Part shown: piece after piece, positions 1 through 64,000 of the stretch
Numbering within the stretch: the first letter of the stretch is position 1
Layout: every line of letters starts with the position of its first letter
Assembly (NCBI RefSeq): GCF_000472665.1
Contig: NZ_AXAC01000026.1
Location: forward strand, 1 to 64,000
From: Acetobacterium malicum subsp. dehalogenans DSM 11527
Lineage (GTDB): Bacteria; Bacillota; Clostridia; Eubacteriales; Eubacteriaceae
DNA length: 64,000 bases
Reading direction: 5' to 3'
The notes under the pieces: generated by a model
What the model was told of the DNA's origin: nothing
The model's input: only the letters and a program-made list of their open reading frames with translations
Databases searched by the model: none
Made by a program: the position numbers and the translations under genes

Positions 1-156
1 ATCAAGACCAAGCCACAGGATGATGCTGTTTATCAGTTTCTCGATAAGAAACGTGCCCAAGGCAAGCCTTACTATGTTTACATGACCGCAGGCGCTAATA
101 AGTTTCTGCGTATCTACTATGGACGAGTAAAAGAATACCTGCTATCTCTTTCATAA
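1..156 (+). mobile_element. IS110-family transposase, C-terminal end (cut by window edge)
   Basis: Frame 1 reads straight from the first base to a TAA at 154-156, giving 51 residues. They include DAVYQFLDKKRAQGKPYYVY and KFLRIYYGRVKEYL. That is the C-terminal end typical of IS110/IS116/IS902 transposases (transposase_20 domain side), which recombine circular IS copies using a RuvC-like DEDD domain and a C-terminal serine. The catalytic part lies outside the window, so intactness cannot be judged. A hairpin terminator follows at 183-210. Family call is from recognition of the conserved tail only. Confidence 0.8.
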
Positions 157-182
157 CACTCACCACAAATATCCTTATCTTC

Positions 183-210
183 AGACCAACGATAGTTGCT
201 GGTCTTTTTG
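183..210 (+). terminator. Rho-independent terminator after the transposase end
   Basis: AGACCA at 183-188 pairs with TGGTCT at 200-205 around an 11-base loop and is followed by five T. It lies 27 bases past the transposase stop codon. Confidence 0.7.
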
Positions 211-354
211 TCGTGCTTCATTATCTTGAATATAACTTTTTACAAAACTTTCAATTTCCTATTGACTTTTTATTTGCAGGCTTTTATTCTGAAATCGCTT
301 GTGATATGATTTATTTAGTTAAGTTAAGTGTAATCATTAGAAAAGAGGAATACC

Positions 355-2340
355 ATGAGCCTGAAAATGAGCAACCTGCTGGACATTGAAAAATACCTGT
401 TGCTGGAACTGGTTTATTTTCATTTGCCGCCGCAATACAAAAATCGAATTACCCGGGAAACCCCGATAAAGCTGGATGAATACATCGATCTGGTGGAACA
501 ATGCGGCTATTCAATCTATCCTGGTTTTATCAGCCGTTCTGAGCATGGGTACCAATACAAAAAAAGACGGCAGGCTCATTTTAAACGGATTTACGCATCC
601 AGCGATAATCTGGGTGATGTGGTGATTACCGGCTATGTCAATGATAATTATGGTTCCTATGGCAATACTGCTGATAAGAATAAAACCAGCTTTGTGGGTA
701 TCGCCCTGGCAGACCGCGAAAATAACGGGGCGGTGATTTTCAGTGGCTGTGAACAGATGAATCCCACCAGCATTGTGTTGGACTGGGGCGGCTGTCTGAT
801 TGCTTCGCTGGGCGTCGTCACCGTTCACCATCACAAGGCCATCGCTTTTTACGACCACTACATGACCGGGATTCTGGGCGAACGGAATATTCTCGGGCAT
901 TCCAAGGGCGGCAATCTGGCCACTTACGTTTATATCAATCGCCTTGATGAAAATGCCAATGCCTATTGTGTCAATGCCCAGCCCTACTGCTGGTACACCA
1001 TGGATGAAACTCAGAAGGAAGCCTTAAAAACAGACCGCTTTGAGTATATTGTCCATGCCAATGATCCCACCCGAAAGGCCAGCTATGTGCCTTATATCAG
1101 CCGGACAGCTCCCCTTAACCGCTATGCAACCCGGCGTTTTATTGATATTCACGGCTTTGCCGAGGTGAATTTCGACGAATTCGGAAATCTGGAAGGCGCC
1201 CGGGTCATCCGTGAAACCGTCAGCCAGCTGAAATCCCGGTTTTTTAATGACTATGCGGCTGAAAAGCGGCTGACTCACGACGAATGCATGGCCCGCTTCC
1301 AGGAAAAACTAAATGAGATTACCTCGTTGCCGCGGCTGTTCAGCACCACCCTGGACGAGATCCTGCTGGTAACGGAAGCCCGGGCAGCCATTATCTGGTT
1401 CAAAGATGAAGATGACCGGGGCCCCTTTATATATCCGTTGATTATTAAGAGTCCCGGAGCGGAGGATCTCTATCAGCTGAAATTGCGGCCGGGCCAGGGG
1501 ATTGCTGCCCAATCTGTCTTTGAGGGATTACCACTATATATTAAGGATTCCCGCCAATATCGGTTGCCAGTTGGCAGTTTGAAACAGGCTATGGGTTTGA
1601 CCATCACCTCCGAAATTGCAGTGCCCCTGGGAATTGACGAAGCCGAAGTTTTCGGTGCCCTGGAACTGGTTAATAAACGGGGTGGCGTCTTTTCACTGGA
1701 AGATTTTGCCCTGGTCAATGACATGACCCTGACGATGCTGGAGCTCTTTAAAAAATCTGGCCAATCGCTGGATAATTACCGGGATTTTTCGCTGCTACAG
1801 ATCCGAAAAGGTGGTCAGCGGACTTTTGCAGTGGAAAAGAACGGCTTTACAGAAAAAGCCTTTGCATCCCCAGCTGAAAAGAACGCTTTTCTTAAAAAAA
1901 TATCGGGCCTGTCATTAGAACCCAATGAACGCCTGATTTTTAATCGGATCACCTTTACCAGGGATAAACAGGAACAGTTAAAACGGCTGCGCAAGCAGGA
2001 ATATGCGATTATTTTTGAAAATCCGCACCTGCGGCATGCCAAAACCCGGGTCAGTACGGTGTTGATTGCGCTGCTGCTTCAGCTCCGGGAGAACCGGGTA
2101 AATCTCAATACGGTGGCTAAAATGATGGGACTTCATAACAAACTTAAAACCCGGATCAACGATCTTACCGATGCTGAATACATCCGACTGGAATATGGCA
2201 TAGCCCGGATCCGGCGACCCAAGCTGGTTATCGTTAACAGCCTGCCCCAGGGAATCGATCTGGCGGTTTATCGGGTTTTATGCAATCGGCTGAAAAAAGA
2301 CTGTCAAAAGAAAGCTGTCACGGTGATAGTCTTAAATTGA
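355..2340 (+). CDS. DUF2974 (Mbeg1-like) alpha/beta hydrolase fused to GAF and a helix-turn-helix-like tail
   Basis: 661 residues; ATG preceded by AAGAGGAA. Residues about 1-290 match the DUF2974/Mbeg1-like alpha/beta-hydrolase family, with nucleophile-elbow motif GHSKGGN at 181-187 (Ser183). Residues about 310-465 look like a GAF domain, with a GQGIAAQSV segment and an EIAVPL core. The last 120 residues are basic and contain a helix-turn-helix-like stretch around NLNTVAKMMGLHNKLKTR. No signal peptide or membrane segment is seen, so it should be cytoplasmic. DUF2974 proteins usually end after the hydrolase domain, so the added sensor and possible DNA-binding parts are unusual. Substrate and ligand are unknown. 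The Yip1-like gene follows after 40 bases and may be co-transcribed. Hydrolase domain is confident; the GAF and tail assignments are by sequence look. Confidence 0.75.
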   Translation: MSLKMSNLLDIEKYLLLELVYFHLPPQYKNRITRETPIKLDEYIDLVEQCGYSIYPGFISRSEHGYQYKKRRQAHFKRIYASSDNLGDVVITGYVNDNYGSYGNTADKNKTSFVGIALADRENNGAVIFSGCEQMNPTSIVLDWGGCLIASLGVVTVHHHKAIAFYDHYMTGILGERNILGHSKGGNLATYVYINRLDENANAYCVNAQPYCWYTMDETQKEALKTDRFEYIVHANDPTRKASYVPYISRTAPLNRYATRRFIDIHGFAEVNFDEFGNLEGARVIRETVSQLKSRFFNDYAAEKRLTHDECMARFQEKLNEITSLPRLFSTTLDEILLVTEARAAIIWFKDEDDRGPFIYPLIIKSPGAEDLYQLKLRPGQGIAAQSVFEGLPLYIKDSRQYRLPVGSLKQAMGLTITSEIAVPLGIDEAEVFGALELVNKRGGVFSLEDFALVNDMTLTMLELFKKSGQSLDNYRDFSLLQIRKGGQRTFAVEKNGFTEKAFASPAEKNAFLKKISGLSLEPNERLIFNRITFTRDKQEQLKRLRKQEYAIIFENPHLRHAKTRVSTVLIALLLQLRENRVNLNTVAKMMGLHNKLKTRINDLTDAEYIRLEYGIARIRRPKLVIVNSLPQGIDLAVYRVLCNRLKKDCQKKAVTVIVLN

Positions 2341-2380
2341 TTGGGAAAACGGGATTTAATTCAAGTGAAGGGGAGCAGAA

Positions 2381-2977
2381 ATGAGAAATGCTGTTGATCT
2401 AATTATTCATCCAAAACGTTTTTTTGCGAATTCCAGAGAGCGGGAAATTTCGATCATTGCTCCGATTATTATTCTGATTATGATCGGGATTGTTGATGGG
2501 ATAGTGGTAGCCGGTCTGGTAAATCATACCACCATCTATGACAGGCTCAATCCAGATGCTCCGGTCATATCGGCCACCACGATGCTCTTTTCGATGCTAA
2601 TGGGCAGCTTTAGCGTTTACGCCCTGATTCTCATCCAGACCGTTGTATTTAATCTGATCATGAAAAAAATGGGCGGCACAGGAACCCGCAAGCAGGCTTT
2701 TTATATTCTCGGACTGGCCAGTTTTCCCGCCCTGGTGGAAGGCTTGATATTTTTGATTTTTCCCCAGACCATCGGCCTGTTCCAGTTTGAGAACCTTCAT
2801 TTTGTCTCCCTGCTGATCTACAATTTTCTCAATATTTTCAATATCTGGGGGATTTATTTGCTGATTGTCGGCTTTGCCAAGGTCTATGATGTTTCCTATA
2901 AAAAGGCGTCGGTTTTGTATTTGCAATTTTTAATCAAAATGATCCCACTGTTTATTATTTATCTTATTGCATCATAG
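2381..2977 (+). CDS. Yip1-domain membrane protein
   Basis: 198 residues with AAGGGGAG before ATG. The N-terminus NAVDLIIHPKRFFA is the amphipathic start seen in bacterial Yip1 (PF04893) proteins. It is followed by about five hydrophobic segments, at roughly residues 24-47, 68-90, 105-128, 140-165 and 172-196. These proteins are integral cytoplasmic-membrane proteins of unknown biochemical role in bacteria. It sits 40 bases after the DUF2974-GAF gene and 65 bases before the HAD gene, consistent with a loose operon. Confidence 0.75.
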   Translation: MRNAVDLIIHPKRFFANSREREISIIAPIIILIMIGIVDGIVVAGLVNHTTIYDRLNPDAPVISATTMLFSMLMGSFSVYALILIQTVVFNLIMKKMGGTGTRKQAFYILGLASFPALVEGLIFLIFPQTIGLFQFENLHFVSLLIYNFLNIFNIWGIYLLIVGFAKVYDVSYKKASVLYLQFLIKMIPLFIIYLIAS

Positions 2978-3042
2978 GGTCATAAATCGATGTTTACGGC
3001 AATCACAAAAAAGAAATAAGAAGCGAAATAGCGAGGTAGACA

Positions 3043-3513
3043 ATGATAAACCTACAAATACCCGGTCACGAGCCCATCACGGTGGCGCATGTGACCTTTG
3101 ATTATAACGGTACCCTGGCGGTGGATGGTTATCTGGTAGCAGGGCTGAAAGAACGGCTGGTCGCTTTGGCGAAGTTGGTGGAGGTGCATATTCTCACCGC
3201 CGATACCTTTGGGCTGGTCCGGGCGCAATGTCAGGGTCTGCCGGTGACGATTGAGATTTTTGCCAAGGATAATATTTCCCAAAAGAAAAAAGCCTTTGTC
3301 GAGGCGCTAGGCGGTGCGACTAACATTGCCATCGGCAACGGTAACAATGACCGGGAAATGTTTGCCGAAAGTCGGCTGGCGATTGTGGTGATGGGCACAG
3401 AAGGCTGCTGCGTGCCGTCGCTGCTGGCTGCGGATATTGTCGTCAACAGCCCGCTGGATGCTCTGGATTTGCTGCTAAACACCGATCGGCTGGTCGCTAC
3501 TCTGCGAACCTGA
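3043..3513 (+). CDS. HAD-family hydrolase (soluble P-type-ATPase-like)
   Basis: 156 residues; RBS AGCGAGGT before ATG. HAD motif I is DYNGTLA with nucleophile Asp at about 20. Motif II is the LTADT segment, and motif IV is GNGNNDREMF near residue 100, as in the P domain of P-type ATPases. There is no room for a large cap, so this is the small soluble HAD type often annotated as 'soluble P-type ATPase'. It should act as a Mg-dependent phosphatase in the cytoplasm; substrate unknown. A truncated peptidase gene begins 11 bases downstream. Confidence 0.8.
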   Translation: MINLQIPGHEPITVAHVTFDYNGTLAVDGYLVAGLKERLVALAKLVEVHILTADTFGLVRAQCQGLPVTIEIFAKDNISQKKKAFVEALGGATNIAIGNGNNDREMFAESRLAIVVMGTEGCCVPSLLAADIVVNSPLDALDLLLNTDRLVATLRT

Positions 3514-3524
3514 AAATTGACTGG

Positions 3525-4055
3525 ATGAGTGATAAAATCGTTAACTTCAAGCAGAATAGGGTAAAGTGTAGACTAGGACTATTAATAACTGCGAAGCTCG
3601 CGGCACTAAATTATATTTCAAATCTGCCCGAAACGATGCAGAAGATCATTGTTGCAGCCGAAAAAAGTCAGGAATTTGGCGCCGACTACGAGATGGCCAC
3701 TGGCGCTTATTACGGTAAATACCTCTGTCGCCTGGATCCCTGGCCAGATAGTGTAATGGCGTCATTTAGTAAACTGAATATGGATGTTTACTTAACCATG
3801 TGGGGCCCCAGCGAGTTCACGGTCAACGGCAAGCTCAAGCACTTTGATCTGATGTCCCGGCTCCCTGAAATTCCGGTGCCGGTACTTTTGACCTGTGGCG
3901 ACAATGATGAAGCCGGAGTCAAAATGGTCAAGGATTTTCAAATGGCCTTTCCCCATGGCTCGATGGCAGTGATCCCCGGCGCGTCCCATCTCCATCATAT
4001 TGAACAGCCGCTTATTTATAAAACCATTGTCAGTGAGTTTTTAAAAGATAAGTAG
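3525..4055 (+). pseudogene. Truncated proline iminopeptidase-like alpha/beta hydrolase
   Basis: The open frame has 176 residues. Only the part from about NLPETMQ (near 3623) onward is homologous to proline iminopeptidases, including YYGKYLCRLDPWPDS and YLTMWGPSEF. The acid (CGDND) and the histidine (GASHLHHIE) of the catalytic triad are present. The N-terminal half with the nucleophile (GGSWG-type elbow) is absent, so the product cannot be an active hydrolase of this family. The first 30 residues have no family similarity. They include the translated short repeat at 3591-3615 that recurs at 7467-7490, which marks the broken end. Most likely a 5'-deleted remnant. Confidence 0.8.
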
Positions 4056-4156
4056 CGCCTTGTAATTATGCAAGTGAAGCAGGGCCATTCACTGCTTAAA
4101 AAAATGTTGACGGTTTCATTCTCACTGTGCTATGATCTAGGCAATGAGGAGATAAA

Positions 4157-4711
4157 ATGAGTTGGATTGATTTTTCAGAATTTCAGGTTATTCCTTCCAT
4201 ACGCAGGCTAAATGATCTGGAAATTGCCCTAAACAGCGATGCGCAGGTGATTTTGCTGACCGAAGCCCATATTGCCAATCTGCAGGAACTGGTCAAACTG
4301 GTTCACACTAAAGATAAAAAGGCACTGGTCAATCTGGAGCTGCTGGGCGGTTTTGGAAAAGACCATGTCGGGATGAAACTATTAAAAAACTATTACCATG
4401 TCGATGGGGTCATGTCAACCGACAGCGGCAAGCTGGGGATGGCAAAACAATGTGGCCTGGTAACCTTTCAGCGATTTTTTCTTCATGATTCGCGCTCTTT
4501 TGAGACCGCTCTTAAAATTATTGACTGTTCCCGGGTTGACGGCGCCGAGCTGTTGCCAGCGATTATGGCCCTGGATTGTTATCAAACACTGACGGCGGTG
4601 GCAAAAATTCCCTTATTGGCCGGCGGCTTTATCCGCGACCGGGAGATGATGGACAAGATCAAAGACTGCGGCTTTAAAGGCTTGACGGTCAGCGACAAAT
4701 CGCTGTGGTAG
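4157..4711 (+). CDS. glpP: GlpP-type glycerol-3-phosphate-responsive antiterminator
   Basis: 184 residues, the usual length for GlpP; RBS GAGGAG before ATG. It is a TIM-barrel RNA-binding regulator. Family signatures include VILLTEAHIANL, a LELLGGFGKD segment, GVMSTDSGKLGMAK, DGAELLPAIM and the C-terminal GGFIRD...GLTVSDKSLW. In Bacillus, GlpP bound to glycerol-3-phosphate binds the leader of glpD mRNA and prevents termination. Here a perfect terminator hairpin lies right after the gene, at 4768-4822 and before the kinase operon, which is the expected target. The following operon has no classical glycerol kinase or facilitator, so the effector may be another polyol phosphate (inference). Confidence 0.88.
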   Translation: MSWIDFSEFQVIPSIRRLNDLEIALNSDAQVILLTEAHIANLQELVKLVHTKDKKALVNLELLGGFGKDHVGMKLLKNYYHVDGVMSTDSGKLGMAKQCGLVTFQRFFLHDSRSFETALKIIDCSRVDGAELLPAIMALDCYQTLTAVAKIPLLAGGFIRDREMMDKIKDCGFKGLTVSDKSLW

Positions 4712-4767
4712 TATGGCGATGAATTTATAATAAAACAAAATAGAATGTGCCGGATGGTAATTGTGTG

Positions 4768-4822
4768 AGTCCTGCTTAATAAATGTGATGATATGTCGCA
4801 TTTATTAAGCAGGACTTTTTTT
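4768..4822 (+). promoter_or_regulatory. Leader terminator hairpin, probable GlpP antitermination target
   Basis: A perfect 18-bp stem: AGTCCTGCTTAATAAATG at 4768-4785 pairs with 4799-4816 around a 13-base loop, then a run of T. It lies between glpP and the kinase gene, 134 bases before the kinase ATG. A strong terminator in a leader next to an antiterminator gene is the arrangement known for GlpP and glpD. Control by GlpP is inferred from position. Confidence 0.75.
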
Positions 4823-4955
4823 CGTGAGAAATGGGGGTATTCAGGAAGGTAAACGAAGCGTATCATCATCCTATTGTCGAGGGGCGACCTATACGCCCGG
4901 AAATGTTGAACAAAAAATCGTTTGAAATTCAAAAAATAAATTGGAGGTTACAAAA

Positions 4956-6455
4956 ATGGGAAAATATTTATTGGGTCTGGACAATGGTGGCACCATGATT
5001 AAGGCCGCACTGTATGATTTAAAAGGTAATGAGGTCGCTATTTCCAGTTCCAAAACAGCGATGTATCAGCCGCAACCGGGCTTCACCGAGCGTAACGTCG
5101 AAGAAATGTGGCAGGCCAATGTCAAAGCCATCAAAGGAGTGATCGCCAAAGCCGGCATCGACGGCAGCGAGATCATCGGGCTTGCCGCCACCGGACATGG
5201 CAACGGCCTCTATCTGGTCCGGGCCGATGGCACTCAGACCACCAACGGGATGATCTCCACCGATGTCCGGGGCCGGGAATACGTCATCAAATGGCAGAAC
5301 GACGGCACCCACGACAAGATCTTACCGAAAACGATGCAGAGTGTGTTTGCCGGGCAGCCGACCACCCTGTTGCGCTGGTTTATGGATCATCAACCCGCGG
5401 TGCTGGAAGAAACCCGCTGGATCTTTATGTGCAAGGACTACATCCGTTTCCGCTTAACCGGGGAAGCCTATGGCGAAATTGCTGATATGTCCGGCTCCAG
5501 TTTGATGAATGTTAGGGATGTCAAATACGATCGCGAGCTGCTGGTCGATATGGGGCTGGAAAGCATTTATGATAAACTGCCGCCGCTGCGTTATTCCGGT
5601 GAAGTCTGCGGTACCGTCACCAAAGCAGTAGCTGAACTGACCGGTCTGGCCGAAGGCACTCCGGTGGCCGGGGGCTGTATGGATATTCATGCTTCGGCAA
5701 TGGCGGTGGGGATCACTGACGAAGAAAAGATGTGCGTGGTGGCTGGTACCTGGAGCATCAACGAATATATCAGCAAGCAGCCGGTGGTGGACAAGGATCT
5801 GTTTATGACCTCCATTTATCCGATTCCCGGCTATTGGATGATCCTCGAAGGGAGCCCGACCTCGGCCAGCAATCTGGAATGGTTTTTAACCGAAATCCTC
5901 CGGGACATTGACCTGAAAGAGCAGGACGTCTATGAGTATTCCAACAACTGTGTCAACTGTGTCGCCGATGAAGATTGCGGCGTGGTCTTCCTGCCGTTTC
6001 TCTATGCCAGCAATGTCAACATCAACGCCAAAGCCTGTTTTGTCGGGCTGTCCAGCTATCACAACCGCGATAATATGCTGCGAGCCGTTTATGAAGGGAT
6101 TGTTTTCAGCCACAAATATCATATTGAAAAGTTATTAAAATATCGGAAGGCCCCCAAAAGCATCCGGATTGCTGGCGGGGTGGCCAAGTCCCGGGTTTGG
6201 GTACAGATGTTTGCCGATATTCTGCAGGTGCCCATCGAAGTCACCGAATGCACCGAACTGGGGGCGCTGGGTGCGGCCATCTGTGCCGGGGTCGCCACTG
6301 GCGCCTACGAAAGCTTCAAGGCGGCTTCGGACGTGATGGTGGAAATCGCCTTTACCGCGGTGCCCAACCCTGATAAGCGGGCCATGTACGAAAAGAAGTA
6401 CAACCGCTACCTGAAGGTCATCAATGCCCTGGATGGGATCTGGGACGAGTATTAA
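4956..6455 (+). CDS. FGGY-family carbohydrate kinase, L-xylulokinase (LyxK)-like
   Basis: 499 residues from the ATG at 4956, which has GGAGG nine bases upstream; an upstream in-frame TTG at 4941 overlaps that site and is not the start. The N-terminal phosphate-binding motif is GLDNGGTMIK. The QPGFTERNVEEMW segment, SPTSASNLEWFL, and the C-terminal IRIAGGVAKSRVWVQM and TELGALGAAI motifs are those of FGGY kinases. The pattern resembles E. coli LyxK more than GlpK, which starts ALDQGTT. It should phosphorylate a pentulose or polyol with ATP. It is first in a six-gene operon with a dehydrogenase, GlpA/B-like flavoproteins and a class II aldolase. Exact substrate unknown. Confidence 0.82.
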   Translation: MGKYLLGLDNGGTMIKAALYDLKGNEVAISSSKTAMYQPQPGFTERNVEEMWQANVKAIKGVIAKAGIDGSEIIGLAATGHGNGLYLVRADGTQTTNGMISTDVRGREYVIKWQNDGTHDKILPKTMQSVFAGQPTTLLRWFMDHQPAVLEETRWIFMCKDYIRFRLTGEAYGEIADMSGSSLMNVRDVKYDRELLVDMGLESIYDKLPPLRYSGEVCGTVTKAVAELTGLAEGTPVAGGCMDIHASAMAVGITDEEKMCVVAGTWSINEYISKQPVVDKDLFMTSIYPIPGYWMILEGSPTSASNLEWFLTEILRDIDLKEQDVYEYSNNCVNCVADEDCGVVFLPFLYASNVNINAKACFVGLSSYHNRDNMLRAVYEGIVFSHKYHIEKLLKYRKAPKSIRIAGGVAKSRVWVQMFADILQVPIEVTECTELGALGAAICAGVATGAYESFKAASDVMVEIAFTAVPNPDKRAMYEKKYNRYLKVINALDGIWDEY

Positions 6456-6514
6456 GATCAGTTCAGCTGAGCTTTGATGTCGATATGTAACTAAAAGATA
6501 CAACGACGAAAACA

Positions 6515-6617
6515 GGTACCGACCAATTGTTAATCTGTTGTTTGCTGCGGGATCGGACAGGTTTATCAACCTGTTCGCCCCGATGCAAACAACATGATGT
6601 AACAATTGTCGGTACGG
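6515..6617. repeat. Palindromic intergenic element, copy E1 (complete)
   Basis: About 100 bases. It starts GGTACCGACCAATTGTTAAT and ends with the near inverse, CAACATGATGTAACAATTGT then CGGTACGG. The centre, around GGATCGGACAGGTT-TATC-AACCTGTTCGCCCCGAT, also pairs, so the whole element can fold into one long hairpin. Related copies are at 17171-17361 (complete, longer centre), 21297-21352 (left part) and 11584-11610 (end only). Here it lies between the kinase stop and the SDR start. Confidence 0.8.
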
Positions 6618-6701
6618 TTCGTTGCTTTGTTTTAAGAATTATTCAAATATTATCAAAGCAAGTTACTGATTTGCACGGCTGAGTGAAGATAGGAGATTAA
6701 A

Positions 6702-7460
6702 ATGGATTTGAAACTTAACGGAAAAAACGCGATCATCACCGGGGGTTCTCGGGGGGTGGGCCGGGCGATTGCCCTGGGCTTGGCGGCGGAAGGGGTTAAT
6801 GTGGTAGTCACAGCCCGAAAATCGTCGAAAGAACTATTGGAAGTGGTGGAAGAAGCCAAATCGATGGGGGTAAAAGCCTATCCTTTGGGGGCGAATATGA
6901 ATAATGCCGATGATGTCCAGGTGATGATGAAGGAGGCCGAAGCGCTGTTGGGTGATCTGGATATTCTGATCAACAACGCCGGGATCTGGCTGACCGGCTG
7001 GATTCAGGATATTCCCTTATCAGATTGGGAAGAGACCATGGATGTGAATCTGACGGCGCCCTTTCTGACCTCCCAGTATTTTGCCAAAGTCAATCTGGCC
7101 AAGCAGCGGCCGGGGCGAATCATCAATATTAATTCCCAGGCGGCCTTTAACGGTTCCACCACCGGTCATGCTCACTACGCTGCCAGTAAAGCCGGGATGG
7201 TGGCCCTGACCATTTCGATGGCTCGGGAACTGTCATCCCAAGGGATCACCGTTAACGGCATCGCCCTGGGGGTGGTCGACACCGACATGATCCGGGACAA
7301 CATCGCCGCCAACCCCGGTTATTACGAAAGCCGGATTCCCATCGGTCGGGTGGCTCAGCCAGAAGACATCGCCAACATCGTCGTCTTTATGGCCTCCGAA
7401 CCGGCGTCTTACCTCACTGGTACCACCATTGACGCCACCGGTGGAATGCTGATGCGTTAA
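6702..7460 (+). CDS. Short-chain dehydrogenase/reductase (SDR)
   Basis: 252 residues, classical SDR length. It has the cofactor motif TGGSRGVG at 13-20, NNAG in the middle, a catalytic Ser in INSQAAFNG and YAASK near residue 158. The cytoplasmic product oxidises an alcohol or reduces a ketone with NAD(P). It lies between the kinase and the flavoprotein genes, so it probably acts on the polyol/ketose that enters this operon's pathway, or on a product of the aldolase. Substrate cannot be read from the sequence. Confidence 0.88.
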   Translation: MDLKLNGKNAIITGGSRGVGRAIALGLAAEGVNVVVTARKSSKELLEVVEEAKSMGVKAYPLGANMNNADDVQVMMKEAEALLGDLDILINNAGIWLTGWIQDIPLSDWEETMDVNLTAPFLTSQYFAKVNLAKQRPGRIININSQAAFNGSTTGHAHYAASKAGMVALTISMARELSSQGITVNGIALGVVDTDMIRDNIAANPGYYESRIPIGRVAQPEDIANIVVFMASEPASYLTGTTIDATGGMLMR

Positions 7461-7466
7461 CCAGTA

Positions 7467-7490
7467 GCGAAGCTCGCGGCACTTAATTAC
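7467..7490. repeat. Short intergenic repeat, also at 3591-3615
   Basis: GCGAAGCTCGCGGCACT followed by TAATTA here and AAATTA at 3591-3615. It includes a GCGA/TCGC inverted repeat. One copy is between operon genes; the other is fused to the broken end of the truncated hydrolase. Confidence 0.6.
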
Positions 7491-7522
7491 CCCATGCACA
7501 CCATTTACGAGAGGAAAATAAA

Positions 7523-8980
7523 ATGAATCATTACGACATCATCATCATTGGCGGCGGTATTACCGGTACGGCCATTGCCCGTGAATGTTCAAAATATCAA
7601 TTGACGACGGCCCTGTTGGAGCGGGGCACCGATATCGGGATCGGGGCCACCAAAGGAAACGGGGGGGTGGTTCACCCGGGTTATGATCCCACCCCCGGCA
7701 GCTTGAAAGCCAAGATCAATGTCCGGGGCGCCAACCGTTATCCGCAACTGGCCAGGGACCTGAACTTCGGCATTATCAATCCGGGGATCTTCGTGATCGG
7801 CTTTAGTGATGCCGATGAAGCGGTGTTAAAACAGAAGTTGGAGTATGGGATCAAAAACGGTGTTCGGGATCTGGCCATCATTGATGCCGGGCAGATGCGC
7901 AACCGCGAGCCCCATCTGGCCACCGCCGCCAGACATGCGCTCTATGCTCCCACGGCTACCGTGGTTGATCCCTTCGAGGTGGCCATCGCCTTTGCTGAAA
8001 ATGCCAAAGCCAACGGCGTCGATATTCTGACCAGTCAGCCGGTCACCGCCATTGAAAAAAGAGCCGACGGTAGTTTTCTGCTGAACACTCCCGAACAGCA
8101 ATTTTCCTGTTCTTATATTGTCAACGCCGCCGGCAATCATGCCGATGAGGTGGCCAGGCTGGTCGGGATTGCCGAATACCAGATGAAACCGCGCCATGGC
8201 GATCTGCTGGTGTTGGATAAGGACATGGTCAATAAGCCCCAAACGGTGATGTTTCCCTGTCCCGGACCGGACACCAAGGGGATTGCCTGCATTCCCACGG
8301 TTCATGGCAATACCATCGTCGGATCTACGGCGACGATGATGGATGACAAGGAAGCCGTCAACAATTATGCGCCGGGGATTCAGGCTCTGATCGACGGGGT
8401 CCATAAGATTTTACCGGAACTCGACGCCGGTAAGATCATCCGTACCTTTGCCGGGTTGCGGCCGGTGGTGCTGGACAACAACAATGACTTTTACATTGCC
8501 GAATCCCAGACGGTCAAAGGCTTTATTCACGCTGCCGGGATTCAGTCCCCGGGGGTCGCCTCGGCCCCGGCGATTGCCGAACAGGTCCGGGATCTGCTGG
8601 ATAATGCCGGACTGAAAATGGTGCCTAAATCAGATTATAATCCGTACCGGGAGAAGCCGACCGATTTTGATGCGTTATCGATTGCCGAACAGGATGCGCT
8701 GATCAAGCACAATCCCGCCTACGGCCGGATTGTCTGCCGCTGTGAAACGGTTACTGAAGGCGAAATCATCGATGCCATCCACGGGGCGATCCCGGCCCGC
8801 ACCCTGGACGCGATTAAACGTCGCACCCGGGCCGGGATGGGACGCTGTCAGAGCGGCTTCTGCCAGTACAAGGTCATTGCCATTTTGAGCCGGGAGCTGG
8901 GGCTGCCGGTTTCTGATATCTATCTGGAAGACCGGGGCTCCCAACTACTCTGCGAAGCGGTCAAGGGAGGTGTGAAATGA
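7523..8980 (+). CDS. GlpA/GlpO-like FAD dehydrogenase with C-terminal BFD-type [2Fe-2S] domain
   Basis: 485 residues; RBS GAGAGGA before ATG. The DAO-fold FAD motif IIGGGITGTAIARE is at 6-19, followed by the GlpA-like GATKGNGGVVHPGY segment. The C-terminal 90 residues are a BFD/fer2 domain with cysteines in CRCETVTEGEI and MGRCQSGFCQ. This matches anaerobic glycerol-3-phosphate dehydrogenase-type proteins of clostridia, which oxidise a polyol phosphate. Its last four bases overlap the next gene (ATGA), implying translational coupling with the partner flavoprotein. In this operon the substrate is likely the phosphorylated polyol made by the FGGY kinase (inference). Confidence 0.85.
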   Translation: MNHYDIIIIGGGITGTAIARECSKYQLTTALLERGTDIGIGATKGNGGVVHPGYDPTPGSLKAKINVRGANRYPQLARDLNFGIINPGIFVIGFSDADEAVLKQKLEYGIKNGVRDLAIIDAGQMRNREPHLATAARHALYAPTATVVDPFEVAIAFAENAKANGVDILTSQPVTAIEKRADGSFLLNTPEQQFSCSYIVNAAGNHADEVARLVGIAEYQMKPRHGDLLVLDKDMVNKPQTVMFPCPGPDTKGIACIPTVHGNTIVGSTATMMDDKEAVNNYAPGIQALIDGVHKILPELDAGKIIRTFAGLRPVVLDNNNDFYIAESQTVKGFIHAAGIQSPGVASAPAIAEQVRDLLDNAGLKMVPKSDYNPYREKPTDFDALSIAEQDALIKHNPAYGRIVCRCETVTEGEIIDAIHGAIPARTLDAIKRRTRAGMGRCQSGFCQYKVIAILSRELGLPVSDIYLEDRGSQLLCEAVKGGVK

Positions 8981-10269
8981 AACAGTTAGACTATGACGTG
9001 GTCGTCATCGGCGGCGGTCCGGCCGGTATGGCGGCGGCTCTCAAAGCCAAAGAAACGGGCGCCACCGTCGCCATCATCGAACGCAACGACGAACTGGGGG
9101 GGATTCTCAATCAGTGCATTCACAGCGGTTTTGGTCTCAGTTATTTCAAGCAGGAGCTCACCGGTCCGGAATACGCCGAGCTGTTTATCAATCAGGTGGC
9201 GGCGGCCGGTATTGACGTCTATTTAAAAACCATGGTCATCGATTTGACCCCGGCGCGCCAGGTGAAAGCGATGAACGAAGACGGTATGCTGGTTCTGGCG
9301 GCCGGGGCGATTGTGCTGGCGATGGGCTGTCGTGAACGGACCCGGGGGGCCATTAAGATTCCCGGCTCAAGGCCAGCCGGAGTGCTCACCGCCGGGCTGG
9401 CCCAGCGCTATGTCAACATCGAAAACCGTAAACCAGGCGAACGAATTGTCATTCTCGGTTCCGGCGATATTGGCCTGATCATGGCCCGACGGCTGACCCT
9501 TGAAGGGATGCAGGTTTTGGGCGTTTACGAGTTGATGCCCTATGCCAACGGGCTATACCGGAACATCAAAAATTGCCTGGACGATTTTGATATCCCGCTG
9601 CATCTGTCAACCACGGTAACAAATATTATCGGCTATCCGCATCTGGAAGCAGTCGAGGTGGCTAAGGTTGATGAAAACTTGGCCGTGATTGACGAAACCC
9701 GGGAAGTGATCGACTGTGATACCCTGTTGTTGTCGATTGGTCTGATTCCCGAGAATGAGCTGTCCCAAAAATCCGGAGTCAGCCTGAATTCCCGGACCAA
9801 CGGCCCGCTGGTCGATGAAGAGCTGGCCACCGACCAACCGGGAATTTTTGCCTGCGGAAACGTTCTCCATGTCCATGATCTGGTCGATAACGTAACGCTG
9901 GAAGCCGAACAGGCGGGAACTGCTGCCGCTGTCTATGCCCTGCAGCAAAAGGCGGCGGCGGTCAGTGAAACCGGACCGGTCGTAAATAAAGCAACCGTCG
10001 CGATCGGTCCCGGAGAAAATGTCGGCTATACTGTACCGACAAAACTGACCATTCCGTCACAAAAGCCAATCCGGATTTTATTCCGGGTGCGAAGACCCTT
10101 AGATCAGGCCGAAGTCGTGGTTCAAGCCGGCACAACCATCCTATATCAGGGCAAACCCCAGGCCTTTAAGCCCAGTGTAATGGAAGCGGTGATGCTGAAC
10201 CCAGCTGGTATAAACGGTCTTAATGGTTCAGAGCAATCCATAACCGTATCCGTCCGGGAGGTGAAATAA
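8977..10269 (+). CDS. FAD/NAD(P)-dependent oxidoreductase, partner of the GlpA-like protein
   Basis: 430 residues. The N-terminal FAD motif is VVIGGGPAGMAAALKAK, followed by GGILNQCIHSGFG, which is typical of the clostridial GlpA-partner flavoproteins. The second dinucleotide-binding motif VILGSGDIGLIMARRL lies in the middle, and the second FAD motif GIFACGNVLHVHDLVDN follows. The CIHSGFG cysteine may be redox active. It overlaps both neighbours (4 and 1 bases), so the three products are probably made together as one complex that passes electrons from the GlpA-like subunit to an acceptor. The acceptor is not known. Confidence 0.85.
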   Translation: MKQLDYDVVVIGGGPAGMAAALKAKETGATVAIIERNDELGGILNQCIHSGFGLSYFKQELTGPEYAELFINQVAAAGIDVYLKTMVIDLTPARQVKAMNEDGMLVLAAGAIVLAMGCRERTRGAIKIPGSRPAGVLTAGLAQRYVNIENRKPGERIVILGSGDIGLIMARRLTLEGMQVLGVYELMPYANGLYRNIKNCLDDFDIPLHLSTTVTNIIGYPHLEAVEVAKVDENLAVIDETREVIDCDTLLLSIGLIPENELSQKSGVSLNSRTNGPLVDEELATDQPGIFACGNVLHVHDLVDNVTLEAEQAGTAAAVYALQQKAAAVSETGPVVNKATVAIGPGENVGYTVPTKLTIPSQKPIRILFRVRRPLDQAEVVVQAGTTILYQGKPQAFKPSVMEAVMLNPAGINGLNGSEQSITVSVREVK

Positions 10270-10685
10270 TGAGTCAAAAAGAAATAATAATTAACGAGCC
10301 AGATAAAACCGAAATAAATGTCTGCTGCACCACCTGTCCCAGGGAATGCATCATGACGGTTCATCTAAAAAAGGGGATTCTGGACAGTGTGGAGGGAGAA
10401 GGCTGCAAAAGAGGTAAAAAATTTGCGCAAAAAGAGATTACCACACCAGAAAGAACATTAACCAGTACGGTTATGGTAGAATGTAGAGACAAGGCTTATT
10501 TGCTGCCAGTCAAAACGGCCGCCCCGATTCCTAAAAAAGATATGGCTCTAGCCATGAATGTCATCCGCAAAACCAGGCTCATCGGGCCCTGCCTGATGGG
10601 GGATGTGGTGATCCCAAACATCTGCGGTACCGAGGTGGATGTGGTGGCCTGCCGGAGTATCAAGGAGGAAAATCATGCGTGTTAA
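10269..10685 (+). CDS. DUF1667 cysteine-rich protein of the GlpA-type complex
   Basis: 138 residues. The N-terminal cysteines CCTTCPREC, with a later EGEGCKRGKKFA, look like an iron-sulfur or zinc site. The rest, PVKTAAPIPKKDMALAMNVI, is the DUF1667 signature. DUF1667 genes nearly always follow the two flavoprotein genes seen here, so it is probably the third, small electron-transfer subunit. The start overlaps the previous stop (TAATG) and its 3' end overlaps the aldolase gene by 11 bases. Confidence 0.85.
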   Translation: MSQKEIIINEPDKTEINVCCTTCPRECIMTVHLKKGILDSVEGEGCKRGKKFAQKEITTPERTLTSTVMVECRDKAYLLPVKTAAPIPKKDMALAMNVIRKTRLIGPCLMGDVVIPNICGTEVDVVACRSIKEENHAC

Positions 10686-11535
10686 TCTGACAACGATTTT
10701 AAAGCGGGCTCAGGCTGATGGAAAAGGGGTGGGGGCCTTTAACACCCCCAATCTGGAAAGCGTCCAGGCGGTGATCGCAGCGGCCGAAGCTCTGAACCAG
10801 CCAGTGATCATCATGCATGCGCAGATCCATGAAAGTCTTGTTCCGCTGGAAGTCATCGGCCCGGTGATGATTCGGCTGGCCGATCAGGCCCGGGTCGCGG
10901 TCTGCGCCCATCTTGATCATGGCGAAGACCTGGGCTATCTGCTTCACGCCATGAAAATGGGTTTCACCTCGGTGATGTATGACGGTTCCCGTCTGCCCTA
11001 CGCGGAAAATCTGACCAACACCCGGGAAATTGTCCGGGTGGCTCATTATCTGGGTGTCTCGGTGGAAGCCGAGCTGGGCCGGGTGCTGCGGCCGGAAGGC
11101 GGCGGTGTCCCCGATCCCGAGGAAAAAGATCTGACCCCGGCAGCATGCTACACCGATCCCGAAACGGCCAAAGCTTTCGTGGCGGCGACCGGGGTGGATG
11201 CCCTGGCGATTGCCTTTGGCACCGCTCATGGCGTTTACGAGGCTGAACCCTGTCTCGATTTTGAGCGGATCGCCGCGATTCATCAGCGGGTCGCAGTCCC
11301 GCTGGTGATGCACGGCGGTTCCGGGGTCAGTGCTGCTGACTTCCGCAAAGCAATCGGGGCCGGGATTACGAAAATCAATTATTTTACCTATATGTCGCTG
11401 GCTGGGGGGCTGGCCGTCAAAGCCTATTATGATCAGAACCCCGGCCGGGATCTGCGCTTCGATGAAATCGCCGAGATCGGCCGGGTGGCGATGCAAGCTG
11501 ATGTGGAACAGGCCATCAAGGTCTTCCGGGGCTAA
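10675..11535 (+). CDS. Class II (zinc) ketose-bisphosphate aldolase
   Basis: 286 residues from ATG 10675, which has AGGAGG just upstream; a longer frame from 10639 has no such site. Motifs are AHLDHGED (catalytic Asp and zinc His), SVMYDGSRLPY, VEAELGRV, AFGTAHGVY, VMHGGSG and KINYFT, as in FbaA/GatY/KbaY enzymes. It cleaves a ketose 1-phosphate or 1,6-bisphosphate to dihydroxyacetone phosphate and an aldehyde. As last gene of the operon it probably feeds the kinase/dehydrogenase product into glycolysis. Which sugar phosphate it prefers cannot be told. Confidence 0.87.
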   Translation: MRVNLTTILKRAQADGKGVGAFNTPNLESVQAVIAAAEALNQPVIIMHAQIHESLVPLEVIGPVMIRLADQARVAVCAHLDHGEDLGYLLHAMKMGFTSVMYDGSRLPYAENLTNTREIVRVAHYLGVSVEAELGRVLRPEGGGVPDPEEKDLTPAACYTDPETAKAFVAATGVDALAIAFGTAHGVYEAEPCLDFERIAAIHQRVAVPLVMHGGSGVSAADFRKAIGAGITKINYFTYMSLAGGLAVKAYYDQNPGRDLRFDEIAEIGRVAMQADVEQAIKVFRG

Positions 11536-11583
11536 GAAATATCTGCTTTTTATTTTGGTAAACAAAGTAAATGGAAATAATTG

Positions 11584-11610
11584 ATCGGTACGGTAGTTTA
11601 TCGACAACCT
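11584..11610 (+). repeat. Palindromic element end, copy E4
   Basis: TCGGTACGGTAGTTTATCGA then CAACCT. It is identical or nearly so to the outer end of copies E2 and E3 read on their other strand. It sits between the aldolase stop and its terminator, as E2 and E3 do for their genes. Confidence 0.7.
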
Positions 11611-11611
11611 C

Positions 11612-11642
11612 AACCATCGGCAATGCCGATGGTTTTAATTTT
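11612..11642 (+). terminator. Terminator of the polyol operon
   Basis: AACCATCGGC at 11612-11621 pairs with GCCGATGGTT at 11625-11634, then TTAATTTT. Confidence 0.8.
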
Positions 11643-11643
11643 G

Positions 11644-11686
11644 CCAAAAATAAAAGACCAACCTGAAATGAGTTCTCAGGTTGGTC
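11644..11686 (-). terminator. Terminator of the surface-protein gene
   Basis: Read on the minus strand, GACCAACCTGA pairs with the inverse around ACTCATT and is followed by TTTTATTTTT. It lies about 70 bases past the stop codon of the gene at 11758-12966. Confidence 0.8.
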
Positions 11687-11757
11687 AAAGAAGAAAAGCT
11701 ATATCATCAAAATTGCTTTTGCCAGATATCTTGATTCAGATTATATGATTAAATCAA

Positions 11758-12966
11758 TTAAATAACCGGTTCGAGTTCCGGTACGACGGGGTCGGGAGTC
11801 AGTTCAATAACCGGGGTTTCAGTAACAGGATCGGTCGTGCCACCATCAACTGGCGTTTCGGTGACAGGATCGGTGGTGCCATCGTCAACTGGCGTTTCGG
11901 TGACCGGATCAGTGGTGCCGTCATCAACTGGCGTTTCAATGACAGGATCAGTGGTGCCATCATCAACCGGCGTTTCGGTGGCCGGGTCGGTGGTTTCGTC
12001 AACCGGAACATCGACATCGATGATTTCATTGTCGCTGTCATAGGATACATCCAGATTCAGAATTTCAGCCAGCAGATCCAGAGGAATGAAGGTGCGGCCG
12101 CAGGTTACCTGGACCCGATCGGTGATGTCCACTGAGGTGCCATCGATAGTGGCGGTGACGCCAGCAGCGGTGATTTCGATCACGGCAGTGTCTTTGGTGA
12201 TGGTCAGCGTTTTGGTTTCTTCATTAAAGACCACTTCGGCTTCCAGTTTTTCGGTGATAGCCTTAACTGGAACCATAATGTCGCCGCCTTTGATGTAAAC
12301 CGGTGCATCAAATTTAATCAGCTGATTGTTAATGGTAACACTACCGGCATCCAGGGCTTTGGCGTCTTCGATCATCTTTTCAATCAGGGCCGAAACACTT
12401 TCAAACTGAGCCAGTTCGTCATCGGTATACATGGTTTTTACCACCATATAGCGTTGGTTGATGATCTGTTTGATTTGTGACTGGAGTCCGGCCAGCTCGG
12501 TTTTGAGACTGTCCAGCTCGGCTTGCAGCGCTGCTGCACCGGCAGTGTCGCCAGCCGCCAGGAGGGCTGCCATTTCGGCTTCCAGGGTGACTTTTTCTTC
12601 AGCTAGAACGCTCTTCTGTTGGGTCAGTTCTTTTTTCTGTTCGTTCAGTTCCTGCTTGAAGACCTGTTGCGGTTTGGCCGGTTTTTTCCCGGGTTTGCTT
12701 ACTTCTGGGGTGGGCACTGCTTCGGTGGTCCCATCTTCAATGGGCTCGGTAACCGGTGCCGTAACGGTCGGCTCAGTGCTGTCGGGAATGCCGGTTTCAA
12801 CCGGGACGACCACCGGTTCAGGAACCGGAGCAGGGGCGACAATGATATCCTTTTTAGGGGAGGCGTTACCATTGCTTTTGTCTGAATTCTTTGGCGCAGC
12901 CAAAGCAGTTGCTGGTGCGGAAAGCGCCAGCGCCAGGACCAAAACGAGAATTAATCTTTTTTTCAT
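11758..12966 (-). CDS. Secreted protein with copper amine oxidase N-terminal-type domain and C-terminal repeats
   Basis: 402 residues from the ATG at 12966, which has AAAGGAG upstream; the frame continues upstream to 13224 but that part is the riboswitch leader. Residues 1-24 are a signal peptide ending ALAAP. A Pro-rich linker follows (about 25-95), then a Glu/Gln/Lys-rich coiled coil (about 100-170). A Cu_amine_oxidN1 domain spans about 210-310, with MVPVKAITEKL and FIPLDLLAEIL halves; in Clostridia this domain usually serves in surface proteins without oxidase activity. The tail has about five ETPVDDGTTDPVT 13-residue repeats. It should be exported and may be an adhesin-like or matrix protein. 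A c-di-GMP riboswitch precedes it. Confidence 0.85.
   Translation of the reverse strand: MKKRLILVLVLALALSAPATALAAPKNSDKSNGNASPKKDIIVAPAPVPEPVVVPVETGIPDSTEPTVTAPVTEPIEDGTTEAVPTPEVSKPGKKPAKPQQVFKQELNEQKKELTQQKSVLAEEKVTLEAEMAALLAAGDTAGAAALQAELDSLKTELAGLQSQIKQIINQRYMVVKTMYTDDELAQFESVSALIEKMIEDAKALDAGSVTINNQLIKFDAPVYIKGGDIMVPVKAITEKLEAEVVFNEETKTLTITKDTAVIEITAAGVTATIDGTSVDITDRVQVTCGRTFIPLDLLAEILNLDVSYDSDNEIIDVDVPVDETTDPATETPVDDGTTDPVIETPVDDGTTDPVTETPVDDGTTDPVTETPVDGGTTDPVTETPVIELTPDPVVPELEPVI
11809..12000 (-). repeat. 39-bp tandem repeats in the surface-protein gene
   Basis: About five in-frame copies of a 39-bp unit, each containing the AACTGGCGTTTCGGTGAC core, encode ETPVDDGTTDPVT. Copies start about 39 bases apart (11848, 11887, 11926 and so on) and differ by few bases, so copy number can vary without shifting frame. 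Confidence 0.85.
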
Positions 12967-12993
12967 AAAAAGACTCCTTTCTTGCTGATCTCC

Positions 12994-13027
12994 ATAAAAA
13001 AACTGTATGCCTAAAAAGGCATACAGT
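12994..13027 (-). terminator. Riboswitch expression-platform terminator
   Basis: On the minus strand ACTGTATGCC-TTTTT-GGCATACAGT is followed by TTTTTTT. It is directly downstream of the c-di-GMP aptamer and upstream of the gene's RBS, so it is the switch's on/off element. Confidence 0.88.
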
Positions 13028-13035
13028 ATCATCAA

Positions 13036-13126
13036 CTGCGCCCTCTTCGGCAACCCGGCTGTCGTAGCAATATGCCTTAGACCCGTGGCTTTGCGTCCCT
13101 GACTTTCATCAGGTTTGCTATTATCG
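13036..13126 (-). promoter_or_regulatory. Cyclic-di-GMP-I (GEMM) riboswitch aptamer
   Basis: Read on the minus strand the class I hallmarks appear in order: TAGCAAACC, the GAAA tetraloop inside CCTGATGAAAGTCAGG, GGGACGCAAAGCC, GGGTCTAAGG, then ACGACAGCCGGGTTGCC. The A-rich pocket GCAAAGC and the receptor for the tetraloop are both visible. It is followed by a terminator and then the surface-protein gene at 11758-12966. C-di-GMP binding is established for this RNA class; whether ligand turns this copy on or off is not certain from sequence. Confidence 0.95.
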
Positions 13127-13418
13127 GAGATGTTATTGTTTACATTGTAAATCAGATGGCGACTGATTGCAAGGGAAAATTCAAGTTTTTGAATATTGGT
13201 CAATGATGGATCGGTTTTTTCCAAAACAGTTGATATGCAGTTAATTCAGGTCAGCGATACTTAAAGAAAACTGAAAACAAGGGGCCCTACTTTAACATCA
13301 GGTGTTTGACACCGGTTTGACACAGTTCTGGATTATGATGAGATCAGAAATAAAAAAGACGTAACGAAGCGAGCAACCGTTTCGCAGACGCCTGAAAAAT
13401 CATAAGGAGATGTGTAAA

Positions 13419-13925
13419 ATGAAACGTTTATCAAAATTACTGACCGTGCTGCTGTTGGCTTTCACCCTGGTGGGTTCCATGGGTGCTGTGATGGCTGAAG
13501 AGCCAGGCTATGGTTCCGCCGGAGCGCTGGCTGATGATAACCTGACCCTGGCGGAAATGCTGACCTATGCGATTCAGGATGAATATGCTGCTGAAGCCGA
13601 ATATACTAAAATCATTGAAACTTACGGTTTAGTACGACCTTACACCAATATTGTCAAGGCTGAAACCAAACACATTGCCGCCCTGGTTCCTTTATTTGAA
13701 GCCAACGGCTTTGCGGTTCCAGTCAATGACGCCACCAGCCGGGTTGTGTTGCCGGGAACCCTGAAAGAAAGTTATGTCATCGGCGTTCAGGCTGAGATCA
13801 TGAACATTGATATGTACAATCGTTTTCTTGACCAGGAATTACCTGACTCTGTTCGGATCGTCTTTGAATCCCTGAAAAAAGCATCCGAAAGCCATTTGCT
13901 GGCCTTTCAGCGAAAAGTAAAATAG
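13419..13925 (+). CDS. Exported DUF2202 ferritin-like protein
   Basis: 168 residues starting at ATG 13419, nine bases after AAGGAG; the ATG at 13410 is too close to that site. A signal peptide ends near VMAEEP at about residue 24. The mature part is a ferritin-like helical bundle of the DUF2202 family. Its helices carry metal-ligand-type residues, such as DEYAAEAEYTKI, KAETKHIAAL, QAEIMNIDMYNR and SESHLLAFQ (ExxH-type pairs). It should act outside the membrane; the function of DUF2202 is not established. A bidirectional terminator follows. Confidence 0.82.
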   Translation: MKRLSKLLTVLLLAFTLVGSMGAVMAEEPGYGSAGALADDNLTLAEMLTYAIQDEYAAEAEYTKIIETYGLVRPYTNIVKAETKHIAALVPLFEANGFAVPVNDATSRVVLPGTLKESYVIGVQAEIMNIDMYNRFLDQELPDSVRIVFESLKKASESHLLAFQRKVK

Positions 13926-13973
13926 TCAGCCCGTATCTTTCGACTGACTGAGAAAACTAAATAAGAACTGAAT

Positions 13974-14012
13974 CAAAAAGAACGAAAGGTTGCTGACCTT
14001 TCGCTCTTTTTT
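13974..14012. terminator. Bidirectional terminator between convergent genes
   Basis: AAAAAGAACGAAAGGT-TGCTG-ACCTTTCGCTCTTTTTT works on both strands. It lies between the DUF2202 gene and the convergent diguanylate cyclase gene. Confidence 0.85.
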
Positions 14013-14028
14013 GGTTCTTGGGCATCGC

Positions 14029-16053
14029 TTACTTTTCCTTGCGCAGAATCGTGTTGCGGCCGGATTTTTTAGCCTGGTAAAGGAGGCGGTCGGCGGTTTC
14101 AATCAGTTCACTGATGCTGCTGTGATCCCATTGGGCGATGCCACCACTGATGGTCAGGTCAATAGTGGCGTGATAGAAGCGGGTATCTTTAATTTTGGTC
14201 CGGATCCGCTCGGCAATCCGGTAACCCTCGTCGAGGGTGGTGTCCGGCATCACAATCAGAAATTCTTCGCCGCCATAACGTCCCAGAAAATCAGTCTTGC
14301 GTAGATTATCCATCATGATCCGCACGGTTTCTATCAGTACCTCATCCCCAGCCTGATGGCCGAAGCGATCGTTGACAGATTTGAAATGATCCAGATCAAT
14401 CATAATCACGGTGAAGGTGGCATAAAGTAAGGGGGTATTGACGTGGATGTCCTCGAGAATGCTGAAGATACAGCCCCGATTGCAGGCTCCAGTGAGGGCA
14501 TCGGTATTGGATTGTTCCAACAAAATCGACTCCTGCCTTTTCAAGTTGAGATTGGACTCCTCCAGTTTTTTAAGAATCTGTTTGGTTTTGCTGATGTCCT
14601 TGGCATTTAAGATATAGCCACTGACATCTTCATTCTCGCCCCAAAATGCTGAGATTGAGGCAATTACACTGGTTTTCTGGCCATCGGCCTTGATCATGGT
14701 TCCTTCCAGGTGTTCCAGATGGAGGTTATCCGTCAGTTGGGCCTGGATCTCGTTTTGATAGAAACTGCGGTCAAAGAGGATTGCAACCGGCTGTCCAATG
14801 ATATCGTCGCAGGGTTTTCCCAAAAAAAGCCGGGTATATTTGTTGATCCGGCTGATCTTCAGATCCTGGTCCATTATGATCAGGATATCGCCCACCGAAT
14901 CGATGACGTTCTCCAGATACTTTTTAGTCACCAGGGTAGACTTCAGCGTTTGGGACAGATCGTTGAAGGATTGCGCCAACTGGCCCATCTCGTTAGTGCC
15001 AGTGACGGGCATCTCAAAATCGAGTTTTTCACCGGTAACGGTTTTGATTCGGTTGGTCAGTCGGATCAGCGGTTCGGTCAGGGTTCGGGTTACCAGAAAA
15101 TAAATCAGCAACAGGCTGAATACGGTGTAGACCATAAAGACCAGCATTGTGGAGATCCGGGTGCCGTTGATCTGGCGGATGATTGCGTCGTAATTGTAGG
15201 TGATCGCAATGACCTTCTGAGAGTCGTTCATACCGCCGGGAAAGGTGTTGACGTAAATATATTCCTGATTGATGAGCCCATCGTTACCAAAGATCGCGTG
15301 GTCGACACCCCTGCTGATGACCATGTCGATGATGTCGATGGTATCTCCATCGGTTTCCGTCGCGTCGCGGCCGAGGATGACGTGGTGTCTGTCATAAACT
15401 TTAATCCCGGCAATAAAGGGATTGTTTTGCCGGGCGGCTGTTTCCAAATCGGCGTAGTTGAGTTGGGTGACGTACTGGGACAAAGCCCCCGGAGAGATAC
15501 CCACTTCCAATACATAGCGATGGTCCACCGTGGGGATATAGCCCCATTTGCGGAGCTCCCCGGTTTTCAGGTCAGTGGTGACATGGGAGATTTCCGGATC
15601 ATGGCCCAGCCGCAGCTCGGTAAGGGTCTGGTAAAAATCCGGCACGGTTTTAAAATCAATACCCAGAGCCGTGGCGAAGGTAGTACCGATGATGACCCCG
15701 TTTTCATCAATGATATAAAGATCCAGATGACCCTGGAATGATTGCTTGATGGCTGCCAGATCAATGGCTGAGACATCACCGCCACTGGCTTCGTATGCGG
15801 CATTAAATTGCTGCAGGCTCTCGGCCATCATGTCATCATAGTAAGTGGATACCAGCTCATAGCTTTTTTCGGTATTGATGATGGTATCGATGATGTTGAT
15901 CCGGGACTGGTTGACGGCCAGCTGGCTATTGGTCAAGATGCCATTTCGGATGCTATTGTAATTGATCACCGCAAAAAGAAAATAAATAGGCATGATGATA
16001 CAAACAAGTAAAATCATCACCGAGTATTTGATGGAAAGATTGCTGAATTTCAT
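14029..16053 (-). CDS. Membrane sensor diguanylate cyclase (extracellular sensor, HAMP, PAS, GGDEF)
   Basis: 674 residues; RBS GGAAAGGAAGG before ATG. Membrane segment 1 is at about 12-32, an extracellular sensor region at about 33-300, and membrane segment 2 (STMLVFMVYTVFSLLLIYFL) follows. Then come HAMP, PAS (NVIDSVGDILIIMDQD) and a C-terminal GGDEF domain. The active site is GGEEF and the start motif is TDALTGACNRG. The inhibitory I-site RKTD is present five residues before GGEEF. It makes c-di-GMP from two GTP, with likely product feedback. It lies about 1 kb from the c-di-GMP riboswitch, so signal synthesis and a responsive gene are close neighbours. The input ligand is unknown. Confidence 0.93.
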   Translation of the reverse strand: MKFSNLSIKYSVMILLVCIIMPIYFLFAVINYNSIRNGILTNSQLAVNQSRINIIDTIINTEKSYELVSTYYDDMMAESLQQFNAAYEASGGDVSAIDLAAIKQSFQGHLDLYIIDENGVIIGTTFATALGIDFKTVPDFYQTLTELRLGHDPEISHVTTDLKTGELRKWGYIPTVDHRYVLEVGISPGALSQYVTQLNYADLETAARQNNPFIAGIKVYDRHHVILGRDATETDGDTIDIIDMVISRGVDHAIFGNDGLINQEYIYVNTFPGGMNDSQKVIAITYNYDAIIRQINGTRISTMLVFMVYTVFSLLLIYFLVTRTLTEPLIRLTNRIKTVTGEKLDFEMPVTGTNEMGQLAQSFNDLSQTLKSTLVTKKYLENVIDSVGDILIIMDQDLKISRINKYTRLFLGKPCDDIIGQPVAILFDRSFYQNEIQAQLTDNLHLEHLEGTMIKADGQKTSVIASISAFWGENEDVSGYILNAKDISKTKQILKKLEESNLNLKRQESILLEQSNTDALTGACNRGCIFSILEDIHVNTPLLYATFTVIMIDLDHFKSVNDRFGHQAGDEVLIETVRIMMDNLRKTDFLGRYGGEEFLIVMPDTTLDEGYRIAERIRTKIKDTRFYHATIDLTISGGIAQWDHSSISELIETADRLLYQAKKSGRNTILRKEK

Positions 16054-16173
16054 GGTAACCTTCCTTTCCGGTTGTGTGCAGATTTTAAAAGAGCCGGTTG
16101 AGCAGATAGCATGACAGGCTTTTCCAACGATTATAAAAGAATTATAACATAGATACCCATTTTAGGAGTGATT

Positions 16174-16233
16174 ATGAAAGTAAATGACAAAATAGTGCTG
16201 GAAGATAAATGGGATCAGAAGAATTACCAATAG
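16174..16233 (+). CDS. Possible 19-residue small ORF
   Basis: ATG at 16174 is preceded by TTTAGGAG at good spacing. It encodes MKVNDKIVLEDKWDQKNYQ and then stops. A GC-rich hairpin (CGGCGGCGCC...GCAGCCGCGG) ending in CTTTT follows at about 16247-16275. It may be a real small protein, or the start of a lost gene. There is no similarity I recognise. Confidence 0.3.
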   Translation: MKVNDKIVLEDKWDQKNYQ

Positions 16234-16308
16234 CAGCATAAAAAAACCGGCGGCGCCTAGGCAGCCGCGGCTTTTACAGAGGGGAAACTGAAAATAGCGG
16301 AGTTGCAA

Positions 16309-16998
16309 TTATAAGGAAATTCGATTAAATTTCTCGATGGGAGCTGACAAATTTTGACATTTCTTTTTATAGGGCGAATGCTTGAGATTAAATTCCGTGG
16401 CCAGAATCAAGGTATCCAGTTCTTCTACGCAGGCAATTGATCCGTCATGATACTTCAGTGACTGGTACAGATTATTGCCGACCAGACAGTCAGATAGAGC
16501 CCGATGAGCGTTGGTATTCTGAATGGCACATTTTTCACACAGGGAGGTCAGTTGATGATTGAGTACTGATCGCTGCCGTTCTCTGAACAGCTCACGGATA
16601 TCAATAAAATCATTGGTCAGATCATGGCCGATATTGCTTTTACAGTGATCATACAAAAAATTCACATCCGAATTAACCTTGTGGCCGATTAAAATATTGT
16701 CGCCGATAAAAGAAACGAAAGCATCCAACACCTCACTTATCGGACTGGCATCAGCGAGCATGTGATTGGTGATACCGGTCAGATTGGTAATATAAGAACT
16801 GATCGGGTTTTTGGGTTTGATCAGCATCTGAAAGACAGAGGCGATTTTATTGTTACGGACCTTGACGGCACCGATCTCAATGATTTCGCAGTTTCGGGGA
16901 CTGAATCCGGTAGTTTCGATATCGATAATGACGTAATTATCCGGGAATTCAATTAGGCTATTGCCCTTTTTTTCTCTAAGTGTTCCATATTTATTCAT
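16309..16998 (-). CDS. DnaQ-like 3'-5' exonuclease
   Basis: 229 residues; RBS AGGAGAAG before ATG. It is a DEDDh exonuclease: Exo I is VIIDIETTGFSPRN, Exo II is ILIGHKVNSDVNFLYDHC and Exo III is HRALSDCLVGNNLYQSL. These give the D, E, D, H, D metal-binding set. The closest type is the epsilon/PolC-proofreading family as a stand-alone protein. It may act in repair or nucleic-acid turnover in the cytoplasm. The 30-residue C-terminal tail is not conserved. No operon partner. Confidence 0.87.
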   Translation of the reverse strand: MNKYGTLREKKGNSLIEFPDNYVIIDIETTGFSPRNCEIIEIGAVKVRNNKIASVFQMLIKPKNPISSYITNLTGITNHMLADASPISEVLDAFVSFIGDNILIGHKVNSDVNFLYDHCKSNIGHDLTNDFIDIRELFRERQRSVLNHQLTSLCEKCAIQNTNAHRALSDCLVGNNLYQSLKYHDGSIACVEELDTLILATEFNLKHSPYKKKCQNLSAPIEKFNRISL

Positions 16999-17116
16999 TG
17001 ACTTCTCCTAACAAGTTACTCTCTTTTTGCAGATGGTTATTGTTAATTGACACTGCGTTATATTTATAACCAATTCCCTGGCGATTATTCATACCAACTC
17101 AGGAAAATGATAAAAA

Positions 17117-17152
17117 TTAAAAAAACTCAATTCTGTCAGTACAGAATTGAGT
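17117..17152 (-). terminator. Terminator of the DUF3089 lipoprotein gene
   Basis: ACTCAATTCTG-tcagta-CAGAATTGAGT with an A-rich run before it, which is a T-run on the minus strand. It lies beyond the palindromic element E2 as read from the gene. Confidence 0.75.
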
Positions 17153-17170
17153 AAGGTTATCGATAAACTA

Positions 17171-17361
17171 CCGTACCGACCAATTGTTAATCTGTTGTTC
17201 GCCGCGCCATGCGAAATCCGCATTGCTCCTTTCGCATTGGTCGCGGGCAACGAGCCAACTACAAGCAAGCTTGCGATTGGCTCGTTGCCTTCGCGAAGAA
17301 TCGGACAGGCGATGCCATGTCCGCTCCGATGCGTACAACATGATGTAACAATTGTCGGTAC
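17171..17361. repeat. Palindromic intergenic element, copy E2 (long form)
   Basis: Outer ends CCGTACCGACCAATTGTTAA and ACATGATGTAACAATTGTCG then GTAC match E1. The centre is about 90 bases longer. It carries extra hairpins, including GGCAACGAGCCAA paired with TTGGCTCGTTGCC and CGGACAGGCG-ATGCC-ATGTCCG. It lies between the stop codon of the DUF3089 gene and that gene's terminator. Confidence 0.82.
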
Positions 17362-17395
17362 TGCTGTAACTTTTTAAGATTTACGTAACAATGAC

Positions 17396-18454
17396 TTACT
17401 TATGCTCTTTCAGGTAGTTAGCCACCCGTTCCTCAGCGTTGGCACGAAGATTAAAATAGTAGAACGGAAAATCATAAGAATGGAAGACGCCCCGGCCAAA
17501 GGTGCCGCCGCCCGGCGCATATTGATCGACATTGACAGTGCTGCAGATCAGGACATTTTTGGTATTGTCCACCTGGGCATCAGCAAAGTTCATCACCTTT
17601 AATGGGGTGCCATCGGCATTTTTAACCACCGAGCCATCTGAATTCAATTGCAGCGAACCGAGATTGTCGGAGGCTGGTGCGACGGTTTCCTCAGTCGTCC
17701 AGCTGATCGGGTTGATAACCCGGGCAGTAGGCAGTACTACGCCATCCGATCCTTCAATGGTGGGGGCCTGGGTGTTGTAGGAAATAATCACGCCAGTGTC
17801 GCCGGAACCGCTGGCAAATTTGAGGTCAGGGTTAGCGGCCAGGTAGTCGTCGGTGATCGAATAGCCAAGGACATAGGCGGCGACCATCCGTTTATAAACA
17901 TCGGGGTGCTCTTTCATATAATCCTGGAGGATATAGATCATCACGTTGGAACCCTGGGAGTGGCTGGCCAGAATAAAGGGCCGACCATTGTTGTAATGCT
18001 CGATATAGTATTCAAAGGCGGCGGTAGCATCGGTCAGCGGCACACCCTTAACGATGTCCTGTTGTTCTTCAAAATCCATCGCCAGGGTTGAGCCGGCGTC
18101 GTCCTGACGGTAGTAGGGGGCAAATATATTGGCCGAGGTTTCAAAGGCGGTGGCCTGTCGGTCAAAAGCCAGTTTGGACTGCTGAAGCATGACCGGATTG
18201 TCAATTTCGCAGATGAGCGGATCATCTGCATTGACCTTGGCCCAGGCCGAGGGGTACAGGTAGAACACATCCACCTCTTTCGTTATTTCAGTGGGAACAT
18301 TGAGCCAGTGGGCACTTTGACTGTAATCCGTGGGAACGATGGCATCCGAAGTTTCAGTCTGGGCGCCGTCTTTTTTGGCGGTGGTACATCCGGCCGTCGC
18401 CAGGCCACAGATGGTCACGATCAGGGCAATTGATAGAATGAATTTTCTTTTCAT
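17396..18454 (-). CDS. DUF3089 alpha/beta-hydrolase lipoprotein
   Basis: 352 residues. The N-terminus is a lipoprotein signal with lipobox LATAGC (Cys at about 23), so it is anchored outside the membrane. The body fits DUF3089, with VDVFYLYPSAW near the start of the domain, a nucleophile elbow ASHSQGSNVMIYILQDYM, and a C-terminal GRGVFHSYDFPFYYFNLRANA. DUF3089 proteins are predicted esterases or lipases with no settled substrate. Single gene, with its own terminator beyond element E2. Confidence 0.82.
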   Translation of the reverse strand: MKRKFILSIALIVTICGLATAGCTTAKKDGAQTETSDAIVPTDYSQSAHWLNVPTEITKEVDVFYLYPSAWAKVNADDPLICEIDNPVMLQQSKLAFDRQATAFETSANIFAPYYRQDDAGSTLAMDFEEQQDIVKGVPLTDATAAFEYYIEHYNNGRPFILASHSQGSNVMIYILQDYMKEHPDVYKRMVAAYVLGYSITDDYLAANPDLKFASGSGDTGVIISYNTQAPTIEGSDGVVLPTARVINPISWTTEETVAPASDNLGSLQLNSDGSVVKNADGTPLKVMNFADAQVDNTKNVLICSTVNVDQYAPGGGTFGRGVFHSYDFPFYYFNLRANAEERVANYLKEHK

Positions 18455-18662
18455 GTTGAGCTCCTTTGTTTTTATTTTGATTAAATGTAATGCACGTCAT
18501 CGATTTCAGTATAGTGGAAAAGGTGTAAAAAGTATAGAGGCATAATCGTAAAAAGAAGGAAAAATACTTCTGATTATGAAAAAATCTGGCATTTATGTAA
18601 ACAATATTATGGCATTGCGATTCCGAACCAGCCAGTCATCAATTGGGGGCTGCAATAATGCA

Positions 18663-18692
18663 GAAAAAAGCCGGGTTTATCGCCCGACTTTA
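18663..18692 (-). terminator. Terminator of the flavin-binding-fold gene
   Basis: On the minus strand AAGTCGGGC-gataaa-CCCGGCTTTTTT, about 35 bases past the stop at 18726. Confidence 0.78.
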
Positions 18693-18725
18693 AATAATAA
18701 TGTTCAATTATTTTTTTTGACTTTG

Positions 18726-19136
18726 TTATAAGGGGACATCCACTTTCGGAGCGAAATTCGTATCCATGGTCCAGGTCACACCAACCCCATCGGTCATTCT
18801 AAAGACCGCGAAGGTCTGATAAAAATCTGACAGTTCGCCGCTTTCCTTCCAGGGTTTTAGAAAAGCCCGGCTAGGGTGGCTGGCGATTTCGTCTTTAAGA
18901 GCATTGTCATTGACAATTTCCAGTTGGCCCCGGACCCGCAACTGGCATCCGTTTTTAAAATCATTAAAACAGCATTCCACCTTGGGGTTATTCTGTATTT
19001 GAGCATAGACTTCTTTCATGGTGCCGGAATGAAAGACCAGCCCATTTTCATCAGCCTGATAAAGCAGCATCCCCCGGACCCGGGGCTGATCACCATCAAT
19101 CTTGGCGAGTTCATTTTTAGAAATGGATTTTTTCAT
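18726..19136 (-). CDS. Pyridoxamine 5'-phosphate oxidase-fold (flavin reductase-like) protein
   Basis: 136 residues from ATG 19136; a GTG at 19143-19145 overlaps the AAGGTG ribosome site. Conserved features are QPRVRGMLLYQADENGLVFHS, the KEVYAQIQNNPKVECCF helix and CQLRVRGQLEIV. This is the split-barrel FMN/F420-binding fold of the PNPOx-like family. It could be an FMN-dependent reductase or heme/flavin-linked protein; the family is broad and the ligand is not certain. Single gene with its own terminator. Confidence 0.8.
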   Translation of the reverse strand: MKKSISKNELAKIDGDQPRVRGMLLYQADENGLVFHSGTMKEVYAQIQNNPKVECCFNDFKNGCQLRVRGQLEIVNDNALKDEIASHPSRAFLKPWKESGELSDFYQTFAVFRMTDGVGVTWTMDTNFAPKVDVPL

Positions 19137-19243
19137 TGTGGTCACCTTTTCTTAATAATCATTGTGCTTACCTTAAAAGCGTCGAAAATTGAACGATTGT
19201 GATCTTTATATAAGGTGGGAAATCAATTTGATATGTTCAGGTA

Positions 19244-19996
19244 CTAAGCGACAGATGCTACTTTTTTAAACTGCAGTTTACGCCATAAGAAGACCGCATA
19301 CAGACAGAGGATCACCGTTTGAACCAGCAGTAGCGTCATATTTAGAGCAGTTCCGGTTTCCAGGGTGATGTTGGCAATAAAATCGTGGAGGCCGTGCCAG
19401 ATAATCACGGGAATAATACTTTTGGTCAGGACGACAATTTCAGCACAGACCAGACCGAACAGCCCGGCAAAAATAATCAGAATTATCACATAAAAAGGGT
19501 CGCTGCCACTGAGGGCGGTAAAGGCATGACCGATGCCAAACAGCAGCGAAGAGGCAATGACCGCATATTTCACGCCTTTGGTCTGGAGGATTTTAAACAT
19601 CAGGCCCCGAAAAAATAATTCCTCGTTGATTCCGACCACAGTGGCAAAGATAAAGAGAAGCCCGACTTGGGTCAGCGACAGGCTCAGATCAAAGCCGTTC
19701 AGAAAAGGCAACAGTTCCGCCGCTAAAAGTGGCAGAAAATACAGCGCAACGGGACTGCTGTGACGCTCTAAGCCCCTGAAACCAAAGGCTGCCAACCCCA
19801 GTTGCGACCGGGCCACCAGCAACAGCCCCAGCAGAATTGAGATGCCAAAGGATAGCGTTTGGGCAATCAGGGTTTGGGTCTCATTGAAGACTAAAACGAC
19901 ACTGATGACACCAGCAGCAGTGGCAAATAAAATCGGCAGCAGAGCCAATAGAATGGCGCTGCGCAAAGGGTGACGGCTTGAAAAAAATAGCTTCAT
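19244..19996 (-). CDS. CPBP-family intramembrane metalloprotease (CAAX/Abi type)
   Basis: 250 residues with about seven membrane segments. The glutamic intramembrane protease motifs are present: EELFFRGLMF (motif 1), LLFGIGHAF (motif 2) and WHGLHDFIANI (motif 3). Such proteins cleave prenylated or other membrane substrates, and some give bacteriocin self-immunity. It is translated with the TetR gene upstream (ATGA overlap at 19993-19996), so that regulator likely controls it. Substrate unknown. Confidence 0.87.
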   Translation of the reverse strand: MKLFFSSRHPLRSAILLALLPILFATAAGVISVVLVFNETQTLIAQTLSFGISILLGLLLVARSQLGLAAFGFRGLERHSSPVALYFLPLLAAELLPFLNGFDLSLSLTQVGLLFIFATVVGINEELFFRGLMFKILQTKGVKYAVIASSLLFGIGHAFTALSGSDPFYVIILIIFAGLFGLVCAEIVVLTKSIIPVIIWHGLHDFIANITLETGTALNMTLLLVQTVILCLYAVFLWRKLQFKKVASVA

Positions 19997-20571
19997 GATT
20001 GTTCCTCTTCTTTCATGGTAAATAAATTCAGATAACCTTTAAAGGCATCCATCAGGATCGTTTCGATTTCTTCGTGGCTGAAATGACATTGATTGGTTGC
20101 CACCAGCGAGGCAATCCCATGGGTTAACAGCCAGATATCAACATAGAGTTTTTTGGAATGATCGTGATTTAACCCGGTCATCCCGGCAATCATCGCGATC
20201 ACTTCCTGATTGTCGTCCCCGGCAATCATATCCATCGGGCTGTCAACATGAAGAGACTCGGACATAAACAGTAACTTAAAAAGATTCTTTTCTTCGCTGG
20301 CAAAGCGAATGTAGGCCAGTCCCATCCCTAAAAAGGGGATACGATGATTCATGCCATCCAGCATATAAGTATTAAATGAATCCTCAACCTTTTGATAAAG
20401 GGCCGTTTTTAAATTATCCATATTCTGAAATGTCCGAAAGACCGGCTGGATTGAACAGCCCAGGATTCTGGCAATTTCTCTGGCATTTAAACCTTCGATG
20501 CCGGACGTTCTGGTAATTTCCAGCGCCACATCGAGGATGGCATCTTCTTTGATTTTTATTTTAGGCGGCAT
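19993..20571 (-). CDS. TetR/AcrR-family transcriptional regulator
   Basis: 192 residues from ATG 20571 with GAAAGGA upstream; an in-frame TTG further upstream is part of that site. The N-terminal helix-turn-helix has ILDVALEITRTSGIEGLNAREIARILGCSIQPVFRTF, split here as ILDVALEITR and NAREIARILGCSIQPVFRTF. The C-terminal domain, with YVDIWLLTHGIASL, is of the TetR_C_13/WHG-like type that binds a small ligand. It overlaps the CPBP protease gene by four bases. A perfect inverted repeat at 20599-20626 lies just upstream of its start, so it very likely represses its own operon. Confidence 0.87.
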   Translation of the reverse strand: MPPKIKIKEDAILDVALEITRTSGIEGLNAREIARILGCSIQPVFRTFQNMDNLKTALYQKVEDSFNTYMLDGMNHRIPFLGMGLAYIRFASEEKNLFKLLFMSESLHVDSPMDMIAGDDNQEVIAMIAGMTGLNHDHSKKLYVDIWLLTHGIASLVATNQCHFSHEEIETILMDAFKGYLNLFTMKEEEQS

Positions 20572-20598
20572 TGTGCGAAGTCCTTTCAAAAAAACTAT

Positions 20599-20626
20599 AT
20601 GATATGTAACGTGCGATACATATCAT
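20599..20626 (-). promoter_or_regulatory. Probable TetR operator
   Basis: ATGATATGTA at 20599-20608 and TACATATCAT at 20617-20626 form a perfect 10-bp inverted repeat with an 8-base spacer, 28 bases upstream of the tetR start. A second inverted pair, GTAACG at 20607 and CGTTAC ending 20633, overlaps it. Confidence 0.75.
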
Positions 20627-20784
20627 ACGTTACTTTATATTCTATAGGCTGGAAAGGTATTTGTCAACAGAAAAAATCCCGCCATTCAACACAATTGATT
20701 CGCTTCTGCAAAGACTGATTTTATGCTACAATATTTAAAATAACAAATTCAAATAAAATTTTTGCATCTGCAAAGGAGAATGTT

Positions 20785-21147
20785 ATGAATTTATCATGGG
20801 TAACCCTCACGGTTAAAGATCTGGATGAATCGATCCGCTTTTACACTGATATCGTTGGTTTGACGCTAGACAGCCGCCGGCCGGCTGGACCGAATATGGA
20901 ACTGGCCTTTTTAGGCGACGGCGAAACCAAGCTGGAACTGGTTTGCAATCAGGCCGTCTCGGAGTTTAGCATCGGCGCCAGTATTTCGCTGGGCTTTGAA
21001 GTGGCATCACTGGATCAAACCATGGCAGCGTTAAAAAAGAAGGGCATCGCGCTGCATAGCGGCCCGTTTCAGCCGGCCCCACACATCAAGTTTTGCTTTA
21101 TCACCGACCCCAATGGGTTAAAGATTCAGCTGCTGGAACATATGTAA
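20785..21147 (+). CDS. VOC-family (glyoxalase/bleomycin-resistance fold) protein, paralogue 1
   Basis: 120 residues; RBS AAAGGAG. It is one VOC module: WVTLTVKDLDESIRFYTDIVGL, shown as WVTLTVKDLDESIRFYTD, then ELAFLGDGETKLEL and a C-terminal FITDPNGLKIQLLEH. Metal-ligand candidates are the Glu residues in KLEL and at the C-terminus. It is about 75% identical by eye to the protein at 39812-40171, which is in a MerR-controlled cluster. Members include glyoxalase I, dioxygenases and resistance proteins; the reaction here is unknown. Confidence 0.87.
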   Translation: MNLSWVTLTVKDLDESIRFYTDIVGLTLDSRRPAGPNMELAFLGDGETKLELVCNQAVSEFSIGASISLGFEVASLDQTMAALKKKGIALHSGPFQPAPHIKFCFITDPNGLKIQLLEHM

Positions 21148-21222
21148 AAAGCTTCGATAACTACATGGTCAACGGCAAACGGCTGGTGGAAGCAGCTGCT
21201 GGAACATATGTAAAAAGCTTCG
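21128..21222. repeat. 29-bp direct repeat spanning the VOC stop codon
   Basis: AGCTGCTGGAACATATGTAA then AAAGCTTCG occurs at 21128-21156, covering the last codons and stop of the VOC gene, and again at 21194-21222. The two copies match at every base, so this looks like a recent local duplication. Confidence 0.85.
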
Positions 21223-21248
21223 GAACGAAATCAGCGGATTCATCTCAA

Positions 21249-21280
21249 TAAAAAAAAGCACAGGCGCAAAATCCTGTGCG
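21249..21280 (-). terminator. Terminator of the diguanylate cyclase gene
   Basis: On the minus strand GCACAGG-attttgcg-CCTGTGC followed by eight T. Element E3 lies between it and the gene's stop codon. Confidence 0.8.
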
Positions 21281-21296
21281 AGGTTGTCGATAACTA

Positions 21297-21352
21297 CCGT
21301 ACCGACCAATTGTTCATCTGTTGTTCCCGCGCCTTGAGAAATCCGCTGCGCT
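21297..21352. repeat. Palindromic intergenic element, copy E3 (left part only)
   Basis: CCGTACCGACCAATTGTTCA and TCTGTTGTTCCCGCGCC followed by GAAATCCGC match the left part of E2. No matching right end is found before the diguanylate cyclase gene, so it is truncated. Confidence 0.7.
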
Positions 21353-21434
21353 TCTTAGTATCAGGTGTTAAGCTGGGTGAGTTGATTAACATTGATTACA
21401 ATTGGGGCGAACTTCATCTTTACTCATCAACAAG

Positions 21435-22628
21435 CTATGCTAAGGAAGATAAATGCCTGGAGACCGCTGGATCCGATGCTCCGGATATTGAGCCCGATTG
21501 TTCAACCCGGTTTCTGCCGTTTTCTTTGGCCAGATACAAAGCGTCATCTGCTTGTTTGAAATAGTGATCAAAGTTTTTGATGCAATCCTCGGTTATCAAA
21601 GAAACCCCCATACTGACGGTAATGGTTATATTCCCCTGTTCGGAAGGGTAGGAATCGTTGGCAATCTGGTCTCGGATCATTTCCGCAAGATTTAATGCCT
21701 GTTTCAGACTTGTCACCGGTCCGGCGACTAGAAATTCCTCGCCGCCCCATCGGGAGACGATAAAATCATCAGAAACCGCATTCTCAATAATTTGGGCGAT
21801 GTGAATCAATACCTGATCACCGACCAGATGGCCGTATTGATCATTGATTTGTTTGAAAAAATCAATATCCAAAAGCAGCAAAGCGATTTTATTGGTACTC
21901 TGCTGATGCAAAGTGGATAACTGGTGTTCAAATTCCAGACGATTGTACAATCCGGTCAGGCCATCGTGGGTTGAGATGTAATTCAGCTTTTCATTGGCCA
22001 GTTTTAACTCGACGGTGTGCAGTATATTGTCATAATAGTATTTATATAGATAGCTTGAAATGACAACGACAGCCAAAAAAAAGATCGAACCGTTGGTGAG
22101 GCTACTGAATTTTGCAAAAGGATCTGTCTGAAAAATAAGCATTCCCATGACAAAGATACCATAGGATGGTATCAGAACAATCAAGTTGGTGGGAAATGGC
22201 ATCAGCAGAGCGACACCCGCCATCAGAATATAAGCAATATATACCGTGATTCCATTGCCGTTGATCTGATCCAGACTATTGATCAAACTCAATAGCACCA
22301 GAACAAAAGAAGTAACAACGGGAACAAAGAAATTTATCGCCCCATATTTATTTTTAATGGTTTTTCTCATCAGGGTCCAGCCGAGGGAAATCAACCAAAG
22401 AGCTAAATGGAGAACGAAATAACTGAGATGGATCCATTTTTCGTGTGAGTTTTGTTGTAGGAGACCTTCAATATCAAAGAATAGGATGATAAATGGTTCA
22501 ATGATGAGCATCCAAAAAAAGAAGTAGTTAAGGCGTTTGATGTTGATTTGGTTGGTATTCTGCTGAATCAATGAAATGGTTGATTCTGGCGGAGCATTCC
22601 CGGCCGTTAGGAGATGTTTGTTTTTCAT
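21435..22628 (-). CDS. Membrane diguanylate cyclase (multi-TM plus GGDEF), I-site missing
   Basis: 397 residues from ATG 22628 with GAGGA upstream; the frame's in-frame TTG further up is part of that region. The N-terminal 200 residues have about six hydrophobic segments with no recognised sensor name. The C-terminal GGDEF domain begins THDGLTGLYNRLEFE and has active site RWGGEEFLVAGP. The residues at the inhibitory-site position are SDDF, not RxxD, so product feedback is probably lost. It makes c-di-GMP at the membrane. A short acidic-to-neutral C-terminal tail follows the domain. Second cyclase in this 10-kb neighbourhood. Confidence 0.9.
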   Translation of the reverse strand: MKNKHLLTAGNAPPESTISLIQQNTNQINIKRLNYFFFWMLIIEPFIILFFDIEGLLQQNSHEKWIHLSYFVLHLALWLISLGWTLMRKTIKNKYGAINFFVPVVTSFVLVLLSLINSLDQINGNGITVYIAYILMAGVALLMPFPTNLIVLIPSYGIFVMGMLIFQTDPFAKFSSLTNGSIFFLAVVVISSYLYKYYYDNILHTVELKLANEKLNYISTHDGLTGLYNRLEFEHQLSTLHQQSTNKIALLLLDIDFFKQINDQYGHLVGDQVLIHIAQIIENAVSDDFIVSRWGGEEFLVAGPVTSLKQALNLAEMIRDQIANDSYPSEQGNITITVSMGVSLITEDCIKNFDHYFKQADDALYLAKENGRNRVEQSGSISGASDPAVSRHLSSLA

Positions 22629-22795
22629 GTGTAATCCTCGCAATATGAAATAATAGCATTTTATTATACACTAAAAATGGCAAATTTAAACTAATATTAA
22701 GAAGCTCTTCTAGAATACCTTCTTAAAGCACCTATTATTTTACCATAAATTAATGAAGTAATCTCTCTATTCCTGGGAGGTGTTTGTTGATAAGG

Positions 22796-22828
22796 TGGAT
22801 TCCCGCTGAGGTTCAGACCATTGATTAA
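22796..22828 (+). pseudogene. C-terminal scrap of a duplicate of the small lipoprotein gene
   Basis: TGGATTCCCGCTGAGGTTCA and GACCATTGATTAA encode WIPAEVQTID and a stop. The intact gene at 23595-23984 ends WIPVEVQTID. The following GCCGCAAGC resembles the sequence after the intact gene as well. Only this tail remains here. Confidence 0.65.
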
Positions 22829-22904
22829 GCCGCAAGCAGGCACCTGTTACTGGTAGTCGTTATAAACGGTGATATATCCAGACCAATTTGAAAGGAAATG
22901 AAGC

Positions 22905-23504
22905 ATGACACAAAAATTCTTATTAGCAACAGATATGATTGATTATCATCATATCGCCATCCAGAATAAAATACGGCAGTTATTTACAGCGGGGATGAAT
23001 GATATTGATAAGAGCAGAGCAGCCTATGTATTTGTCAGGGATCAAGTTTCCCATTCCTTTGACTGCAATGCCCAGGTAATTACGGCAAAAGCTTCCGATG
23101 TGCTGATCCACCAAACCGGTATTTGTCATGCCAAAGCTAATTTACTGGCCGCCCTGTTGCGATCCCAGGCGATCCCCACCGGCTTTTGTTTTCAGCATCT
23201 TACCCTGGCCGACGATGACTCGCTGGGGTATTGTGTCCACGCCTATAATGCCGTCTATTTGGAAAATCGGTGGATCAGGCTGGACGCCAGGGGTAATAAG
23301 CCTGCTGTTGAGGCGCAGTTTTCACTTAGCGAACCGATCCTGGCCTTTGCGAACCGTCGGGAATACGATGAATACGATTGGCCGGGTATCTACGCCAATC
23401 CCCACCAGGCCACCATGCAAAGGCTGGAAAAGGCGGGATGTCTTCAGGATATCCTTGACAACATTCCGGATACGCTCGGCAAGATACCGGATCTTTTAGC
23501 GTAA
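22905..23504 (+). CDS. Transglutaminase-like (cysteine protease fold) protein
   Basis: 199 residues; RBS GAAAGGAAATGA. It has the transglutaminase-core layout: VFVRDQVSHSFD, then Cys in QTGICHAKANLLAALLR, His in VHAYNAVYLENRW and Asp in IRLDARGNK. No signal peptide, so cytoplasmic. Bacterial members act as proteases, amidases or acyltransferases rather than true transglutaminases. It lies between a scrap and the intact copy of a small lipoprotein gene, as if inserted in or left by a tandem duplication. Confidence 0.85.
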   Translation: MTQKFLLATDMIDYHHIAIQNKIRQLFTAGMNDIDKSRAAYVFVRDQVSHSFDCNAQVITAKASDVLIHQTGICHAKANLLAALLRSQAIPTGFCFQHLTLADDDSLGYCVHAYNAVYLENRWIRLDARGNKPAVEAQFSLSEPILAFANRREYDEYDWPGIYANPHQATMQRLEKAGCLQDILDNIPDTLGKIPDLLA

Positions 23505-23594
23505 CGTGTGGACCTGTCGCCAGGCATCTAAATAGAAAAATTAAACTATCGATGATAAAGTGGAACTGATTTTGAGAAGAGAAAGGAAAGATCT

Positions 23595-23984
23595 ATGAAA
23601 AAAATAGTATTAATGATAGCTCTGATGGGCTTGCTGCTGCTGACTGGTTGCGAAAGCGAAGCCGAAAAGGTTTCTTACAATTTGTCGCAACAGGCTGATA
23701 ACTTCAATGTGATCCGGCAGTTGACGGTGATTAATTGTATTGAAGGCGACGTTTTGTTTCAAATGACCGGCAAAATGTCAATTACCGCCGATACTGCTGA
23801 TAATCAGTTGGAAGTCATCGTTGAAGATGAGGACGGTAGTTACAAAAAACATTTTATCGGGTTAAGTGACAACGTTACTTATGTGCTGGAAGATTTAGGT
23901 GAGAACGCGGTTTCGAAGTATAAATATACCCTTAATTATAATCCTAAAATGTGGATTCCCGTAGAAGTTCAGACCATCGATTAG
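23595..23984 (+). CDS. Small lipoprotein of unknown function
   Basis: 129 residues; RBS GAAAGGAAAG. A lipoprotein signal MKKIVLMIALMGLLLLTGC places lipidated Cys at 19. The mature part is beta-rich, with FNVIRQLTVINCIEGDVLFQ, MTGKMSITADTADNQL and EDEDGSYKKHFIGLSDNVTY. It resembles small lipoproteins encoded in prophages and other mobile elements of Firmicutes, but I cannot name a function. A tail scrap of another copy is at 22796-22828 and a frame-shifted internal piece is at 61752-61912, so the gene has been copied several times. Confidence 0.75.
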   Translation: MKKIVLMIALMGLLLLTGCESEAEKVSYNLSQQADNFNVIRQLTVINCIEGDVLFQMTGKMSITADTADNQLEVIVEDEDGSYKKHFIGLSDNVTYVLEDLGENAVSKYKYTLNYNPKMWIPVEVQTID

Positions 23985-24064
23985 GCAGCCGGAGCCACCG
24001 TGCGGTGGTATCACGGTAAACGTGCCATGTTTTAAACGAAATGATACCCCGACAAGGAGATGAA

Positions 24065-26083
24065 ATGAAAAAAAATAATGCGATTCAAAAACTGGCCCTG
24101 GTGATGGTTGTCCTGGTGCTGGTCAGTTTCACTGGCTGTGCCAATTCACAGGCCGGAAAAGCAGTTAAACCGAGTGAGACTGCGGACTTTTATAGCGCCA
24201 TTAATTATGATTTGCTGGCGGAAAAGACGATTCCGGCAACCGAAGGAGAATGGGACTACTTTTATGAATTAGATGAAAAAACATCGGGCCAGCTACAGGG
24301 GATTGTCAGTGAGTTGGCAAACAGCGGCAAAACCTATCCCCAAGGTAGCAGTGAGCAAAAAATAAGCGATCTGTATGCCTGTGCCATCGATCTTGACACA
24401 CGCAACGCCCAGGGTCTGACCGCGGTGACACCGTATCTGGAAAAGATTGAATCAGCCCGGAATCTCGATCAGTATCTGGAGGGACTGAGCGACCTGTCGG
24501 CCATCGGGGAGTCCAGCCTGATTCGCTACGGTTATTATCAGGATGATATGAATTCGGACGCCTTGATGGTGGGCTTTGAGTCGATGGATGCGTTAATCGG
24601 CAAAGAATACATGGAAGACCCTTCGATGCAGGAATATTGCGACGCCTATAAAGGGTATATCCAGGATATGCTGGTGCTCAGCGGTGAGGATAAAGAGACC
24701 GCCGGGAAAAATGCCGAAGCAGTTTATGCCTTTGCCAGCGCAGTGGCTGCCCAGGCCTTGGCACCGGAGGAGTTTTATGACCCGGAGCGCTACTATAATG
24801 TCTATAGCTATGATCAACTGCTGGCTCTTTATGGCAATATTAATATGGCGAAGTATCTGGCCGCCCAGGGGCTTGGCAGCGAGGATCACTACGTGGTCTT
24901 TGAGGTGGAGGCGATCAATCAGATCAATACGATGTTGACTGAAGAAAACCTGCCGGTGCTGAAAGAGTATACGAAATTTGTCGTCTTAAATGATTTGGCC
25001 GACTATGCTCCGATTGCTTACCGGGATCTTAAACTGGAGATGGCCATGAAACTGGATGGCTCAACAGAGAAAAAAAGCGCCGAGCGGCTGGCCTTTGACG
25101 AGGTGGAAAGCTTTCTGGAATGGGAATTTGGTAAGATCTATGCCGGAAAATACTTTAATGAAAAAGCCAAGCAGGATATAAAAACGATGGTGGCGACGAT
25201 CAGTGAAGAGTACAAGGCCATCATCAACGCTCAGGATTGGATGAGCCCGGCGACCAAAGCCAAAGCGATTCTGAAGCTGGATACCATGGATTTAAAAATT
25301 GGTTATCCCGATCAATGGCCAACCATTGGCGATACGCTCCAGGTAACCGCACCCCAAGACGGCGGCACTTATCTGGCCAATGCGCTGGCCCTGATGAAGG
25401 CGACCCGACAATATGACTATGATGAATATAAAAAAGGTGTCAACCGGGAGCAATGGTACATGGCACCCCAGGAGGTTAATGCCTACTACAATCCGGCCAA
25501 TAATGAAATCGTCTTTCCGGCAGCCATCTTACAGGCCCCATATTTTGATGAAAATCAGAGTAATGGCAAAAACCTGGGTGGCATTGGCGCCGTCATTGCA
25601 CACGAAATCAGTCATGCCTTTGATAAAAGCGGCTCGTTATATGATGAAAAGGGCAATTACAATGTCTGGTGGACGGAGGCCGAGTATCAAAAATATGATG
25701 AACTGTCCCAGAAAATCATTGACTATTATGGGAACTATACCATTTCGACCGGAGAGTCGGTTAATGGCACCCTGACCCTGTCAGAAAACATTGCCGATCT
25801 GGGGGCCTTGACCACGGTGACCGCGGTGGCACAAAAACAGGGCGAATCCCTGACCGATGTTTACAGCAGCTGGGCTACGATCTGGGCCAAACTCTCAACT
25901 CCGGATCTGGAAAAGAATTATTTGTTGACCGATGTCCATGCCCCGGCGGCAGTTCGGGTCAATGCCGTACTCAGCTCAATTGATGCATTTTATGACAGCT
26001 ATGGGATTAAAGAAGGCGATAAAATGTATGTTGCGCCCGATGACCGGGTGGCGATCTGGCAGACAAACACAACGAATCATTAA
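24065..26083 (+). CDS. M13-family zinc metallopeptidase lipoprotein (neprilysin/PepO-like)
   Basis: 672 residues from ATG 24065 with AAGGAG upstream; the frame opens earlier at 24041 without a site. A lipoprotein signal with lipobox SFTGC puts Cys at 24. The N-terminal M13 lobe has EGEWDYFYELDEKTSGQL. The catalytic lobe has NAYYNPANNEIVFPAAIL, zinc motif VIAHEISHAFDKSG, and ENIADLGAL giving the third zinc ligand. It should degrade peptides outside the cell at the membrane. Full family length, no breaks. Confidence 0.93.
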   Translation: MKKNNAIQKLALVMVVLVLVSFTGCANSQAGKAVKPSETADFYSAINYDLLAEKTIPATEGEWDYFYELDEKTSGQLQGIVSELANSGKTYPQGSSEQKISDLYACAIDLDTRNAQGLTAVTPYLEKIESARNLDQYLEGLSDLSAIGESSLIRYGYYQDDMNSDALMVGFESMDALIGKEYMEDPSMQEYCDAYKGYIQDMLVLSGEDKETAGKNAEAVYAFASAVAAQALAPEEFYDPERYYNVYSYDQLLALYGNINMAKYLAAQGLGSEDHYVVFEVEAINQINTMLTEENLPVLKEYTKFVVLNDLADYAPIAYRDLKLEMAMKLDGSTEKKSAERLAFDEVESFLEWEFGKIYAGKYFNEKAKQDIKTMVATISEEYKAIINAQDWMSPATKAKAILKLDTMDLKIGYPDQWPTIGDTLQVTAPQDGGTYLANALALMKATRQYDYDEYKKGVNREQWYMAPQEVNAYYNPANNEIVFPAAILQAPYFDENQSNGKNLGGIGAVIAHEISHAFDKSGSLYDEKGNYNVWWTEAEYQKYDELSQKIIDYYGNYTISTGESVNGTLTLSENIADLGALTTVTAVAQKQGESLTDVYSSWATIWAKLSTPDLEKNYLLTDVHAPAAVRVNAVLSSIDAFYDSYGIKEGDKMYVAPDDRVAIWQTNTTNH

Positions 26084-26360
26084 TGAGAAGAATTAGAGAG
26101 GAGCTCTGATAGAAAATATGAAGTATAACAATCATCAAGGTATCCTGATCGTGAGCAAAAAAATAACCCGCTGTTAAGAAGTACAGTTCGGGTTGGTAAC
26201 GATTAATGCATATTACATTTTGTAGATGTCTTTTCTGGTCACTTCTATCATATCATGAAACCCAAAAAACTACAAGACTGGTCGAAAGTGCAGGGTTATG
26301 GTAAACTACCAAGCGAAGCATTGCATGGGCATTGCCGATTTAGATTAAGGGGTATGTTTA
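26084..26360. other. Intergenic stretch with a terminator-shaped hairpin
   Basis: AACCCGCTG and CAGTTCGGGTT pair around TTAAGAAGTA (about 26166-26196). A run of A before it means that it would terminate minus-strand transcripts, although no minus-strand gene is seen here. Nothing else recognised. Confidence 0.5.
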
Positions 26361-28514
26361 ATGAATGAAAATAACCATAACTGGTGTATTGAAGAGCAAC
26401 GACTGAAGGAAACCATTGAAGAAGCCAGGGCACAACTTGATGATGCGTTGAAAGCGAATGAGAAGAACCGGGAAATGATCCAGGCGGCCAAAAAAGAAAT
26501 CCGTGAAAATACTTCCCATGGCATTGGCAATCTCTGGGGTTCCGATGGCTTTGAAGCGCTGGTTGAATTGAGCCAGGCGATGGCTCCGGTGACAGAACGA
26601 ACGGCCCTATATGAATTTACCGAAGCCAAGATCACCAAGCTTCGGGGCATTCTTGACACGCCTTATTTTGCCCGGATTGATTTTTGTTTTAGTGATGGCG
26701 AGCAAACCGAACCAATCTATATTGGTCACCATTCACTGAAAAAAGAAAACGCCTATAAAATGCTGATCCATGACTGGCGGTCACCGGTTGCCAGCGTTTT
26801 CTACCGTTTTGCCCCGGGGGATGCCTGGTATGATGCACCGGTTGGTCGGATTGAGGGTAAGCTGCTGTTAAAACGCCAATTTGAAATCAAAGATGGCCAT
26901 CTGGATTTCTTTTTTGATGCCGATCTGCAGGTCTTTGATGAGTTTCTTAAGAAGCTCCTGTCCAGCAATACCTCGCCGAAAATGAAAACCATTGTCGAAT
27001 CGATCCAGCGGGATCAGGATCTGGTGATTCGGGATATGGAAAACGATGTGTTGATTGTTCAGGGCGTGGCGGGCAGCGGCAAAACCTCAATAGCCCTGCA
27101 CCGGGCCGCCTATCTGATGTACCAGGGTTTATCAGATCGTCTTCAGGGGCGGGAAATCATCATTGTCTCGCCCCATAAACTGTTTGAACAGTACATTGCC
27201 AACGTGATTCCCGAACTGGGGGAAGAAAATGTCCGGACACTGGTTTTTGATGAAATCATTAAGGATCTGATCGATAAAAAATTTGAAACAAAGAACGTTT
27301 TTCTGGAACGGGTTTTATCAAATGGTCCTCAGAGCCAGCTAAAAAGCGACAGCATGGCATTTAAGGCCTCGGCGGATTTTATCAAAATTCTGGATCGTTT
27401 TATTGATGATATTCCCCAGCACTTAATGAACATCCGGGATATCCGCTATAAAGGTGAGACGATTTTTACCCGGGCCGAAATCATCAGCCGTCTGCAAACG
27501 AACCCCGATACGCCCTTAAAAACCAAACTGGGCTATCTGGAAGAGGCGATCAATGAAACGGTCTATGGAAAATGGCGACGTCCGCTTAAAAGCTCGGTCC
27601 GGAATGAAATGATGCGCTTTGCCGAAATCGATGCCTTGAATCTTTATGCCCAGCTGTTTGAGAATGACGGTTACTTTTTTAAAATTGCCGCGGGGATTGC
27701 CCTGCCGGAGGGGATCCGCAAAATGCTGGCGGTGACCAAACGAAATCTGATCCACCATCACTTAAACTATGATGATGCCGTTGCCCTGGCATATCTGAGC
27801 TTAAGGCTGTTTGGAGCAAAAGAATACGCTACCATCAAACAGGTGATCATCGATGAAAGCCAGGATTATTATCCCCTCCATTATGAAATCCTGAATCGGT
27901 TGTTTTTAAAGTCCAAGTTGACGATTTTGGGGGATATCAATCAGACCCTGCAAAAAAATGAAGATCTCAGCTTTTATGAAGCGATCGCAAAGCGCCTGAA
28001 CCGCAAGAAAAGTGCCCTGGTGACGATGAACAAGAGCTACCGTTGCACCAGCGAGATTTTACGTTTCAGTAAACAGTTCATCGATGATGCCATCCCGGTG
28101 GAGAGCTTTAACCGCAGTGGGGAAGAACCGGTGTTGCTGGGTGCGGCCGATACCGAAAGCCTGGTGGAAAAACTTTGTGACACAATCAACCAGTGTCAAA
28201 CGGCGGGTTACCAATCGATCGGGCTGATTGTAAAAACCCAGAAAAATACCATGGTGCTTTTTGAGGCATTAAAGAAAAAAATGTCGGTCAATCTGATCCG
28301 GCATCAGACGGTTGTTGAGATTGAGGGCGTTTCGATCATGCCTTTGTACCTGTCAAAAGGTCTGGAGTTTGATGCGGTGTTGATCTGTGATGTCAGTGCT
28401 GAGAATTATCACAGTGAGGCTGATAAACGGTTGCTTTATATTGGCTGTACCCGGGCCCTGCATCGGTTGTATCTGCTCTGGGAAGGCCAACCGAGTCCCC
28501 TGCTAACCGATTAA
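26361..28514 (+). CDS. helD: HelD-like UvrD/Rep-family RNA polymerase recycling ATPase
   Basis: 717 residues. The N-terminal about 60 residues are a charged coiled coil. A HelD-specific segment follows (PYFARIDFCFSDGE, YIGHHSL, LIHDWRSPVASVFYRF). Then Walker A GVAGSGKTSIALHRAAYLMY lies near 235, with IIDESQDYYPLHY as the DExQ box and a C-terminal KGLEFDAVLICD motif. HelD proteins use ATP to pull RNA polymerase off DNA and nucleic acid. The arrangement of domain pieces rather than a plain UvrD order supports HelD. Single gene. Confidence 0.9.
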   Translation: MNENNHNWCIEEQRLKETIEEARAQLDDALKANEKNREMIQAAKKEIRENTSHGIGNLWGSDGFEALVELSQAMAPVTERTALYEFTEAKITKLRGILDTPYFARIDFCFSDGEQTEPIYIGHHSLKKENAYKMLIHDWRSPVASVFYRFAPGDAWYDAPVGRIEGKLLLKRQFEIKDGHLDFFFDADLQVFDEFLKKLLSSNTSPKMKTIVESIQRDQDLVIRDMENDVLIVQGVAGSGKTSIALHRAAYLMYQGLSDRLQGREIIIVSPHKLFEQYIANVIPELGEENVRTLVFDEIIKDLIDKKFETKNVFLERVLSNGPQSQLKSDSMAFKASADFIKILDRFIDDIPQHLMNIRDIRYKGETIFTRAEIISRLQTNPDTPLKTKLGYLEEAINETVYGKWRRPLKSSVRNEMMRFAEIDALNLYAQLFENDGYFFKIAAGIALPEGIRKMLAVTKRNLIHHHLNYDDAVALAYLSLRLFGAKEYATIKQVIIDESQDYYPLHYEILNRLFLKSKLTILGDINQTLQKNEDLSFYEAIAKRLNRKKSALVTMNKSYRCTSEILRFSKQFIDDAIPVESFNRSGEEPVLLGAADTESLVEKLCDTINQCQTAGYQSIGLIVKTQKNTMVLFEALKKKMSVNLIRHQTVVEIEGVSIMPLYLSKGLEFDAVLICDVSAENYHSEADKRLLYIGCTRALHRLYLLWEGQPSPLLTD

Positions 28515-28949
28515 AGGGAGGTATCGGGGGATGCCGTGATTTCGGTCAAGTCGGAGGGATGGCTTAATGGTCATCACTTCGGCTTATTTTTTTGCCCAAA
28601 CGGCGATAAAATCTTTCCGTCGGTACCATTAAATGATACAATAAATCCATAAGAATCGATTAAAACAATGATTTGTAATTGTGAATGTCCAGCACAAACG
28701 GAATAGCAGAGTACCCCAGATATTTGGTGATAGGAGTTTGCCATTAAACTTTTTATGAATCCACGTAGTTATATATGCTACAAAAAAATTCGTGAGTATT
28801 CTTTATTTGATACGCATTAACCGTTTACGTAATAAGCGAAACGTTACTTTGTCATAGAATTCACAATTATTGAGGATACATTAAGATACTAATACGTAAA
28901 ACACGGAACTTTAAAAAACAACAACCGACAAAAGAAAGGAATTCATATA
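28515..28949. other. AT-rich intergenic region before the AAA ATPase gene
   Basis: It holds the repeat at 28585-28662, described separately. A weak hairpin-like stretch after helD ends in a T-run at about 28587-28593. No ORF or structured RNA recognised in the rest. Base composition falls towards the AT-rich gene that follows. Confidence 0.5.
28585..28662 (+). repeat. AT-rich intergenic repeat, copy R1
   Basis: TTATTTTTTTGCC, then CGATAAAATCTTTCC, then ACCATTAAATGATACAATAA and ATCC. The same order of blocks recurs at 46345-46423 and 61971-62050. The TACAAT could be a promoter -10. Confidence 0.75.
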
Positions 28950-31538
28950 ATGTCAGTATATCAAGATATCTTAAATTGGTCGCAAGACAGGCAAGCATTT
29001 GTTCAAGATGCACTAAGAAGACTGATAACATCATCAGCACTTACACAAAACGATATTGATGAACTTGTACAATTAGTGAAAAAAGAATGTGGCGACTTGT
29101 CGATTTCTATAAATGCGATTCCGCTTGACAATAGTCATATACCTATATCAACTGTAACAAATGGAGACTGTCCAAGATTAATTAGTCTAAGTAATCCTAT
29201 AAATATTTGCGCTTTGCATAATCAGGGAAATTTGCAATTTTCAAATACGGGTTTGACTGTTGTTTATGGAAATAATGGCTCTGGAAAATCAAGTTACTCA
29301 CGCATTTTAAGAAAATTTTGTTGGAGTAGAAATCCTGATATTACACTTAAGAAAAACGTTTTCAACCCATCAAGCAGCCAACAGCAAGTTGATTTTGTCA
29401 TTGAAAGAAATGGCTCGAATGATAGTTTCACTTGGACTGAAAGCAGCTCAAGGAATTCTATTCTCAATTCAATTTTTGTATTTGATAACGAATGCGGAGA
29501 TGTTTACATCAACAACGAAAATCCCACCGAATATAAACCTGTTGGAATTGATATTTTAGAAAAATTGATTTCAACTTTTGGAATAATTTCACAAACTTTG
29601 GATTCGTCTATCGCTTCGTACATTACGCAAAAACCTACATTACCTCATAGTATGAGTCAAACAAATATAGCTCAATGGTATGAAACAATTGAAAATTTAG
29701 AACGAGTTAATGTTGATTCACAAATTCAATTTATCAAAATGGACACCATTAGAAAACAAGAACTTACAAACTTAACAACAGCGCAAAATCCCCAACAGGA
29801 TATTACAAATTTAACCGATCAGCTAAAACGAATTGACGGCTACATTCGACAAATAGCGCTAATTGAAGCATTATTCAACGAACAGAACATAAACGAACTA
29901 AGAGCAAATAGAAACAAATTTGACAGTGTATACCATGCATATCAAATTGCAACAACCGAATTACAAAATATGGACACCCTAGACGGATTTGGAACAAATC
30001 CTTGGAGAACGTTATGGGAAGCCGCAAAAAAATATGCACATAGTTCAAATCTTTCGGATGGTCAGAACTTTCCATCTTTGATATCTTTACAAAAATGCGT
30101 GTTATGTCAACAAGAACTTGACGAAACCGCACAACAGAGAATGTTAACATTTAATAAGTTTGTATTAAATGATGTTTCAACGCAGTTGAGTTCAATTGAC
30201 TTGACAATTCAACAAAAATTGAGCTCATACAATTCATTAGTCGTTCCGCCATATGAAAATCTTACTGAATTAGAACAAGTAATACCAAACTTTAAAGACA
30301 ACTACATTCGATTTGCTAATTCAATTACAATATTAAAAAATTCAGTTATCGCATTTTTGCAAAACGGTGGCAACCTAAACGTCAATTTACAAACTATGAC
30401 ACCAAGCATAAAGGCACTAGTTCCAAGTATTAATTCAAAGATTGAACAGTATAAGCAGCTTTGGAAAAATAGAAACGCTTTTATTTCTGAACTAGATGAA
30501 CTTAAAACAAAAGAATTTTTGTTCAATAACAGGACTATAATTCTTAAATACTTCGACGAATTCAAATACAAATCTTGGATATGTCAGTGTCAATCGAAAC
30601 TTGCGACAAACGGAATCTCACGTAAAATTGGCGAGTTGATGGGAACCCAAGCAGTGAGTTTACAGCACCGAGAATTTATTAACCATCTTAACTTCTTTAA
30701 TATTGATTTAGCTAGCAAAGTTCTGATTTCGAAAACAAGAACAAGCCAAGGAAATACATATCAAAGATGTAGTTTAAATGGCATCAACGAATCAATAAAT
30801 TCCATTATGAGTGAAGGTGAACAAAAAATCATTGCCTTGTCAAATTTTCTTGCAGAATGTACGATTGAAAATCGTCTGAATACTATCGTATTTGACGATC
30901 CGGTTACATCTTTAGATTTAGATTATAGAGATTTGATTGCGACTAAAATAGTTCATTTATCGCAAAACAGACAAATAATAATTTTCACTCATGACTTATC
31001 ATTTTTACGATTGCTTATAGATACGCATAAAGCAATCGAAGGCACACACTGCAAAATTATAGGTATTGACAAATACAACGGCATTAGCGGTATTGTAACA
31101 GACGAAATTCCATATTTGGCGAAAAACGTTCAAGAAAGAGTGAATTCAATTAGCAGGATCTTGAAAGAACACGATTCACTTGATTTGACTGATTCGCATG
31201 GTAGAGAAACCAAGCTTGATTCGGCACGAAAAAGATTTCGAATGTTATTAGAGCGTTCTGTTGAAGAAATTTTATCTAACAAAACTTATGAACGTTTTAG
31301 TAAAAATATACATTTGAAAAAAGGCAATTTATCAAGTTATATAGTTACCGAACAAGAAGATGTTGATTTTCTTTTAAATTTATTTAGCAAGTATTCTATA
31401 ACAGAGCATGATGGAGGAATATCAACAATTCCACAGCTACCAACTAAATCTGAAATTGAACAAGACATCAGAAGTTATTCAACTTGGAAAGACAAGTTTA
31501 AGCTTAAGTTGAATACATTCCTAGCAACATACAATTAA
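28950..31538 (+). CDS. AAA_13-type ATPase with zinc-hook CxxC, RloC/PrrC-like
   Basis: 862 residues; RBS AAAGGA. ABC-type ATPase head: Walker A GNNGSGKS at 107-114, signature SEGEQ at 621-625, Walker B TIVFDDPVTSLD at 645-656 and H-loop FTHD at 679-682. Between them is a long helical region with CVLC at 383-386, like the zinc hook of Rad50 and RloC. The C-terminal domain has RMLLE at 764-768 and a His at 820 in SITEHDGG. Anticodon nucleases PrrC and RloC use an R-xxx-E plus His set, so a tRNA-nuclease role is possible but not shown. The gene is much more AT-rich than its neighbours and has no partner in its operon, both suggesting transfer. Alternative: SMC-like defence ATPase without nuclease. 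Confidence 0.75.
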   Translation: MSVYQDILNWSQDRQAFVQDALRRLITSSALTQNDIDELVQLVKKECGDLSISINAIPLDNSHIPISTVTNGDCPRLISLSNPINICALHNQGNLQFSNTGLTVVYGNNGSGKSSYSRILRKFCWSRNPDITLKKNVFNPSSSQQQVDFVIERNGSNDSFTWTESSSRNSILNSIFVFDNECGDVYINNENPTEYKPVGIDILEKLISTFGIISQTLDSSIASYITQKPTLPHSMSQTNIAQWYETIENLERVNVDSQIQFIKMDTIRKQELTNLTTAQNPQQDITNLTDQLKRIDGYIRQIALIEALFNEQNINELRANRNKFDSVYHAYQIATTELQNMDTLDGFGTNPWRTLWEAAKKYAHSSNLSDGQNFPSLISLQKCVLCQQELDETAQQRMLTFNKFVLNDVSTQLSSIDLTIQQKLSSYNSLVVPPYENLTELEQVIPNFKDNYIRFANSITILKNSVIAFLQNGGNLNVNLQTMTPSIKALVPSINSKIEQYKQLWKNRNAFISELDELKTKEFLFNNRTIILKYFDEFKYKSWICQCQSKLATNGISRKIGELMGTQAVSLQHREFINHLNFFNIDLASKVLISKTRTSQGNTYQRCSLNGINESINSIMSEGEQKIIALSNFLAECTIENRLNTIVFDDPVTSLDLDYRDLIATKIVHLSQNRQIIIFTHDLSFLRLLIDTHKAIEGTHCKIIGIDKYNGISGIVTDEIPYLAKNVQERVNSISRILKEHDSLDLTDSHGRETKLDSARKRFRMLLERSVEEILSNKTYERFSKNIHLKKGNLSSYIVTEQEDVDFLLNLFSKYSITEHDGGISTIPQLPTKSEIEQDIRSYSTWKDKFKLKLNTFLATYN

Positions 31539-31546
31539 AAAAATAG

Positions 31547-31575
31547 GTACACAAGGGGACGGAGGTTTTGTGCGC
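31547..31575. repeat. Short flanking repeat, left copy
   Basis: GTACACAAGGGGACGGAGGT then TTTGTGCGC. It matches 37307-37334 except for four substitutions and one missing base. It contains a CACAA/TTGTG inverted pair. Both copies lie just outside the TerB-BrxD-helicase operon. Sequences of this kind are common intergenic palindromes in Clostridia. Confidence 0.75.
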
Positions 31576-31719
31576 TTCCTGGCATGGCGACAGCAGCCTT
31601 GCAGGTTGTAGTCGCAAGCGTCATCGTTAGGATACCCTTGCTTACTCAAAGGGACGGTGGTAATATGCACCTTCCCCTAGTCAACCGCTCAGATTTAAAA
31701 TCCAGAAAGAAGGCTTATC

Positions 31720-33720
31720 ATGAGTAAAACAGCTCCAAAACTCCCCGGCACAGGCATGCGGATTCTTTCTTTTGTGCCCGTGATTAATTGTTTTGTAATA
31801 ATCTACCTGGGCATAAGTTATGCTGAAAAGTTGACGCTTATTCTCGGTGGTGCCTATTTTTTAATTTCCCTGTTTTTCCCGGATATTTCGCCGCTGATCT
31901 GGCTTGTCGTCGTGATTCACTATATCATTTTCTATAGGCAAATTAAAAAGAAAATGGTGGAGGTTAGAAAAGTGCCATCAGAAAATACCACCGTCAAACA
32001 GATTAAAAATACGCTGCCCGAAAAGCAAATCTTCTCAGATATAACCCTATCAGGTAAAGTGGAAAATAAACAAACCATTCCAGAAAAGGGTTCTACAGCA
32101 ACGATCCCCTTTACGGTATCGGTAACCTATCTTAATCCCCATGAAGAATTTTTTGAGGATATCAAAAAATATGCTGATAAAAAAGGGGCAGAAACCATTT
32201 TCGTACCCTTTATGTCCTACTGGCCGTCCTATCAAAGCATGTCAGGTCCGCAGCGAAAATGGTATTTTTACTGGCGCTCTGAAATAAGAAAGAAAAACTA
32301 TCTTGATACTGATTTATCTTACATTTTTATCTACATTTATGAATTATTAAACGGGGTTGGATATCAAACACCCGATGAAGGCTACACCCTGCTGCTGGAA
32401 ATCTGGGAAGCCTATCGGGAAGCTTTTCCCAAACTGAATAATTATCTGTATGACTGGTCCTTTGACTTTGCCTATCTAAATAGAATTGAGCCAAGCTTTG
32501 CAAATTACGAGTCTTCTTTTCATAAGTCCTCCTATGTAACGGATACGATTATTGAACAGCATCGTCAGGATGTGCCGCTTAAAATTAGCTTTGAACTGGT
32601 TGACGCCTTATGTGATTACTCCATAAAAGGTAGCAAATTTTATCAAAGCGGCTATCATGAATTGATGAAAGAGGCGATTCCCCGGATTGTCTCACTGGCG
32701 GATGCTTTTTTAAGGAAAAAAAGCCAGCAGGGGCTTTTGGAAACCTTCGGCCCCGAACAGGCAGTCACCAAAGAGCGTTATCTGTACAGAAGTGCCCTTT
32801 GTCCCCAGGCCAATCAGACCATTTTTGTTACGATCAAAGAATATTCTTCAGCGCCGCAGTTAAGTAATTATGTTAACCAGCTCGTCCGTTTTGGGGAAAA
32901 TACCCTGCGTGAGATTTATGGAACGAAAGGGCGGTTGCGGGGCATTGCGATCGATGAGGAAACCGGAAATCTGATCGCTTCTTTTCTGAAAAGAGAATAC
33001 GGATTAACAGAAATCGAAGAAAACAAAGGGGACAAACCGGCGAAGCTTGAACTGAATTTTGAGGACATCAATGATCTGCGTAAGCAGTCCGATGCCGTTC
33101 GCTCAATTTTACAGGTGGAAGATGCGGCCGGCGAAGAAATGGTAGCGCCAACGGAAAAAATATTATTAACCGAAGTCGAAGAGTTTATCACCATTTACAA
33201 AGCCCTTTCTGAAAATGAACGAGCTTTTCTTAAAAAGCTTTATGAGTCGGAGTACGAAGCGGAGTTGATGCCAGTCGATACCCAAACAATTTCTGCAATC
33301 AACCGACTGGCGGACCGTTATTTACAAAATGACTTAATCAGCGTCGAAGGCGATCAGATGATTATCGAAGATGACTTCAGAGACGAAATTGATTATCTGT
33401 TCAAAAATCCGCCTGAAATTGAAGTGGTTAAAGAAAACCAGGCAGATTCTGATAAAACCCTGTTACCGGAAAATCTTCAGGAATTTGTCACAGAACTATT
33501 GCCGGAGCAGCGGCAAAGCCTGATTGCTGTTCTGACCCTTAAAGAACCTGAAATTGAACTGGAGCGAATTGCCGAAGAGACAATGACGATGCCGGAATTA
33601 CTAATAGATGACATTAATGCTCTGGCAATCAATATCTTGGGTGATATTATCATTGAGACGCAGCTTGAGGTTGTCGCGGAGTATGCGGTTATCCTGAAAA
33701 AATCATTAAGAGGAGAATAA
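31720..33720 (+). CDS. Membrane-anchored TerB-domain protein
   Basis: 666 residues; RBS AGAAGG. The N-terminus has two to three hydrophobic segments (about 14-33, 38-55 and 58-74), then a linker. Residues about 160-350 fit TerB_N, with QRKWYFYWRSEIRKKNYLD, YIFIYIYELLNG and a SFDFAYLNRI segment. Residues about 460-660 are helical, acidic and TerB_C-like. TerB proteins belong to Ter-linked stress and anti-phage gene sets. The gene is first in a three-gene operon, with four bases before the BrxD-like gene. A membrane anchor on the TerB protein suggests that it places the ATPase and helicase at the membrane (inference). Domain limits are approximate. Confidence 0.78.
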   Translation: MSKTAPKLPGTGMRILSFVPVINCFVIIYLGISYAEKLTLILGGAYFLISLFFPDISPLIWLVVVIHYIIFYRQIKKKMVEVRKVPSENTTVKQIKNTLPEKQIFSDITLSGKVENKQTIPEKGSTATIPFTVSVTYLNPHEEFFEDIKKYADKKGAETIFVPFMSYWPSYQSMSGPQRKWYFYWRSEIRKKNYLDTDLSYIFIYIYELLNGVGYQTPDEGYTLLLEIWEAYREAFPKLNNYLYDWSFDFAYLNRIEPSFANYESSFHKSSYVTDTIIEQHRQDVPLKISFELVDALCDYSIKGSKFYQSGYHELMKEAIPRIVSLADAFLRKKSQQGLLETFGPEQAVTKERYLYRSALCPQANQTIFVTIKEYSSAPQLSNYVNQLVRFGENTLREIYGTKGRLRGIAIDEETGNLIASFLKREYGLTEIEENKGDKPAKLELNFEDINDLRKQSDAVRSILQVEDAAGEEMVAPTEKILLTEVEEFITIYKALSENERAFLKKLYESEYEAELMPVDTQTISAINRLADRYLQNDLISVEGDQMIIEDDFRDEIDYLFKNPPEIEVVKENQADSDKTLLPENLQEFVTELLPEQRQSLIAVLTLKEPEIELERIAEETMTMPELLIDDINALAINILGDIIIETQLEVVAEYAVILKKSLRGE

Positions 33721-33724
33721 AACG

Positions 33725-35059
33725 ATGGCACCAACAATTAGCCGCCGAGAATCCGGCGCATTAATTAATTCACTGACCGCCGGCGTGGTACCCAGAATTG
33801 GATTGCGCCATATTGCTGTTGGCCGGAAAAATGAAGTAAACGCTTTTTTGAACGATATGAATACCATCGAAGATGGTGGCGCATCTTTTCGATTAATATC
33901 GGGTCAATACGGAAGCGGTAAAAGTTTCTTGCTGCAGATGATTCGAAATAACGCCATGGACAAGAACTTTGTTGTTGCTGATGCCGATCTTTCGCCGGAG
34001 CGGAGGCTGACTGGTTCGAAAGGTCAGGGGCTTTCAACCTATCGGGAATTATTACAGCATCTTTCTACCCCGACCCGGCCGGATGGCGGATCGTTGGAAG
34101 CCATTCTGCAAAAATGGATTATGGGGCTGCAGTCTGCCGTCAGCAAAGAAAGTGGTTATCGACCGAATGAACCTCAACTTGTTGGTGCGGTCAGTGAGCG
34201 GATTGCAGAAACGATGATGGAGTTATCTGAGCTGGCCTATGGTTTTGCTTTTTCCAATGTCATTGATTCCTACTGGCGGGGGATGAAAACAGGCGATGAC
34301 GATCTCAAACAAAATGCTTTGCGCTGGTTGAGAGGGGAATACGCGACCAAAACTGAAGCCAAAAAGGATCTGCCGGTTGATTGCATCATTGAAGATGCGA
34401 GCTGGTATGAATTTTTAAAACTGTTTGCCGTCTTTGTCAAAAAAGCGGGATACAAAGGCTTGTTGGTCTTTCTGGATGAAGGAGTTAATCTCTACAAAAT
34501 TCCCCATAAACAGGCGCGAGACAGCAACTATGAAAAACTGCTCACTATTTTTAACGACACAATGCAGGGGAAAGCCCAAAATATTGGCGTTTTTTTTAGC
34601 GGAACCCCGCAGTTTATTTACGATGAGCGGCGTGGACTTTTTAACTATGAGGCCCTGCGGACACGGCTCGAAGACAACCGCTTCAGCAGTCAGAATTTTG
34701 TTGATTTTACCACCCCGGTAATTAAATTGAACCAGCTCTCACCGGAAGAACTTTTTATTCTGATGGAACGTCTTTGCGAACTCCATAGCGCTCATTACAA
34801 TTATGATTGTACGCTTAGTGAAAATGAATTGACCGTGTTTTTAAAGACCGTGGTTTCTCGTTTGGGGGCTGACCAGCTACTGACGCCCCGCGAAATTACC
34901 CGGGATTTTTTGGGATTATTAAATATCCTTTATCAAAATTCGGGGACGAGCTTTGATTCTTTAATGAATGAACAAAATTACGCCGTAAAAAGTGCTGAAA
35001 GCGACCCCGAAACAATCAGCAGTGATCATGATGATCTGTTTGCCGAATTTGACATATGA
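33725..35059 (+). CDS. brxD: BrxD-like ATP-binding protein (DUF2791)
   Basis: 444 residues; RBS AGAGGAG. The N-terminus SRRESGALINSLTAGVVPRI and RHIAVGRKNEV is characteristic of the BREX type 2 ATPase BrxD (DUF2791). Walker A is GQYGSGKS at 60-67, followed by VADADLSPERRL. The Walker B-like LLVFLDEG is near 245, and a sensor-like FFSGTPQF follows. BrxD accompanies BrxHI in BREX type 2 loci. Here it is next to a TerB gene and a BrxHI-like helicase, and none of the other BREX genes is in the window. It overlaps the helicase gene by four bases (ATGA). Function unproven outside BREX. Confidence 0.85.
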   Translation: MAPTISRRESGALINSLTAGVVPRIGLRHIAVGRKNEVNAFLNDMNTIEDGGASFRLISGQYGSGKSFLLQMIRNNAMDKNFVVADADLSPERRLTGSKGQGLSTYRELLQHLSTPTRPDGGSLEAILQKWIMGLQSAVSKESGYRPNEPQLVGAVSERIAETMMELSELAYGFAFSNVIDSYWRGMKTGDDDLKQNALRWLRGEYATKTEAKKDLPVDCIIEDASWYEFLKLFAVFVKKAGYKGLLVFLDEGVNLYKIPHKQARDSNYEKLLTIFNDTMQGKAQNIGVFFSGTPQFIYDERRGLFNYEALRTRLEDNRFSSQNFVDFTTPVIKLNQLSPEELFILMERLCELHSAHYNYDCTLSENELTVFLKTVVSRLGADQLLTPREITRDFLGLLNILYQNSGTSFDSLMNEQNYAVKSAESDPETISSDHDDLFAEFDI

Positions 35060-37245
35060 GCAAGACAGCCTTTGAACGATACGCACCCTTTATCCAGGAA
35101 TACATCTATCGAAAAAAGTGGACGGATTTGCGGGAAGTCCAGGTGGAGGCCTGTGAGGCCATTCTGGACACCGACGACCATGTCATTATTGCTTCGGGAA
35201 CAGCATCGGGAAAAACGGAAGCCGCCTTTTTTCCAATGCTCACGCAATTGCAGCAGCACCCGTCAAATACCATTGCGATTATGTATATCGGTCCGCTAAA
35301 GGCGCTAATCAACGATCAGTTTGAGCGTTTGAGCGATTTGCTGGAAGAAAGTGACATTCCGGTTTGGCCCTGGCATGGGGATGTTTCCCAATCCCTTAAA
35401 AAACAGGCCTTAAACAAAGCAAAAGGTATTCTCCAGATCACGCCCGAATCCCTGGAGGCGCTGATCATGCGGCGACCTGGAGAAGCCGCCCATTTGTTTG
35501 CCGATTTACGTTTTGTCGTAATTGATGAAATCCATGCCCTGATGGGTGTCGACCGTGGCTTGCAGGTGATCTGTCTGTTAAGCAGGCTGAAAAAACTGAC
35601 AGGCTGCAAACCCAGAAGAATCGGGCTTTCGGCGACCCTGAATGATTATCAGCCGGCGATGACGTTTTTATCGGCCGGCACCAAAAGAGAAACCATTCCG
35701 GTTGGAATTAAAACCCATCAGCGAACCGTGTTACTTGCTGCTGAAAGTTTTGTCCTGCCCAAGGAGGATGCCAAAAAAGATGATGTTTTAGCTGCTTATA
35801 ATGATTTTATCTATGAGCATTGTCATCACAAAAAGTGTCTGATCTTTACAAACAGTCGGGCAGGTGCGGAAGAAGTGATCAATGATATGAAAGCGCTGGC
35901 CGTTAAAAAGCATGAACGGGATGTCTTCTTTGTCCATCATGGCAGTGTTTCAGCGATGTTGCGCCACGAAGCCGAGGCCGCCCTCAAAGAACAGCAGGGG
36001 CCGACGGTCACCGCGGCGACTTTGACGCTGGAGCTGGGAATTGATGTCGGTGATCTGGATTCGATTATTCAAATTGGGGCACCTTTTAGCTGTTCAAGTT
36101 TTGTTCAGCGGCTGGGCCGGTCGGGCAGGCGCACCGGAAAATCTAAAATGCTGTTTGTCAATCAGTTTGAGGAAGATCGACACAGTCCCTTTGATATGAT
36201 CCCCTGGGATCTGATTCGGTCAATTGCCGTGATCCAATTATATCTGGAAGAACGCTGGGTGGAGCCTTTTGAAGTTAAGCCAAAACCTTTTAGTCTGTTG
36301 GCTCATCAGACTTTAAGCACCCTTTTTACTTATGGGGAACTTAAGCCTCCGGATCTGGCTCAAAATGTCCTGACCATGCCACCTTTTGCGGGCATTGATC
36401 AAAATGAATACCGTTTACTTTTGCAAAAAATGATTACCGACGATTATCTCCAGCGCATGGATTCCGGTGAAATAATTATCGGCTTAAAAGGGGAAAAAAT
36501 CGTTCAGCATTACAGCTTTTATGCGGTCTTTCAGGATGAGGAAGTTTACCACGTTTTTAGTCAAAACGGCGAAATCGGCACTTTAAGTACTTGCCCGGCA
36601 GTGAGTGAAGTGTTTATCCTGGCTGGTCGCAGCTGGCAGGTTTCTTCGATTGACGAGGATTGGAAAGTGATTTATGTCAAACTGGTGAAAAACAATCGGC
36701 TTCCGAAGTGGACGGGGGATCATTCCGGTTTGATCCATACCAGAATTGTTGCGCGGATGAAAAAGGTTTTACAGGAAGAAATGATATATTCCTATCTCCA
36801 GCCGGGTTCACAGGAGCTATTAAATAAAACCCGTGATTTTGTGAAAGACAATAATCTTTTAAACTGGGCGTTTATTCCCGGCAGTACGGATTCTTTTTAT
36901 CTGTGTCCCTGGGTGGGGACAAGGCAGCTTTTTACCATTAACAATCTGCTTTTATGCGGTCTGAAAGATGAACTGCAGATTTACTCGATCCGGCAGGGAA
37001 AACATCACCTTGAAATTCGAAGTGATTTAAGCATTGAGGATTTTAATGCGGTTCTTAAAAAAGCACAGATTGATATTAATAACCCGGAGGCGGTTATTTC
37101 CGAACAACAGCAGCTAAGGATGGATAAATATGACTATATGGTTCCGAAAGAATTGCTTAGAGAGGCGTTTTTGAGAAATGTGCTGGATGTTAAAGGTTTG
37201 CAAAAGATATTGACGGATATTTGTGGAAAAACACACACGGGTTAA
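35056..37245 (+). CDS. brxHI: BrxHI/Lhr-like DEAD/DEAH-box helicase
   Basis: 729 residues; its ATG overlaps the brxD stop. Superfamily 2 motifs in order: Walker A SGTASGKT at 43-50, PLKALINDQ (Ia), TPESLEAL, DEIH in VVIDEIHAL, LSATL (III), FTNSRAGAEEV (IV), ATLTLELGIDVGDLD (V) and QRLGRSGRR (VI). The C-terminal 350 residues are Lhr-like, probably winged-helix and beta-rich. It should be an ATP-driven DNA or RNA translocase. Translational coupling to BrxD suggests that the two act together. Typical length for BrxHI. Confidence 0.87.
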   Translation: MSKTAFERYAPFIQEYIYRKKWTDLREVQVEACEAILDTDDHVIIASGTASGKTEAAFFPMLTQLQQHPSNTIAIMYIGPLKALINDQFERLSDLLEESDIPVWPWHGDVSQSLKKQALNKAKGILQITPESLEALIMRRPGEAAHLFADLRFVVIDEIHALMGVDRGLQVICLLSRLKKLTGCKPRRIGLSATLNDYQPAMTFLSAGTKRETIPVGIKTHQRTVLLAAESFVLPKEDAKKDDVLAAYNDFIYEHCHHKKCLIFTNSRAGAEEVINDMKALAVKKHERDVFFVHHGSVSAMLRHEAEAALKEQQGPTVTAATLTLELGIDVGDLDSIIQIGAPFSCSSFVQRLGRSGRRTGKSKMLFVNQFEEDRHSPFDMIPWDLIRSIAVIQLYLEERWVEPFEVKPKPFSLLAHQTLSTLFTYGELKPPDLAQNVLTMPPFAGIDQNEYRLLLQKMITDDYLQRMDSGEIIIGLKGEKIVQHYSFYAVFQDEEVYHVFSQNGEIGTLSTCPAVSEVFILAGRSWQVSSIDEDWKVIYVKLVKNNRLPKWTGDHSGLIHTRIVARMKKVLQEEMIYSYLQPGSQELLNKTRDFVKDNNLLNWAFIPGSTDSFYLCPWVGTRQLFTINNLLLCGLKDELQIYSIRQGKHHLEIRSDLSIEDFNAVLKKAQIDINNPEAVISEQQQLRMDKYDYMVPKELLREAFLRNVLDVKGLQKILTDICGKTHTG

Positions 37246-37529
37246 TCACCGGTGCCAGGCAGTGCGGCCGAGCTAGGTCGGATCATATAGGAGGCTTCCG
37301 TACTCAGTATACAAAGGATGGAGGTTTTGTGCACTATTTATACAGCCGATTCAGTGTAAGTAAGAGTAACCCCAGGCTAGTATTCCTGAGTTATGACGTT
37401 TCATATAGGCGTTGCAAATCTCATCGGGTAAGGTATGAGACGAAAGTTCTGTGAGCCAAGCCAAAATGCTTATGGAATTGACCTATTGTCTTAACTTTTT
37501 GGGGCGATTTTTTCCTGCTTTTTTCTTGA
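37246..37529. other. Non-coding stretch after the defence-like operon
   Basis: It holds the right flanking repeat (37307-37334). It also has an undefined stretch around 37430-37460 with TATGAGACGAAAGTTCTGTG, which resembles a hairpin arm found in group II introns but lacks any clear intron core. No ORF recognised. Confidence 0.4.
37307..37334. repeat. Short flanking repeat, right copy
   Basis: GTATACAAAGGATGGAGGTT then TTGTGCAC, matching 31547-31575. It lies 62 bases after the helicase stop. Confidence 0.75.
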
Positions 37530-37688
37530 TCAGAGACCGGGTGTAACGTACACTATTGGAATTCGATTCTGCTTGCCGGTGATGTCCCGGAACCGGTTTT
37601 GATTGACTGCATCCAACTGGCTTATCAGACCGTTTTTATGAAACTGACAAAAAAGAAACAGCGGGAAATTGCGGAAAGTCGGCGTTAG
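37530..37688 (+). pseudogene. C-terminal remnant of an MmcQ/YjbR-family protein
   Basis: Frame reading to the TAG at 37686-37688 gives VHYWNSILLAGDVPEPVLID then CIQLAYQTVFMKLTKKK. This matches the C-terminus of MmcQ/YjbR (CyaY-like fold) DNA-binding proteins, which have W-N-S, D-G-D-V-P and a final LxKK run. A TGA at 37527-37529 closes the frame upstream and the N-terminal two thirds are absent. Confidence 0.65.
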
Positions 37689-37729
37689 TGCCCCAGCGCT
37701 AGGTTCACTTGATTTAAAGGAGAAACGAT

Positions 37730-38215
37730 ATGGAAAATGAGAATCGCCCAGTTATTGTCTTTTTTTCAAAAGATGGAAATACCAGAAGCGGTGCTAAACG
37801 CTTAAATGAGCGTCTTGGTGGTAAGATCATTGAACTGCGGGAACAGAAAAACGGAAATGTTTTGCAGGCGCTGTTTAAAAAAGGTTCTAAACTCCAGGGC
37901 AACCCCTGGCAAGAAATCGCTGCTGCGACGGATGTTTATTTAATGCAGCCGATTTGGGCCAGCAATGCTGTACCAGCGATGAATACCTTTCTTCAAAACG
38001 CTGATTTTTCAGGAAAACAGGTTACCATCATCACGTTTCAGCAATTTGCCGACCTGAAAAACAGTGACAAAGTTCATCAGGAAATTGCCGCAGCGGTTAA
38101 ACAGCGAAACGGACAGATCATCGGAACCCATGCATTTGTTGGCGGGAAAATGGGCCACTGCGCCGCGGAAAAATTGATTTATGATCAGATCGATTCGATC
38201 GCACGACAAGACTGA
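37730..38215 (+). CDS. Flavodoxin-family protein
   Basis: 161 residues; RBS AAAGGAG. The FMN-phosphate loop is FFSKDGNTRSGAKRL at about 11-25, the second loop is MQPIWASNAVPAMNTFL, and the last part has GTHAFVGGKMG. These fit the flavodoxin/WrbA-like fold. It should carry electrons or act as a small FMN reductase in the cytoplasm. A remnant of an unrelated gene lies just upstream; the gene itself is complete. Confidence 0.85.
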   Translation: MENENRPVIVFFSKDGNTRSGAKRLNERLGGKIIELREQKNGNVLQALFKKGSKLQGNPWQEIAAATDVYLMQPIWASNAVPAMNTFLQNADFSGKQVTIITFQQFADLKNSDKVHQEIAAAVKQRNGQIIGTHAFVGGKMGHCAAEKLIYDQIDSIARQD

Positions 38216-38375
38216 TGTAAAGGCCCGATCACCAGGCTACGGGTCTTATCCAAAAGGTAATTAGCTACACCCTCAAGAAATTTAAATGAGAATCGCGTGC
38301 GATTACAAGAAGGTTAAGGCCATGCCCAGTATTCAAACCAAACCAGGTCGGCGAAAGGATAATGAGGAGCAAAAA

Positions 38376-38867
38376 ATGAAGATTCGACATACGCAAATTG
38401 AAGATATCCCGGGGATTGAAGAAATTTATACCCATGCCCGTACCATGATGACCGCGACGGGAAACCCCCATCAATGGGTTGATGGTTATCCCCAACCAAG
38501 CCTGATTGAAGATGACATCAAAAAGCAGATCAGTTATATCTGTGAAATTGATGGTCGGATTGAGGCGGTGTTTATGCTACTGCAGGAAGGCGATCCTGAC
38601 TATGACCAGATTTTTGACGGTCAGTGGCGAAATGATGAACCGTACGTTGCCATCCATCGTGTGGCCAGTGCTGGCAATGTGGCCGGACTAACCGGGGCGA
38701 TTTTTGACTGGTGCGAAAAGATCTGTCCCAATCTCCGGATTGATACTCATCGGGACAACCGGATCATGCAACGTGTTCTTACTAAAAATGGTTTTACTTA
38801 TTGCGGCCTGATTTATCTCAAGAGTGGGGCCGAACGGCTGACTTATCAGCGTGTCGGCAAGAAGTGA
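38376..38867 (+). CDS. GNAT-family N-acetyltransferase
   Basis: 163 residues from ATG 38376 with GAGGAG upstream; the frame's earlier ATG at 38286 has none. The N-terminal IRHTQIEDIPGIEEIYTHAR is a GNAT beta1-alpha1. Middle strands are IDGRIEAVFMLLQ and YVAIHRVAS, and the C-terminal is IDTHRDNRIMQRVLTKNGF. The acetyl-CoA loop is weak (NVAGLTGAIFDW instead of Q/RxxGxG/A). Substrate unknown. Convergent with the CMD gene. Confidence 0.82.
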   Translation: MKIRHTQIEDIPGIEEIYTHARTMMTATGNPHQWVDGYPQPSLIEDDIKKQISYICEIDGRIEAVFMLLQEGDPDYDQIFDGQWRNDEPYVAIHRVASAGNVAGLTGAIFDWCEKICPNLRIDTHRDNRIMQRVLTKNGFTYCGLIYLKSGAERLTYQRVGKK

Positions 38868-38923
38868 GACCTGGTTGGGAGCGTCGCAACCAGGCCTGTT
38901 TCAGGCACCTGGGCCAGGAACGC

Positions 38924-39334
38924 TTAACGCTTGCCAGGAACCGGCTGGTCATGGGGGAGTGCGTCACGGTCGGCAAAGACTTTTTTGGCAACCGTAACCG
39001 CGTTTAAAACTTTCGGAAATCCGGTGTAGGGGATACATTGAATAAAGGCTTCAATAATTTTCTCTGGTAGTATCCCGACATTTAAGGCACCATTAATATG
39101 TACGTCCAGCTGAGGTTCACAGCCGCCAGCGGTCAGCAGGCTGGTGATGGTGATCAGTTCCCGTTCGGCAAGGGTCAGCCCCGGCCGGGGGTAGATATCG
39201 CCAAAGGCGAATTCGATAATATAGTTGCCCAGGTCGGGGGCGATTGTTTTTAGTGATTCGATCACTTTTTCGCCGCCAACGCCATCAATTTTTCTTAACT
39301 GCTCGATGCCAATCTGATAACGGGTTTGATCCAT
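38924..39334 (-). CDS. Carboxymuconolactone decarboxylase (CMD)-family protein
   Basis: 136 residues; RBS GGAGG. Conserved parts are FAFGDIYPRPGLTLAERELI, ITSLLTAGG and the C-terminal NVGILPEKIIEAFIQCIPY-type helix. It lacks the CxxC pair of AhpD peroxidases, so it is nearer to the true CMD/DUF type. Its promoter carries a MerR-type 19-base spacer with a perfect dyad, and a merR gene is divergent, so it is very likely MerR-induced. Reaction unknown; the family includes decarboxylases and reductases. Confidence 0.85.
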   Translation of the reverse strand: MDQTRYQIGIEQLRKIDGVGGEKVIESLKTIAPDLGNYIIEFAFGDIYPRPGLTLAERELITITSLLTAGGCEPQLDVHINGALNVGILPEKIIEAFIQCIPYTGFPKVLNAVTVAKKVFADRDALPHDQPVPGKR

Positions 39335-39366
39335 TTGTAATTACCTCCAAAATTCTTTATACTATC

Positions 39367-39397
39367 AGTATAGTGCTTAGACTATGGTCTAAGTCAA
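39367..39397 (-). promoter_or_regulatory. MerR-type promoter of the CMD gene
   Basis: On the minus strand TTGACT (39397-39392) and TATACT (39372-39367) are separated by 19 bases, the long spacer typical of MerR activation. The spacer holds CTTAGAC-CATA-GTCTAAG (39376-39393), a perfect 7-bp dyad. Confidence 0.85.
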
Positions 39398-39420
39398 CCC
39401 TCTTTTTGAAAGGTTTTATT

Positions 39421-39792
39421 ATGATTATCAGCGAAATGGCCCAACTGACCAAGATCAGTGAATATACCCTGCGATATTATGAAAAGAAGGAATTGATTAT
39501 CGTTTCCCGCGATGCCCGGGGTCGACGCAATTATGACGAAAACGATATTGAATGGATTCGTTTCATTCAACGTCTAAAAGAGACCGGGATGCCGCTGCGG
39601 GAGATCAAAAAATATTCCGATTTGAGAGCCGAGGGCGATCAGACCATCCCCGAACGACGGGTGATGCTGGAAACCCACCGCTTATTCGTTGTTGCTGAAC
39701 AGCAAAAATGGACCCAAAATCTTTGTAACCTTGATGCAAAAATCGAGTATTATGCGACAATACCGTTAACAACTGATCAAACAAAATTTTAG
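39421..39792 (+). CDS. MerR-family transcriptional regulator
   Basis: 123 residues from ATG 39421; the frame runs upstream into the promoter region without a site. The N-terminal winged helix is MIISEMAQLTKISEYTLRYY followed by EKKELI. A second part is NYDENDIEWIRFIQRLKETG and MPLREIKKYSDL. The dimerisation helix follows, with few cysteines, so it does not look like a thiol or metal sensor of the MerR or CueR type. It belongs to the NmlR/AdhR-like general group. It is divergent from the CMD gene and 19 bases ahead of a VOC gene, which it probably regulates too. Confidence 0.88.
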   Translation: MIISEMAQLTKISEYTLRYYEKKELIIVSRDARGRRNYDENDIEWIRFIQRLKETGMPLREIKKYSDLRAEGDQTIPERRVMLETHRLFVVAEQQKWTQNLCNLDAKIEYYATIPLTTDQTKF

Positions 39793-39811
39793 ATTTAAAA
39801 AGGAGAGCGTT

Positions 39812-40171
39812 ATGAAGTTTTCATGGGTAACAGTCACCGTCAAAGATATGGATGAATCGATTCGGTTTTATACCGATATTGTGGGATTGAAGGTAGATAG
39901 CCGCAGGCCGGCCGGGCCAGATCTTGAACTGGCTTTTTTAGGGGATGGCGAAACCAAGCTGGAACTGATTTACAATAAGATCATCCCGGCGACGGGCATT
40001 GACGCCAACATTTCGCTGGGATTTGAAGTCGCCTCACTGGAGCAAACGATGGCAGAATTAGAAGCAAAAGGTATCCTGCACAGCGTCCCGTTTCAGCCTG
40101 CGCCGCAGATCAGGTACCTCTTTATCACCGACCCCAATGGGCTAAAGATTCAGCTGCTGGAGCACCTGTAA
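39812..40171 (+). CDS. VOC-family protein, paralogue 2
   Basis: 119 residues; RBS AAAGGAGAG. It has the same layout as the protein at 20785-21147: WVTVTVKDMDESIRFYTDIV, ELAFLGDGETKLEL and FITDPNGLKIQLLEHL. It differs at the middle loop (IIPATGIDANISLGF). Most likely in one transcript with merR. The pair suggests detoxification or modification of a small reactive compound sensed by MerR, but the reaction is not known. Confidence 0.87.
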   Translation: MKFSWVTVTVKDMDESIRFYTDIVGLKVDSRRPAGPDLELAFLGDGETKLELIYNKIIPATGIDANISLGFEVASLEQTMAELEAKGILHSVPFQPAPQIRYLFITDPNGLKIQLLEHL

Positions 40172-40182
40172 ACACCGCTAAT

Positions 40183-40372
40183 GTGTTTAAGTGAGGCACG
40201 ACGTATTATGATTATGAAAATCACATCAATCCCACAACGAATCAATTTAATAGCTCAGCATGCATGCTGAGCTAAACGGGGCCACCTGCGCCGCTAAACT
40301 ACCGGATGTTGCTTTAAATCACAGTCAGCCTGTGAATTTTAAAGTGCATCCGTTTTTTTGTTCTAAGCGACA
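40183..40372 (+). repeat. 190-bp leader repeat, copy L1
   Basis: It begins GTGTTTAAGTGAGGCACGAC and ends TCTAAGCGACA. Inside are a perfect 22-base palindrome AGCTCAGCATG/CATGCTGAGCT, a CTAAACTACCGG segment and a terminator. In the terminator CGGATG pairs with CATCCG, CTTTAAA with TTTAAAG and TCACAG with CTGTGA, and seven T follow. Copy L2 is at 42960-43150. It lies before the 822-residue ChW gene. It could be a leader with regulated termination; no known riboswitch class is recognised. Confidence 0.8.
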
Positions 40373-40463
40373 GCCAAGCTGTTCTGCAGAGCGAGAAAAA
40401 ATTGTTGCGGCTGTGCGTTTATAAAAAATCGGGGTATAAAAGAAAAAAAATGGAGGTATTCAA

Positions 40464-42932
40464 ATGAAAAAGATTAGAATTTTCGCAGCCGTTTGTTTGG
40501 TGCTGGCGGGGTCGCTATTTACGGCCACCAGTGTGTTTGCTCAGGATAGCAGCAATTGGTTAAAAAATGAGGGCGTCTGGGGAACGGATTCGGCCAGCTG
40601 GTCGGGGCTGCCCGCGTTGGCAACGGGGACGGTCAATAATGCGGTTTCCACTGCCGGTGGGCCGGTGATTATTACCCAACCCCAGGATGTCCACTTTACG
40701 GTTCCCCAACCGGCCAATATGACCATTGTGGTGGCCAACCCGGAAACCTGTGATTTTCAATGGCAATGGCTATTGCAAAAAGAAGGGCAACCTGATGAAT
40801 GGTACGATTTTATTGGCGAAGGCTCCCAACGGGCCACCCTGGAAAACAAAATAAGTAGTGGCCAGCTGGATGATATGGTGGTTCGTTGTGTGGTGACCAG
40901 CAAAACCGATGCTTCCAAGCTGACTGTCTCCAACCCGGCAACCTATCTCCTTGACAGCGGTTCACCGGCCTATTATGCTACCCTGGGCGACCAGATCGTT
41001 TTAATGGGACAGACCATTAATCTGACCGGTGGCGGTCAGGCCAGCTTAAGCGCCGATGGTAAAACCCTGACCCTGGACAATGCCAAACTGACCTATAGCA
41101 ACGACTATAATAGTTTTTTGAGCGGCGTCGGCATTCAGTATGCGGCTACAGCCGATGATGCCGCCAATGCGGTAACAATCGAGCTAATTGGCGATAATAC
41201 CATTGTTGCCGATACCGAAAAGAGTTATCAGGATACGGATAAGGTCAAAAAGAGTTTCGCCGGTCTTTATTTTCATGCCATCAGTGGCGAGTCTAACGAC
41301 CGCATGACCTTGACTATTGGCGGTACCGGCGCACTGCTACTGGACAGCCCCAAACAGACTCCCGAGGTCTTCGATTTTTACGGACTTTATGCCGAATCCT
41401 TTGTTAAGCTTGGCGACAGTGCCAGGGTTACCATCAATAATAAATACATTGGCGCCATTTGTGCCGATTTGGCCATGGCTGAAAACACGGCCCTGACCGT
41501 GACCGGAGAAGTCAACGCTCTGCAGCTGTTGGCTTCCTATAATGCGGTGGGAAATTTCACCATGAAGCCGGGAGCGGTGCTGGACGCCAAAGCCAAAATG
41601 GGTACCGTTGTGGCCTTAAAAGGTGACGGGCAATTTACCGCTGACGGGGCAACAATCACGCTGACCGGGGCAATGAGTGCCACCGACCAACCGATCAATG
41701 AGGATCCCATTGTCGTTGCCGGCGTGACCACCGACCGCAGTGACTCGGCAGAAGAAGGTGCCGGTAATATGACCCTCACAAACTGCAGTCTGGTGACCAG
41801 TCTCAGCAGCAATCACCAGCAGGTGATCTTCCAGCAGGGCTTACGTGTCGCGGGCAATCTGATCATTGAAGGCGGCACTGTCACCGTCACGTCAGAAATC
41901 CTCGATGAAGCGGTCAATAGCCAGGGAGTTATTGGGATCCAGGGGGCGAATATCAACCTGAAAAACAATGCGGTAACCGACATTAAGGTCAATGGCGATA
42001 ACATGGCCATTGGCTGTATCGCTAATGATCAAATGAGGATCACCGATGCCGGATTAACTGCCCTGATTGACAACAGTGCCCAAAAATTCAGCGCCACCGC
42101 GACCGAAGCCATCGGCATTGGTGCCCAGCACATGGAAATATCAATGAGCGCCGGCCAGCAACAGGTGAATGCCCAAATTTTAGGCTACGACAACGGCCTG
42201 CCGCTCGTTAATTTCCTGGATTCCAGCGATACCCGGCAGGACTACAACCCCAGCTATCAGCCGGAGCGCCTGACCCTCAGTGACAAGGCCGGGTTTGTAC
42301 TACCGACAGCGACCGATGCGGTGATTAATCAGGCCAGCCTGGAGGCCCATCAGGTCACCGGAACCCCGCTTAAAAAATATGCTGTGTATGAAGCGGTCTA
42401 CAACAAAAATGATACCACCAAAGGAGCCCAGCAGGTGACGATTGCCGCCACGGCTACCGGGAACGTCAGTTACAGTACCCAGATCCAGAATATTGGCTGG
42501 CAGCAAGCCGTTAAAAATGGTGCCGTCAGCGGCACCACCGGCGAATCCCTGCGTCTGGAAGCGATCAAAATAAATCTTGATGGTTTTGCGGATTCTGGCA
42601 GCATTGAGTACAAAAGCCATATTCAGAACAAGGGCTGGGAATCGAGCTTTAAAAGTGCCGGAGAAATCAGTGGAACCATTTCGGAAGGGCTCCGACTGGA
42701 AGCGATTGAGATCCAATTAACCGGGGCCATGGCTGAAAAATATGATGTGTATTATCAGGTTCATGCCAAGAATTTTGGTTGGCTGAATTGGGCGAAAAAT
42801 GGTGCACCGGCCGGAACCGAAGGACAATCCCTGCGTTTAGAAGCGATTCGGATTCAGGTTGTTCCCAAAGGAACGGTTGTTAGCAGTGAAGGAATCAATC
42901 CCAAAGCCTACATTACTTTGGCTGATTTATAA
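40464..42932 (+). CDS. Large secreted protein with three C-terminal ChW repeats
   Basis: 822 residues; RBS ATGGAGGT. A signal peptide ends near SVFAQD at 27. Residues about 60-180 contain an Ig-like segment (VDHFTVPQ-type strand, FQWQWLLQKEGQPDEWYDF). Residues about 180-640 are beta-rich, with GKTLTLDNAKLTYS-type stretches suggesting a beta-helix surface domain. The last 150 residues carry three ChW repeats, each with GW about eight residues before a GxxSGTxGxSLRLEAIxI core. ChW repeats are found on clostridial surface proteins. Shares this tail with the subtilisin at 55876-57570. Bracketed by the two 190-bp leader repeats. Function likely surface binding; unproven. Confidence 0.82.
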   Translation: MKKIRIFAAVCLVLAGSLFTATSVFAQDSSNWLKNEGVWGTDSASWSGLPALATGTVNNAVSTAGGPVIITQPQDVHFTVPQPANMTIVVANPETCDFQWQWLLQKEGQPDEWYDFIGEGSQRATLENKISSGQLDDMVVRCVVTSKTDASKLTVSNPATYLLDSGSPAYYATLGDQIVLMGQTINLTGGGQASLSADGKTLTLDNAKLTYSNDYNSFLSGVGIQYAATADDAANAVTIELIGDNTIVADTEKSYQDTDKVKKSFAGLYFHAISGESNDRMTLTIGGTGALLLDSPKQTPEVFDFYGLYAESFVKLGDSARVTINNKYIGAICADLAMAENTALTVTGEVNALQLLASYNAVGNFTMKPGAVLDAKAKMGTVVALKGDGQFTADGATITLTGAMSATDQPINEDPIVVAGVTTDRSDSAEEGAGNMTLTNCSLVTSLSSNHQQVIFQQGLRVAGNLIIEGGTVTVTSEILDEAVNSQGVIGIQGANINLKNNAVTDIKVNGDNMAIGCIANDQMRITDAGLTALIDNSAQKFSATATEAIGIGAQHMEISMSAGQQQVNAQILGYDNGLPLVNFLDSSDTRQDYNPSYQPERLTLSDKAGFVLPTATDAVINQASLEAHQVTGTPLKKYAVYEAVYNKNDTTKGAQQVTIAATATGNVSYSTQIQNIGWQQAVKNGAVSGTTGESLRLEAIKINLDGFADSGSIEYKSHIQNKGWESSFKSAGEISGTISEGLRLEAIEIQLTGAMAEKYDVYYQVHAKNFGWLNWAKNGAPAGTEGQSLRLEAIRIQVVPKGTVVSSEGINPKAYITLADL

Positions 42933-42959
42933 GCGTTGCTATAACGATGAATATGCGGA

Positions 42960-43150
42960 GTGTGCTTAAGTGAGGCACGTCGTATTATGATTAAAAAAAT
43001 CACATTGATCCCACAACAATCAATTTAATATATCAGCATGCATACTGAGTTAAACTGGGCCACAGCGCCACTAAACGACCGGATGTTGCTTTAAATCACA
43101 GTCAGTCTGTGAATTTTAAAGTGCATCCGGTTTTTTTGCGCTGAGCGACA
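42960..43150 (+). repeat. 190-bp leader repeat, copy L2
   Basis: It begins GTGTGCTTAAGTGAGGCACG and ends GCTGAGCGACA. The terminator arm (CGGATGTTGCTTTAAATCAC ... GTGCATCCGG then seven T) is conserved with L1 apart from one base in the loop. The upstream palindrome has several changes. It lies between the ChW gene and the decayed primase gene. Confidence 0.8.
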
Positions 43151-43189
43151 AACAAATCGATTAAAAATTTCAGAAAACAGGAGGTTATC

Positions 43190-44304
43190 ATGAAATCAAA
43201 TAAAACACTGGCTGAGGCCAGACCAATCAACGTGAAACCGGGGGCCTTTTTGGCTGCTTTTCATCCAGGCCCCTATTATTTACGGACCTTTTCCGATGCG
43301 AGCAAAGGGGCCGGGCGGAATTACCAGGTCAGTGGTACCGAGCTGGCGACGGCCTCAATCGGGATAAACGCACCATTAATCTCAGCAATGGCCGTTATGA
43401 TCTGGCTACCCGTCAGCTGTTGCCCCATGATCCGGGCATCTTATCAACCATCCAGTGAAAACCTTGCTACGATAACAAAGCCAGAGCGCCGATTTTTAGG
43501 GCCTTTCTCGCATACTGTCTGGATGAACAGACGCAGCTGCTGATTCAGGAGATTTTTGGTTATCTGCTGATCCCGGAAACCTGTGCTCAGAAGGCCTTTG
43601 TGTTTGTGGGCGAGGGCGGAGCCGGTAAATCAACCTTGCTGTCGGTGGCCCAGGATGTTTTGCTGGGGCTGGACAACGTCTCCAATATTCCCTGGCAGAA
43701 TCTGGGTGATCGCTTTAAAACGGCAGAGTTGTTCGGGCGGCTGGGCAATATGTTTGCCGATCTGCCTTCCAAATCAATTGAGGATAACGGCCTCTTTAAA
43801 AGCATCACCGGGGAGGATTTCATTACCGCCGAGCGTAAAAACAAAGATCCCTTTTCCTTTAAAGCCACTGCCCGACTGGTGTTTTCCTGTAACAGCCTGC
43901 TCAAAAATCTGGGCGACCGCTCTGAGGCCTTTTACCGGCGGCTGATTATCGTTCCTTTTCTGCCACCCAAACCCCCGGAGCAACGGGATCTCCATCTCAA
44001 GGATAAGCTTAAGGGGGAAGCGGCTGGTATCTTAAACTGGGCGCTGGCGGAACTGGCCCGCTTACAGGCCAACTATTATTGCTTTAGCCCGTCTGCCTAG
44101 GCGGAGGCGGCCCTGGATGCCTACCGGATTGCGGGCAGCTCGGTGCTGTCGTTTGTGGAGGAGCTTTGTGTCATTGACAGCCTTACCCAGGCACCCGCCA
44201 CCGATCAGGCAATTTATGACACGGCTCTGATTATTGACGGGCTACAGGAACCGGTACTGGAAGAAGTCATCAAACACGAACTGGCACTGCTGTCAATGAT
44301 CTAG
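43190..44304 (+). pseudogene. Decayed phage primase/helicase gene fused to a DUF1659 tail
   Basis: The start in frame 2 (NVKPGAFLAAFHPGPYYLRT) belongs to the N-terminal end of this kind of protein. Frame 1 takes over near 43370 with INLSNGRYDLATRQLLPHDP, so there is a frameshift between. A TGA at 43456-43458 interrupts it. Then come D5/P4-type primase helicase motifs: VFVGEGGAGKSTLLSVAQ (Walker A) and LFKSITGEDFITAERKNKDP. A TAG at 44098-44100 interrupts again. The reading ends with ATDQAIYDTALIIDGLQEPV, the C-terminus of DUF1659, so a deletion has joined two genes. Not functional. Confidence 0.82.
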
Positions 44305-44450
44305 GGGGAGGCTCCCCCGCTGTTTTATGTCGGTTAAATTCAAATTTGTCGGGGCGATTATCAATCGCTCGTTGTCCCCAAAGGGAACAACAACGGGGTT
44401 GGCAGCATCATTGCTACCAACCCGCAAAAATTATACAAGGAGGTAAACAA

Positions 44451-44675
44451 ATGGCAGCAAATACCGTACTGCAACTGACCTTTAAACGGGCCGACTTAAA
44501 AACCACCACCATGTCGATCACCGATCCCAAGGTTGGACTCACCGTCGAAGAAGTCAATACCGCTATGGCTGGGATGATTGACAAAGCGATCTTCGCCCCG
44601 GATGGCCAGCTTCTGACCGCCAAGGTCAAAGCCGAACTGGTCATTACTGACAAATCCGCCTTTTCAATGAACTAA
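44451..44675 (+). CDS. DUF2922 small protein
   Basis: 74 residues; RBS AAGGAGG before ATG 44451. LQLTFKRADLKTTTMSITDP and GLTVEEVNTAMAGMIDKAI match DUF2922, a small Firmicutes family that usually follows a DUF1659 gene. Here only a DUF1659 remnant precedes it (end of the pseudogene at 44304). Role unknown; the pair often lies beside lysis genes. Confidence 0.85.
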   Translation: MAANTVLQLTFKRADLKTTTMSITDPKVGLTVEEVNTAMAGMIDKAIFAPDGQLLTAKVKAELVITDKSAFSMN

Positions 44676-44781
44676 GGCGACGGTTCCCGTTCTGTAGCCG
44701 ATTCGTTCAGATTCGTAGGGGCGTGTTTCACATGCCCGCCCCGTTGGGGCAACGCAATGTCAATTAAGAAAGGAAAGTAAA

Positions 44782-45168
44782 ATGAATGCCTTTATCAAAA
44801 AAATTCAAACCACTCTCAATGACCGGGGTTATGGCCCCACCCCACACTTTGCCAAGGCCGAATTTGCCTGCGACTGTCAGGGTGCTTATTGTAACGGCTT
44901 TCCGGCAGCGATGAATCTGGGCTTATTGCTGAAGCTGGAAGCTCTCCGCAATGCCCTGAATGCTCCAGTGATCATTACCTCGGGGCTCCGCTGCGAAATC
45001 CGCAACGCCGAGGTGGGCGGCATCCCGGGTTCCAAACACCGGATCGGTCAGGCTGCTGATCTCTACGCCCCGGGGATTGATATTACACGAGTCGCCAGCA
45101 TCGCCGAAAGTCTGGGACTTACCACCATCCTCTATCTGGAGCAGGGCTTTGTGCATTGTGAGGTGTAA
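44782..45168 (+). CDS. Peptidase M15-family endolysin-like protein
   Basis: 128 residues; RBS AAGGAAAG. M15_3 motifs: HFAKAEFACDCQGAYC at the start, ITSGLRCEIRNAEVGGIPGS in the middle, then SKHRIGQAADLYA with metal ligands His and Asp. A final His in VHCEV completes the zinc set. It cleaves peptide cross-links of peptidoglycan (D-Ala-D-Ala or L-Ala-D-Glu type). No signal peptide, as expected for an enzyme released by the holin. Overlaps the holin start by one base (TAATG). Confidence 0.87.
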   Translation: MNAFIKKIQTTLNDRGYGPTPHFAKAEFACDCQGAYCNGFPAAMNLGLLLKLEALRNALNAPVIITSGLRCEIRNAEVGGIPGSKHRIGQAADLYAPGIDITRVASIAESLGLTTILYLEQGFVHCEV

Positions 45169-45458
45169 TGAAAATCAGTGAAATCTCGCTGGCCTTTGCC
45201 CTGGCAGGCGGGGTGATCGGCCAAATGCTCGGCGGCTTTGACGGCTTTTTACAATGTCTGATCGCCTTTGTCGTGATCGACTACGTAACCGGAGTGCTCT
45301 GTGCGCTCCAGAACAAGAAACTTTCCAGCGCCCAGGGATTCCGGGGCATCCTCAAAAAAATCCTGATCTTTATGGTCGTGGGGATGGGGCATCTGTTGGA
45401 TCTCACCCAGTTACTGTGGGATTTTTTTATTTTAATCATTCTCTGGTGGCTATTTTGA
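45168..45458 (+). CDS. Phage holin, probably C-terminally shortened
   Basis: 96 residues with three hydrophobic segments. The VIDYVTGVLCALQNKKLSS segment and QGFRGILKKILIFMVVGMGH fit the holin_4 (TcdE/Cph1) family, which is normally about 130-150 residues. The frame ends at WWLF, so the C-terminal part of the family is missing. It follows the M15 gene and forms the lysis pair of the former prophage. May not be functional. Confidence 0.8.
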   Translation: MKISEISLAFALAGGVIGQMLGGFDGFLQCLIAFVVIDYVTGVLCALQNKKLSSAQGFRGILKKILIFMVVGMGHLLDLTQLLWDFFILIILWWLF

Positions 45459-45570
45459 TCTCACCGTCGTCAGCAGTACAGAGACAACTTAATGCATTGC
45501 TTTTGTACAGACAAATGAGTATAATAAAAGTGAAAATACAAATTACATGATCTGGAAGGAGTGTAAACCG

Positions 45571-45876
45571 ATGGCAAAATCAGCTAATCTATATGCAAGA
45601 ATTGAGCCTGAAGTGAAGGAAGAAGCAGAGCGCATTTTAGCGGTACTGGGAATTCCTGCATCCAATGCAATCAATATGTTTTATAAACAGATCATTTTGC
45701 AGAAAGGCCTTCCTTTTGAAGTGAAAATCCCATCTGCGAGATCTGTGGATATGTCTGCCTTGACTGAGGAACAGTTGAATGCAGAATTGGAAAAGGGCTA
45801 TTCGGATAAGGAAGCCAACCGAACAAAGCCTGCAAGTAAAGCATTTGCAGATATTCGCAAAGATTACAATTTATGA
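45571..45876 (+). CDS. RelB/DinJ-family antitoxin
   Basis: 101 residues from ATG 45571 with GGAAGGAG upstream. The N-terminal ribbon-helix-helix is NLYARIEPEVKEEAERIL followed by GIPASNAINMFYKQI. The C-terminal part (TEEQLNAELEKGYSD) binds the toxin. It should be labile, bind the toxin and repress the pair's promoter. The toxin gene starts four bases downstream. Confidence 0.9.
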   Translation: MAKSANLYARIEPEVKEEAERILAVLGIPASNAINMFYKQIILQKGLPFEVKIPSARSVDMSALTEEQLNAELEKGYSDKEANRTKPASKAFADIRKDYNL

Positions 45877-45879
45877 TTT

Positions 45880-46194
45880 ATGATTTATGAGATTGAGATA
45901 ACGGAACAGGCTGATGACGATTTACGTGAAATTTTTGAGTATTTAGCTGTTGAAGTACAGTCACCCCAAAATGCAAGCGGACAGTTAGACAGATTGGAAG
46001 AAAGTATCATGAAACTTGACCAGCTGCCGGAACGATTTCGAACTTATGACAAAGAGCCGTGGCGCAGTCGCGGCCTGCGAATAATGCCTGTAGATAATTA
46101 TTGCGTATTCTATATACAAGATGAAAGCAACCATATCGTTACGATAATTCGGGTGTTGTATGGCAGTCGGAATATCGAGAAGCAGCTTAGATAG
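45880..46194 (+). CDS. RelE/ParE-family toxin
   Basis: 104 residues. The fold signature is YEIEITEQADDDLREIFEYL, LEESIMKLDQLPERF and a C-terminal YCVFYIQDESNHIVTIIRVL then YGSRN. Such toxins are mRNA interferases (RelE, YoeB) or gyrase inhibitors (ParE). The C-terminal R-x-L-Y-G-S-R is nearer the YafQ/RelE side. A direct ATTTATG duplication just upstream could alternatively start translation at 45873, but that frame is out of phase. Confidence 0.88.
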   Translation: MIYEIEITEQADDDLREIFEYLAVEVQSPQNASGQLDRLEESIMKLDQLPERFRTYDKEPWRSRGLRIMPVDNYCVFYIQDESNHIVTIIRVLYGSRNIEKQLR

Positions 46195-46344
46195 TAGCGC
46201 AGACAGTCATAACATAAACCTTGTCCAATCTCGATCTGCGGGAAACATGATTCGTAGTTAGGGCAGGAGGACAACAATCATCAAGACTAATAATTTCATC
46301 CTGGACACATTTTAGATCAACTCACCGGACCCAATCCGGCGAGT

Positions 46345-46423
46345 TTATTTTTTTGCTCAATCACCGATAAAAACTTTCCATCAATGCCATTAAATGATAC
46401 AATAAATCCATTCGAACCGATTA
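46345..46423 (+). repeat. AT-rich intergenic repeat, copy R2
   Basis: TTATTTTTTTGCTC, CGATAAAAACTTTCC, GCCATTAAATGATACAATAA and ATCC. It follows a terminator T-run directly, as do the other copies. Confidence 0.75.
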
Positions 46424-46543
46424 CATAGGTATTAAAACAAATATTTTGCTGAGACAAACGACGTTTTTTTAGCAAAGATAGTGCTGTTTTTACTAATTAA
46501 CGTTTAATTGTAAGAGATGTACAGGGATTGAGTGGTAAAAAAG

Positions 46544-46735
46544 TGGAAGTATACTCGTTGCCCATACTCGTCAATTAATATGTGGTCAACTGAAAATGCA
46601 GGCAAGATCCTTGATCTAAATGCTGAAGTTGAACTCTGGACCCGTGCTGGTCATATTAAAGTGAATTTGTGAAAAGGGGTCGATGTCAGAAAATTTGATC
46701 GACTAATTGCCAATGCAATATTGAGAAATCAATGA
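46544..46735 (+). pseudogene. Remnant of a conserved protein with a C-terminal WTRAGHIKVNL motif
   Basis: The frame gives WKYTRCPYSSINMWST, then KILDLNAEVELWTRAGHIKV, an in-frame TGA, and then GVDVRKFDRLIANAIL to a second TGA. The tail is one seen in hypothetical Firmicutes proteins. The N-terminus is missing and one stop interrupts it. Confidence 0.6.
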
Positions 46736-46981
46736 TGACAATCGGCGTCGTAAAGAGGAAGAAATAGAAAATACTAATCTACCAGAGGTGCTGGGTTATC
46801 TTATACTAATGGAATTAGCCCACAGAAAGGCTAGAACCTGGCTCTCGTTCATGTCATAAGTGCTTTCATCAAATGACCAAGGACTAAAATTTAAGTAATA
46901 CGCGAAATTTACAAGTTCTGTATTAGAGAGAAGGATGAGATGTTTTTCTAAATACGGAGAAAGTGAAAGAAATGCGATAGC

Positions 46982-47164
46982 ATGGAAAGAATGAAAATAG
47001 GTAATGAACTGGTTATCAGCAATCCAGGCGTGGGCATATCAACGCGAGTAAATGGTGTTCTTGGTAAAAATAGTGTGGAAACAGGATTAGGGTTCGATCG
47101 ATTCGCAACCTTTTTTCATAAAGGCTTTGGTTGTCCAATTAAGTTGAGAAAGTTGAGGAATTAA
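46982..47164 (+). CDS. Hypothetical 60-residue ORF
   Basis: 60 residues; the start at 46982 or the ATG at 46991 is possible, and the ribosome site is weak. It includes GNELVISNPGVGISTRVNGV and a basic C-terminus. No similarity recognised. It ends three bases before the PASTA gene, so it could be translated with it. May be a remnant. Confidence 0.35.
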   Translation: MERMKIGNELVISNPGVGISTRVNGVLGKNSVETGLGFDRFATFFHKGFGCPIKLRKLRN

Positions 47165-47167
47165 TAA

Positions 47168-47983
47168 ATGAAGGGCGGGAAAATGATGGATATGACGAAA
47201 ATCGTGAAGTATGGAAAAGCTGCAGTTAAAGTGATTGCGCCAAGTGCTTTGGTTCTTATAGAAAAAACAGGTACTGAATTTATTGAAAAACAGAAAAACC
47301 TTATAAAAATACCTGATTTAAAAGACGTCTATATTGATGAAGCATTGCGAGTTCTAAAAGACGAACTAAATTTGATTCCAACATCGGCGATTGCAAATCC
47401 TAATTTAGCGTATGTTGATGAAAGTGAAAATGAAGTGATGTATTCTGAACCAAGATTCGGCTCGCGGGTCAATCCAGGAACGGCAGTTAAGGTTTACTAT
47501 CTCACTCAAGAAGTAATTGATAAGAGCAAAAAGTTATTAGAAACCGTTGTTCGTGAATTTAAAGTTCCGAGAATCATTGGAGCTAATCTCTATGAAGCAC
47601 GAGAAGACCTTGAACGCTTAGGTCTAAAAGTTGCTGCGAAATTAGAAAAACCAAGCTTGAAATTTGTCAGCAAAGAAGATGGTCAGGTCACTCGAGTCAC
47701 TTATCCAAATGATCAAAAAATCGGCTCAAAACTAAAAACCGGCGAGCGCATTGTGCTTTATTATGTCAATGAAGAAATAATCTTAAAGAGTCGGTCGATA
47801 AAAGATAAAAAAGATAAAGAACGGAGTGAAATACTCAATAAAATCGGTAAAGTTACTAAAGACGTATCAGATGGTGTTTGCAGTGGGGTTGTGGATGTCC
47901 CTAAAACAGTCGCTAAAAAAATCGGCAAACCGTTTGCAAAGAAAAAATCAAATTCAGATAAGAGAAAAATAACGATTAAGTAG
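47168..47983 (+). CDS. PASTA-domain protein
   Basis: 271 residues; RBS GAGGAA seven bases before ATG 47168. Two PASTA-like modules: residues about 45-115 (IPDLKDVYIDEALRVLKDEL ... GSRVNPGTAVKVYY) and about 140-210 (VPRIIGANLYEAREDLERLG ... GSKLKTGERIVLYY). The C-terminal 50 residues are strongly basic (KPFAKKKSNSDKRKITIK). PASTA modules bind peptidoglycan in kinases and penicillin-binding proteins, but there is no clear signal peptide or membrane anchor here, so intracellular or unusual export is implied. Context is an accessory cluster. Confidence 0.75.
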   Translation: MKGGKMMDMTKIVKYGKAAVKVIAPSALVLIEKTGTEFIEKQKNLIKIPDLKDVYIDEALRVLKDELNLIPTSAIANPNLAYVDESENEVMYSEPRFGSRVNPGTAVKVYYLTQEVIDKSKKLLETVVREFKVPRIIGANLYEAREDLERLGLKVAAKLEKPSLKFVSKEDGQVTRVTYPNDQKIGSKLKTGERIVLYYVNEEIILKSRSIKDKKDKERSEILNKIGKVTKDVSDGVCSGVVDVPKTVAKKIGKPFAKKKSNSDKRKITIK

Positions 47984-48028
47984 TCGGTGCCAGAACATCA
48001 GAGCAAAATATTTTTACAGAGGTATGAT

Positions 48029-49072
48029 ATGAAAATAGAAGTCGGCGAATCATTGATGCTATCATGGCTGCGGCATGTAAAAGAATGCCAGATCGCCCAA
48101 ACCAACTGGAAAGCATCATCACACTGGGAACTGAAAAATCAGGAAAAAATCGAACAACTGCTGAATAATTCTGCAAATTGTTTTAGCAAAAAATTCGGTT
48201 ATGATCTGTTTAAGGCCAACAGCGGTTTGTCACAGATTTTGGCACAGGCGGAAATTGATGCGCTTGGCATCACTTCTGATGGGGCACACAGTAAAATTTA
48301 TGCAGTTGATGTTGCCTTTCACGAGGCGGGTCTTAACTATGGATCGAAAGAGGAAACGGTAACCCGTGTCATTAAAAAATGCATTCGCACGGCAATGTGT
48401 ATTTATGGGTACTTTGGTTTAAGTAGTGGCACAATTATTTTTGCCTCGCCCAAAATTAATCCGAGTGTTATGATAGCGATCAATGAATGCATGTGTGATA
48501 TGACTGCGGTTTTAAAAACGGCTGATCTTGATTTTGATGTGCGGATCATTGCCAATGATGATTTCAGGGAGAGTATTCTGGAACCAGTTTTGAGCATGCT
48601 TGGTGAGGTTTCAGATACATCCGAATTATTCATGCGAAGTTTGCAGATGTATAATCTATTTGTCAATACTGAAACCAGCGTCAACAAGAATCGGAGGGCT
48701 TCATCGCCTGGACGGATTTCGCCAGAAATGGTTAAGATTGAAAATACCGATTTTGATGGGCTCAAAGAAATGAAAATTGGTGCGATTGTCAGAACAGTCT
48801 TTCGGAATATGCTTGAAGATGGTGCTGTTTCACCCGAAGAAGTTGAAAAAATGCAGACCCGAGAATATTCTAAGGAAACTTTCGATATTCAATTTCCGTT
48901 ATTATTAAAAACGGAAACAACTGGCGGGATTAAGCCGGTCAGATATTATGCAAACCCTGTATGCATTTATGGCATCAATTATTTTCTCTGTTCAGAATGG
49001 TATGAAGTACCTGCAAACAATGATCGACCTTATTTGATGAAGTGGCTTATTCTACACAAAAAGAGCAGGTGA
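48029..49072 (+). CDS. Conserved protein of unknown function, possible nuclease fold
   Basis: 347 residues from ATG 48029; the earlier ATG at 47987 has no site. The start KIEVGESLMLSWLRHVKECQ and NWKASSHWEL is a pattern I recognise from Firmicutes hypothetical proteins. The middle IYAVDVAFHEAGLNYGSKE and YGYFGLSSGTIIFASPKINP could fit a PD-(D/E)xK-like beta-alpha core (D in AVDVAFHE). This is a guess. AT-rich with the neighbours. Downstream bases 49070-49155 continue as an open stretch in another frame (TFIDIAKRLDARNAMLNENE), perhaps a lost C-terminal part or gene. Confidence 0.55.
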   Translation: MKIEVGESLMLSWLRHVKECQIAQTNWKASSHWELKNQEKIEQLLNNSANCFSKKFGYDLFKANSGLSQILAQAEIDALGITSDGAHSKIYAVDVAFHEAGLNYGSKEETVTRVIKKCIRTAMCIYGYFGLSSGTIIFASPKINPSVMIAINECMCDMTAVLKTADLDFDVRIIANDDFRESILEPVLSMLGEVSDTSELFMRSLQMYNLFVNTETSVNKNRRASSPGRISPEMVKIENTDFDGLKEMKIGAIVRTVFRNMLEDGAVSPEEVEKMQTREYSKETFDIQFPLLLKTETTGGIKPVRYYANPVCIYGINYFLCSEWYEVPANNDRPYLMKWLILHKKSR

Positions 49073-49191
49073 TTAATTGCGAAACATTTATTGATATCGC
49101 AAAAAGATTAGATGCTCGTAATGCCATGCTTAATGAAAATGAGATTGACCGGTAAATCAATCAGGGAGAAGTGAAAGGTAATTATAATTCA

Positions 49192-49776
49192 ATGAAGAAA
49201 CCGAAAGAAATACAAAAATCATGTGTAACTATAGCCAATATCATTAACGAAAGCAGCAAAAAAGATGATAAATTTGATTTATTGGATTTTATGCAAAGAT
49301 CGGTTAGTGACGCTGGCGTTAAAGAAATAAAAAACGTTAGCAGGAGTTTTCTATTAAATGGTAAAAAAGAAAATGGAAAGATAAAATTTGTTTATGACAA
49401 AGATAACTCTGGTATTGTGTACGGTTTTGCAATGCGATTAAATGATACGGAATTGGAGATGTTATTTAATGAAGCAAAGAAATTGAAAACAGTTCGGTTT
49501 TCAAAAATAGAAGAAATTGAAGAAGTTAGCAAAGGGATATATCTTTTATATTGGGGATTAAGTGATTTACTGATTGGTAGATTAATTGCTCATATAAATG
49601 GGCATAAAAACAACAGCAATTTACATTTATGCAACTATTCATTTTTTAATGCGAAAGAACTATTTTACGCAACGATTGCTGTTACAGACAAAGCCGTTTT
49701 TGAAACTTATTTGATTGATAAATATCCGCCTATGCTTAAAACAATGGGCCGGAAAAAAGTGCGAAAAAAGATATAA
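49192..49776 (+). CDS. Degenerate GIY-YIG-like nuclease protein
   Basis: 194 residues from ATG 49192; a GTG at 49171 is an alternative start. The C-terminal half has KGIYLLYWGLSDLLIGRLIA then a basic helix, and ends FETYLIDKYPPMLKT. This is the GIY-YIG order (GIY at first strand, final Glu in an E-xx-LI helix, then P-x-LK). The second YIG strand is replaced, so it may be inactive or divergent. Low GC. N-terminal 100 residues are unrecognised. A second, clearer GIY-YIG protein is at 52175-52906. Confidence 0.5.
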   Translation: MKKPKEIQKSCVTIANIINESSKKDDKFDLLDFMQRSVSDAGVKEIKNVSRSFLLNGKKENGKIKFVYDKDNSGIVYGFAMRLNDTELEMLFNEAKKLKTVRFSKIEEIEEVSKGIYLLYWGLSDLLIGRLIAHINGHKNNSNLHLCNYSFFNAKELFYATIAVTDKAVFETYLIDKYPPMLKTMGRKKVRKKI

Positions 49777-50038
49777 CAGGGGGTTGCTTTGGTTGCTATT
49801 TTAAAAAGGCATACCCAGTCCAATTGAAACAAAAAACGACTGGGTATCTATTGGACGAAAATGATTGATGATTTTATTATTTACGATATTTAATCATCTG
49901 GATAGCGATTTGAAAATGAGAGCCATCGAGGCAGCATTTTTCATGATTGGCTATCAGGGCAACGATTAACTACTGGTGTAGACATGCTTGACATAGATAT
50001 CAAAAGCAAAAAACTCATATTTCTGGAGGAAATGATTA

Positions 50039-51247
50039 ATGGCTGAGAACATTAAAAAAAATGAGATCGTAAAAGCTATGATGAATGTTGAATACTATTC
50101 TGCTGATCTTAAAGATGAAGTGGCGTTAGAAAAATGTACAAAACTACCATTAGTAAGTATTGCTGCGTTGGGTACAGCTTTTGCTACCTTACCTGCAGCA
50201 TTTCGAACCGTTACCCAAACGCTTGAAACCGGTGGAATGGAAGGTTACTACAAGGCTGTCTTCCCGGAAGGTGTTTTAGGAGAGCTGGCAAAAGCGAAAG
50301 ATGGCACTGGATTTCGTGGACTCATTCAGGGAGCAAATGGCCAAATTACTGGCCAACCGGTATTTGTACCGGCAGCAAGTAGCTCCGTAACCTTGACCAC
50401 AAAAATGGCTTATAATCCTACGTTGCTGTTAATAGCCGTTGCACTGATCAGTATCGATAAAAAACTAGCAGAAATCCTTGAAACTTCACAGGAAATATTT
50501 GAATTTCTGAAACAAAAAGAAAAAGCAAAACAGCGGGGTAACCTGAATGTTTTGGAGGATGTTTTAAATAATTACAAATTCAACTGGGACAATGAAAAAT
50601 ATAAAACCAACAAACACATTCATGTTCAGGAAATCAAACGGGAGGCAGAGCAGAGCATTATTTTCTATCGGGAACGGATCGTTAAAAAAATGAATAAAAA
50701 AATAGGGAATCTTTTCATTCATCATGATCAGGATGTCAAAGGCAAGCTGGAAGAAGTTCAAGCTGAGCTCAAAGAATATCAACTGGCGTTATATTTATTC
50801 GCCTTTTCGTCCTTTCTTGAAGTGATGTTACTGGAAAACTTTGGATCGGCATACCTTGAAGGTACCGTTCATAAAATAGAGGATTATTCTTTTCAATATC
50901 GTGAATTATATACAAAATGCTATAACCAGATTGAAGAATATGCCAAGTCTTCGATCAATTCATCTTTGCTAGATGGATTTGCATCCATGAATAAATTTGC
51001 CGGAGATGCGGTGGCAAAGATTCCCTTTATCTGTGATTCACAGATTGATGAAACTCTGATTGAAGCAAGTAACCAATTGGGGAAATTATGCTCAAGAAAA
51101 ACCGAACAGACGATGAAGCAATTTGAAAACAACCAAAATAACTGTGTCCGTCCATTCGTAGAAAATATCGATACCATCAATAGGCTGTATAATCAGCCAA
51201 TGGAGCTTCTTTTTGATCAAGAGAACATATATCTGATTCCAGCATAA
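50039..51247 (+). CDS. Hypothetical protein with hydrophobic and coiled-coil parts
   Basis: 402 residues; RBS GGAGGAAAT. It has a hydrophobic stretch at about 36-55 (LPLVSIAALGTAFATLPAAF), another at about 128-148 (YNPTLLLIAVALISIDKKLA), and long helical charged parts between 150 and 300. There is no signal peptide at the start. No family recognised. It lies in the accessory cluster, about 50 bases before the next gene. The helical, partly hydrophobic make-up would allow a membrane-associated or pore-like role, but nothing specific can be claimed. Confidence 0.6.
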   Translation: MAENIKKNEIVKAMMNVEYYSADLKDEVALEKCTKLPLVSIAALGTAFATLPAAFRTVTQTLETGGMEGYYKAVFPEGVLGELAKAKDGTGFRGLIQGANGQITGQPVFVPAASSSVTLTTKMAYNPTLLLIAVALISIDKKLAEILETSQEIFEFLKQKEKAKQRGNLNVLEDVLNNYKFNWDNEKYKTNKHIHVQEIKREAEQSIIFYRERIVKKMNKKIGNLFIHHDQDVKGKLEEVQAELKEYQLALYLFAFSSFLEVMLLENFGSAYLEGTVHKIEDYSFQYRELYTKCYNQIEEYAKSSINSSLLDGFASMNKFAGDAVAKIPFICDSQIDETLIEASNQLGKLCSRKTEQTMKQFENNQNNCVRPFVENIDTINRLYNQPMELLFDQENIYLIPA

Positions 51248-51298
51248 AATTGCAACAAGCTTATATTTTGATAAGATAAAGAAGGAGGCCACTCAATC

Positions 51299-51925
51299 AT
51301 GATTAAATCAACTTTCAAAGGTACGATCATTTCAATCCAACCCCGCATCCGTCTAACGAGGTCCTTCGATGAAGCCTCTCATACCTACCTTGGTTATGCT
51401 ATTATGTTAGAAGGGGAACTCGATGGCGTGGAAACGACTTTTTCCATCGGTATCGGCAAAGCAGCTCATACCAAACATCAATTCAAAGTCAATGATATCG
51501 TTTCAGGTGAATGCGTCCCAGTTCCTGATCCGGATATGGAGCCGGTTGACTATTATAAAGTTTCAAAGCTTAGTGTTATCGCTGAGGGAGAACCGGGCAG
51601 CACATTATCACCCTGGGAACGGGTGCCGCCGGAGCTGGACGTTTACAGGGAAAGAGGACACCGCAGACTGGCAGCAAGAACCTATGATACGAAGTGTCGC
51701 AGTTGTATGTGGGGCTGCCGAATGCCAGTTGAAATCATTGTCGATAATTGGAATCCGAGAGGGCGGAGAAAGTATCGGTTTGAGACGTTCTGCTATGGTC
51801 CTTTAAGTTGCAAACTACATAAGGCTGGTCCTAACCGTAAGGTGGAAGGTCGGAATGGTATGGTGTACGTTGAGGAAGATTGGGTAGACCAGATGGCCGT
51901 AGAGCATCGCGGAGAAGATGAGTAG
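51299..51925 (+). CDS. Hypothetical zinc-ribbon-like protein
   Basis: 208 residues; RBS GAAGGAGG. The first 110 residues look like an OB-type beta fold (TFKGTIISIQPRIRLTRSF, GYAIMLEGELDGVETTFSIG, HQFKVNDIVSGECVPV). The last 90 residues have four to five cysteines, KCRSCMWGCRMPVEI and TFCYGPLSCKLHKAG, which could hold zinc or an iron-sulfur cluster. I recall similar Firmicutes hypothetical proteins but no assigned function. The pairing of OB fold with a Cys cluster would suit nucleic-acid binding (inference). Confidence 0.6.
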   Translation: MIKSTFKGTIISIQPRIRLTRSFDEASHTYLGYAIMLEGELDGVETTFSIGIGKAAHTKHQFKVNDIVSGECVPVPDPDMEPVDYYKVSKLSVIAEGEPGSTLSPWERVPPELDVYRERGHRRLAARTYDTKCRSCMWGCRMPVEIIVDNWNPRGRRKYRFETFCYGPLSCKLHKAGPNRKVEGRNGMVYVEEDWVDQMAVEHRGEDE

Positions 51926-52174
51926 GGTTGAGCTGGATTCGGAAAACAGCAACAAACCCCACGCCAATCAAAATTAATCGCCCTCCTGTTCATTGAGAAG
52001 GCGAATCGGTGGTATTTTTATTATGCTGCGGTATGATGAAAATCGCTCACTGAGATTTCATCGGCCAATTTTTTAGTAGAATTTGCACGGGTTGCCATGG
52101 GCTGTAGTCACAGTGCCAGATAAACTTAACAAATGATAATAAAACCCAGTTATTTTACGACGAGGTAATAATGA

Positions 52175-52906
52175 ATGAAATTTACGACTGAACAAATCGA
52201 GTTTTTAAAATATTACGTTTATATCTACATGGATCCGGATACGAAAGAAATTTTTTATGTGGGAAAAGGAAAAGGGAATCGCGTGTTCTCACATCTTAAA
52301 GATGATTCAGATTCCGAAAAAGTCAAAAAAATTAAAATGCTTCAAGCAGATCATAAAGAACCAGTCATAGAAATATTGATTCACGGTTTGGAGAATGAAG
52401 AAACAGCCCTTAAAGTGGAAGCAGCGGTAATTGATTTAATTGGACTGGACGGATTGACGAATCGAGTCAAAGGACATTATAGTAAACTATATGGGCGCAT
52501 TGGCGTTGAACAATTGATTCAGAGGTATAATAATGAAATTGCAAAGATTGTTGAGCCAGTACTTCTTATTAGAATTAATCAGGCATTTTATTATGGCATT
52601 ACCGAACAAGAACTTTATGATGCAACAAGAGCCCGGTGGAAGTTAGGTCTTCGACGTGAAAAAGCTACCTACGCAATGGCAGTTTATGAGGGTATTATTC
52701 AGGAAGTATATACAATTGCTGGTTGGTTTCCTGGTGGAACCACTTATAATTGTATCAATATCAATTCAAACGTTGACACAAGTCGCTGGGAGTTTGTGGG
52801 GAAGATTGCTGACGAAACAATTAGAAAAAAATATTTGAACAAATCGGTGGCACATTATTTTAAACAAGGTAACGCAAGCCCGGTAATTTATGTAAATGTT
52901 GATTAA
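52175..52906 (+). CDS. GIY-YIG (LEM-3-like) nuclease-domain protein
   Basis: 243 residues from ATG 52175; another ATG four bases upstream is out of frame. The GIY-YIG set is YVYIYMDPDTKEIFYVGKGK, GNRVFSH, and the helix with Glu in KVEAAVIDLIGLDGLTN. This is the LEM-3-like subtype (Y-V-Y...F-Y-V-G-K-G). The C-terminal 130 residues include GWFPGGTTYNCININ, which recurs in the family but has no named function. Probably a single-strand or branched-DNA endonuclease. In the AT-rich accessory stretch. Confidence 0.82.
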   Translation: MKFTTEQIEFLKYYVYIYMDPDTKEIFYVGKGKGNRVFSHLKDDSDSEKVKKIKMLQADHKEPVIEILIHGLENEETALKVEAAVIDLIGLDGLTNRVKGHYSKLYGRIGVEQLIQRYNNEIAKIVEPVLLIRINQAFYYGITEQELYDATRARWKLGLRREKATYAMAVYEGIIQEVYTIAGWFPGGTTYNCININSNVDTSRWEFVGKIADETIRKKYLNKSVAHYFKQGNASPVIYVNVD

Positions 52907-53026
52907 ACAAGAAAAGTCTGTGAAGGATTACTTTTGATGGCCGGCCCTAGGCACACTTTACGTTTTGATCATCCTTTACGTTGTCTGACTTTGATTTGAA
53001 GCATTTATAGTATAAAAGGAGTTATC

Positions 53027-53869
53027 ATGTTTTCACGAACCTGGCATGGGATTGTGCCGCTTAAAATGCGGGCGGCGTTTGAACAATATGAATATCAAAC
53101 CGGTGTTAAAGATACCCTGGCCATCCCGGGCAATCGGGGTGCTTTTTTAAAAATTGTCGAGCAGGGTGAGGTTGCTCATTTTTTTCTCTGCACAAAATGG
53201 GATTTAATGGCCAGCATGATTGCTTATGCCGGGCAGGAACCGGCGATTGCGGTGACTTATCCCGAGGATGAACACTATGGCTTGATTTCCGATCCGATTG
53301 TGATCATTCAGGAAGTCGTGGATGGTAGCGATCCGTTCACAGCCCAAGACGATATCAGGCGGCAAAGCAAGGCAAAAAAAGCGGTGCAACACGAAAAAAC
53401 CCCAACCACAGCGATCACCTATCGAAGCGGCGATGAATCGCTGTTGGATGACATCCGGGAGCTGTGGGAAGCATTGAACCGGCATCATCGCGATGCTGCG
53501 GTAAATTTTAAATCCCACTATGAAGCGTTTACGTTTGCGATGCGTAAAAAAAATCTGCTCCAAAAGGCTAAAACTGGGCAGCTGCGAATCGAAATTGCAG
53601 TTGATCAGGAAATCGCTCAAAATGTTGGGTACTGTATTTCCCGGGTTGAATTTTCCGGTGATGCTGAAATGGAATCCCTATATGTGCAGGACGACTATCG
53701 TGGATTGAGTCTTGGTGAGACATTGTTAAGCAATGCCATTGCCTGGATGGATGAAATGGGGGCCCACACGAAAACCGTGTCGGTGGCAGTCGGCAACGAA
53801 AAAGCCTTCAGCTTTTATGCGCGGTTTGGTTTTTACCCCAGAAAAACCCTGCTGGAGCAGATAAAATAG
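53027..53869 (+). CDS. ABM-like domain fused to a GNAT acetyltransferase
   Basis: 280 residues; RBS AAAGGAG. The N-terminal 100 residues (FSRTWHGIVPLKMRAAFEQY, FFLCTKWDLMASMIAYAG, then AVTYPEDEHYGLISDPIVII) fit the antibiotic-biosynthesis-monooxygenase-like dimeric alpha/beta barrel. Residues about 130-280 are a GNAT domain, with YRSGDESLLDDIRELWEALN at the start, SLYVQDDYRGLSLGETLLSN as the acetyl-CoA site and GNEKAFSFYARFGFYPR at the end. The GNAT loop is RGLSLG. The fusion is unusual. Could couple sensing or oxidising of a small molecule to acetylation (inference). Confidence 0.78.
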   Translation: MFSRTWHGIVPLKMRAAFEQYEYQTGVKDTLAIPGNRGAFLKIVEQGEVAHFFLCTKWDLMASMIAYAGQEPAIAVTYPEDEHYGLISDPIVIIQEVVDGSDPFTAQDDIRRQSKAKKAVQHEKTPTTAITYRSGDESLLDDIRELWEALNRHHRDAAVNFKSHYEAFTFAMRKKNLLQKAKTGQLRIEIAVDQEIAQNVGYCISRVEFSGDAEMESLYVQDDYRGLSLGETLLSNAIAWMDEMGAHTKTVSVAVGNEKAFSFYARFGFYPRKTLLEQIK

Positions 53870-53958
53870 GGTGCGAGCCCGGTGCCCGGTCAGGCGCACT
53901 TAACTTAAGATCATCCGGCTGCATGACAGCTTGATAATAAATTTACAGGAGGAAGACA

Positions 53959-54900
53959 ATGGCATTTGAAGAAAGAAGTTTCAGATCATTTAACGAAAAG
54001 GATACAGTCCAGGCTTGGATTTACAAACCGATTCGCAAACCTCGGGGGATTGTTCAAATTGTCCATGGTTTTGGCGAACATTCACGACGCTATCTGCATA
54101 TGATTCTTAAGCTGAATGAGGCTGGCTTTGTAGTTGCGGCAGACGATCATGTAGGACATGGTAAAACCGCCGCGGAATCCGGCAACTGGAGTGACTGGGG
54201 AAACAAAGGCTATCTGACCATGGCTGAAGATGAACACAGCCTGCGGAAATTAGTTCAGGCCGACTATCCCGACCTGCCTTATTTTATGTACGGTCACAGC
54301 ATGGGCTCGATGATTGCTCGGTCTTATGCGACAATTTATGGGGAAGGCATCGACGGTTTGCTGCTCTGTGGAACCTCGTCGATTTTTCCGAAGACTCAGG
54401 AGTTGGCGGCAGCATTGCAAAAGTGCATCGATGAAGGCAAAGGCGAAGAAGTTGATCCCAGTTATTTAGGGGTTCTTTTCGAATGGATGACTGACCGCAT
54501 CACGAATCCCCTGACCCCCAATGATTGGATCGCCGGTGATCCGGATATCGTTGCTGATCATGCCAGTGACCCCTTCAACAATTTCACCAGCCCACCGAAT
54601 ATTCGCTCAACCTACGATTTTATCATGATGATTGATAGTATTCTTGGCATCCCGTGGGCCGAGAAAGTTCCGGCTGCCATTCCGGTTTATAATATTGCCG
54701 GTGATCAGGACCCCGTCGGTCTTTTCGGAGAAGGTGTCTATGCGGTGTCAAACTGGCTGGCAGATACCGGAAATCAGGTCCAAACAAAGATTTATTCTGG
54801 GTATCGTCATGAAATCCACAATTATCGGGACATTCGTGATGAGGTCGAAGATGGCATGATCGACTTCATCAATGCGATCATTGCGACGAAGGAAAACTGA
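53959..54900 (+). CDS. Alpha/beta hydrolase, monoacylglycerol lipase/lysophospholipase-like
   Basis: 313 residues; RBS AGGAGGAAG. Motifs are the oxyanion segment VQIVHGFGEHSRRYLHMILK, nucleophile elbow YGHSMGSMIARSYA, the acid Asp in NIAGDQDPVG, and His in YSGYRHEIHNYRD. This is the serine-hydrolase 'Hydrolase_4' type that cleaves monoacylglycerols or lysophospholipids. Cytoplasmic. Single gene of normal length. Confidence 0.88.
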   Translation: MAFEERSFRSFNEKDTVQAWIYKPIRKPRGIVQIVHGFGEHSRRYLHMILKLNEAGFVVAADDHVGHGKTAAESGNWSDWGNKGYLTMAEDEHSLRKLVQADYPDLPYFMYGHSMGSMIARSYATIYGEGIDGLLLCGTSSIFPKTQELAAALQKCIDEGKGEEVDPSYLGVLFEWMTDRITNPLTPNDWIAGDPDIVADHASDPFNNFTSPPNIRSTYDFIMMIDSILGIPWAEKVPAAIPVYNIAGDQDPVGLFGEGVYAVSNWLADTGNQVQTKIYSGYRHEIHNYRDIRDEVEDGMIDFINAIIATKEN

Positions 54901-55041
54901 TTTTCGCAGCAGACGTGTGATTGTGAGGGAATAAATGGAACCAGTCAAGACAATCAAAGAAATGCATCAAATGAAGCTAAACATACTTTTAAAAGCGGTC
55001 GTACGGCTTCCTGAAGTGCTGTGATTTAATGGAGTAATAAA

Positions 55042-55599
55042 ATGATTTTAATAAAAGAATGTTCAGTCGATGATTTAATGGACTATCAAAAAATATCCCG
55101 CCAAACCTATTGGGAGACCTTTGCCGGCATGAATACGCAAGCGAATATGCAGGCTTATTTGGAGGAGGCGTTTAATTTAGAAAAGCTCAGAAGTGAATGG
55201 TTAAATGAAGCCTCATTTTTTTATTTCATATTTTGTAATGAACAATTGGCAGGATATATGAAACTTAATGAAGGCAAAGCACAAACCGATCTTCATGATC
55301 CCTTATCACTTGAAGTCGAAAGAATCTATGTTTTGAAGGATTTTCAGGGAAATGGATTGGGATGGCAATTGATGGATAAAGCAGTAGCGCTGGGAAAAGC
55401 CCGGAAACTGACCTATCTGTGGTTGGGGGTCTGGGAGGACAACAAAAAAGCCTTGAGTTTTTATCAAAAACACAACTTTTATAAAATCGGGTCACATGAT
55501 TTTATAATGGGAGATGAGATCCAGACGGATTATCTGATGAGAAAAGACCTCATCATTGATGAAAAATGCGGATCACTTGACATCTCATTACACAAGTAA
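55042..55599 (+). CDS. GNAT-family N-acetyltransferase
   Basis: 185 residues; RBS ATGGAGTAA. GNAT layout: IKECSVDDLMDYQKISRQTY at the start, LAGYMKLNEGKAQ, VERIYVLKDFQGNGLGWQLM with the acetyl-CoA loop QGNGLG, and LGVWEDNKKALSFYQKHNFY. This resembles spermidine/ribosomal-protein-type acetyltransferases (PaiA-like). Substrate unknown. Followed by a 276-base stretch without a gene. Confidence 0.88.
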   Translation: MILIKECSVDDLMDYQKISRQTYWETFAGMNTQANMQAYLEEAFNLEKLRSEWLNEASFFYFIFCNEQLAGYMKLNEGKAQTDLHDPLSLEVERIYVLKDFQGNGLGWQLMDKAVALGKARKLTYLWLGVWEDNKKALSFYQKHNFYKIGSHDFIMGDEIQTDYLMRKDLIIDEKCGSLDISLHK

Positions 55600-55875
55600 T
55601 TTGACGCTTCGATTACCAAAGACTGGAAAAAAACTCCATCTTTTAATCGAGGAAAATGCAAGACAAGGATGGCGGTTAGTACAAATTTTGACTGTCATGG
55701 TATTGTTGGAAAAGGGACTGTAATGATTGGCTGATTCAGATGTTGCACTGACATTGGGGGGCGGACCCTTTGGCGGTGGCATCGAACCATCGACTTGACT
55801 GGTTTCCGTGGTATCACCGGTCTCGAACGTTCCCGAGTTATATTTGAATCATAGACGTTAGAAAGAAGGCATACG

Positions 55876-57570
55876 ATGAAATTTAAGAAGTGTATTATTG
55901 GGCTCATAGTAGTTTTAATTCTATCCGGTTTACCAATCGGAGTGGTCGCTGCCAGTCAAGGCATCCAAAGTTATAGTCAAGTCAAGAACTTGGCAGATGA
56001 TTCGAACATAGAAGACGAAATTGTGGTGATTTATCAAAATGATGGCTCGGTTAAAGATCTGGGGCTGACAACGAGTCAGATCGCAGCTGGCGAAAAATTA
56101 AATGATCAGGTTGATATTATCAAAGTCAAGGATGTGAACCAGATCGATGCGCTGGTTTTGGAGCTGCTAAAGAATCCCCGGGTGCTGGCCGCACAAAAAA
56201 ATGCTTGCCTGAAATTTGTAGCCCTGCCAAACGATCCCCAATTAGCGCAAGGATGGCAATTTGAAGGGATCGGTGCCGAGAAGACCTGGGATCAGGTTAA
56301 TAATGAAGACACCGTTGTCGTAGCGGTTCTCGATACCGGTCTTAACACCAATCACCCGGATATCGTTGGCAAAACGATCGCCGGTTTTGATTATGTCACA
56401 GGAACAACCGAGGTGACCGATGTGGTTGGTCATGGTACCGCAGTCAGTGGCTGTATTGCAGCGCTTGCTAATAATGGGCTTGGCATCGCCGGAGTGGCCG
56501 GGACAGCAAATATTAAAATCGCCCCGTACCGGACTGGTGGTAAAACGGTCGATGATTATGAAGCCAACCTGGGTTATGCCTGTGCCGCCCTTTATGATGC
56601 GGCCAATCGACCAGAAGTTCGGGTCATCAATATGAGCTTTGCCGGATATGAGGATTTTCCAGCCCTTGAGACTGCCATCGCTTATGCGGCTAACGCCGGC
56701 AAGATCTTAGTGGCGGCTTCCGGAAATGAAGGCGGTGATCCTGAAAATGCTGGGAAAATGGCGATTCCTTCCAGCTATGACAACGTCATATCGGTTGGCG
56801 CTACGGATCGGGATAATGTAATTGCCGATTTTTCCCAACATAATGAAATGGTTGATCTTTGTGCGCCCGGTGTCGAGACCACGACCCTGTGGGATCAGGA
56901 TGATTATATCACCGCTTCCGGGACATCGCTTTCATCACCTGTTGTGGCGGGTGCCTGTGCTGTTTTAGTAGCGGCTGATGAGACGATTTCGTCGTCTAAG
57001 GTTGAGGCGATCTTAAAAGATACGGCCATTGATCTGGGGGAAAATGGACGTGACGATTATTATGGTTACGGCCTCATTCAACTTGATCAAGCGTTGGGCA
57101 AAGTGATACCAATGGCAACGACCGCCTATCGTACCTATGTTCAAAATAAAGGATGGCTTCCAATTGTTGAAAATGGCGAAATAAGCGGCACCGAGGGTGA
57201 ATCCCTGCGCTTAGAAGCGGTTGAGCTGAACGCCAATGCCATCAACTCCAATATTGGGGTTCGGTATAAAACCCATGTTGAAAATCAGTGCTGGCAGAAT
57301 TTTGTGGAAAATGGCGAAATAAGTGGCACCGAGGGTGAATCGCTGCGCTTGGAAGCCATTGAAATTGAATTAACCGGGGTAGATGCCGATCGCTTTGATA
57401 TATACTATCAGGTTCATGTTCAGAATATGGGTTGGATGGATTGGGCAAAAAATGGCGATCCGGCCGGAACAGAAGGTTTTGGTTACCGCATGGAAGGGAT
57501 CAAGATCCAGTTAGTTTTAAAAGGAAGTGAAGCACCAGGGAAGGTAGAGCGACCTTTTGTTAAGAAATAA
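55876..57570 (+). CDS. Secreted subtilisin-like serine protease (S8) with three ChW repeats
   Basis: 564 residues; RBS AGAAAGAAGG. A signal peptide ends near GVVAAS at 26. The propeptide-like region is about 30-130. The S8 domain, about 130-430, carries the Asp in VVAVLDTGLNTNHPDI, His in VVGHGTAVSGCIAAL and Ser in SGTSLSSPVVAGACA. Three ChW repeats follow, each with GW and a GEISGTEGESLRLEAxEx core. The same repeats end the 822-residue surface protein at 40464-42932, so both should attach or bind in the same way. It is an extracellular protease, possibly held at the cell surface. Confidence 0.9.
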   Translation: MKFKKCIIGLIVVLILSGLPIGVVAASQGIQSYSQVKNLADDSNIEDEIVVIYQNDGSVKDLGLTTSQIAAGEKLNDQVDIIKVKDVNQIDALVLELLKNPRVLAAQKNACLKFVALPNDPQLAQGWQFEGIGAEKTWDQVNNEDTVVVAVLDTGLNTNHPDIVGKTIAGFDYVTGTTEVTDVVGHGTAVSGCIAALANNGLGIAGVAGTANIKIAPYRTGGKTVDDYEANLGYACAALYDAANRPEVRVINMSFAGYEDFPALETAIAYAANAGKILVAASGNEGGDPENAGKMAIPSSYDNVISVGATDRDNVIADFSQHNEMVDLCAPGVETTTLWDQDDYITASGTSLSSPVVAGACAVLVAADETISSSKVEAILKDTAIDLGENGRDDYYGYGLIQLDQALGKVIPMATTAYRTYVQNKGWLPIVENGEISGTEGESLRLEAVELNANAINSNIGVRYKTHVENQCWQNFVENGEISGTEGESLRLEAIEIELTGVDADRFDIYYQVHVQNMGWMDWAKNGDPAGTEGFGYRMEGIKIQLVLKGSEAPGKVERPFVKK

Positions 57571-57852
57571 AGAGCTGAAATCTAAAATCAAAAAAGTCTC
57601 AAAACTTAAGCCCTGGTGACAGGCTCACTTAATTTATACAATTAATTTCAGGAGGATTTCTACAGACAGGTCATCGGAACCAGAAAGTACCACCCTAAAT
57701 CCGAAAACCATCGCCGCCATCGCTGGACGGTTGATTCATCCACCGCTTGTGGGGATGCTAATGAAAATAAAAGAATTCGGAAACATAAGTACCAGCCATA
57801 CTTAACTTAGTTGAAAGGTCTTACCAGTGGTAAGAATGACAAGGTAAAAACA

Positions 57853-58479
57853 GTGAAAATCGAAATTTGGTCAGATTATAGTTGTCCTTTTTGTTATATT
57901 GGAGAAAGAAAGCTTGCTTTAGCGCTTGAGAAAACAGGCATGAAAGAAGCGGTTGAGATTGTCTTTCATTCGTTTGAGTTAGATCCGAACGCAAAAAAGA
58001 GTTATGATGAGAGTATTTATCAACTGATCGCCAAGAAATATGGGATGAGCATGGAACAAGCAATCGCTGCAAATAATAATATTATCAATGCTGCGAAAGC
58101 GGTTGGTCTGGCATTCAATTTTGATAAATTGCAGCCAACTAATACTTTTGATGCCCACCGGTTGTCACATTATGCTAAGGATCAAGGCAAGTTGAAGGCT
58201 TATACAGAAGCCGTGATGAAAAGCTATTTTACGGATTCATTGAACATTTCAGACTTTGGCGTGTTAACGGCAATTGCAGGCGAAGTGGGACTCGATCGGG
58301 CAGAAGCATTACGAATTTTAGAATCATCAGCTTTTACAGACGAGGTCAGGCAAGATGAAGACAATGCCCATTCGCGTCAAATAAATGGCGTGCCCTATTT
58401 TTTGTTTAATGGAAAAGAGTCCATAAGTGGTGCCCAAGCAGTGGATACCTTTGTGGCCGTGATTGAAGGGTTGAAATAG
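57853..58479 (+). CDS. DsbA-family (FrnE-like) thioredoxin-fold oxidoreductase
   Basis: 208 residues from GTG 57853, with an AAGG just upstream; the frame's TTG at 57811 has no better site. The N-terminal IEIWSDYSCPFCYIGERKL carries the CPFC active site. The inserted helical domain has TNTFDAHRLSHYAKDQGK. The C-terminal part has GVPYFLFNGKESISGAQ with the cis-Pro. FrnE-type proteins are cytoplasmic disulfide isomerases or glutathione-type enzymes. It has no signal peptide, consistent with that. Confidence 0.87.
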   Translation: MKIEIWSDYSCPFCYIGERKLALALEKTGMKEAVEIVFHSFELDPNAKKSYDESIYQLIAKKYGMSMEQAIAANNNIINAAKAVGLAFNFDKLQPTNTFDAHRLSHYAKDQGKLKAYTEAVMKSYFTDSLNISDFGVLTAIAGEVGLDRAEALRILESSAFTDEVRQDEDNAHSRQINGVPYFLFNGKESISGAQAVDTFVAVIEGLK

Positions 58480-58889
58480 GTAAAGGTACTTTTCCAAGAA
58501 GATGAAGCGGACATGACTGCTTTTCAGATCATCCGGCTGTTTGACAGCAGAACCGCATTGGTTTTTCCAAACAAAATAATAAAGCGGTGGATAATATTTT
58601 TGATGAAGCATCGCTAACCGGTAATTATTTGCCGATGGCACGGTTACGGCATTAAACATTGGGGTCGGGATTATTATAAAAATTAGGTATCGCGTCTGAA
58701 ACAGTGGCGTCTTTTGAAAAATTTAATCGTAAGCAATGGTAGAGCATGCGGTACATGCCATCAACGATTTGTTAATAACAATTGATCATTGATGCCAGTC
58801 ACAATTTACTTGTGTAAACAAACGCCGGCAGGTCGTTTTGATGATCATCTCAAAACACCGGCCGGCGTATTTTGTTACTGAGAATTTTA
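58480..58889. other. Intergenic stretch after the FrnE gene
   Basis: AGATCATCCGGCTG followed by TGACAGC at about 58526-58547 recurs at about 53908-53930. A hairpin terminator for cstA lies at its right edge. No ORF or RNA gene recognised in the rest. Confidence 0.45.
58821..58872 (-). terminator. Terminator of cstA
   Basis: On the minus strand ACGCCGGC...GCCGGCGT, with a TTTTGA/TCAAAA inner pair, followed by TTGTTT. It lies just past the cstA stop. Confidence 0.72.
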
Positions 58890-60650
58890 TTATTGTCCGC
58901 TTTTTTCCAGCACCAGACTGGTATTTGTGAATCTGGCATTTTTGATCAGCGCCGGGGTACACTCAATCACAACCCAGATGGCCAGCACCAGATAAACCAG
59001 GGCGAGGGCGGGGACCACAACATTCGTTCCGACCGGCATTACAAAGACTCCGTTGACAAAGGTGTATGAGGCAAAAATATTGACCAGTGCCCAGATGCTC
59101 ATACTCAGCATAAAGACGGCCGGGATAAATGTGGCCAACCAGGCTTTGCCGTACTTTGAGGTTCGCTGGAGCCAGACGGTGATACCGACCAGCGCCAGCG
59201 ATGCCAGCAGTTGGTTGGAAGCTCCGAAGGTTTTCCAGAAGAGACTCCAGATGGCCACCGGTTTTCCGGTTGGATCGGTCAAGCTGATGGACATCAGTGT
59301 CAGCGGAATTCCACCGATGAGCAGGGTTGAAATAATCCGTCCCGACCAGCCTTTGATATGGGTGATTTCCTGAAAAATATAGCGGCCCAGTCGGGTACAG
59401 ACATCCAGGGTATCATAGACAAAGGTGGTAAAAGCCATTAGTCCAAAGGAAATACCAAAGGACTTGCTAATGCCAATGAGAGCCATGAATGAACCAAGGC
59501 CATTGGCGTAGATGAAATTTGGCGACTTGCCCAACAGGGCATCGCCTTGGGGCAGGATCATCACTGTTGACAGGGCAATCAGGGCGACCACCGCTTCAAC
59601 CAGCATGATCCCATAGCCAATCGGTTTGGCATCACTTTCTTTGGCTAATTGCTTCGAGGTGGTGCCGCTGCTGACGAGACTGTGAAAACCCGAACAAGCA
59701 CCGCAGGCGACGGTAATAAACAGCATCGGGAACATCGGCCGCCAGAATTCTTCAGACCCGAGGACACTGGTGAAACCGGGATACTGGACTTGAAATCCGC
59801 CAAAGATAACACCGATAAAGGAAAAGATCAGGGTGATATATAAGAAATACCCGCCTAGGTGACCGCGGGGCTGCAATAAGGCCCAAACCGGCACGATCCC
59901 GGCGATGAAACAGTAGGCGATAATCACAAAATTCCAGATTTTCTGGGCATCCTGAGGTGTATTCAGTCCGAATACCTCCTGAAGATTGAAGGGGATGTAT
60001 TGCCCAATCCAAATCGAAATCCCGACTAAGGGGAGAAAAATAATTGTTGCCACACTGAGTTTCATTTTTGTGAATTTCAGTAAAAAACCCATGATTACCG
60101 GCAGGACCAGGTATAAAATGGATGAGGTTGCGGTGGCTCCGCCACCAATTGATTTTCCGTCAGCTAATTCCACGGAATTAACAAATGACGAGGTGGTAAT
60201 ATCGGTAAAGGCGACAATAATCATAATCAAAGTAAAGAAAATGAAAATATTAAAGAGAATCCACACCCGCATGGATACGTACTCCTTCATCGTGTCGGCG
60301 ATCCCGGTGGCCTTATGCCGAATCGAGGTGACCAGCGAGCCCATATCATGAACGCCGCCGATAAAAACGGTGCCAATCAGAATCCAAATCATGGTGGGAA
60401 TCCACCCAAAAGCGATGCCGGCGATAATCGGACCGGTGATCGGGCCGGCCGCCGCGATGGCTGAGAAATGCTGCCCCGCTAAATATTTGGAATCAGTTGG
60501 CACATAGTCCACACCGTCTTCCATTTCCACCGCCGGGACCACGTTTTGATCGTCAAGTGCAAATATCTTCTGTGATATGAATTTTCCATAGGTAAAGTAC
60601 GCAATGATCAGAAACAGCGTGCCGCCACCAACAATAAAAAGTATATTCAT
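58890..60650 (-). CDS. cstA: CstA-family carbon-starvation transporter
   Basis: 586 residues with about 14-16 membrane segments; RBS GAGGGAGG. The CstA signature is GQHFSAIAAAGPITGPIIAG near 63-82, after FALDDQ...DGVDYVPTDSKYLAG. Also seen are GGVHDMGSLVTSIRHKA and GACSGFHSLVSSGTTSKQLA. In other bacteria CstA proteins import peptides or pyruvate under carbon limitation. In Clostridia it may serve peptide or amino-acid use. Single gene. The promoter region (60660-60800) is AT-rich with no clear site. Confidence 0.93.
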   Translation of the reverse strand: MNILFIVGGGTLFLIIAYFTYGKFISQKIFALDDQNVVPAVEMEDGVDYVPTDSKYLAGQHFSAIAAAGPITGPIIAGIAFGWIPTMIWILIGTVFIGGVHDMGSLVTSIRHKATGIADTMKEYVSMRVWILFNIFIFFTLIMIIVAFTDITTSSFVNSVELADGKSIGGGATATSSILYLVLPVIMGFLLKFTKMKLSVATIIFLPLVGISIWIGQYIPFNLQEVFGLNTPQDAQKIWNFVIIAYCFIAGIVPVWALLQPRGHLGGYFLYITLIFSFIGVIFGGFQVQYPGFTSVLGSEEFWRPMFPMLFITVACGACSGFHSLVSSGTTSKQLAKESDAKPIGYGIMLVEAVVALIALSTVMILPQGDALLGKSPNFIYANGLGSFMALIGISKSFGISFGLMAFTTFVYDTLDVCTRLGRYIFQEITHIKGWSGRIISTLLIGGIPLTLMSISLTDPTGKPVAIWSLFWKTFGASNQLLASLALVGITVWLQRTSKYGKAWLATFIPAVFMLSMSIWALVNIFASYTFVNGVFVMPVGTNVVVPALALVYLVLAIWVVIECTPALIKNARFTNTSLVLEKSGQ

Positions 60651-60803
60651 TAAAAACCTCCCTCTTTTTTGTCAATCCATATGAATAACAAGTTACTTAT
60701 TAAAAATAACTTTATATTCATTTTTTGTCAATGTTTATTCAATAAAATATATTATAAGAGGTTTAAATAGCCCTGGTACCGGGCACTGAAATTCATACTC
60801 GAA

Positions 60804-61691
60804 CTATTTGTTTACAATCTCGTTGATTTTAGCATATAAATCGTTTTCGTCCTTCATCAGATGTCCCTGGGGAAAGACGGTTGTCATATAATGCTGAGCA
60901 AAAGGAAAGCAACATGCTTCAAAAGGCTTCATTTGGGAATTGATAAATCCGAAATCGAGTTGCTTGATCTCGATTTGATCGACTTCAATATGTTGGGCAC
61001 ACTTCATTTCCATCGGATCAAAGATTAGTCCGAAGGGATCATTCCCATTGTTGTCAAGCTCTCCCGCATAATCAATTGATAAATTACCTTCAATCCATAA
61101 GCGCTGATTCAAAAAAACGCAATTATACTGATTGATATCAATGATCAAATCCATTTTGGTGCGGCTATCCTGGCCTTCAATGTCGCAAATAAGCTTGCCA
61201 TTATAAGTAGTTGTAAAAACCGATTTCTGTACGGTGGAGGGCAGAAAGCCTTTCGCCGGATCATAGTGCAAAGTATTAGATTCGTAGTCACAGATCACCC
61301 AGGAGATTAGATTGGTCTTTTTATTCCTGGCAATCACATAAAGCTCGTATCGCGAACCCCAAAAAACACTCGTATGGACATTAAAACACCCAACAATCGC
61401 ACAAAGTTTTTTGTCAGAATGATCAAATATCGAAATCGGCACGAGCTCATAGTTATCAGGAATGTATTCCTGGACCTGTTCTTGCGTAATTTCATAGGCT
61501 AAAAAGAGGCTATATGGTTCGACAACAAAGCCCATGTATTGATTATTTTTAGTGTTTTGCTTAATAATAAAATTTTGGATGAATTTAGGTAATTTCATTA
61601 ATTTTTGAGCATTGTTAAAGGTTGTAGCAATTCCGTCCGGTGTTATTTTTTTTTCGGTTTCCTTGATAAATTCAATTATTTCGCTATTCAT
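60804..61691 (-). CDS. Hypothetical protein, acetoacetate decarboxylase-like fold
   Basis: 295 residues from ATG 61691 with AGGATGGTGG upstream; an earlier in-frame start at 61724 overlaps that site. The middle YMGFVVEPYSLFLAYEITQE, CAIVGCFNVHTSVFWGSRYE and LYVIARNKKTNLISWVICDY have the beta-strand order of acetoacetate decarboxylase/DUF2071-type barrels. The catalytic lysine of the decarboxylase is not evident. So the fold is a guess and the activity unknown. Single gene. Confidence 0.5.
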   Translation of the reverse strand: MNSEIIEFIKETEKKITPDGIATTFNNAQKLMKLPKFIQNFIIKQNTKNNQYMGFVVEPYSLFLAYEITQEQVQEYIPDNYELVPISIFDHSDKKLCAIVGCFNVHTSVFWGSRYELYVIARNKKTNLISWVICDYESNTLHYDPAKGFLPSTVQKSVFTTTYNGKLICDIEGQDSRTKMDLIIDINQYNCVFLNQRLWIEGNLSIDYAGELDNNGNDPFGLIFDPMEMKCAQHIEVDQIEIKQLDFGFINSQMKPFEACCFPFAQHYMTTVFPQGHLMKDENDLYAKINEIVNK

Positions 61692-61751
61692 ATGTAACCA
61701 CCATCCTGCATTTTGCCTTTGCAAATATTTGATTTATTTACTAATTATTTT

Positions 61752-61912
61752 ATATGACCGGTGAAATGTCGATCACTGCTGATACCGCTGTCAATCAGTT
61801 GGAAGTCATCGTCGAAGATGAGGACGACAGCTACAAAAAGCATTTTTATCAGGTTAAGTGACAACATTAGGTATGCTCTAGAAAACTTAGGTGAAAACAT
61901 TAAAATTGGTTA
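61752..61912 (+). pseudogene. Frame-shifted internal fragment of the small lipoprotein gene
   Basis: The sequence from TATGACCGGTGAAATGTCGA to GGTGAAAACATT matches 23760-23911 at about 85% by eye. It translates MTGEMSITADTAVNQLEVIV and EDEDDSYKKHFY, then an inserted base shifts the frame so the next matching part (TYVLEDLGEN-type) is out of phase. The ends of the gene are absent. A terminator follows at 61938. Confidence 0.8.
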
Positions 61913-61937
61913 AGCAGTTCTTCGGTCAAGTTTTTTA

Positions 61938-61977
61938 CAACTCACAGGTATTAATCCTGTGACCTGTGAGTTGTTTT
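61938..61977 (+). terminator. Strong terminator
   Basis: CAACTCACAGGT-attaatcctgtg-ACCTGTGAGTTG then TTTTTTT; perfect 12-bp stem. It lies after the lipoprotein gene fragment, so it probably once ended that gene's transcript. Confidence 0.85.
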
Positions 61978-62050
61978 TTTACTCAAAAATTCGATAAAAT
62001 CTTTCTCTTTACGCCATAAAATGATACAATAAATCAATTCCAATCGGTTA
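61971..62050 (+). repeat. AT-rich intergenic repeat, copy R3
   Basis: TTGTTTTTTTACTC, CGATAAAATCTTTC, GCCATAAAATGATACAATAA and ATC. Follows a terminator T-run as do the other copies. No gene on this strand follows. Confidence 0.75.
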
Positions 62051-62069
62051 CACCGGCAATGCGGTGCTG

Positions 62070-62306
62070 TTATACTCGCTGTTGGTTTGGTGGCACCCAA
62101 CCAGTAGCGTCGCCGTTATAGGTTATTGATCCACTGGGGCATAAATTACCGCATCCATGACATTGATCAACGCAGCCGTCGGGAAAAATGACATGCGCTG
62201 AAGGGGCTTTCTCGGTATCATATACCCCATGGGTGCATTTATCAGTGCAACTACCGCAACTGATGCAAGAAACATAATCAATAACCGGGTACCAATGCTT
62301 AGCCAT
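62070..62306 (-). CDS. Ferredoxin-type 2x[4Fe-4S] protein
   Basis: 78 residues; RBS AGAGGAGAA. The first cluster motif is CISCGSCTDKCTHGVY. The second is CVDQCHGCGNLCPSG, which has an extra Cys four residues before the usual CxxCxxxCP. With eight or nine cysteines it should hold two [4Fe-4S] clusters and carry low-potential electrons. Its C-terminus ends WVPPNQQRV. Single gene, oriented with cysteine synthase. Confidence 0.88.
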   Translation of the reverse strand: MAKHWYPVIDYVSCISCGSCTDKCTHGVYDTEKAPSAHVIFPDGCVDQCHGCGNLCPSGSITYNGDATGWVPPNQQRV

Positions 62307-62510
62307 AAAAATTCTCCTCTACTATTTAAGTTTCACGTTAATATTAAACTACAAAAGATCCTAAAAATCAATCAGAAATCGATTGGGTAATGATCTTGTA
62401 CCATCATGTGTTAACACACTTATAGTGTCGGAATCGACCAAACAAAGGAGAAGATTGGTTTTAAGCAGTTGGCGATACACAAAAATAGCGACCATCCTGG
62501 CCGCTAAAAT

Positions 62511-63416
62511 TTATAGTTTAAATAAATCGGTGCTGAGATATTTTTCGCCGCGATCAGGGAAGATCACCACGATCAGACCGGAATCAATTTTTTTGGCCAC
62601 CTCGGTGGCGGCATACATCGCCGCGCCACTGCTCATGCCAACAAAAATCCCTTCTTTTTTGACGATTTGCCGGGCAAAATCAAAGGCGATTTCAGATTCA
62701 ACCATGATGTGTTCATCAATGGCATCGGGTTGATACAGGGCTGGAACAATAGCTTCTTCCATATTTTTAAGGCCCTGGATGTAATGACCAAGAACTGGTT
62801 GGGCTTCCACAATTTTAACGCCGGGATTGTGATCACGAAGTCCCATGCCAACCCCCATAATGGTGCCGGAGGTACCCAACGAAGAAACCAGGTGGGTGAC
62901 TTGCCCCTCGGTTTGTTCCCAGATTTCCTCGGCTGTGGTGGAATAGTGGGCCAGCTTATTATACTTATTACTGAATTGATCCGGATTAAAATAACGTTCC
63001 GGATATGCGGCAATGAGTTCCCGGACCTTGCGAATCGCGCCATCGGTTCCTTCGGTTGGCGAAGTCAGGGTGACGGTGGCGCCAAAGGCTTGAATCATTT
63101 TACGGCGTTCAATGGAGACGGCTTCGCTCATGACGATTTCCAGCTGATAGCCCTTAACGGCAGCGATCATTGCCAACCCAATCCCGGTATTACCGCTGGT
63201 CGGTTCGATAATGATCTTATCCTTGGTTAAAACACCTTCAGCCTCGGCCTGTTCCACCATTTTAAGGGCAATCCGGTCTTTGATACTGCCGGTGGGGTTA
63301 ACGCCTTCAAACTTGGCGAGGATTTCGACATTGGGGTTGGGGTTTAAGTGATTTATCCGAACCATCGGGGTATGGCCGATGGTTTCTAAAATATTATTAT
63401 AGATGAGTGTCTTCAA
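62511..63416 (-). CDS. cysK: Cysteine synthase (O-acetylserine sulfhydrylase)
   Basis: 301 residues, full length. The PLP lysine is in NPTGSIKDRIALKM, the phosphate-binding loop is PTSGNTGIGLAM, and the SSLGTSGTIMGVG and FVGMSSGAAMYA motifs are conserved. It makes L-cysteine from O-acetylserine and sulfide in the cytoplasm. Its start MKTLIYNNILETIGHTPMVR is typical of CysK. Single gene in this window. Confidence 0.93.
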   Translation of the reverse strand: MKTLIYNNILETIGHTPMVRINHLNPNPNVEILAKFEGVNPTGSIKDRIALKMVEQAEAEGVLTKDKIIIEPTSGNTGIGLAMIAAVKGYQLEIVMSEAVSIERRKMIQAFGATVTLTSPTEGTDGAIRKVRELIAAYPERYFNPDQFSNKYNKLAHYSTTAEEIWEQTEGQVTHLVSSLGTSGTIMGVGMGLRDHNPGVKIVEAQPVLGHYIQGLKNMEEAIVPALYQPDAIDEHIMVESEIAFDFARQIVKKEGIFVGMSSGAAMYAATEVAKKIDSGLIVVIFPDRGEKYLSTDLFKL

Positions 63417-63581
63417 TTAAGTAATCCTTTCTGTCTTTCAAAATTAGTGAATAGTATTATTATAGTACAAAAATAAAGTGAAAAACAATCATTTATAAAA
63501 ATTGATTAGGATTTATATTTATTAAAATTTTTGGTGCAGCAGGTATTAAATATCAATCTTTGCGTAATTTAGGAGTAGATT

Positions 63582-64000
63582 ATGAATACGATCATTCAAA
63601 ATGAAAATATCATCCCCTTCCAAGATCACTTCGACCAATATATCAAAGCCTATCTAACGGAGCGAGACTGGTCAAAAACAGCAGCCTTATTCGCGGAATC
63701 ATTTTGTGGCTTTGGAACCGGTTTGGAAGAACGAACTTACAACCTGGCCGAAGCGTTATTGCTATATGAAAAGGATATCGAGTCGGCCCCCAACCAAATT
63801 CAGGTCCACTTTCATAAGCAGGAACTGCAATTAATTGATGCCAATAATGCCCTGGTTGCGGCGGAACTGGATATGGAAACCGTGATTCTGGAGCAAACGG
63901 TGAAGTTCAATAATTTACGGTTGCTGCTGGTCATGCACCGCGACGAAAAGAAGGTGGAAATTGTTGGCATGCACCTTTCCTTTCCTACTGATGTTCATGA
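63582..64000 (+). CDS. SnoaL/NTF2-fold protein, N-terminal part (cut by window edge)
   Basis: 139 residues to the window end; RBS TAGGAG. PFQDHFDQYIKAYLTERDWS and CGFGTGLEERTYNLAEALLL, then LRLLLVMHRDEKKVEIVGMH, fit a SnoaL-like domain of the type found at the N-terminus of clostridial signalling proteins. Such domains often precede GGDEF or PAS-kinase parts, so a diguanylate cyclase or kinase may follow beyond the window (inference). No stop within the window. Confidence 0.55.
   Translation, partial: MNTIIQNENIIPFQDHFDQYIKAYLTERDWSKTAALFAESFCGFGTGLEERTYNLAEALLLYEKDIESAPNQIQVHFHKQELQLIDANNALVAAELDMETVILEQTVKFNNLRLLLVMHRDEKKVEIVGMHLSFPTDVH

Follow-up and report, generated by a model that had tools for sequence, protein, structure and literature searches.

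The DNA analysed here, a window of 64,000 nucleotides from Acetobacterium malicum subsp. dehalogenans DSM 11527, carries three same-strand (+) genes within positions 31720–37245, tightly packed with a gap of 4 bases between the first two and an overlap of 4 bases between the second and third (Table 1). The layout is as an initial annotation of the sequence had described it, and so are the protein families: Pfam finds TerB_N (3.8e-40) and TerB_C (1.7e-13), both above their cut-offs, in the first product, BrxC_BrxD (1.3e-163) in the second, and DEAD (1.1e-28) and Helicase_C (6.8e-14) in the third, where WH_Lhr falls below its cut-off. The best PADLOC matches of the three proteins are SngA, SngB and SngC, respectively. 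For the first this is the sole PADLOC match at 0.001 (1.9e-81), with a modest score of 273 bits that covers residues 106–559 and leaves the N-terminal anchor outside. SngB scores 2.1e-187 (621.6 bits) against 5.3e-54 (182 bits) for BrxD, and SngC 3.6e-234 (777.7 bits) against 8.7e-134 (445.4 bits) for BrxHI. The names BrxD and BrxHI given earlier to the second and third genes express a family kinship, which stands; as identities they yield to the higher-scoring Shango models, and the NCBI BrxD equivalog model gives SngB 183.3 bits, missing its cut-off of 350.

Table 1 Features of the Shango locus and its surroundings (window positions)
Feature	Position	Strand	Description
Upstream neighbour	28950..31538	+	AAA_13-type ATPase, candidate defence gene PDC-S06 (PADLOC PDC-S06 5.2e-158; Pfam AAA_13); 32.6% GC
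Left repeat copy	31547..31576	+	Interspersed short repeat, 30 bases
Decayed repeat copy	31647..31668	+	In sngA leader; 3 mismatches to core pattern; absent from the initial annotation
sngA	31720..33720	+	666 aa; TerB_N/TerB_C protein, predicted membrane anchor
SngA residues 11–83	31750..31968	+	Three predicted membrane helices, 11–34, 37–52 and 54–83 (hydropathy and model)
SngA residues 85–137	31972..32130	+	Predicted disordered linker, pLDDT below 50
SngA residues 140–436	32137..33027	+	Helical TerB_N core
SngA residues 483–567	33166..33420	+	First winged-helix-like (TerB_C) domain
SngA residues 586–666	33475..33717	+	Second winged-helix-like (TerB_C) domain
sngB	33725..35059	+	444 aa; AAA+ ATPase, BrxC/BrxD family
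sngC	35056..37245	+	729 aa; SF2 DEAD/DEAH-type helicase, BrxHI-like
Right repeat copy	37307..37335	+	29 bases; in sister species G309 the deletion ends at its counterpart
Stretch between sngC and flavodoxin-like gene	37555..37680	+	Recurs in three relatives (L068, L070, L151); resembles what we take to be the 3' end of a yjbR/mmcQ-type gene

The motifs of the two enzymes are intact. In SngB they are the Walker A sequence GQYGSGKS and LVFLDE, and in SngC DEIH, SAT and QRLGRSGR; the Walker A of SngC lies off the regular expression used and was recognised by eye as ASGTASGKT. Solved relatives of SngC include Brr2-type helicases and YprA, and its PDB matches include the ATP-dependent DNA helicases 5v9x and 7lhl, both of which we take to be Lhr. 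SngC thus resembles Lhr-type helicases in its SF2 core, in these two matches and in the sub-threshold WH_Lhr match, and differs from them in its length of 729 aa, in being encoded with SngA and SngB, and in having SngC as its best named match. The SngA and SngB profiles were without a match in a sequence search of the PDB.

As PADLOC names all three proteins, a new system is ruled out; the founding E. coli Shango paper is reportedly that of Millman et al. 2022. Shango, consisting of sngA (TerB), sngB (ATPase) and sngC (helicase), is described in passages of PMC10250203 as anti-phage in Pseudomonas and E. coli, and the PA14 system placed in PAO1 is there said to alter plating 10–100-fold for many, not all, phages. 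The operon shares with Shango all three genes, their families, their best PADLOC matches, defence genes nearby, and a gene order and orientation that are the same in relatives. It is an ordinary member of this already described system, a known system in a new host, and from that membership it would be expected, probably, to protect against phage.

The kinship of SngB and SngC to BrxD and BrxHI, two genes that are themselves tightly linked in type 2 BREX (PMC12839542), raises the alternative that the operon is a stand-alone remnant of such a system, left after loss of PglX, PglZ and PglW and gain of a TerB gene. We consider this very improbable. Type 2 BREX combines BrxD and BrxHI with PglX, PglZ, PglW and BrxC, whereas the operon here has a TerB protein, no PglZ nearby, and a SngB below the BrxD equivalog cut-off, and for both shared genes the Shango models outscore those of BREX by a wide margin. 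Among 15 large ORFs of the window scanned against PADLOC, none matches PglX, PglZ or PglW (limits 0.001 and 1e-10), and the two other large ORFs at 24–43 kb encode an M13 peptidase and a ChW-repeat protein. The longest ORF of the window is 862 aa; PglW is given as 1400–1600 aa in PMC12839542. Earlier it had been observed that these enzymes were missing from the window, and PglZ is indeed not next to the operon: in this genome its family matches lie on contig C30 and, below cut-off, on C14, while the window is on C16, which continues beyond it to 77,417 bases. The PglZ on C30 sits in a locus with BrxA, BrxB, BrxC and BrxL, the last of these being a gene of type 1 BREX as well. Searches of 66 genomes gave no PglZ in the vicinity of Shango; it was above cut-off in 5/16 and 9/50 Shango genomes (the latter being 50 of the 80 loci described below), on another contig or ~782 kb away (G120), in draft assemblies where contig breaks between PglZ and Shango are possible.

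The trio is also intact elsewhere, which argues further against a remnant. The SngA family is found in 16 of 299 genomes of the phylum, the source genome counted, and in none of 14 control genomes. In a second collection SngB retrieved 539 relatives, and among the loci of the best 80 SngA lies directly upstream of SngB in 75 and SngC directly downstream in 69; all three are adjacent in 65/80, and a contig end cuts 8 of the other 15. In the remaining seven of the 80 SngA or SngC is missing beside SngB with no contig end (L188, L230; L199, L203, L204, L221, L223), L199 having a SngC frame whose overlap exceeds the adjacency rule. The initial annotation had suggested that the TerB protein takes the place of the BREX methylase, phosphatase and kinase; this has to be abandoned, TerB being the usual first gene of Shango.

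The first protein has the least familiar architecture. Its N-terminal helix block is modelled with a pLDDT of about 68–82 over a hydrophobic stretch, and hydropathy and model together predict a three-helix membrane anchor where two to three membrane segments had been proposed. Modelled alone, residues 138–441 reach a mean pLDDT of 91.5 and a pTM of 0.83. At E 0.001 Foldseek returned nothing for the full SngA against the PDB, nor for the TerB_N core against the PDB and viral models (best PDB E-value 0.41), and the best VIA-align Z for the core is 5.9. By these two methods no solved relative of the predicted core was found; its fold is perhaps new, and it could hide a nuclease. The first TerB_C domain aligns in VIA-align mostly with MarR-type regulators (Z 5–6.5), the top row (Z 8.3) being an NLR segment, presumably a winged helix; the second aligns at Z about 5 with LysR/MarR DNA-binding domains. 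From these middling Z values we read the C terminus as two predicted winged helices and putative DNA-binding domains. The end of the PADLOC SngA profile (448–525) matches twice, inside 32035–33396 and at 33451–33702, and a custom narrow C-terminal profile is weak on the first copy (i-E 0.13 in the window), so that the duplication of TerB_C is based on the PADLOC profile and the model.

The predicted anchor is a variable part of the family. A hydropathy rule (19 residues, mean 1.6, within the first 150 residues) flags an anchor in 9 of 103 SngA rows, an undercount since the rule misses some anchors; the SngA of L042, for instance, has a Pfam TM2 domain, yet is unflagged. One helix is found in a Klebsiella copy and in a Salmonella plasmid copy, and a haloarchaeal copy has a TM2 by eye. 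Membrane contact of SngA therefore seems to have been acquired repeatedly. Compared with Shango elsewhere, the SngA here differs in combining the predicted three-helix anchor with a pair of winged helices of TerB_C type; by hydropathy the sampled Paenibacillus SngA are anchorless. In a quick tree (no bootstrap, rows with SngB of ≤400 aa left out) L167 falls in the clade of the source window; its contig starts 295 bases before sngB and its SngA is thus unread.

Matching sequences on the two sides of the operon had been noted and are confirmed as an imperfect direct repeat with one gap, which scores 18; the highest score reached by 500 mononucleotide shuffles of the two intergenic stretches is 15. 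In the window three sites match a 22-base core pattern with ≤3 mismatches, with 0.00 expected. Several copies are close to boundaries: they flank the operon in the window, one is at the deletion junction in G309, and in G310 they occur directly after the block common with G305 and where a 1,440-bp direct repeat bracketing the island begins. These positions would suit a mobile cassette whose ends derive from the repeat, which would act as its att or recombination site. This reading is improbable, for several reasons. The block shared with G310 (31636–37226) stops short of the left copy by ~60 bases and of the right copy by ~80, and that shared with G305 starts at 31698; the single copy found in the fetched stretch of G303 is divergent and 2.4 kb upstream. 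Of 19 genomes in the genus 13 contain the repeat, copies lie away from Shango in other genomes, and the scanned neighbours include no recognisable integrase. The repeat is a short interspersed element and not the boundary of the transferred DNA, and the bracketing noted earlier is no established sign of mobility. A REP/RAYT origin was also considered: the fetched flanks of the genome's two Y1-transposase genes, which need not be RAYTs, contain no copy, and folding of the three window copies is weak (hairpin z-scores −1.3, −2.6 and −0.95). Rfam gave no match over 28000–38500 at E up to 1.

The operon itself is 93.8 and 93.9% identical in DNA over 5.5 kb to that of the sister species G310 and G305, respectively, against 80–81% for HelD and 81–82% for the flavodoxin-like gene in the same comparison. 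At four-fold sites 32 of 183 differ from G310 in sngB and 90 of 225 in helD. A recent transfer of the operon between species of the genus is well supported by these sequence comparisons. Sister species G309 has no SngA match but retains the start of sngA, 96% identical over 50 bases and now joined to the right repeat copy, a deletion scar. From the 94% against 80–82% identity and from this remnant, it follows that the operon has been both gained and lost. Different chromosomal sites in G000, G305 and G310 were at first favoured on account of unrelated left flanks. This was later doubted, since two contigs of G305, one with Shango and the other with the repeat and flavodoxin-like gene, end in what look by eye like the two ends of one insertion sequence, and the downstream site may therefore be the same.

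Proximity to defence genes, suggested earlier as a check, was looked at in chosen neighbours. It is seen at PDC-S06 in the window, at matches to Fic, RhuM, Mrr-type, KAP ATPase and AbiD near the Shango of G310, and at a type I methylase adjoining that of G303; 3 of 10 neighbours scanned in relatives are without a PADLOC match. Gene content, gene order, motifs, profile membership and the deletion scar are direct observations, and taken with the comparisons above we are confident that the trio is a chromosomal Shango anti-phage system, of an SngA lineage with a predicted N-terminal three-helix anchor, transferred between species of the genus as an operon-sized unit, lost again in one of them, and located at a defence-rich variable site. 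The earlier idea is supported in part: the system is distinct from BREX, has a probable anti-phage role and is predicted to be tethered to the membrane, but that it had already been described was missed.

The most likely way in which the three proteins act together can be proposed tentatively. SngA, in the inner membrane, would capture incoming or exposed phage DNA with its tandem winged-helix-like domains on the flexible linker. SngB, an ORC/Cdc6-type AAA+ ATPase, would load the SngC helicase onto the captured DNA; a 2026 BREX survey proposes that BrxD loads or activates BrxHI (PMC12839542). By unwinding the DNA or translocating on it, SngC would then block phage DNA entry or replication, or pass the DNA to host nucleases, the latter option being included because none of the three proteins has a nuclease domain according to Pfam. 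Since most sampled SngA are without a membrane segment by the hydropathy rule, membrane capture can at most be part of how Shango works. Somewhat more speculatively, the lineage studied here may be a membrane-docked DNA-capture machine in which the SngA N terminus is an interchangeable slot for targeting or effector parts (a single helix, TM2, or modules of ~300–900 residues elsewhere) around a conserved TerB core whose fold may be new. Alternatively, SngB and SngC could sense phage DNA and switch SngA, as an abortive-infection effector, to membrane damage. The three N-terminal helices in the source-window clade are compatible with this, as are the other anchors in the Klebsiella, Salmonella plasmid, L042 and haloarchaeal copies, but a part that most sampled SngA lack by hydropathy is not a conserved effector, and we regard the abortive-infection reading as unlikely.

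In a 2026 review Shango is placed among systems whose mechanism is unknown (PMC12926258), and in the open-licence literature we found no paper that describes a membrane anchor for Shango or solves its mechanism. Bunzi and Dionysus likewise have a TerB-family protein in an anti-phage system and are set apart by their descriptions, which in the passages used name no ATPase–helicase pair for them (PMC10952713, PMC12926258). The lineage described here makes the mechanism testable through its predicted anchor, two predicted DNA-binding domains, well-modelled TerB_N core and natural deletion scar. SngB had no match in 50,697 phage records; its relatives occur on 686 plasmid records, mostly from Klebsiella and Salmonella, which suggests that the question of how Shango works carries practical weight.

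The three-gene operon is almost certainly Shango, a known anti-phage system. The gene sngB scores 622 bits with the PADLOC SngB profile against 182 for the runner-up, BrxD, and sngC scores 778 bits against 445 for BrxHI; the NCBI BrxD equivalog model gives SngB, a member of the established BrxC/D group, 183 bits, under its cut-off of 350. The initial annotation described the trio accurately down to its details (4 bases lie between sngA and sngB, and sngB and sngC overlap by 4), and its guess of an anti-phage complex distinct from BREX was right, Shango being a published anti-phage system whose models outscore those of BrxD and BrxHI. Its reading of a previously unknown system fails, since PADLOC-DB names all three parts as Shango. 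The observation is thus sound and the system already known, so that only the host and the anatomy of SngA are new here. Passages of PMC10250203 place the discovery of Shango in a defence hotspot of PA14 and report that the PA14 system cloned into PAO1 changed plating modestly, 10–100-fold, for many but not all phages, and strongly protected liquid cultures; they also cite an E. coli Shango that inhibited two phages ~10-fold.

Features of the window and of locus L148 (genome G310)
Feature	Position	Strand	Description
sngA	31720-33720	+	TerB_N/TerB_C (Pfam); PADLOC-DB SngA 1.9e-81
sngB	33725-35059	+	BrxC_BrxD ATPase (Pfam); PADLOC-DB SngB 2.1e-187
sngC	35056-37245	+	DEAD/Helicase_C (Pfam); PADLOC-DB SngC 3.6e-234
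Third, decayed repeat copy	31647-31668		Leader of sngA
1,440-bp direct repeat, G310	L148:2957-4396 and L148:15938-17377		Starts with the short repeat; carries a Fic gene
Side feature after HelD	28584-28662		Similar DNA at different sites in four relatives (in L070 twice, and in L093, L094 and L151); probably a further interspersed element
Side feature	24041-26083		M13-family peptidase; several relatives have related DNA close to HelD
Side feature	40464-42932		Protein with Clostridial hydrophobic W repeats
Side feature	55876-57570		Clostridial hydrophobic W repeats and subtilase domain

PglZ scored above the cut-off in 5 of the 16 genomes matching SngA, four times on another contig and once (G120) ~782 kb from Shango. 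It did so in 9 of 50 genomes examined out of the 80 reached through SngB, a set that may overlap with the 16, and in all nine its contig differed in length from that of Shango. Where the genomes are drafts, in either set, a contig break may separate the two. Another contig of the window's own genome (C30; L071, L072) carries PglZ with BrxA, BrxB, BrxC and BrxL, apart from Shango and adjoining a presumed Cas9 that has HNH_4 and RuvC_III domains; we read this locus as type 1 BREX, although the scanned pieces of it yielded no recognised PglX. SngA lies directly upstream of SngB in 75 of 80 loci and SngC directly downstream in 69, with both in 65. Eight of the 15 incomplete loci are truncated by a contig end, one (L199) has an SngC frame whose overlap is larger than the adjacency rule permitted, and in L188, L230, L203, L204, L221 and L223 one partner gene was not found by the thresholds used.

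The gene immediately upstream of the operon, PDC-S06 by PADLOC, encodes a candidate defence ATPase and has 32.6% GC. Ten neighbours were chosen from relatives (7 from G310, locus L148; 2 from G303, locus L155; 1 from G305, locus L154); seven have PADLOC matches at 0.001 and three have none at that threshold. The matches in G310 are Fic, RhuM (PDC-S05), an Mrr-type nuclease, a KAP ATPase and AbiD, and those in G303 a weakly matching Schlafen/AlbA protein and a type I methylase encoded immediately before sngA.

SngA matches 16 of 299 genomes of the phylum and 10 of 67 of the order, six of these ten being among the 19 genomes of the window's genus. The operon DNA is 93.8% identical to that of G310 over 5,591 bases and 93.9% to that of G305 over 5,529 bases, whereas our only two yardstick genes, HelD and the flavodoxin-like gene, reach 80–81% and 81–82%. 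In sngB, 32 of 183 four-fold sites differ between the window and G310, in helD 90 of 225. These differences point to a recent transfer of the operon. G304 and G306, also of this genus, have a Shango of another lineage in the quick SngB tree. Genome G309 gave no SngA match in the profile search of the order's genomes. It retains 50 bases that span the ribosome-binding site and the start of the sngA reading frame, joined directly to a copy of the right-hand repeat and the window's right flank, and this junction is a deletion scar of Shango. Also in G309 (L070:8128-8349), a 193-base fragment of HelD abuts sequence derived from the region downstream of HelD, the two sharing a short word at the junction, so this site seems prone to repeated deletions.

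The direct repeat noticed earlier on both sides of the operon is real: copies of 30 and 29 bases align with one gap and a score of 18, against a maximum of 15 in 500 shuffles. Allowing up to 3 mismatches, its 25-base core was matched at 31 places across 13 of the 19 genomes of the genus, and nowhere in the reversed control; in the window's own genome this pattern recovers the left copy only, the right being missed because of its indel. Several copies lie within the Shango island of G309, G310 and G305, and others elsewhere. In G309 the short repeat lies at one edge of the deletion, and in G310 it begins the direct repeat (99.65% identical) that brackets the 13-kb Shango island. DNA common to the window and G310 begins ~60 bases past the left copy and stops ~80 bases short of the right, so the repeat is not the boundary of the transferred unit. 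We read it as an interspersed repeat and a possible site of recombination or deletion.

The full SngA model (mean pLDDT 82.8, pTM 0.50) has three N-terminal helices, a disordered linker (85–137), a helical core and two winged-helix-like domains (483–567 and 586–666), and found no PDB match at E 0.001 with Foldseek; the core modelled alone reached pLDDT 91.5 and a best PDB E-value of 0.41. The end of the PADLOC SngA profile matches the window's protein twice, so that the last domain looks doubled, as it does in G151, G303, G305 and G310. In a quick SngB tree of 103 sequences the window's copy belongs to a group of eight (support 93); all seven members with a readable SngA have an anchor, including a Methanosarcina MAG (SngB 77% identical). 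A hydropathy rule flagged an anchor in 9 of 103 rows, an undercount. SngA of one Klebsiella and one Salmonella plasmid copy has a single N-terminal helix, that of L042 has TM2, and several (e.g. L031, L037, L039, L161, L190, L193, L195–L197) carry an extra N-terminal stretch of ~300–900 residues; in L031, L037 and L161, which were scanned, this stretch matched nothing in Pfam at 0.01. From these differing anchors and extensions, the N-terminus is variable around a conserved core.

The gene set, motifs, kinship and deletion scar are established. We outline a tentative mechanism, with the chances somewhat against it as a whole, in which SngA would bring DNA binding to the membrane, SngB would load SngC, and SngC would act on phage DNA. 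Passages of PMC12839542 class BrxD with ORC/Cdc6 ATPases and propose it as a loader or activator of BrxHI. Pfam found no nuclease domain in SngA, SngB or SngC.

Shango trios are also present in archaea, on a Natrinema plasmid (L257) and on the contig of the Methanosarcina MAG (L165) near the window's lineage, the latter suggesting either inter-domain transfer or a mis-binned contig. SngB relatives occur on 686 of 72,556 PLSDB plasmid records (449 Klebsiella, 144 Salmonella), 542 of them predicted conjugative, and part of the weak matches are annotated BrxD. The TerB, ATPase and helicase genes are consecutive in all three plasmid regions opened (L255, L256, L257), and Shango seems to be commonly carried on enterobacterial plasmids.
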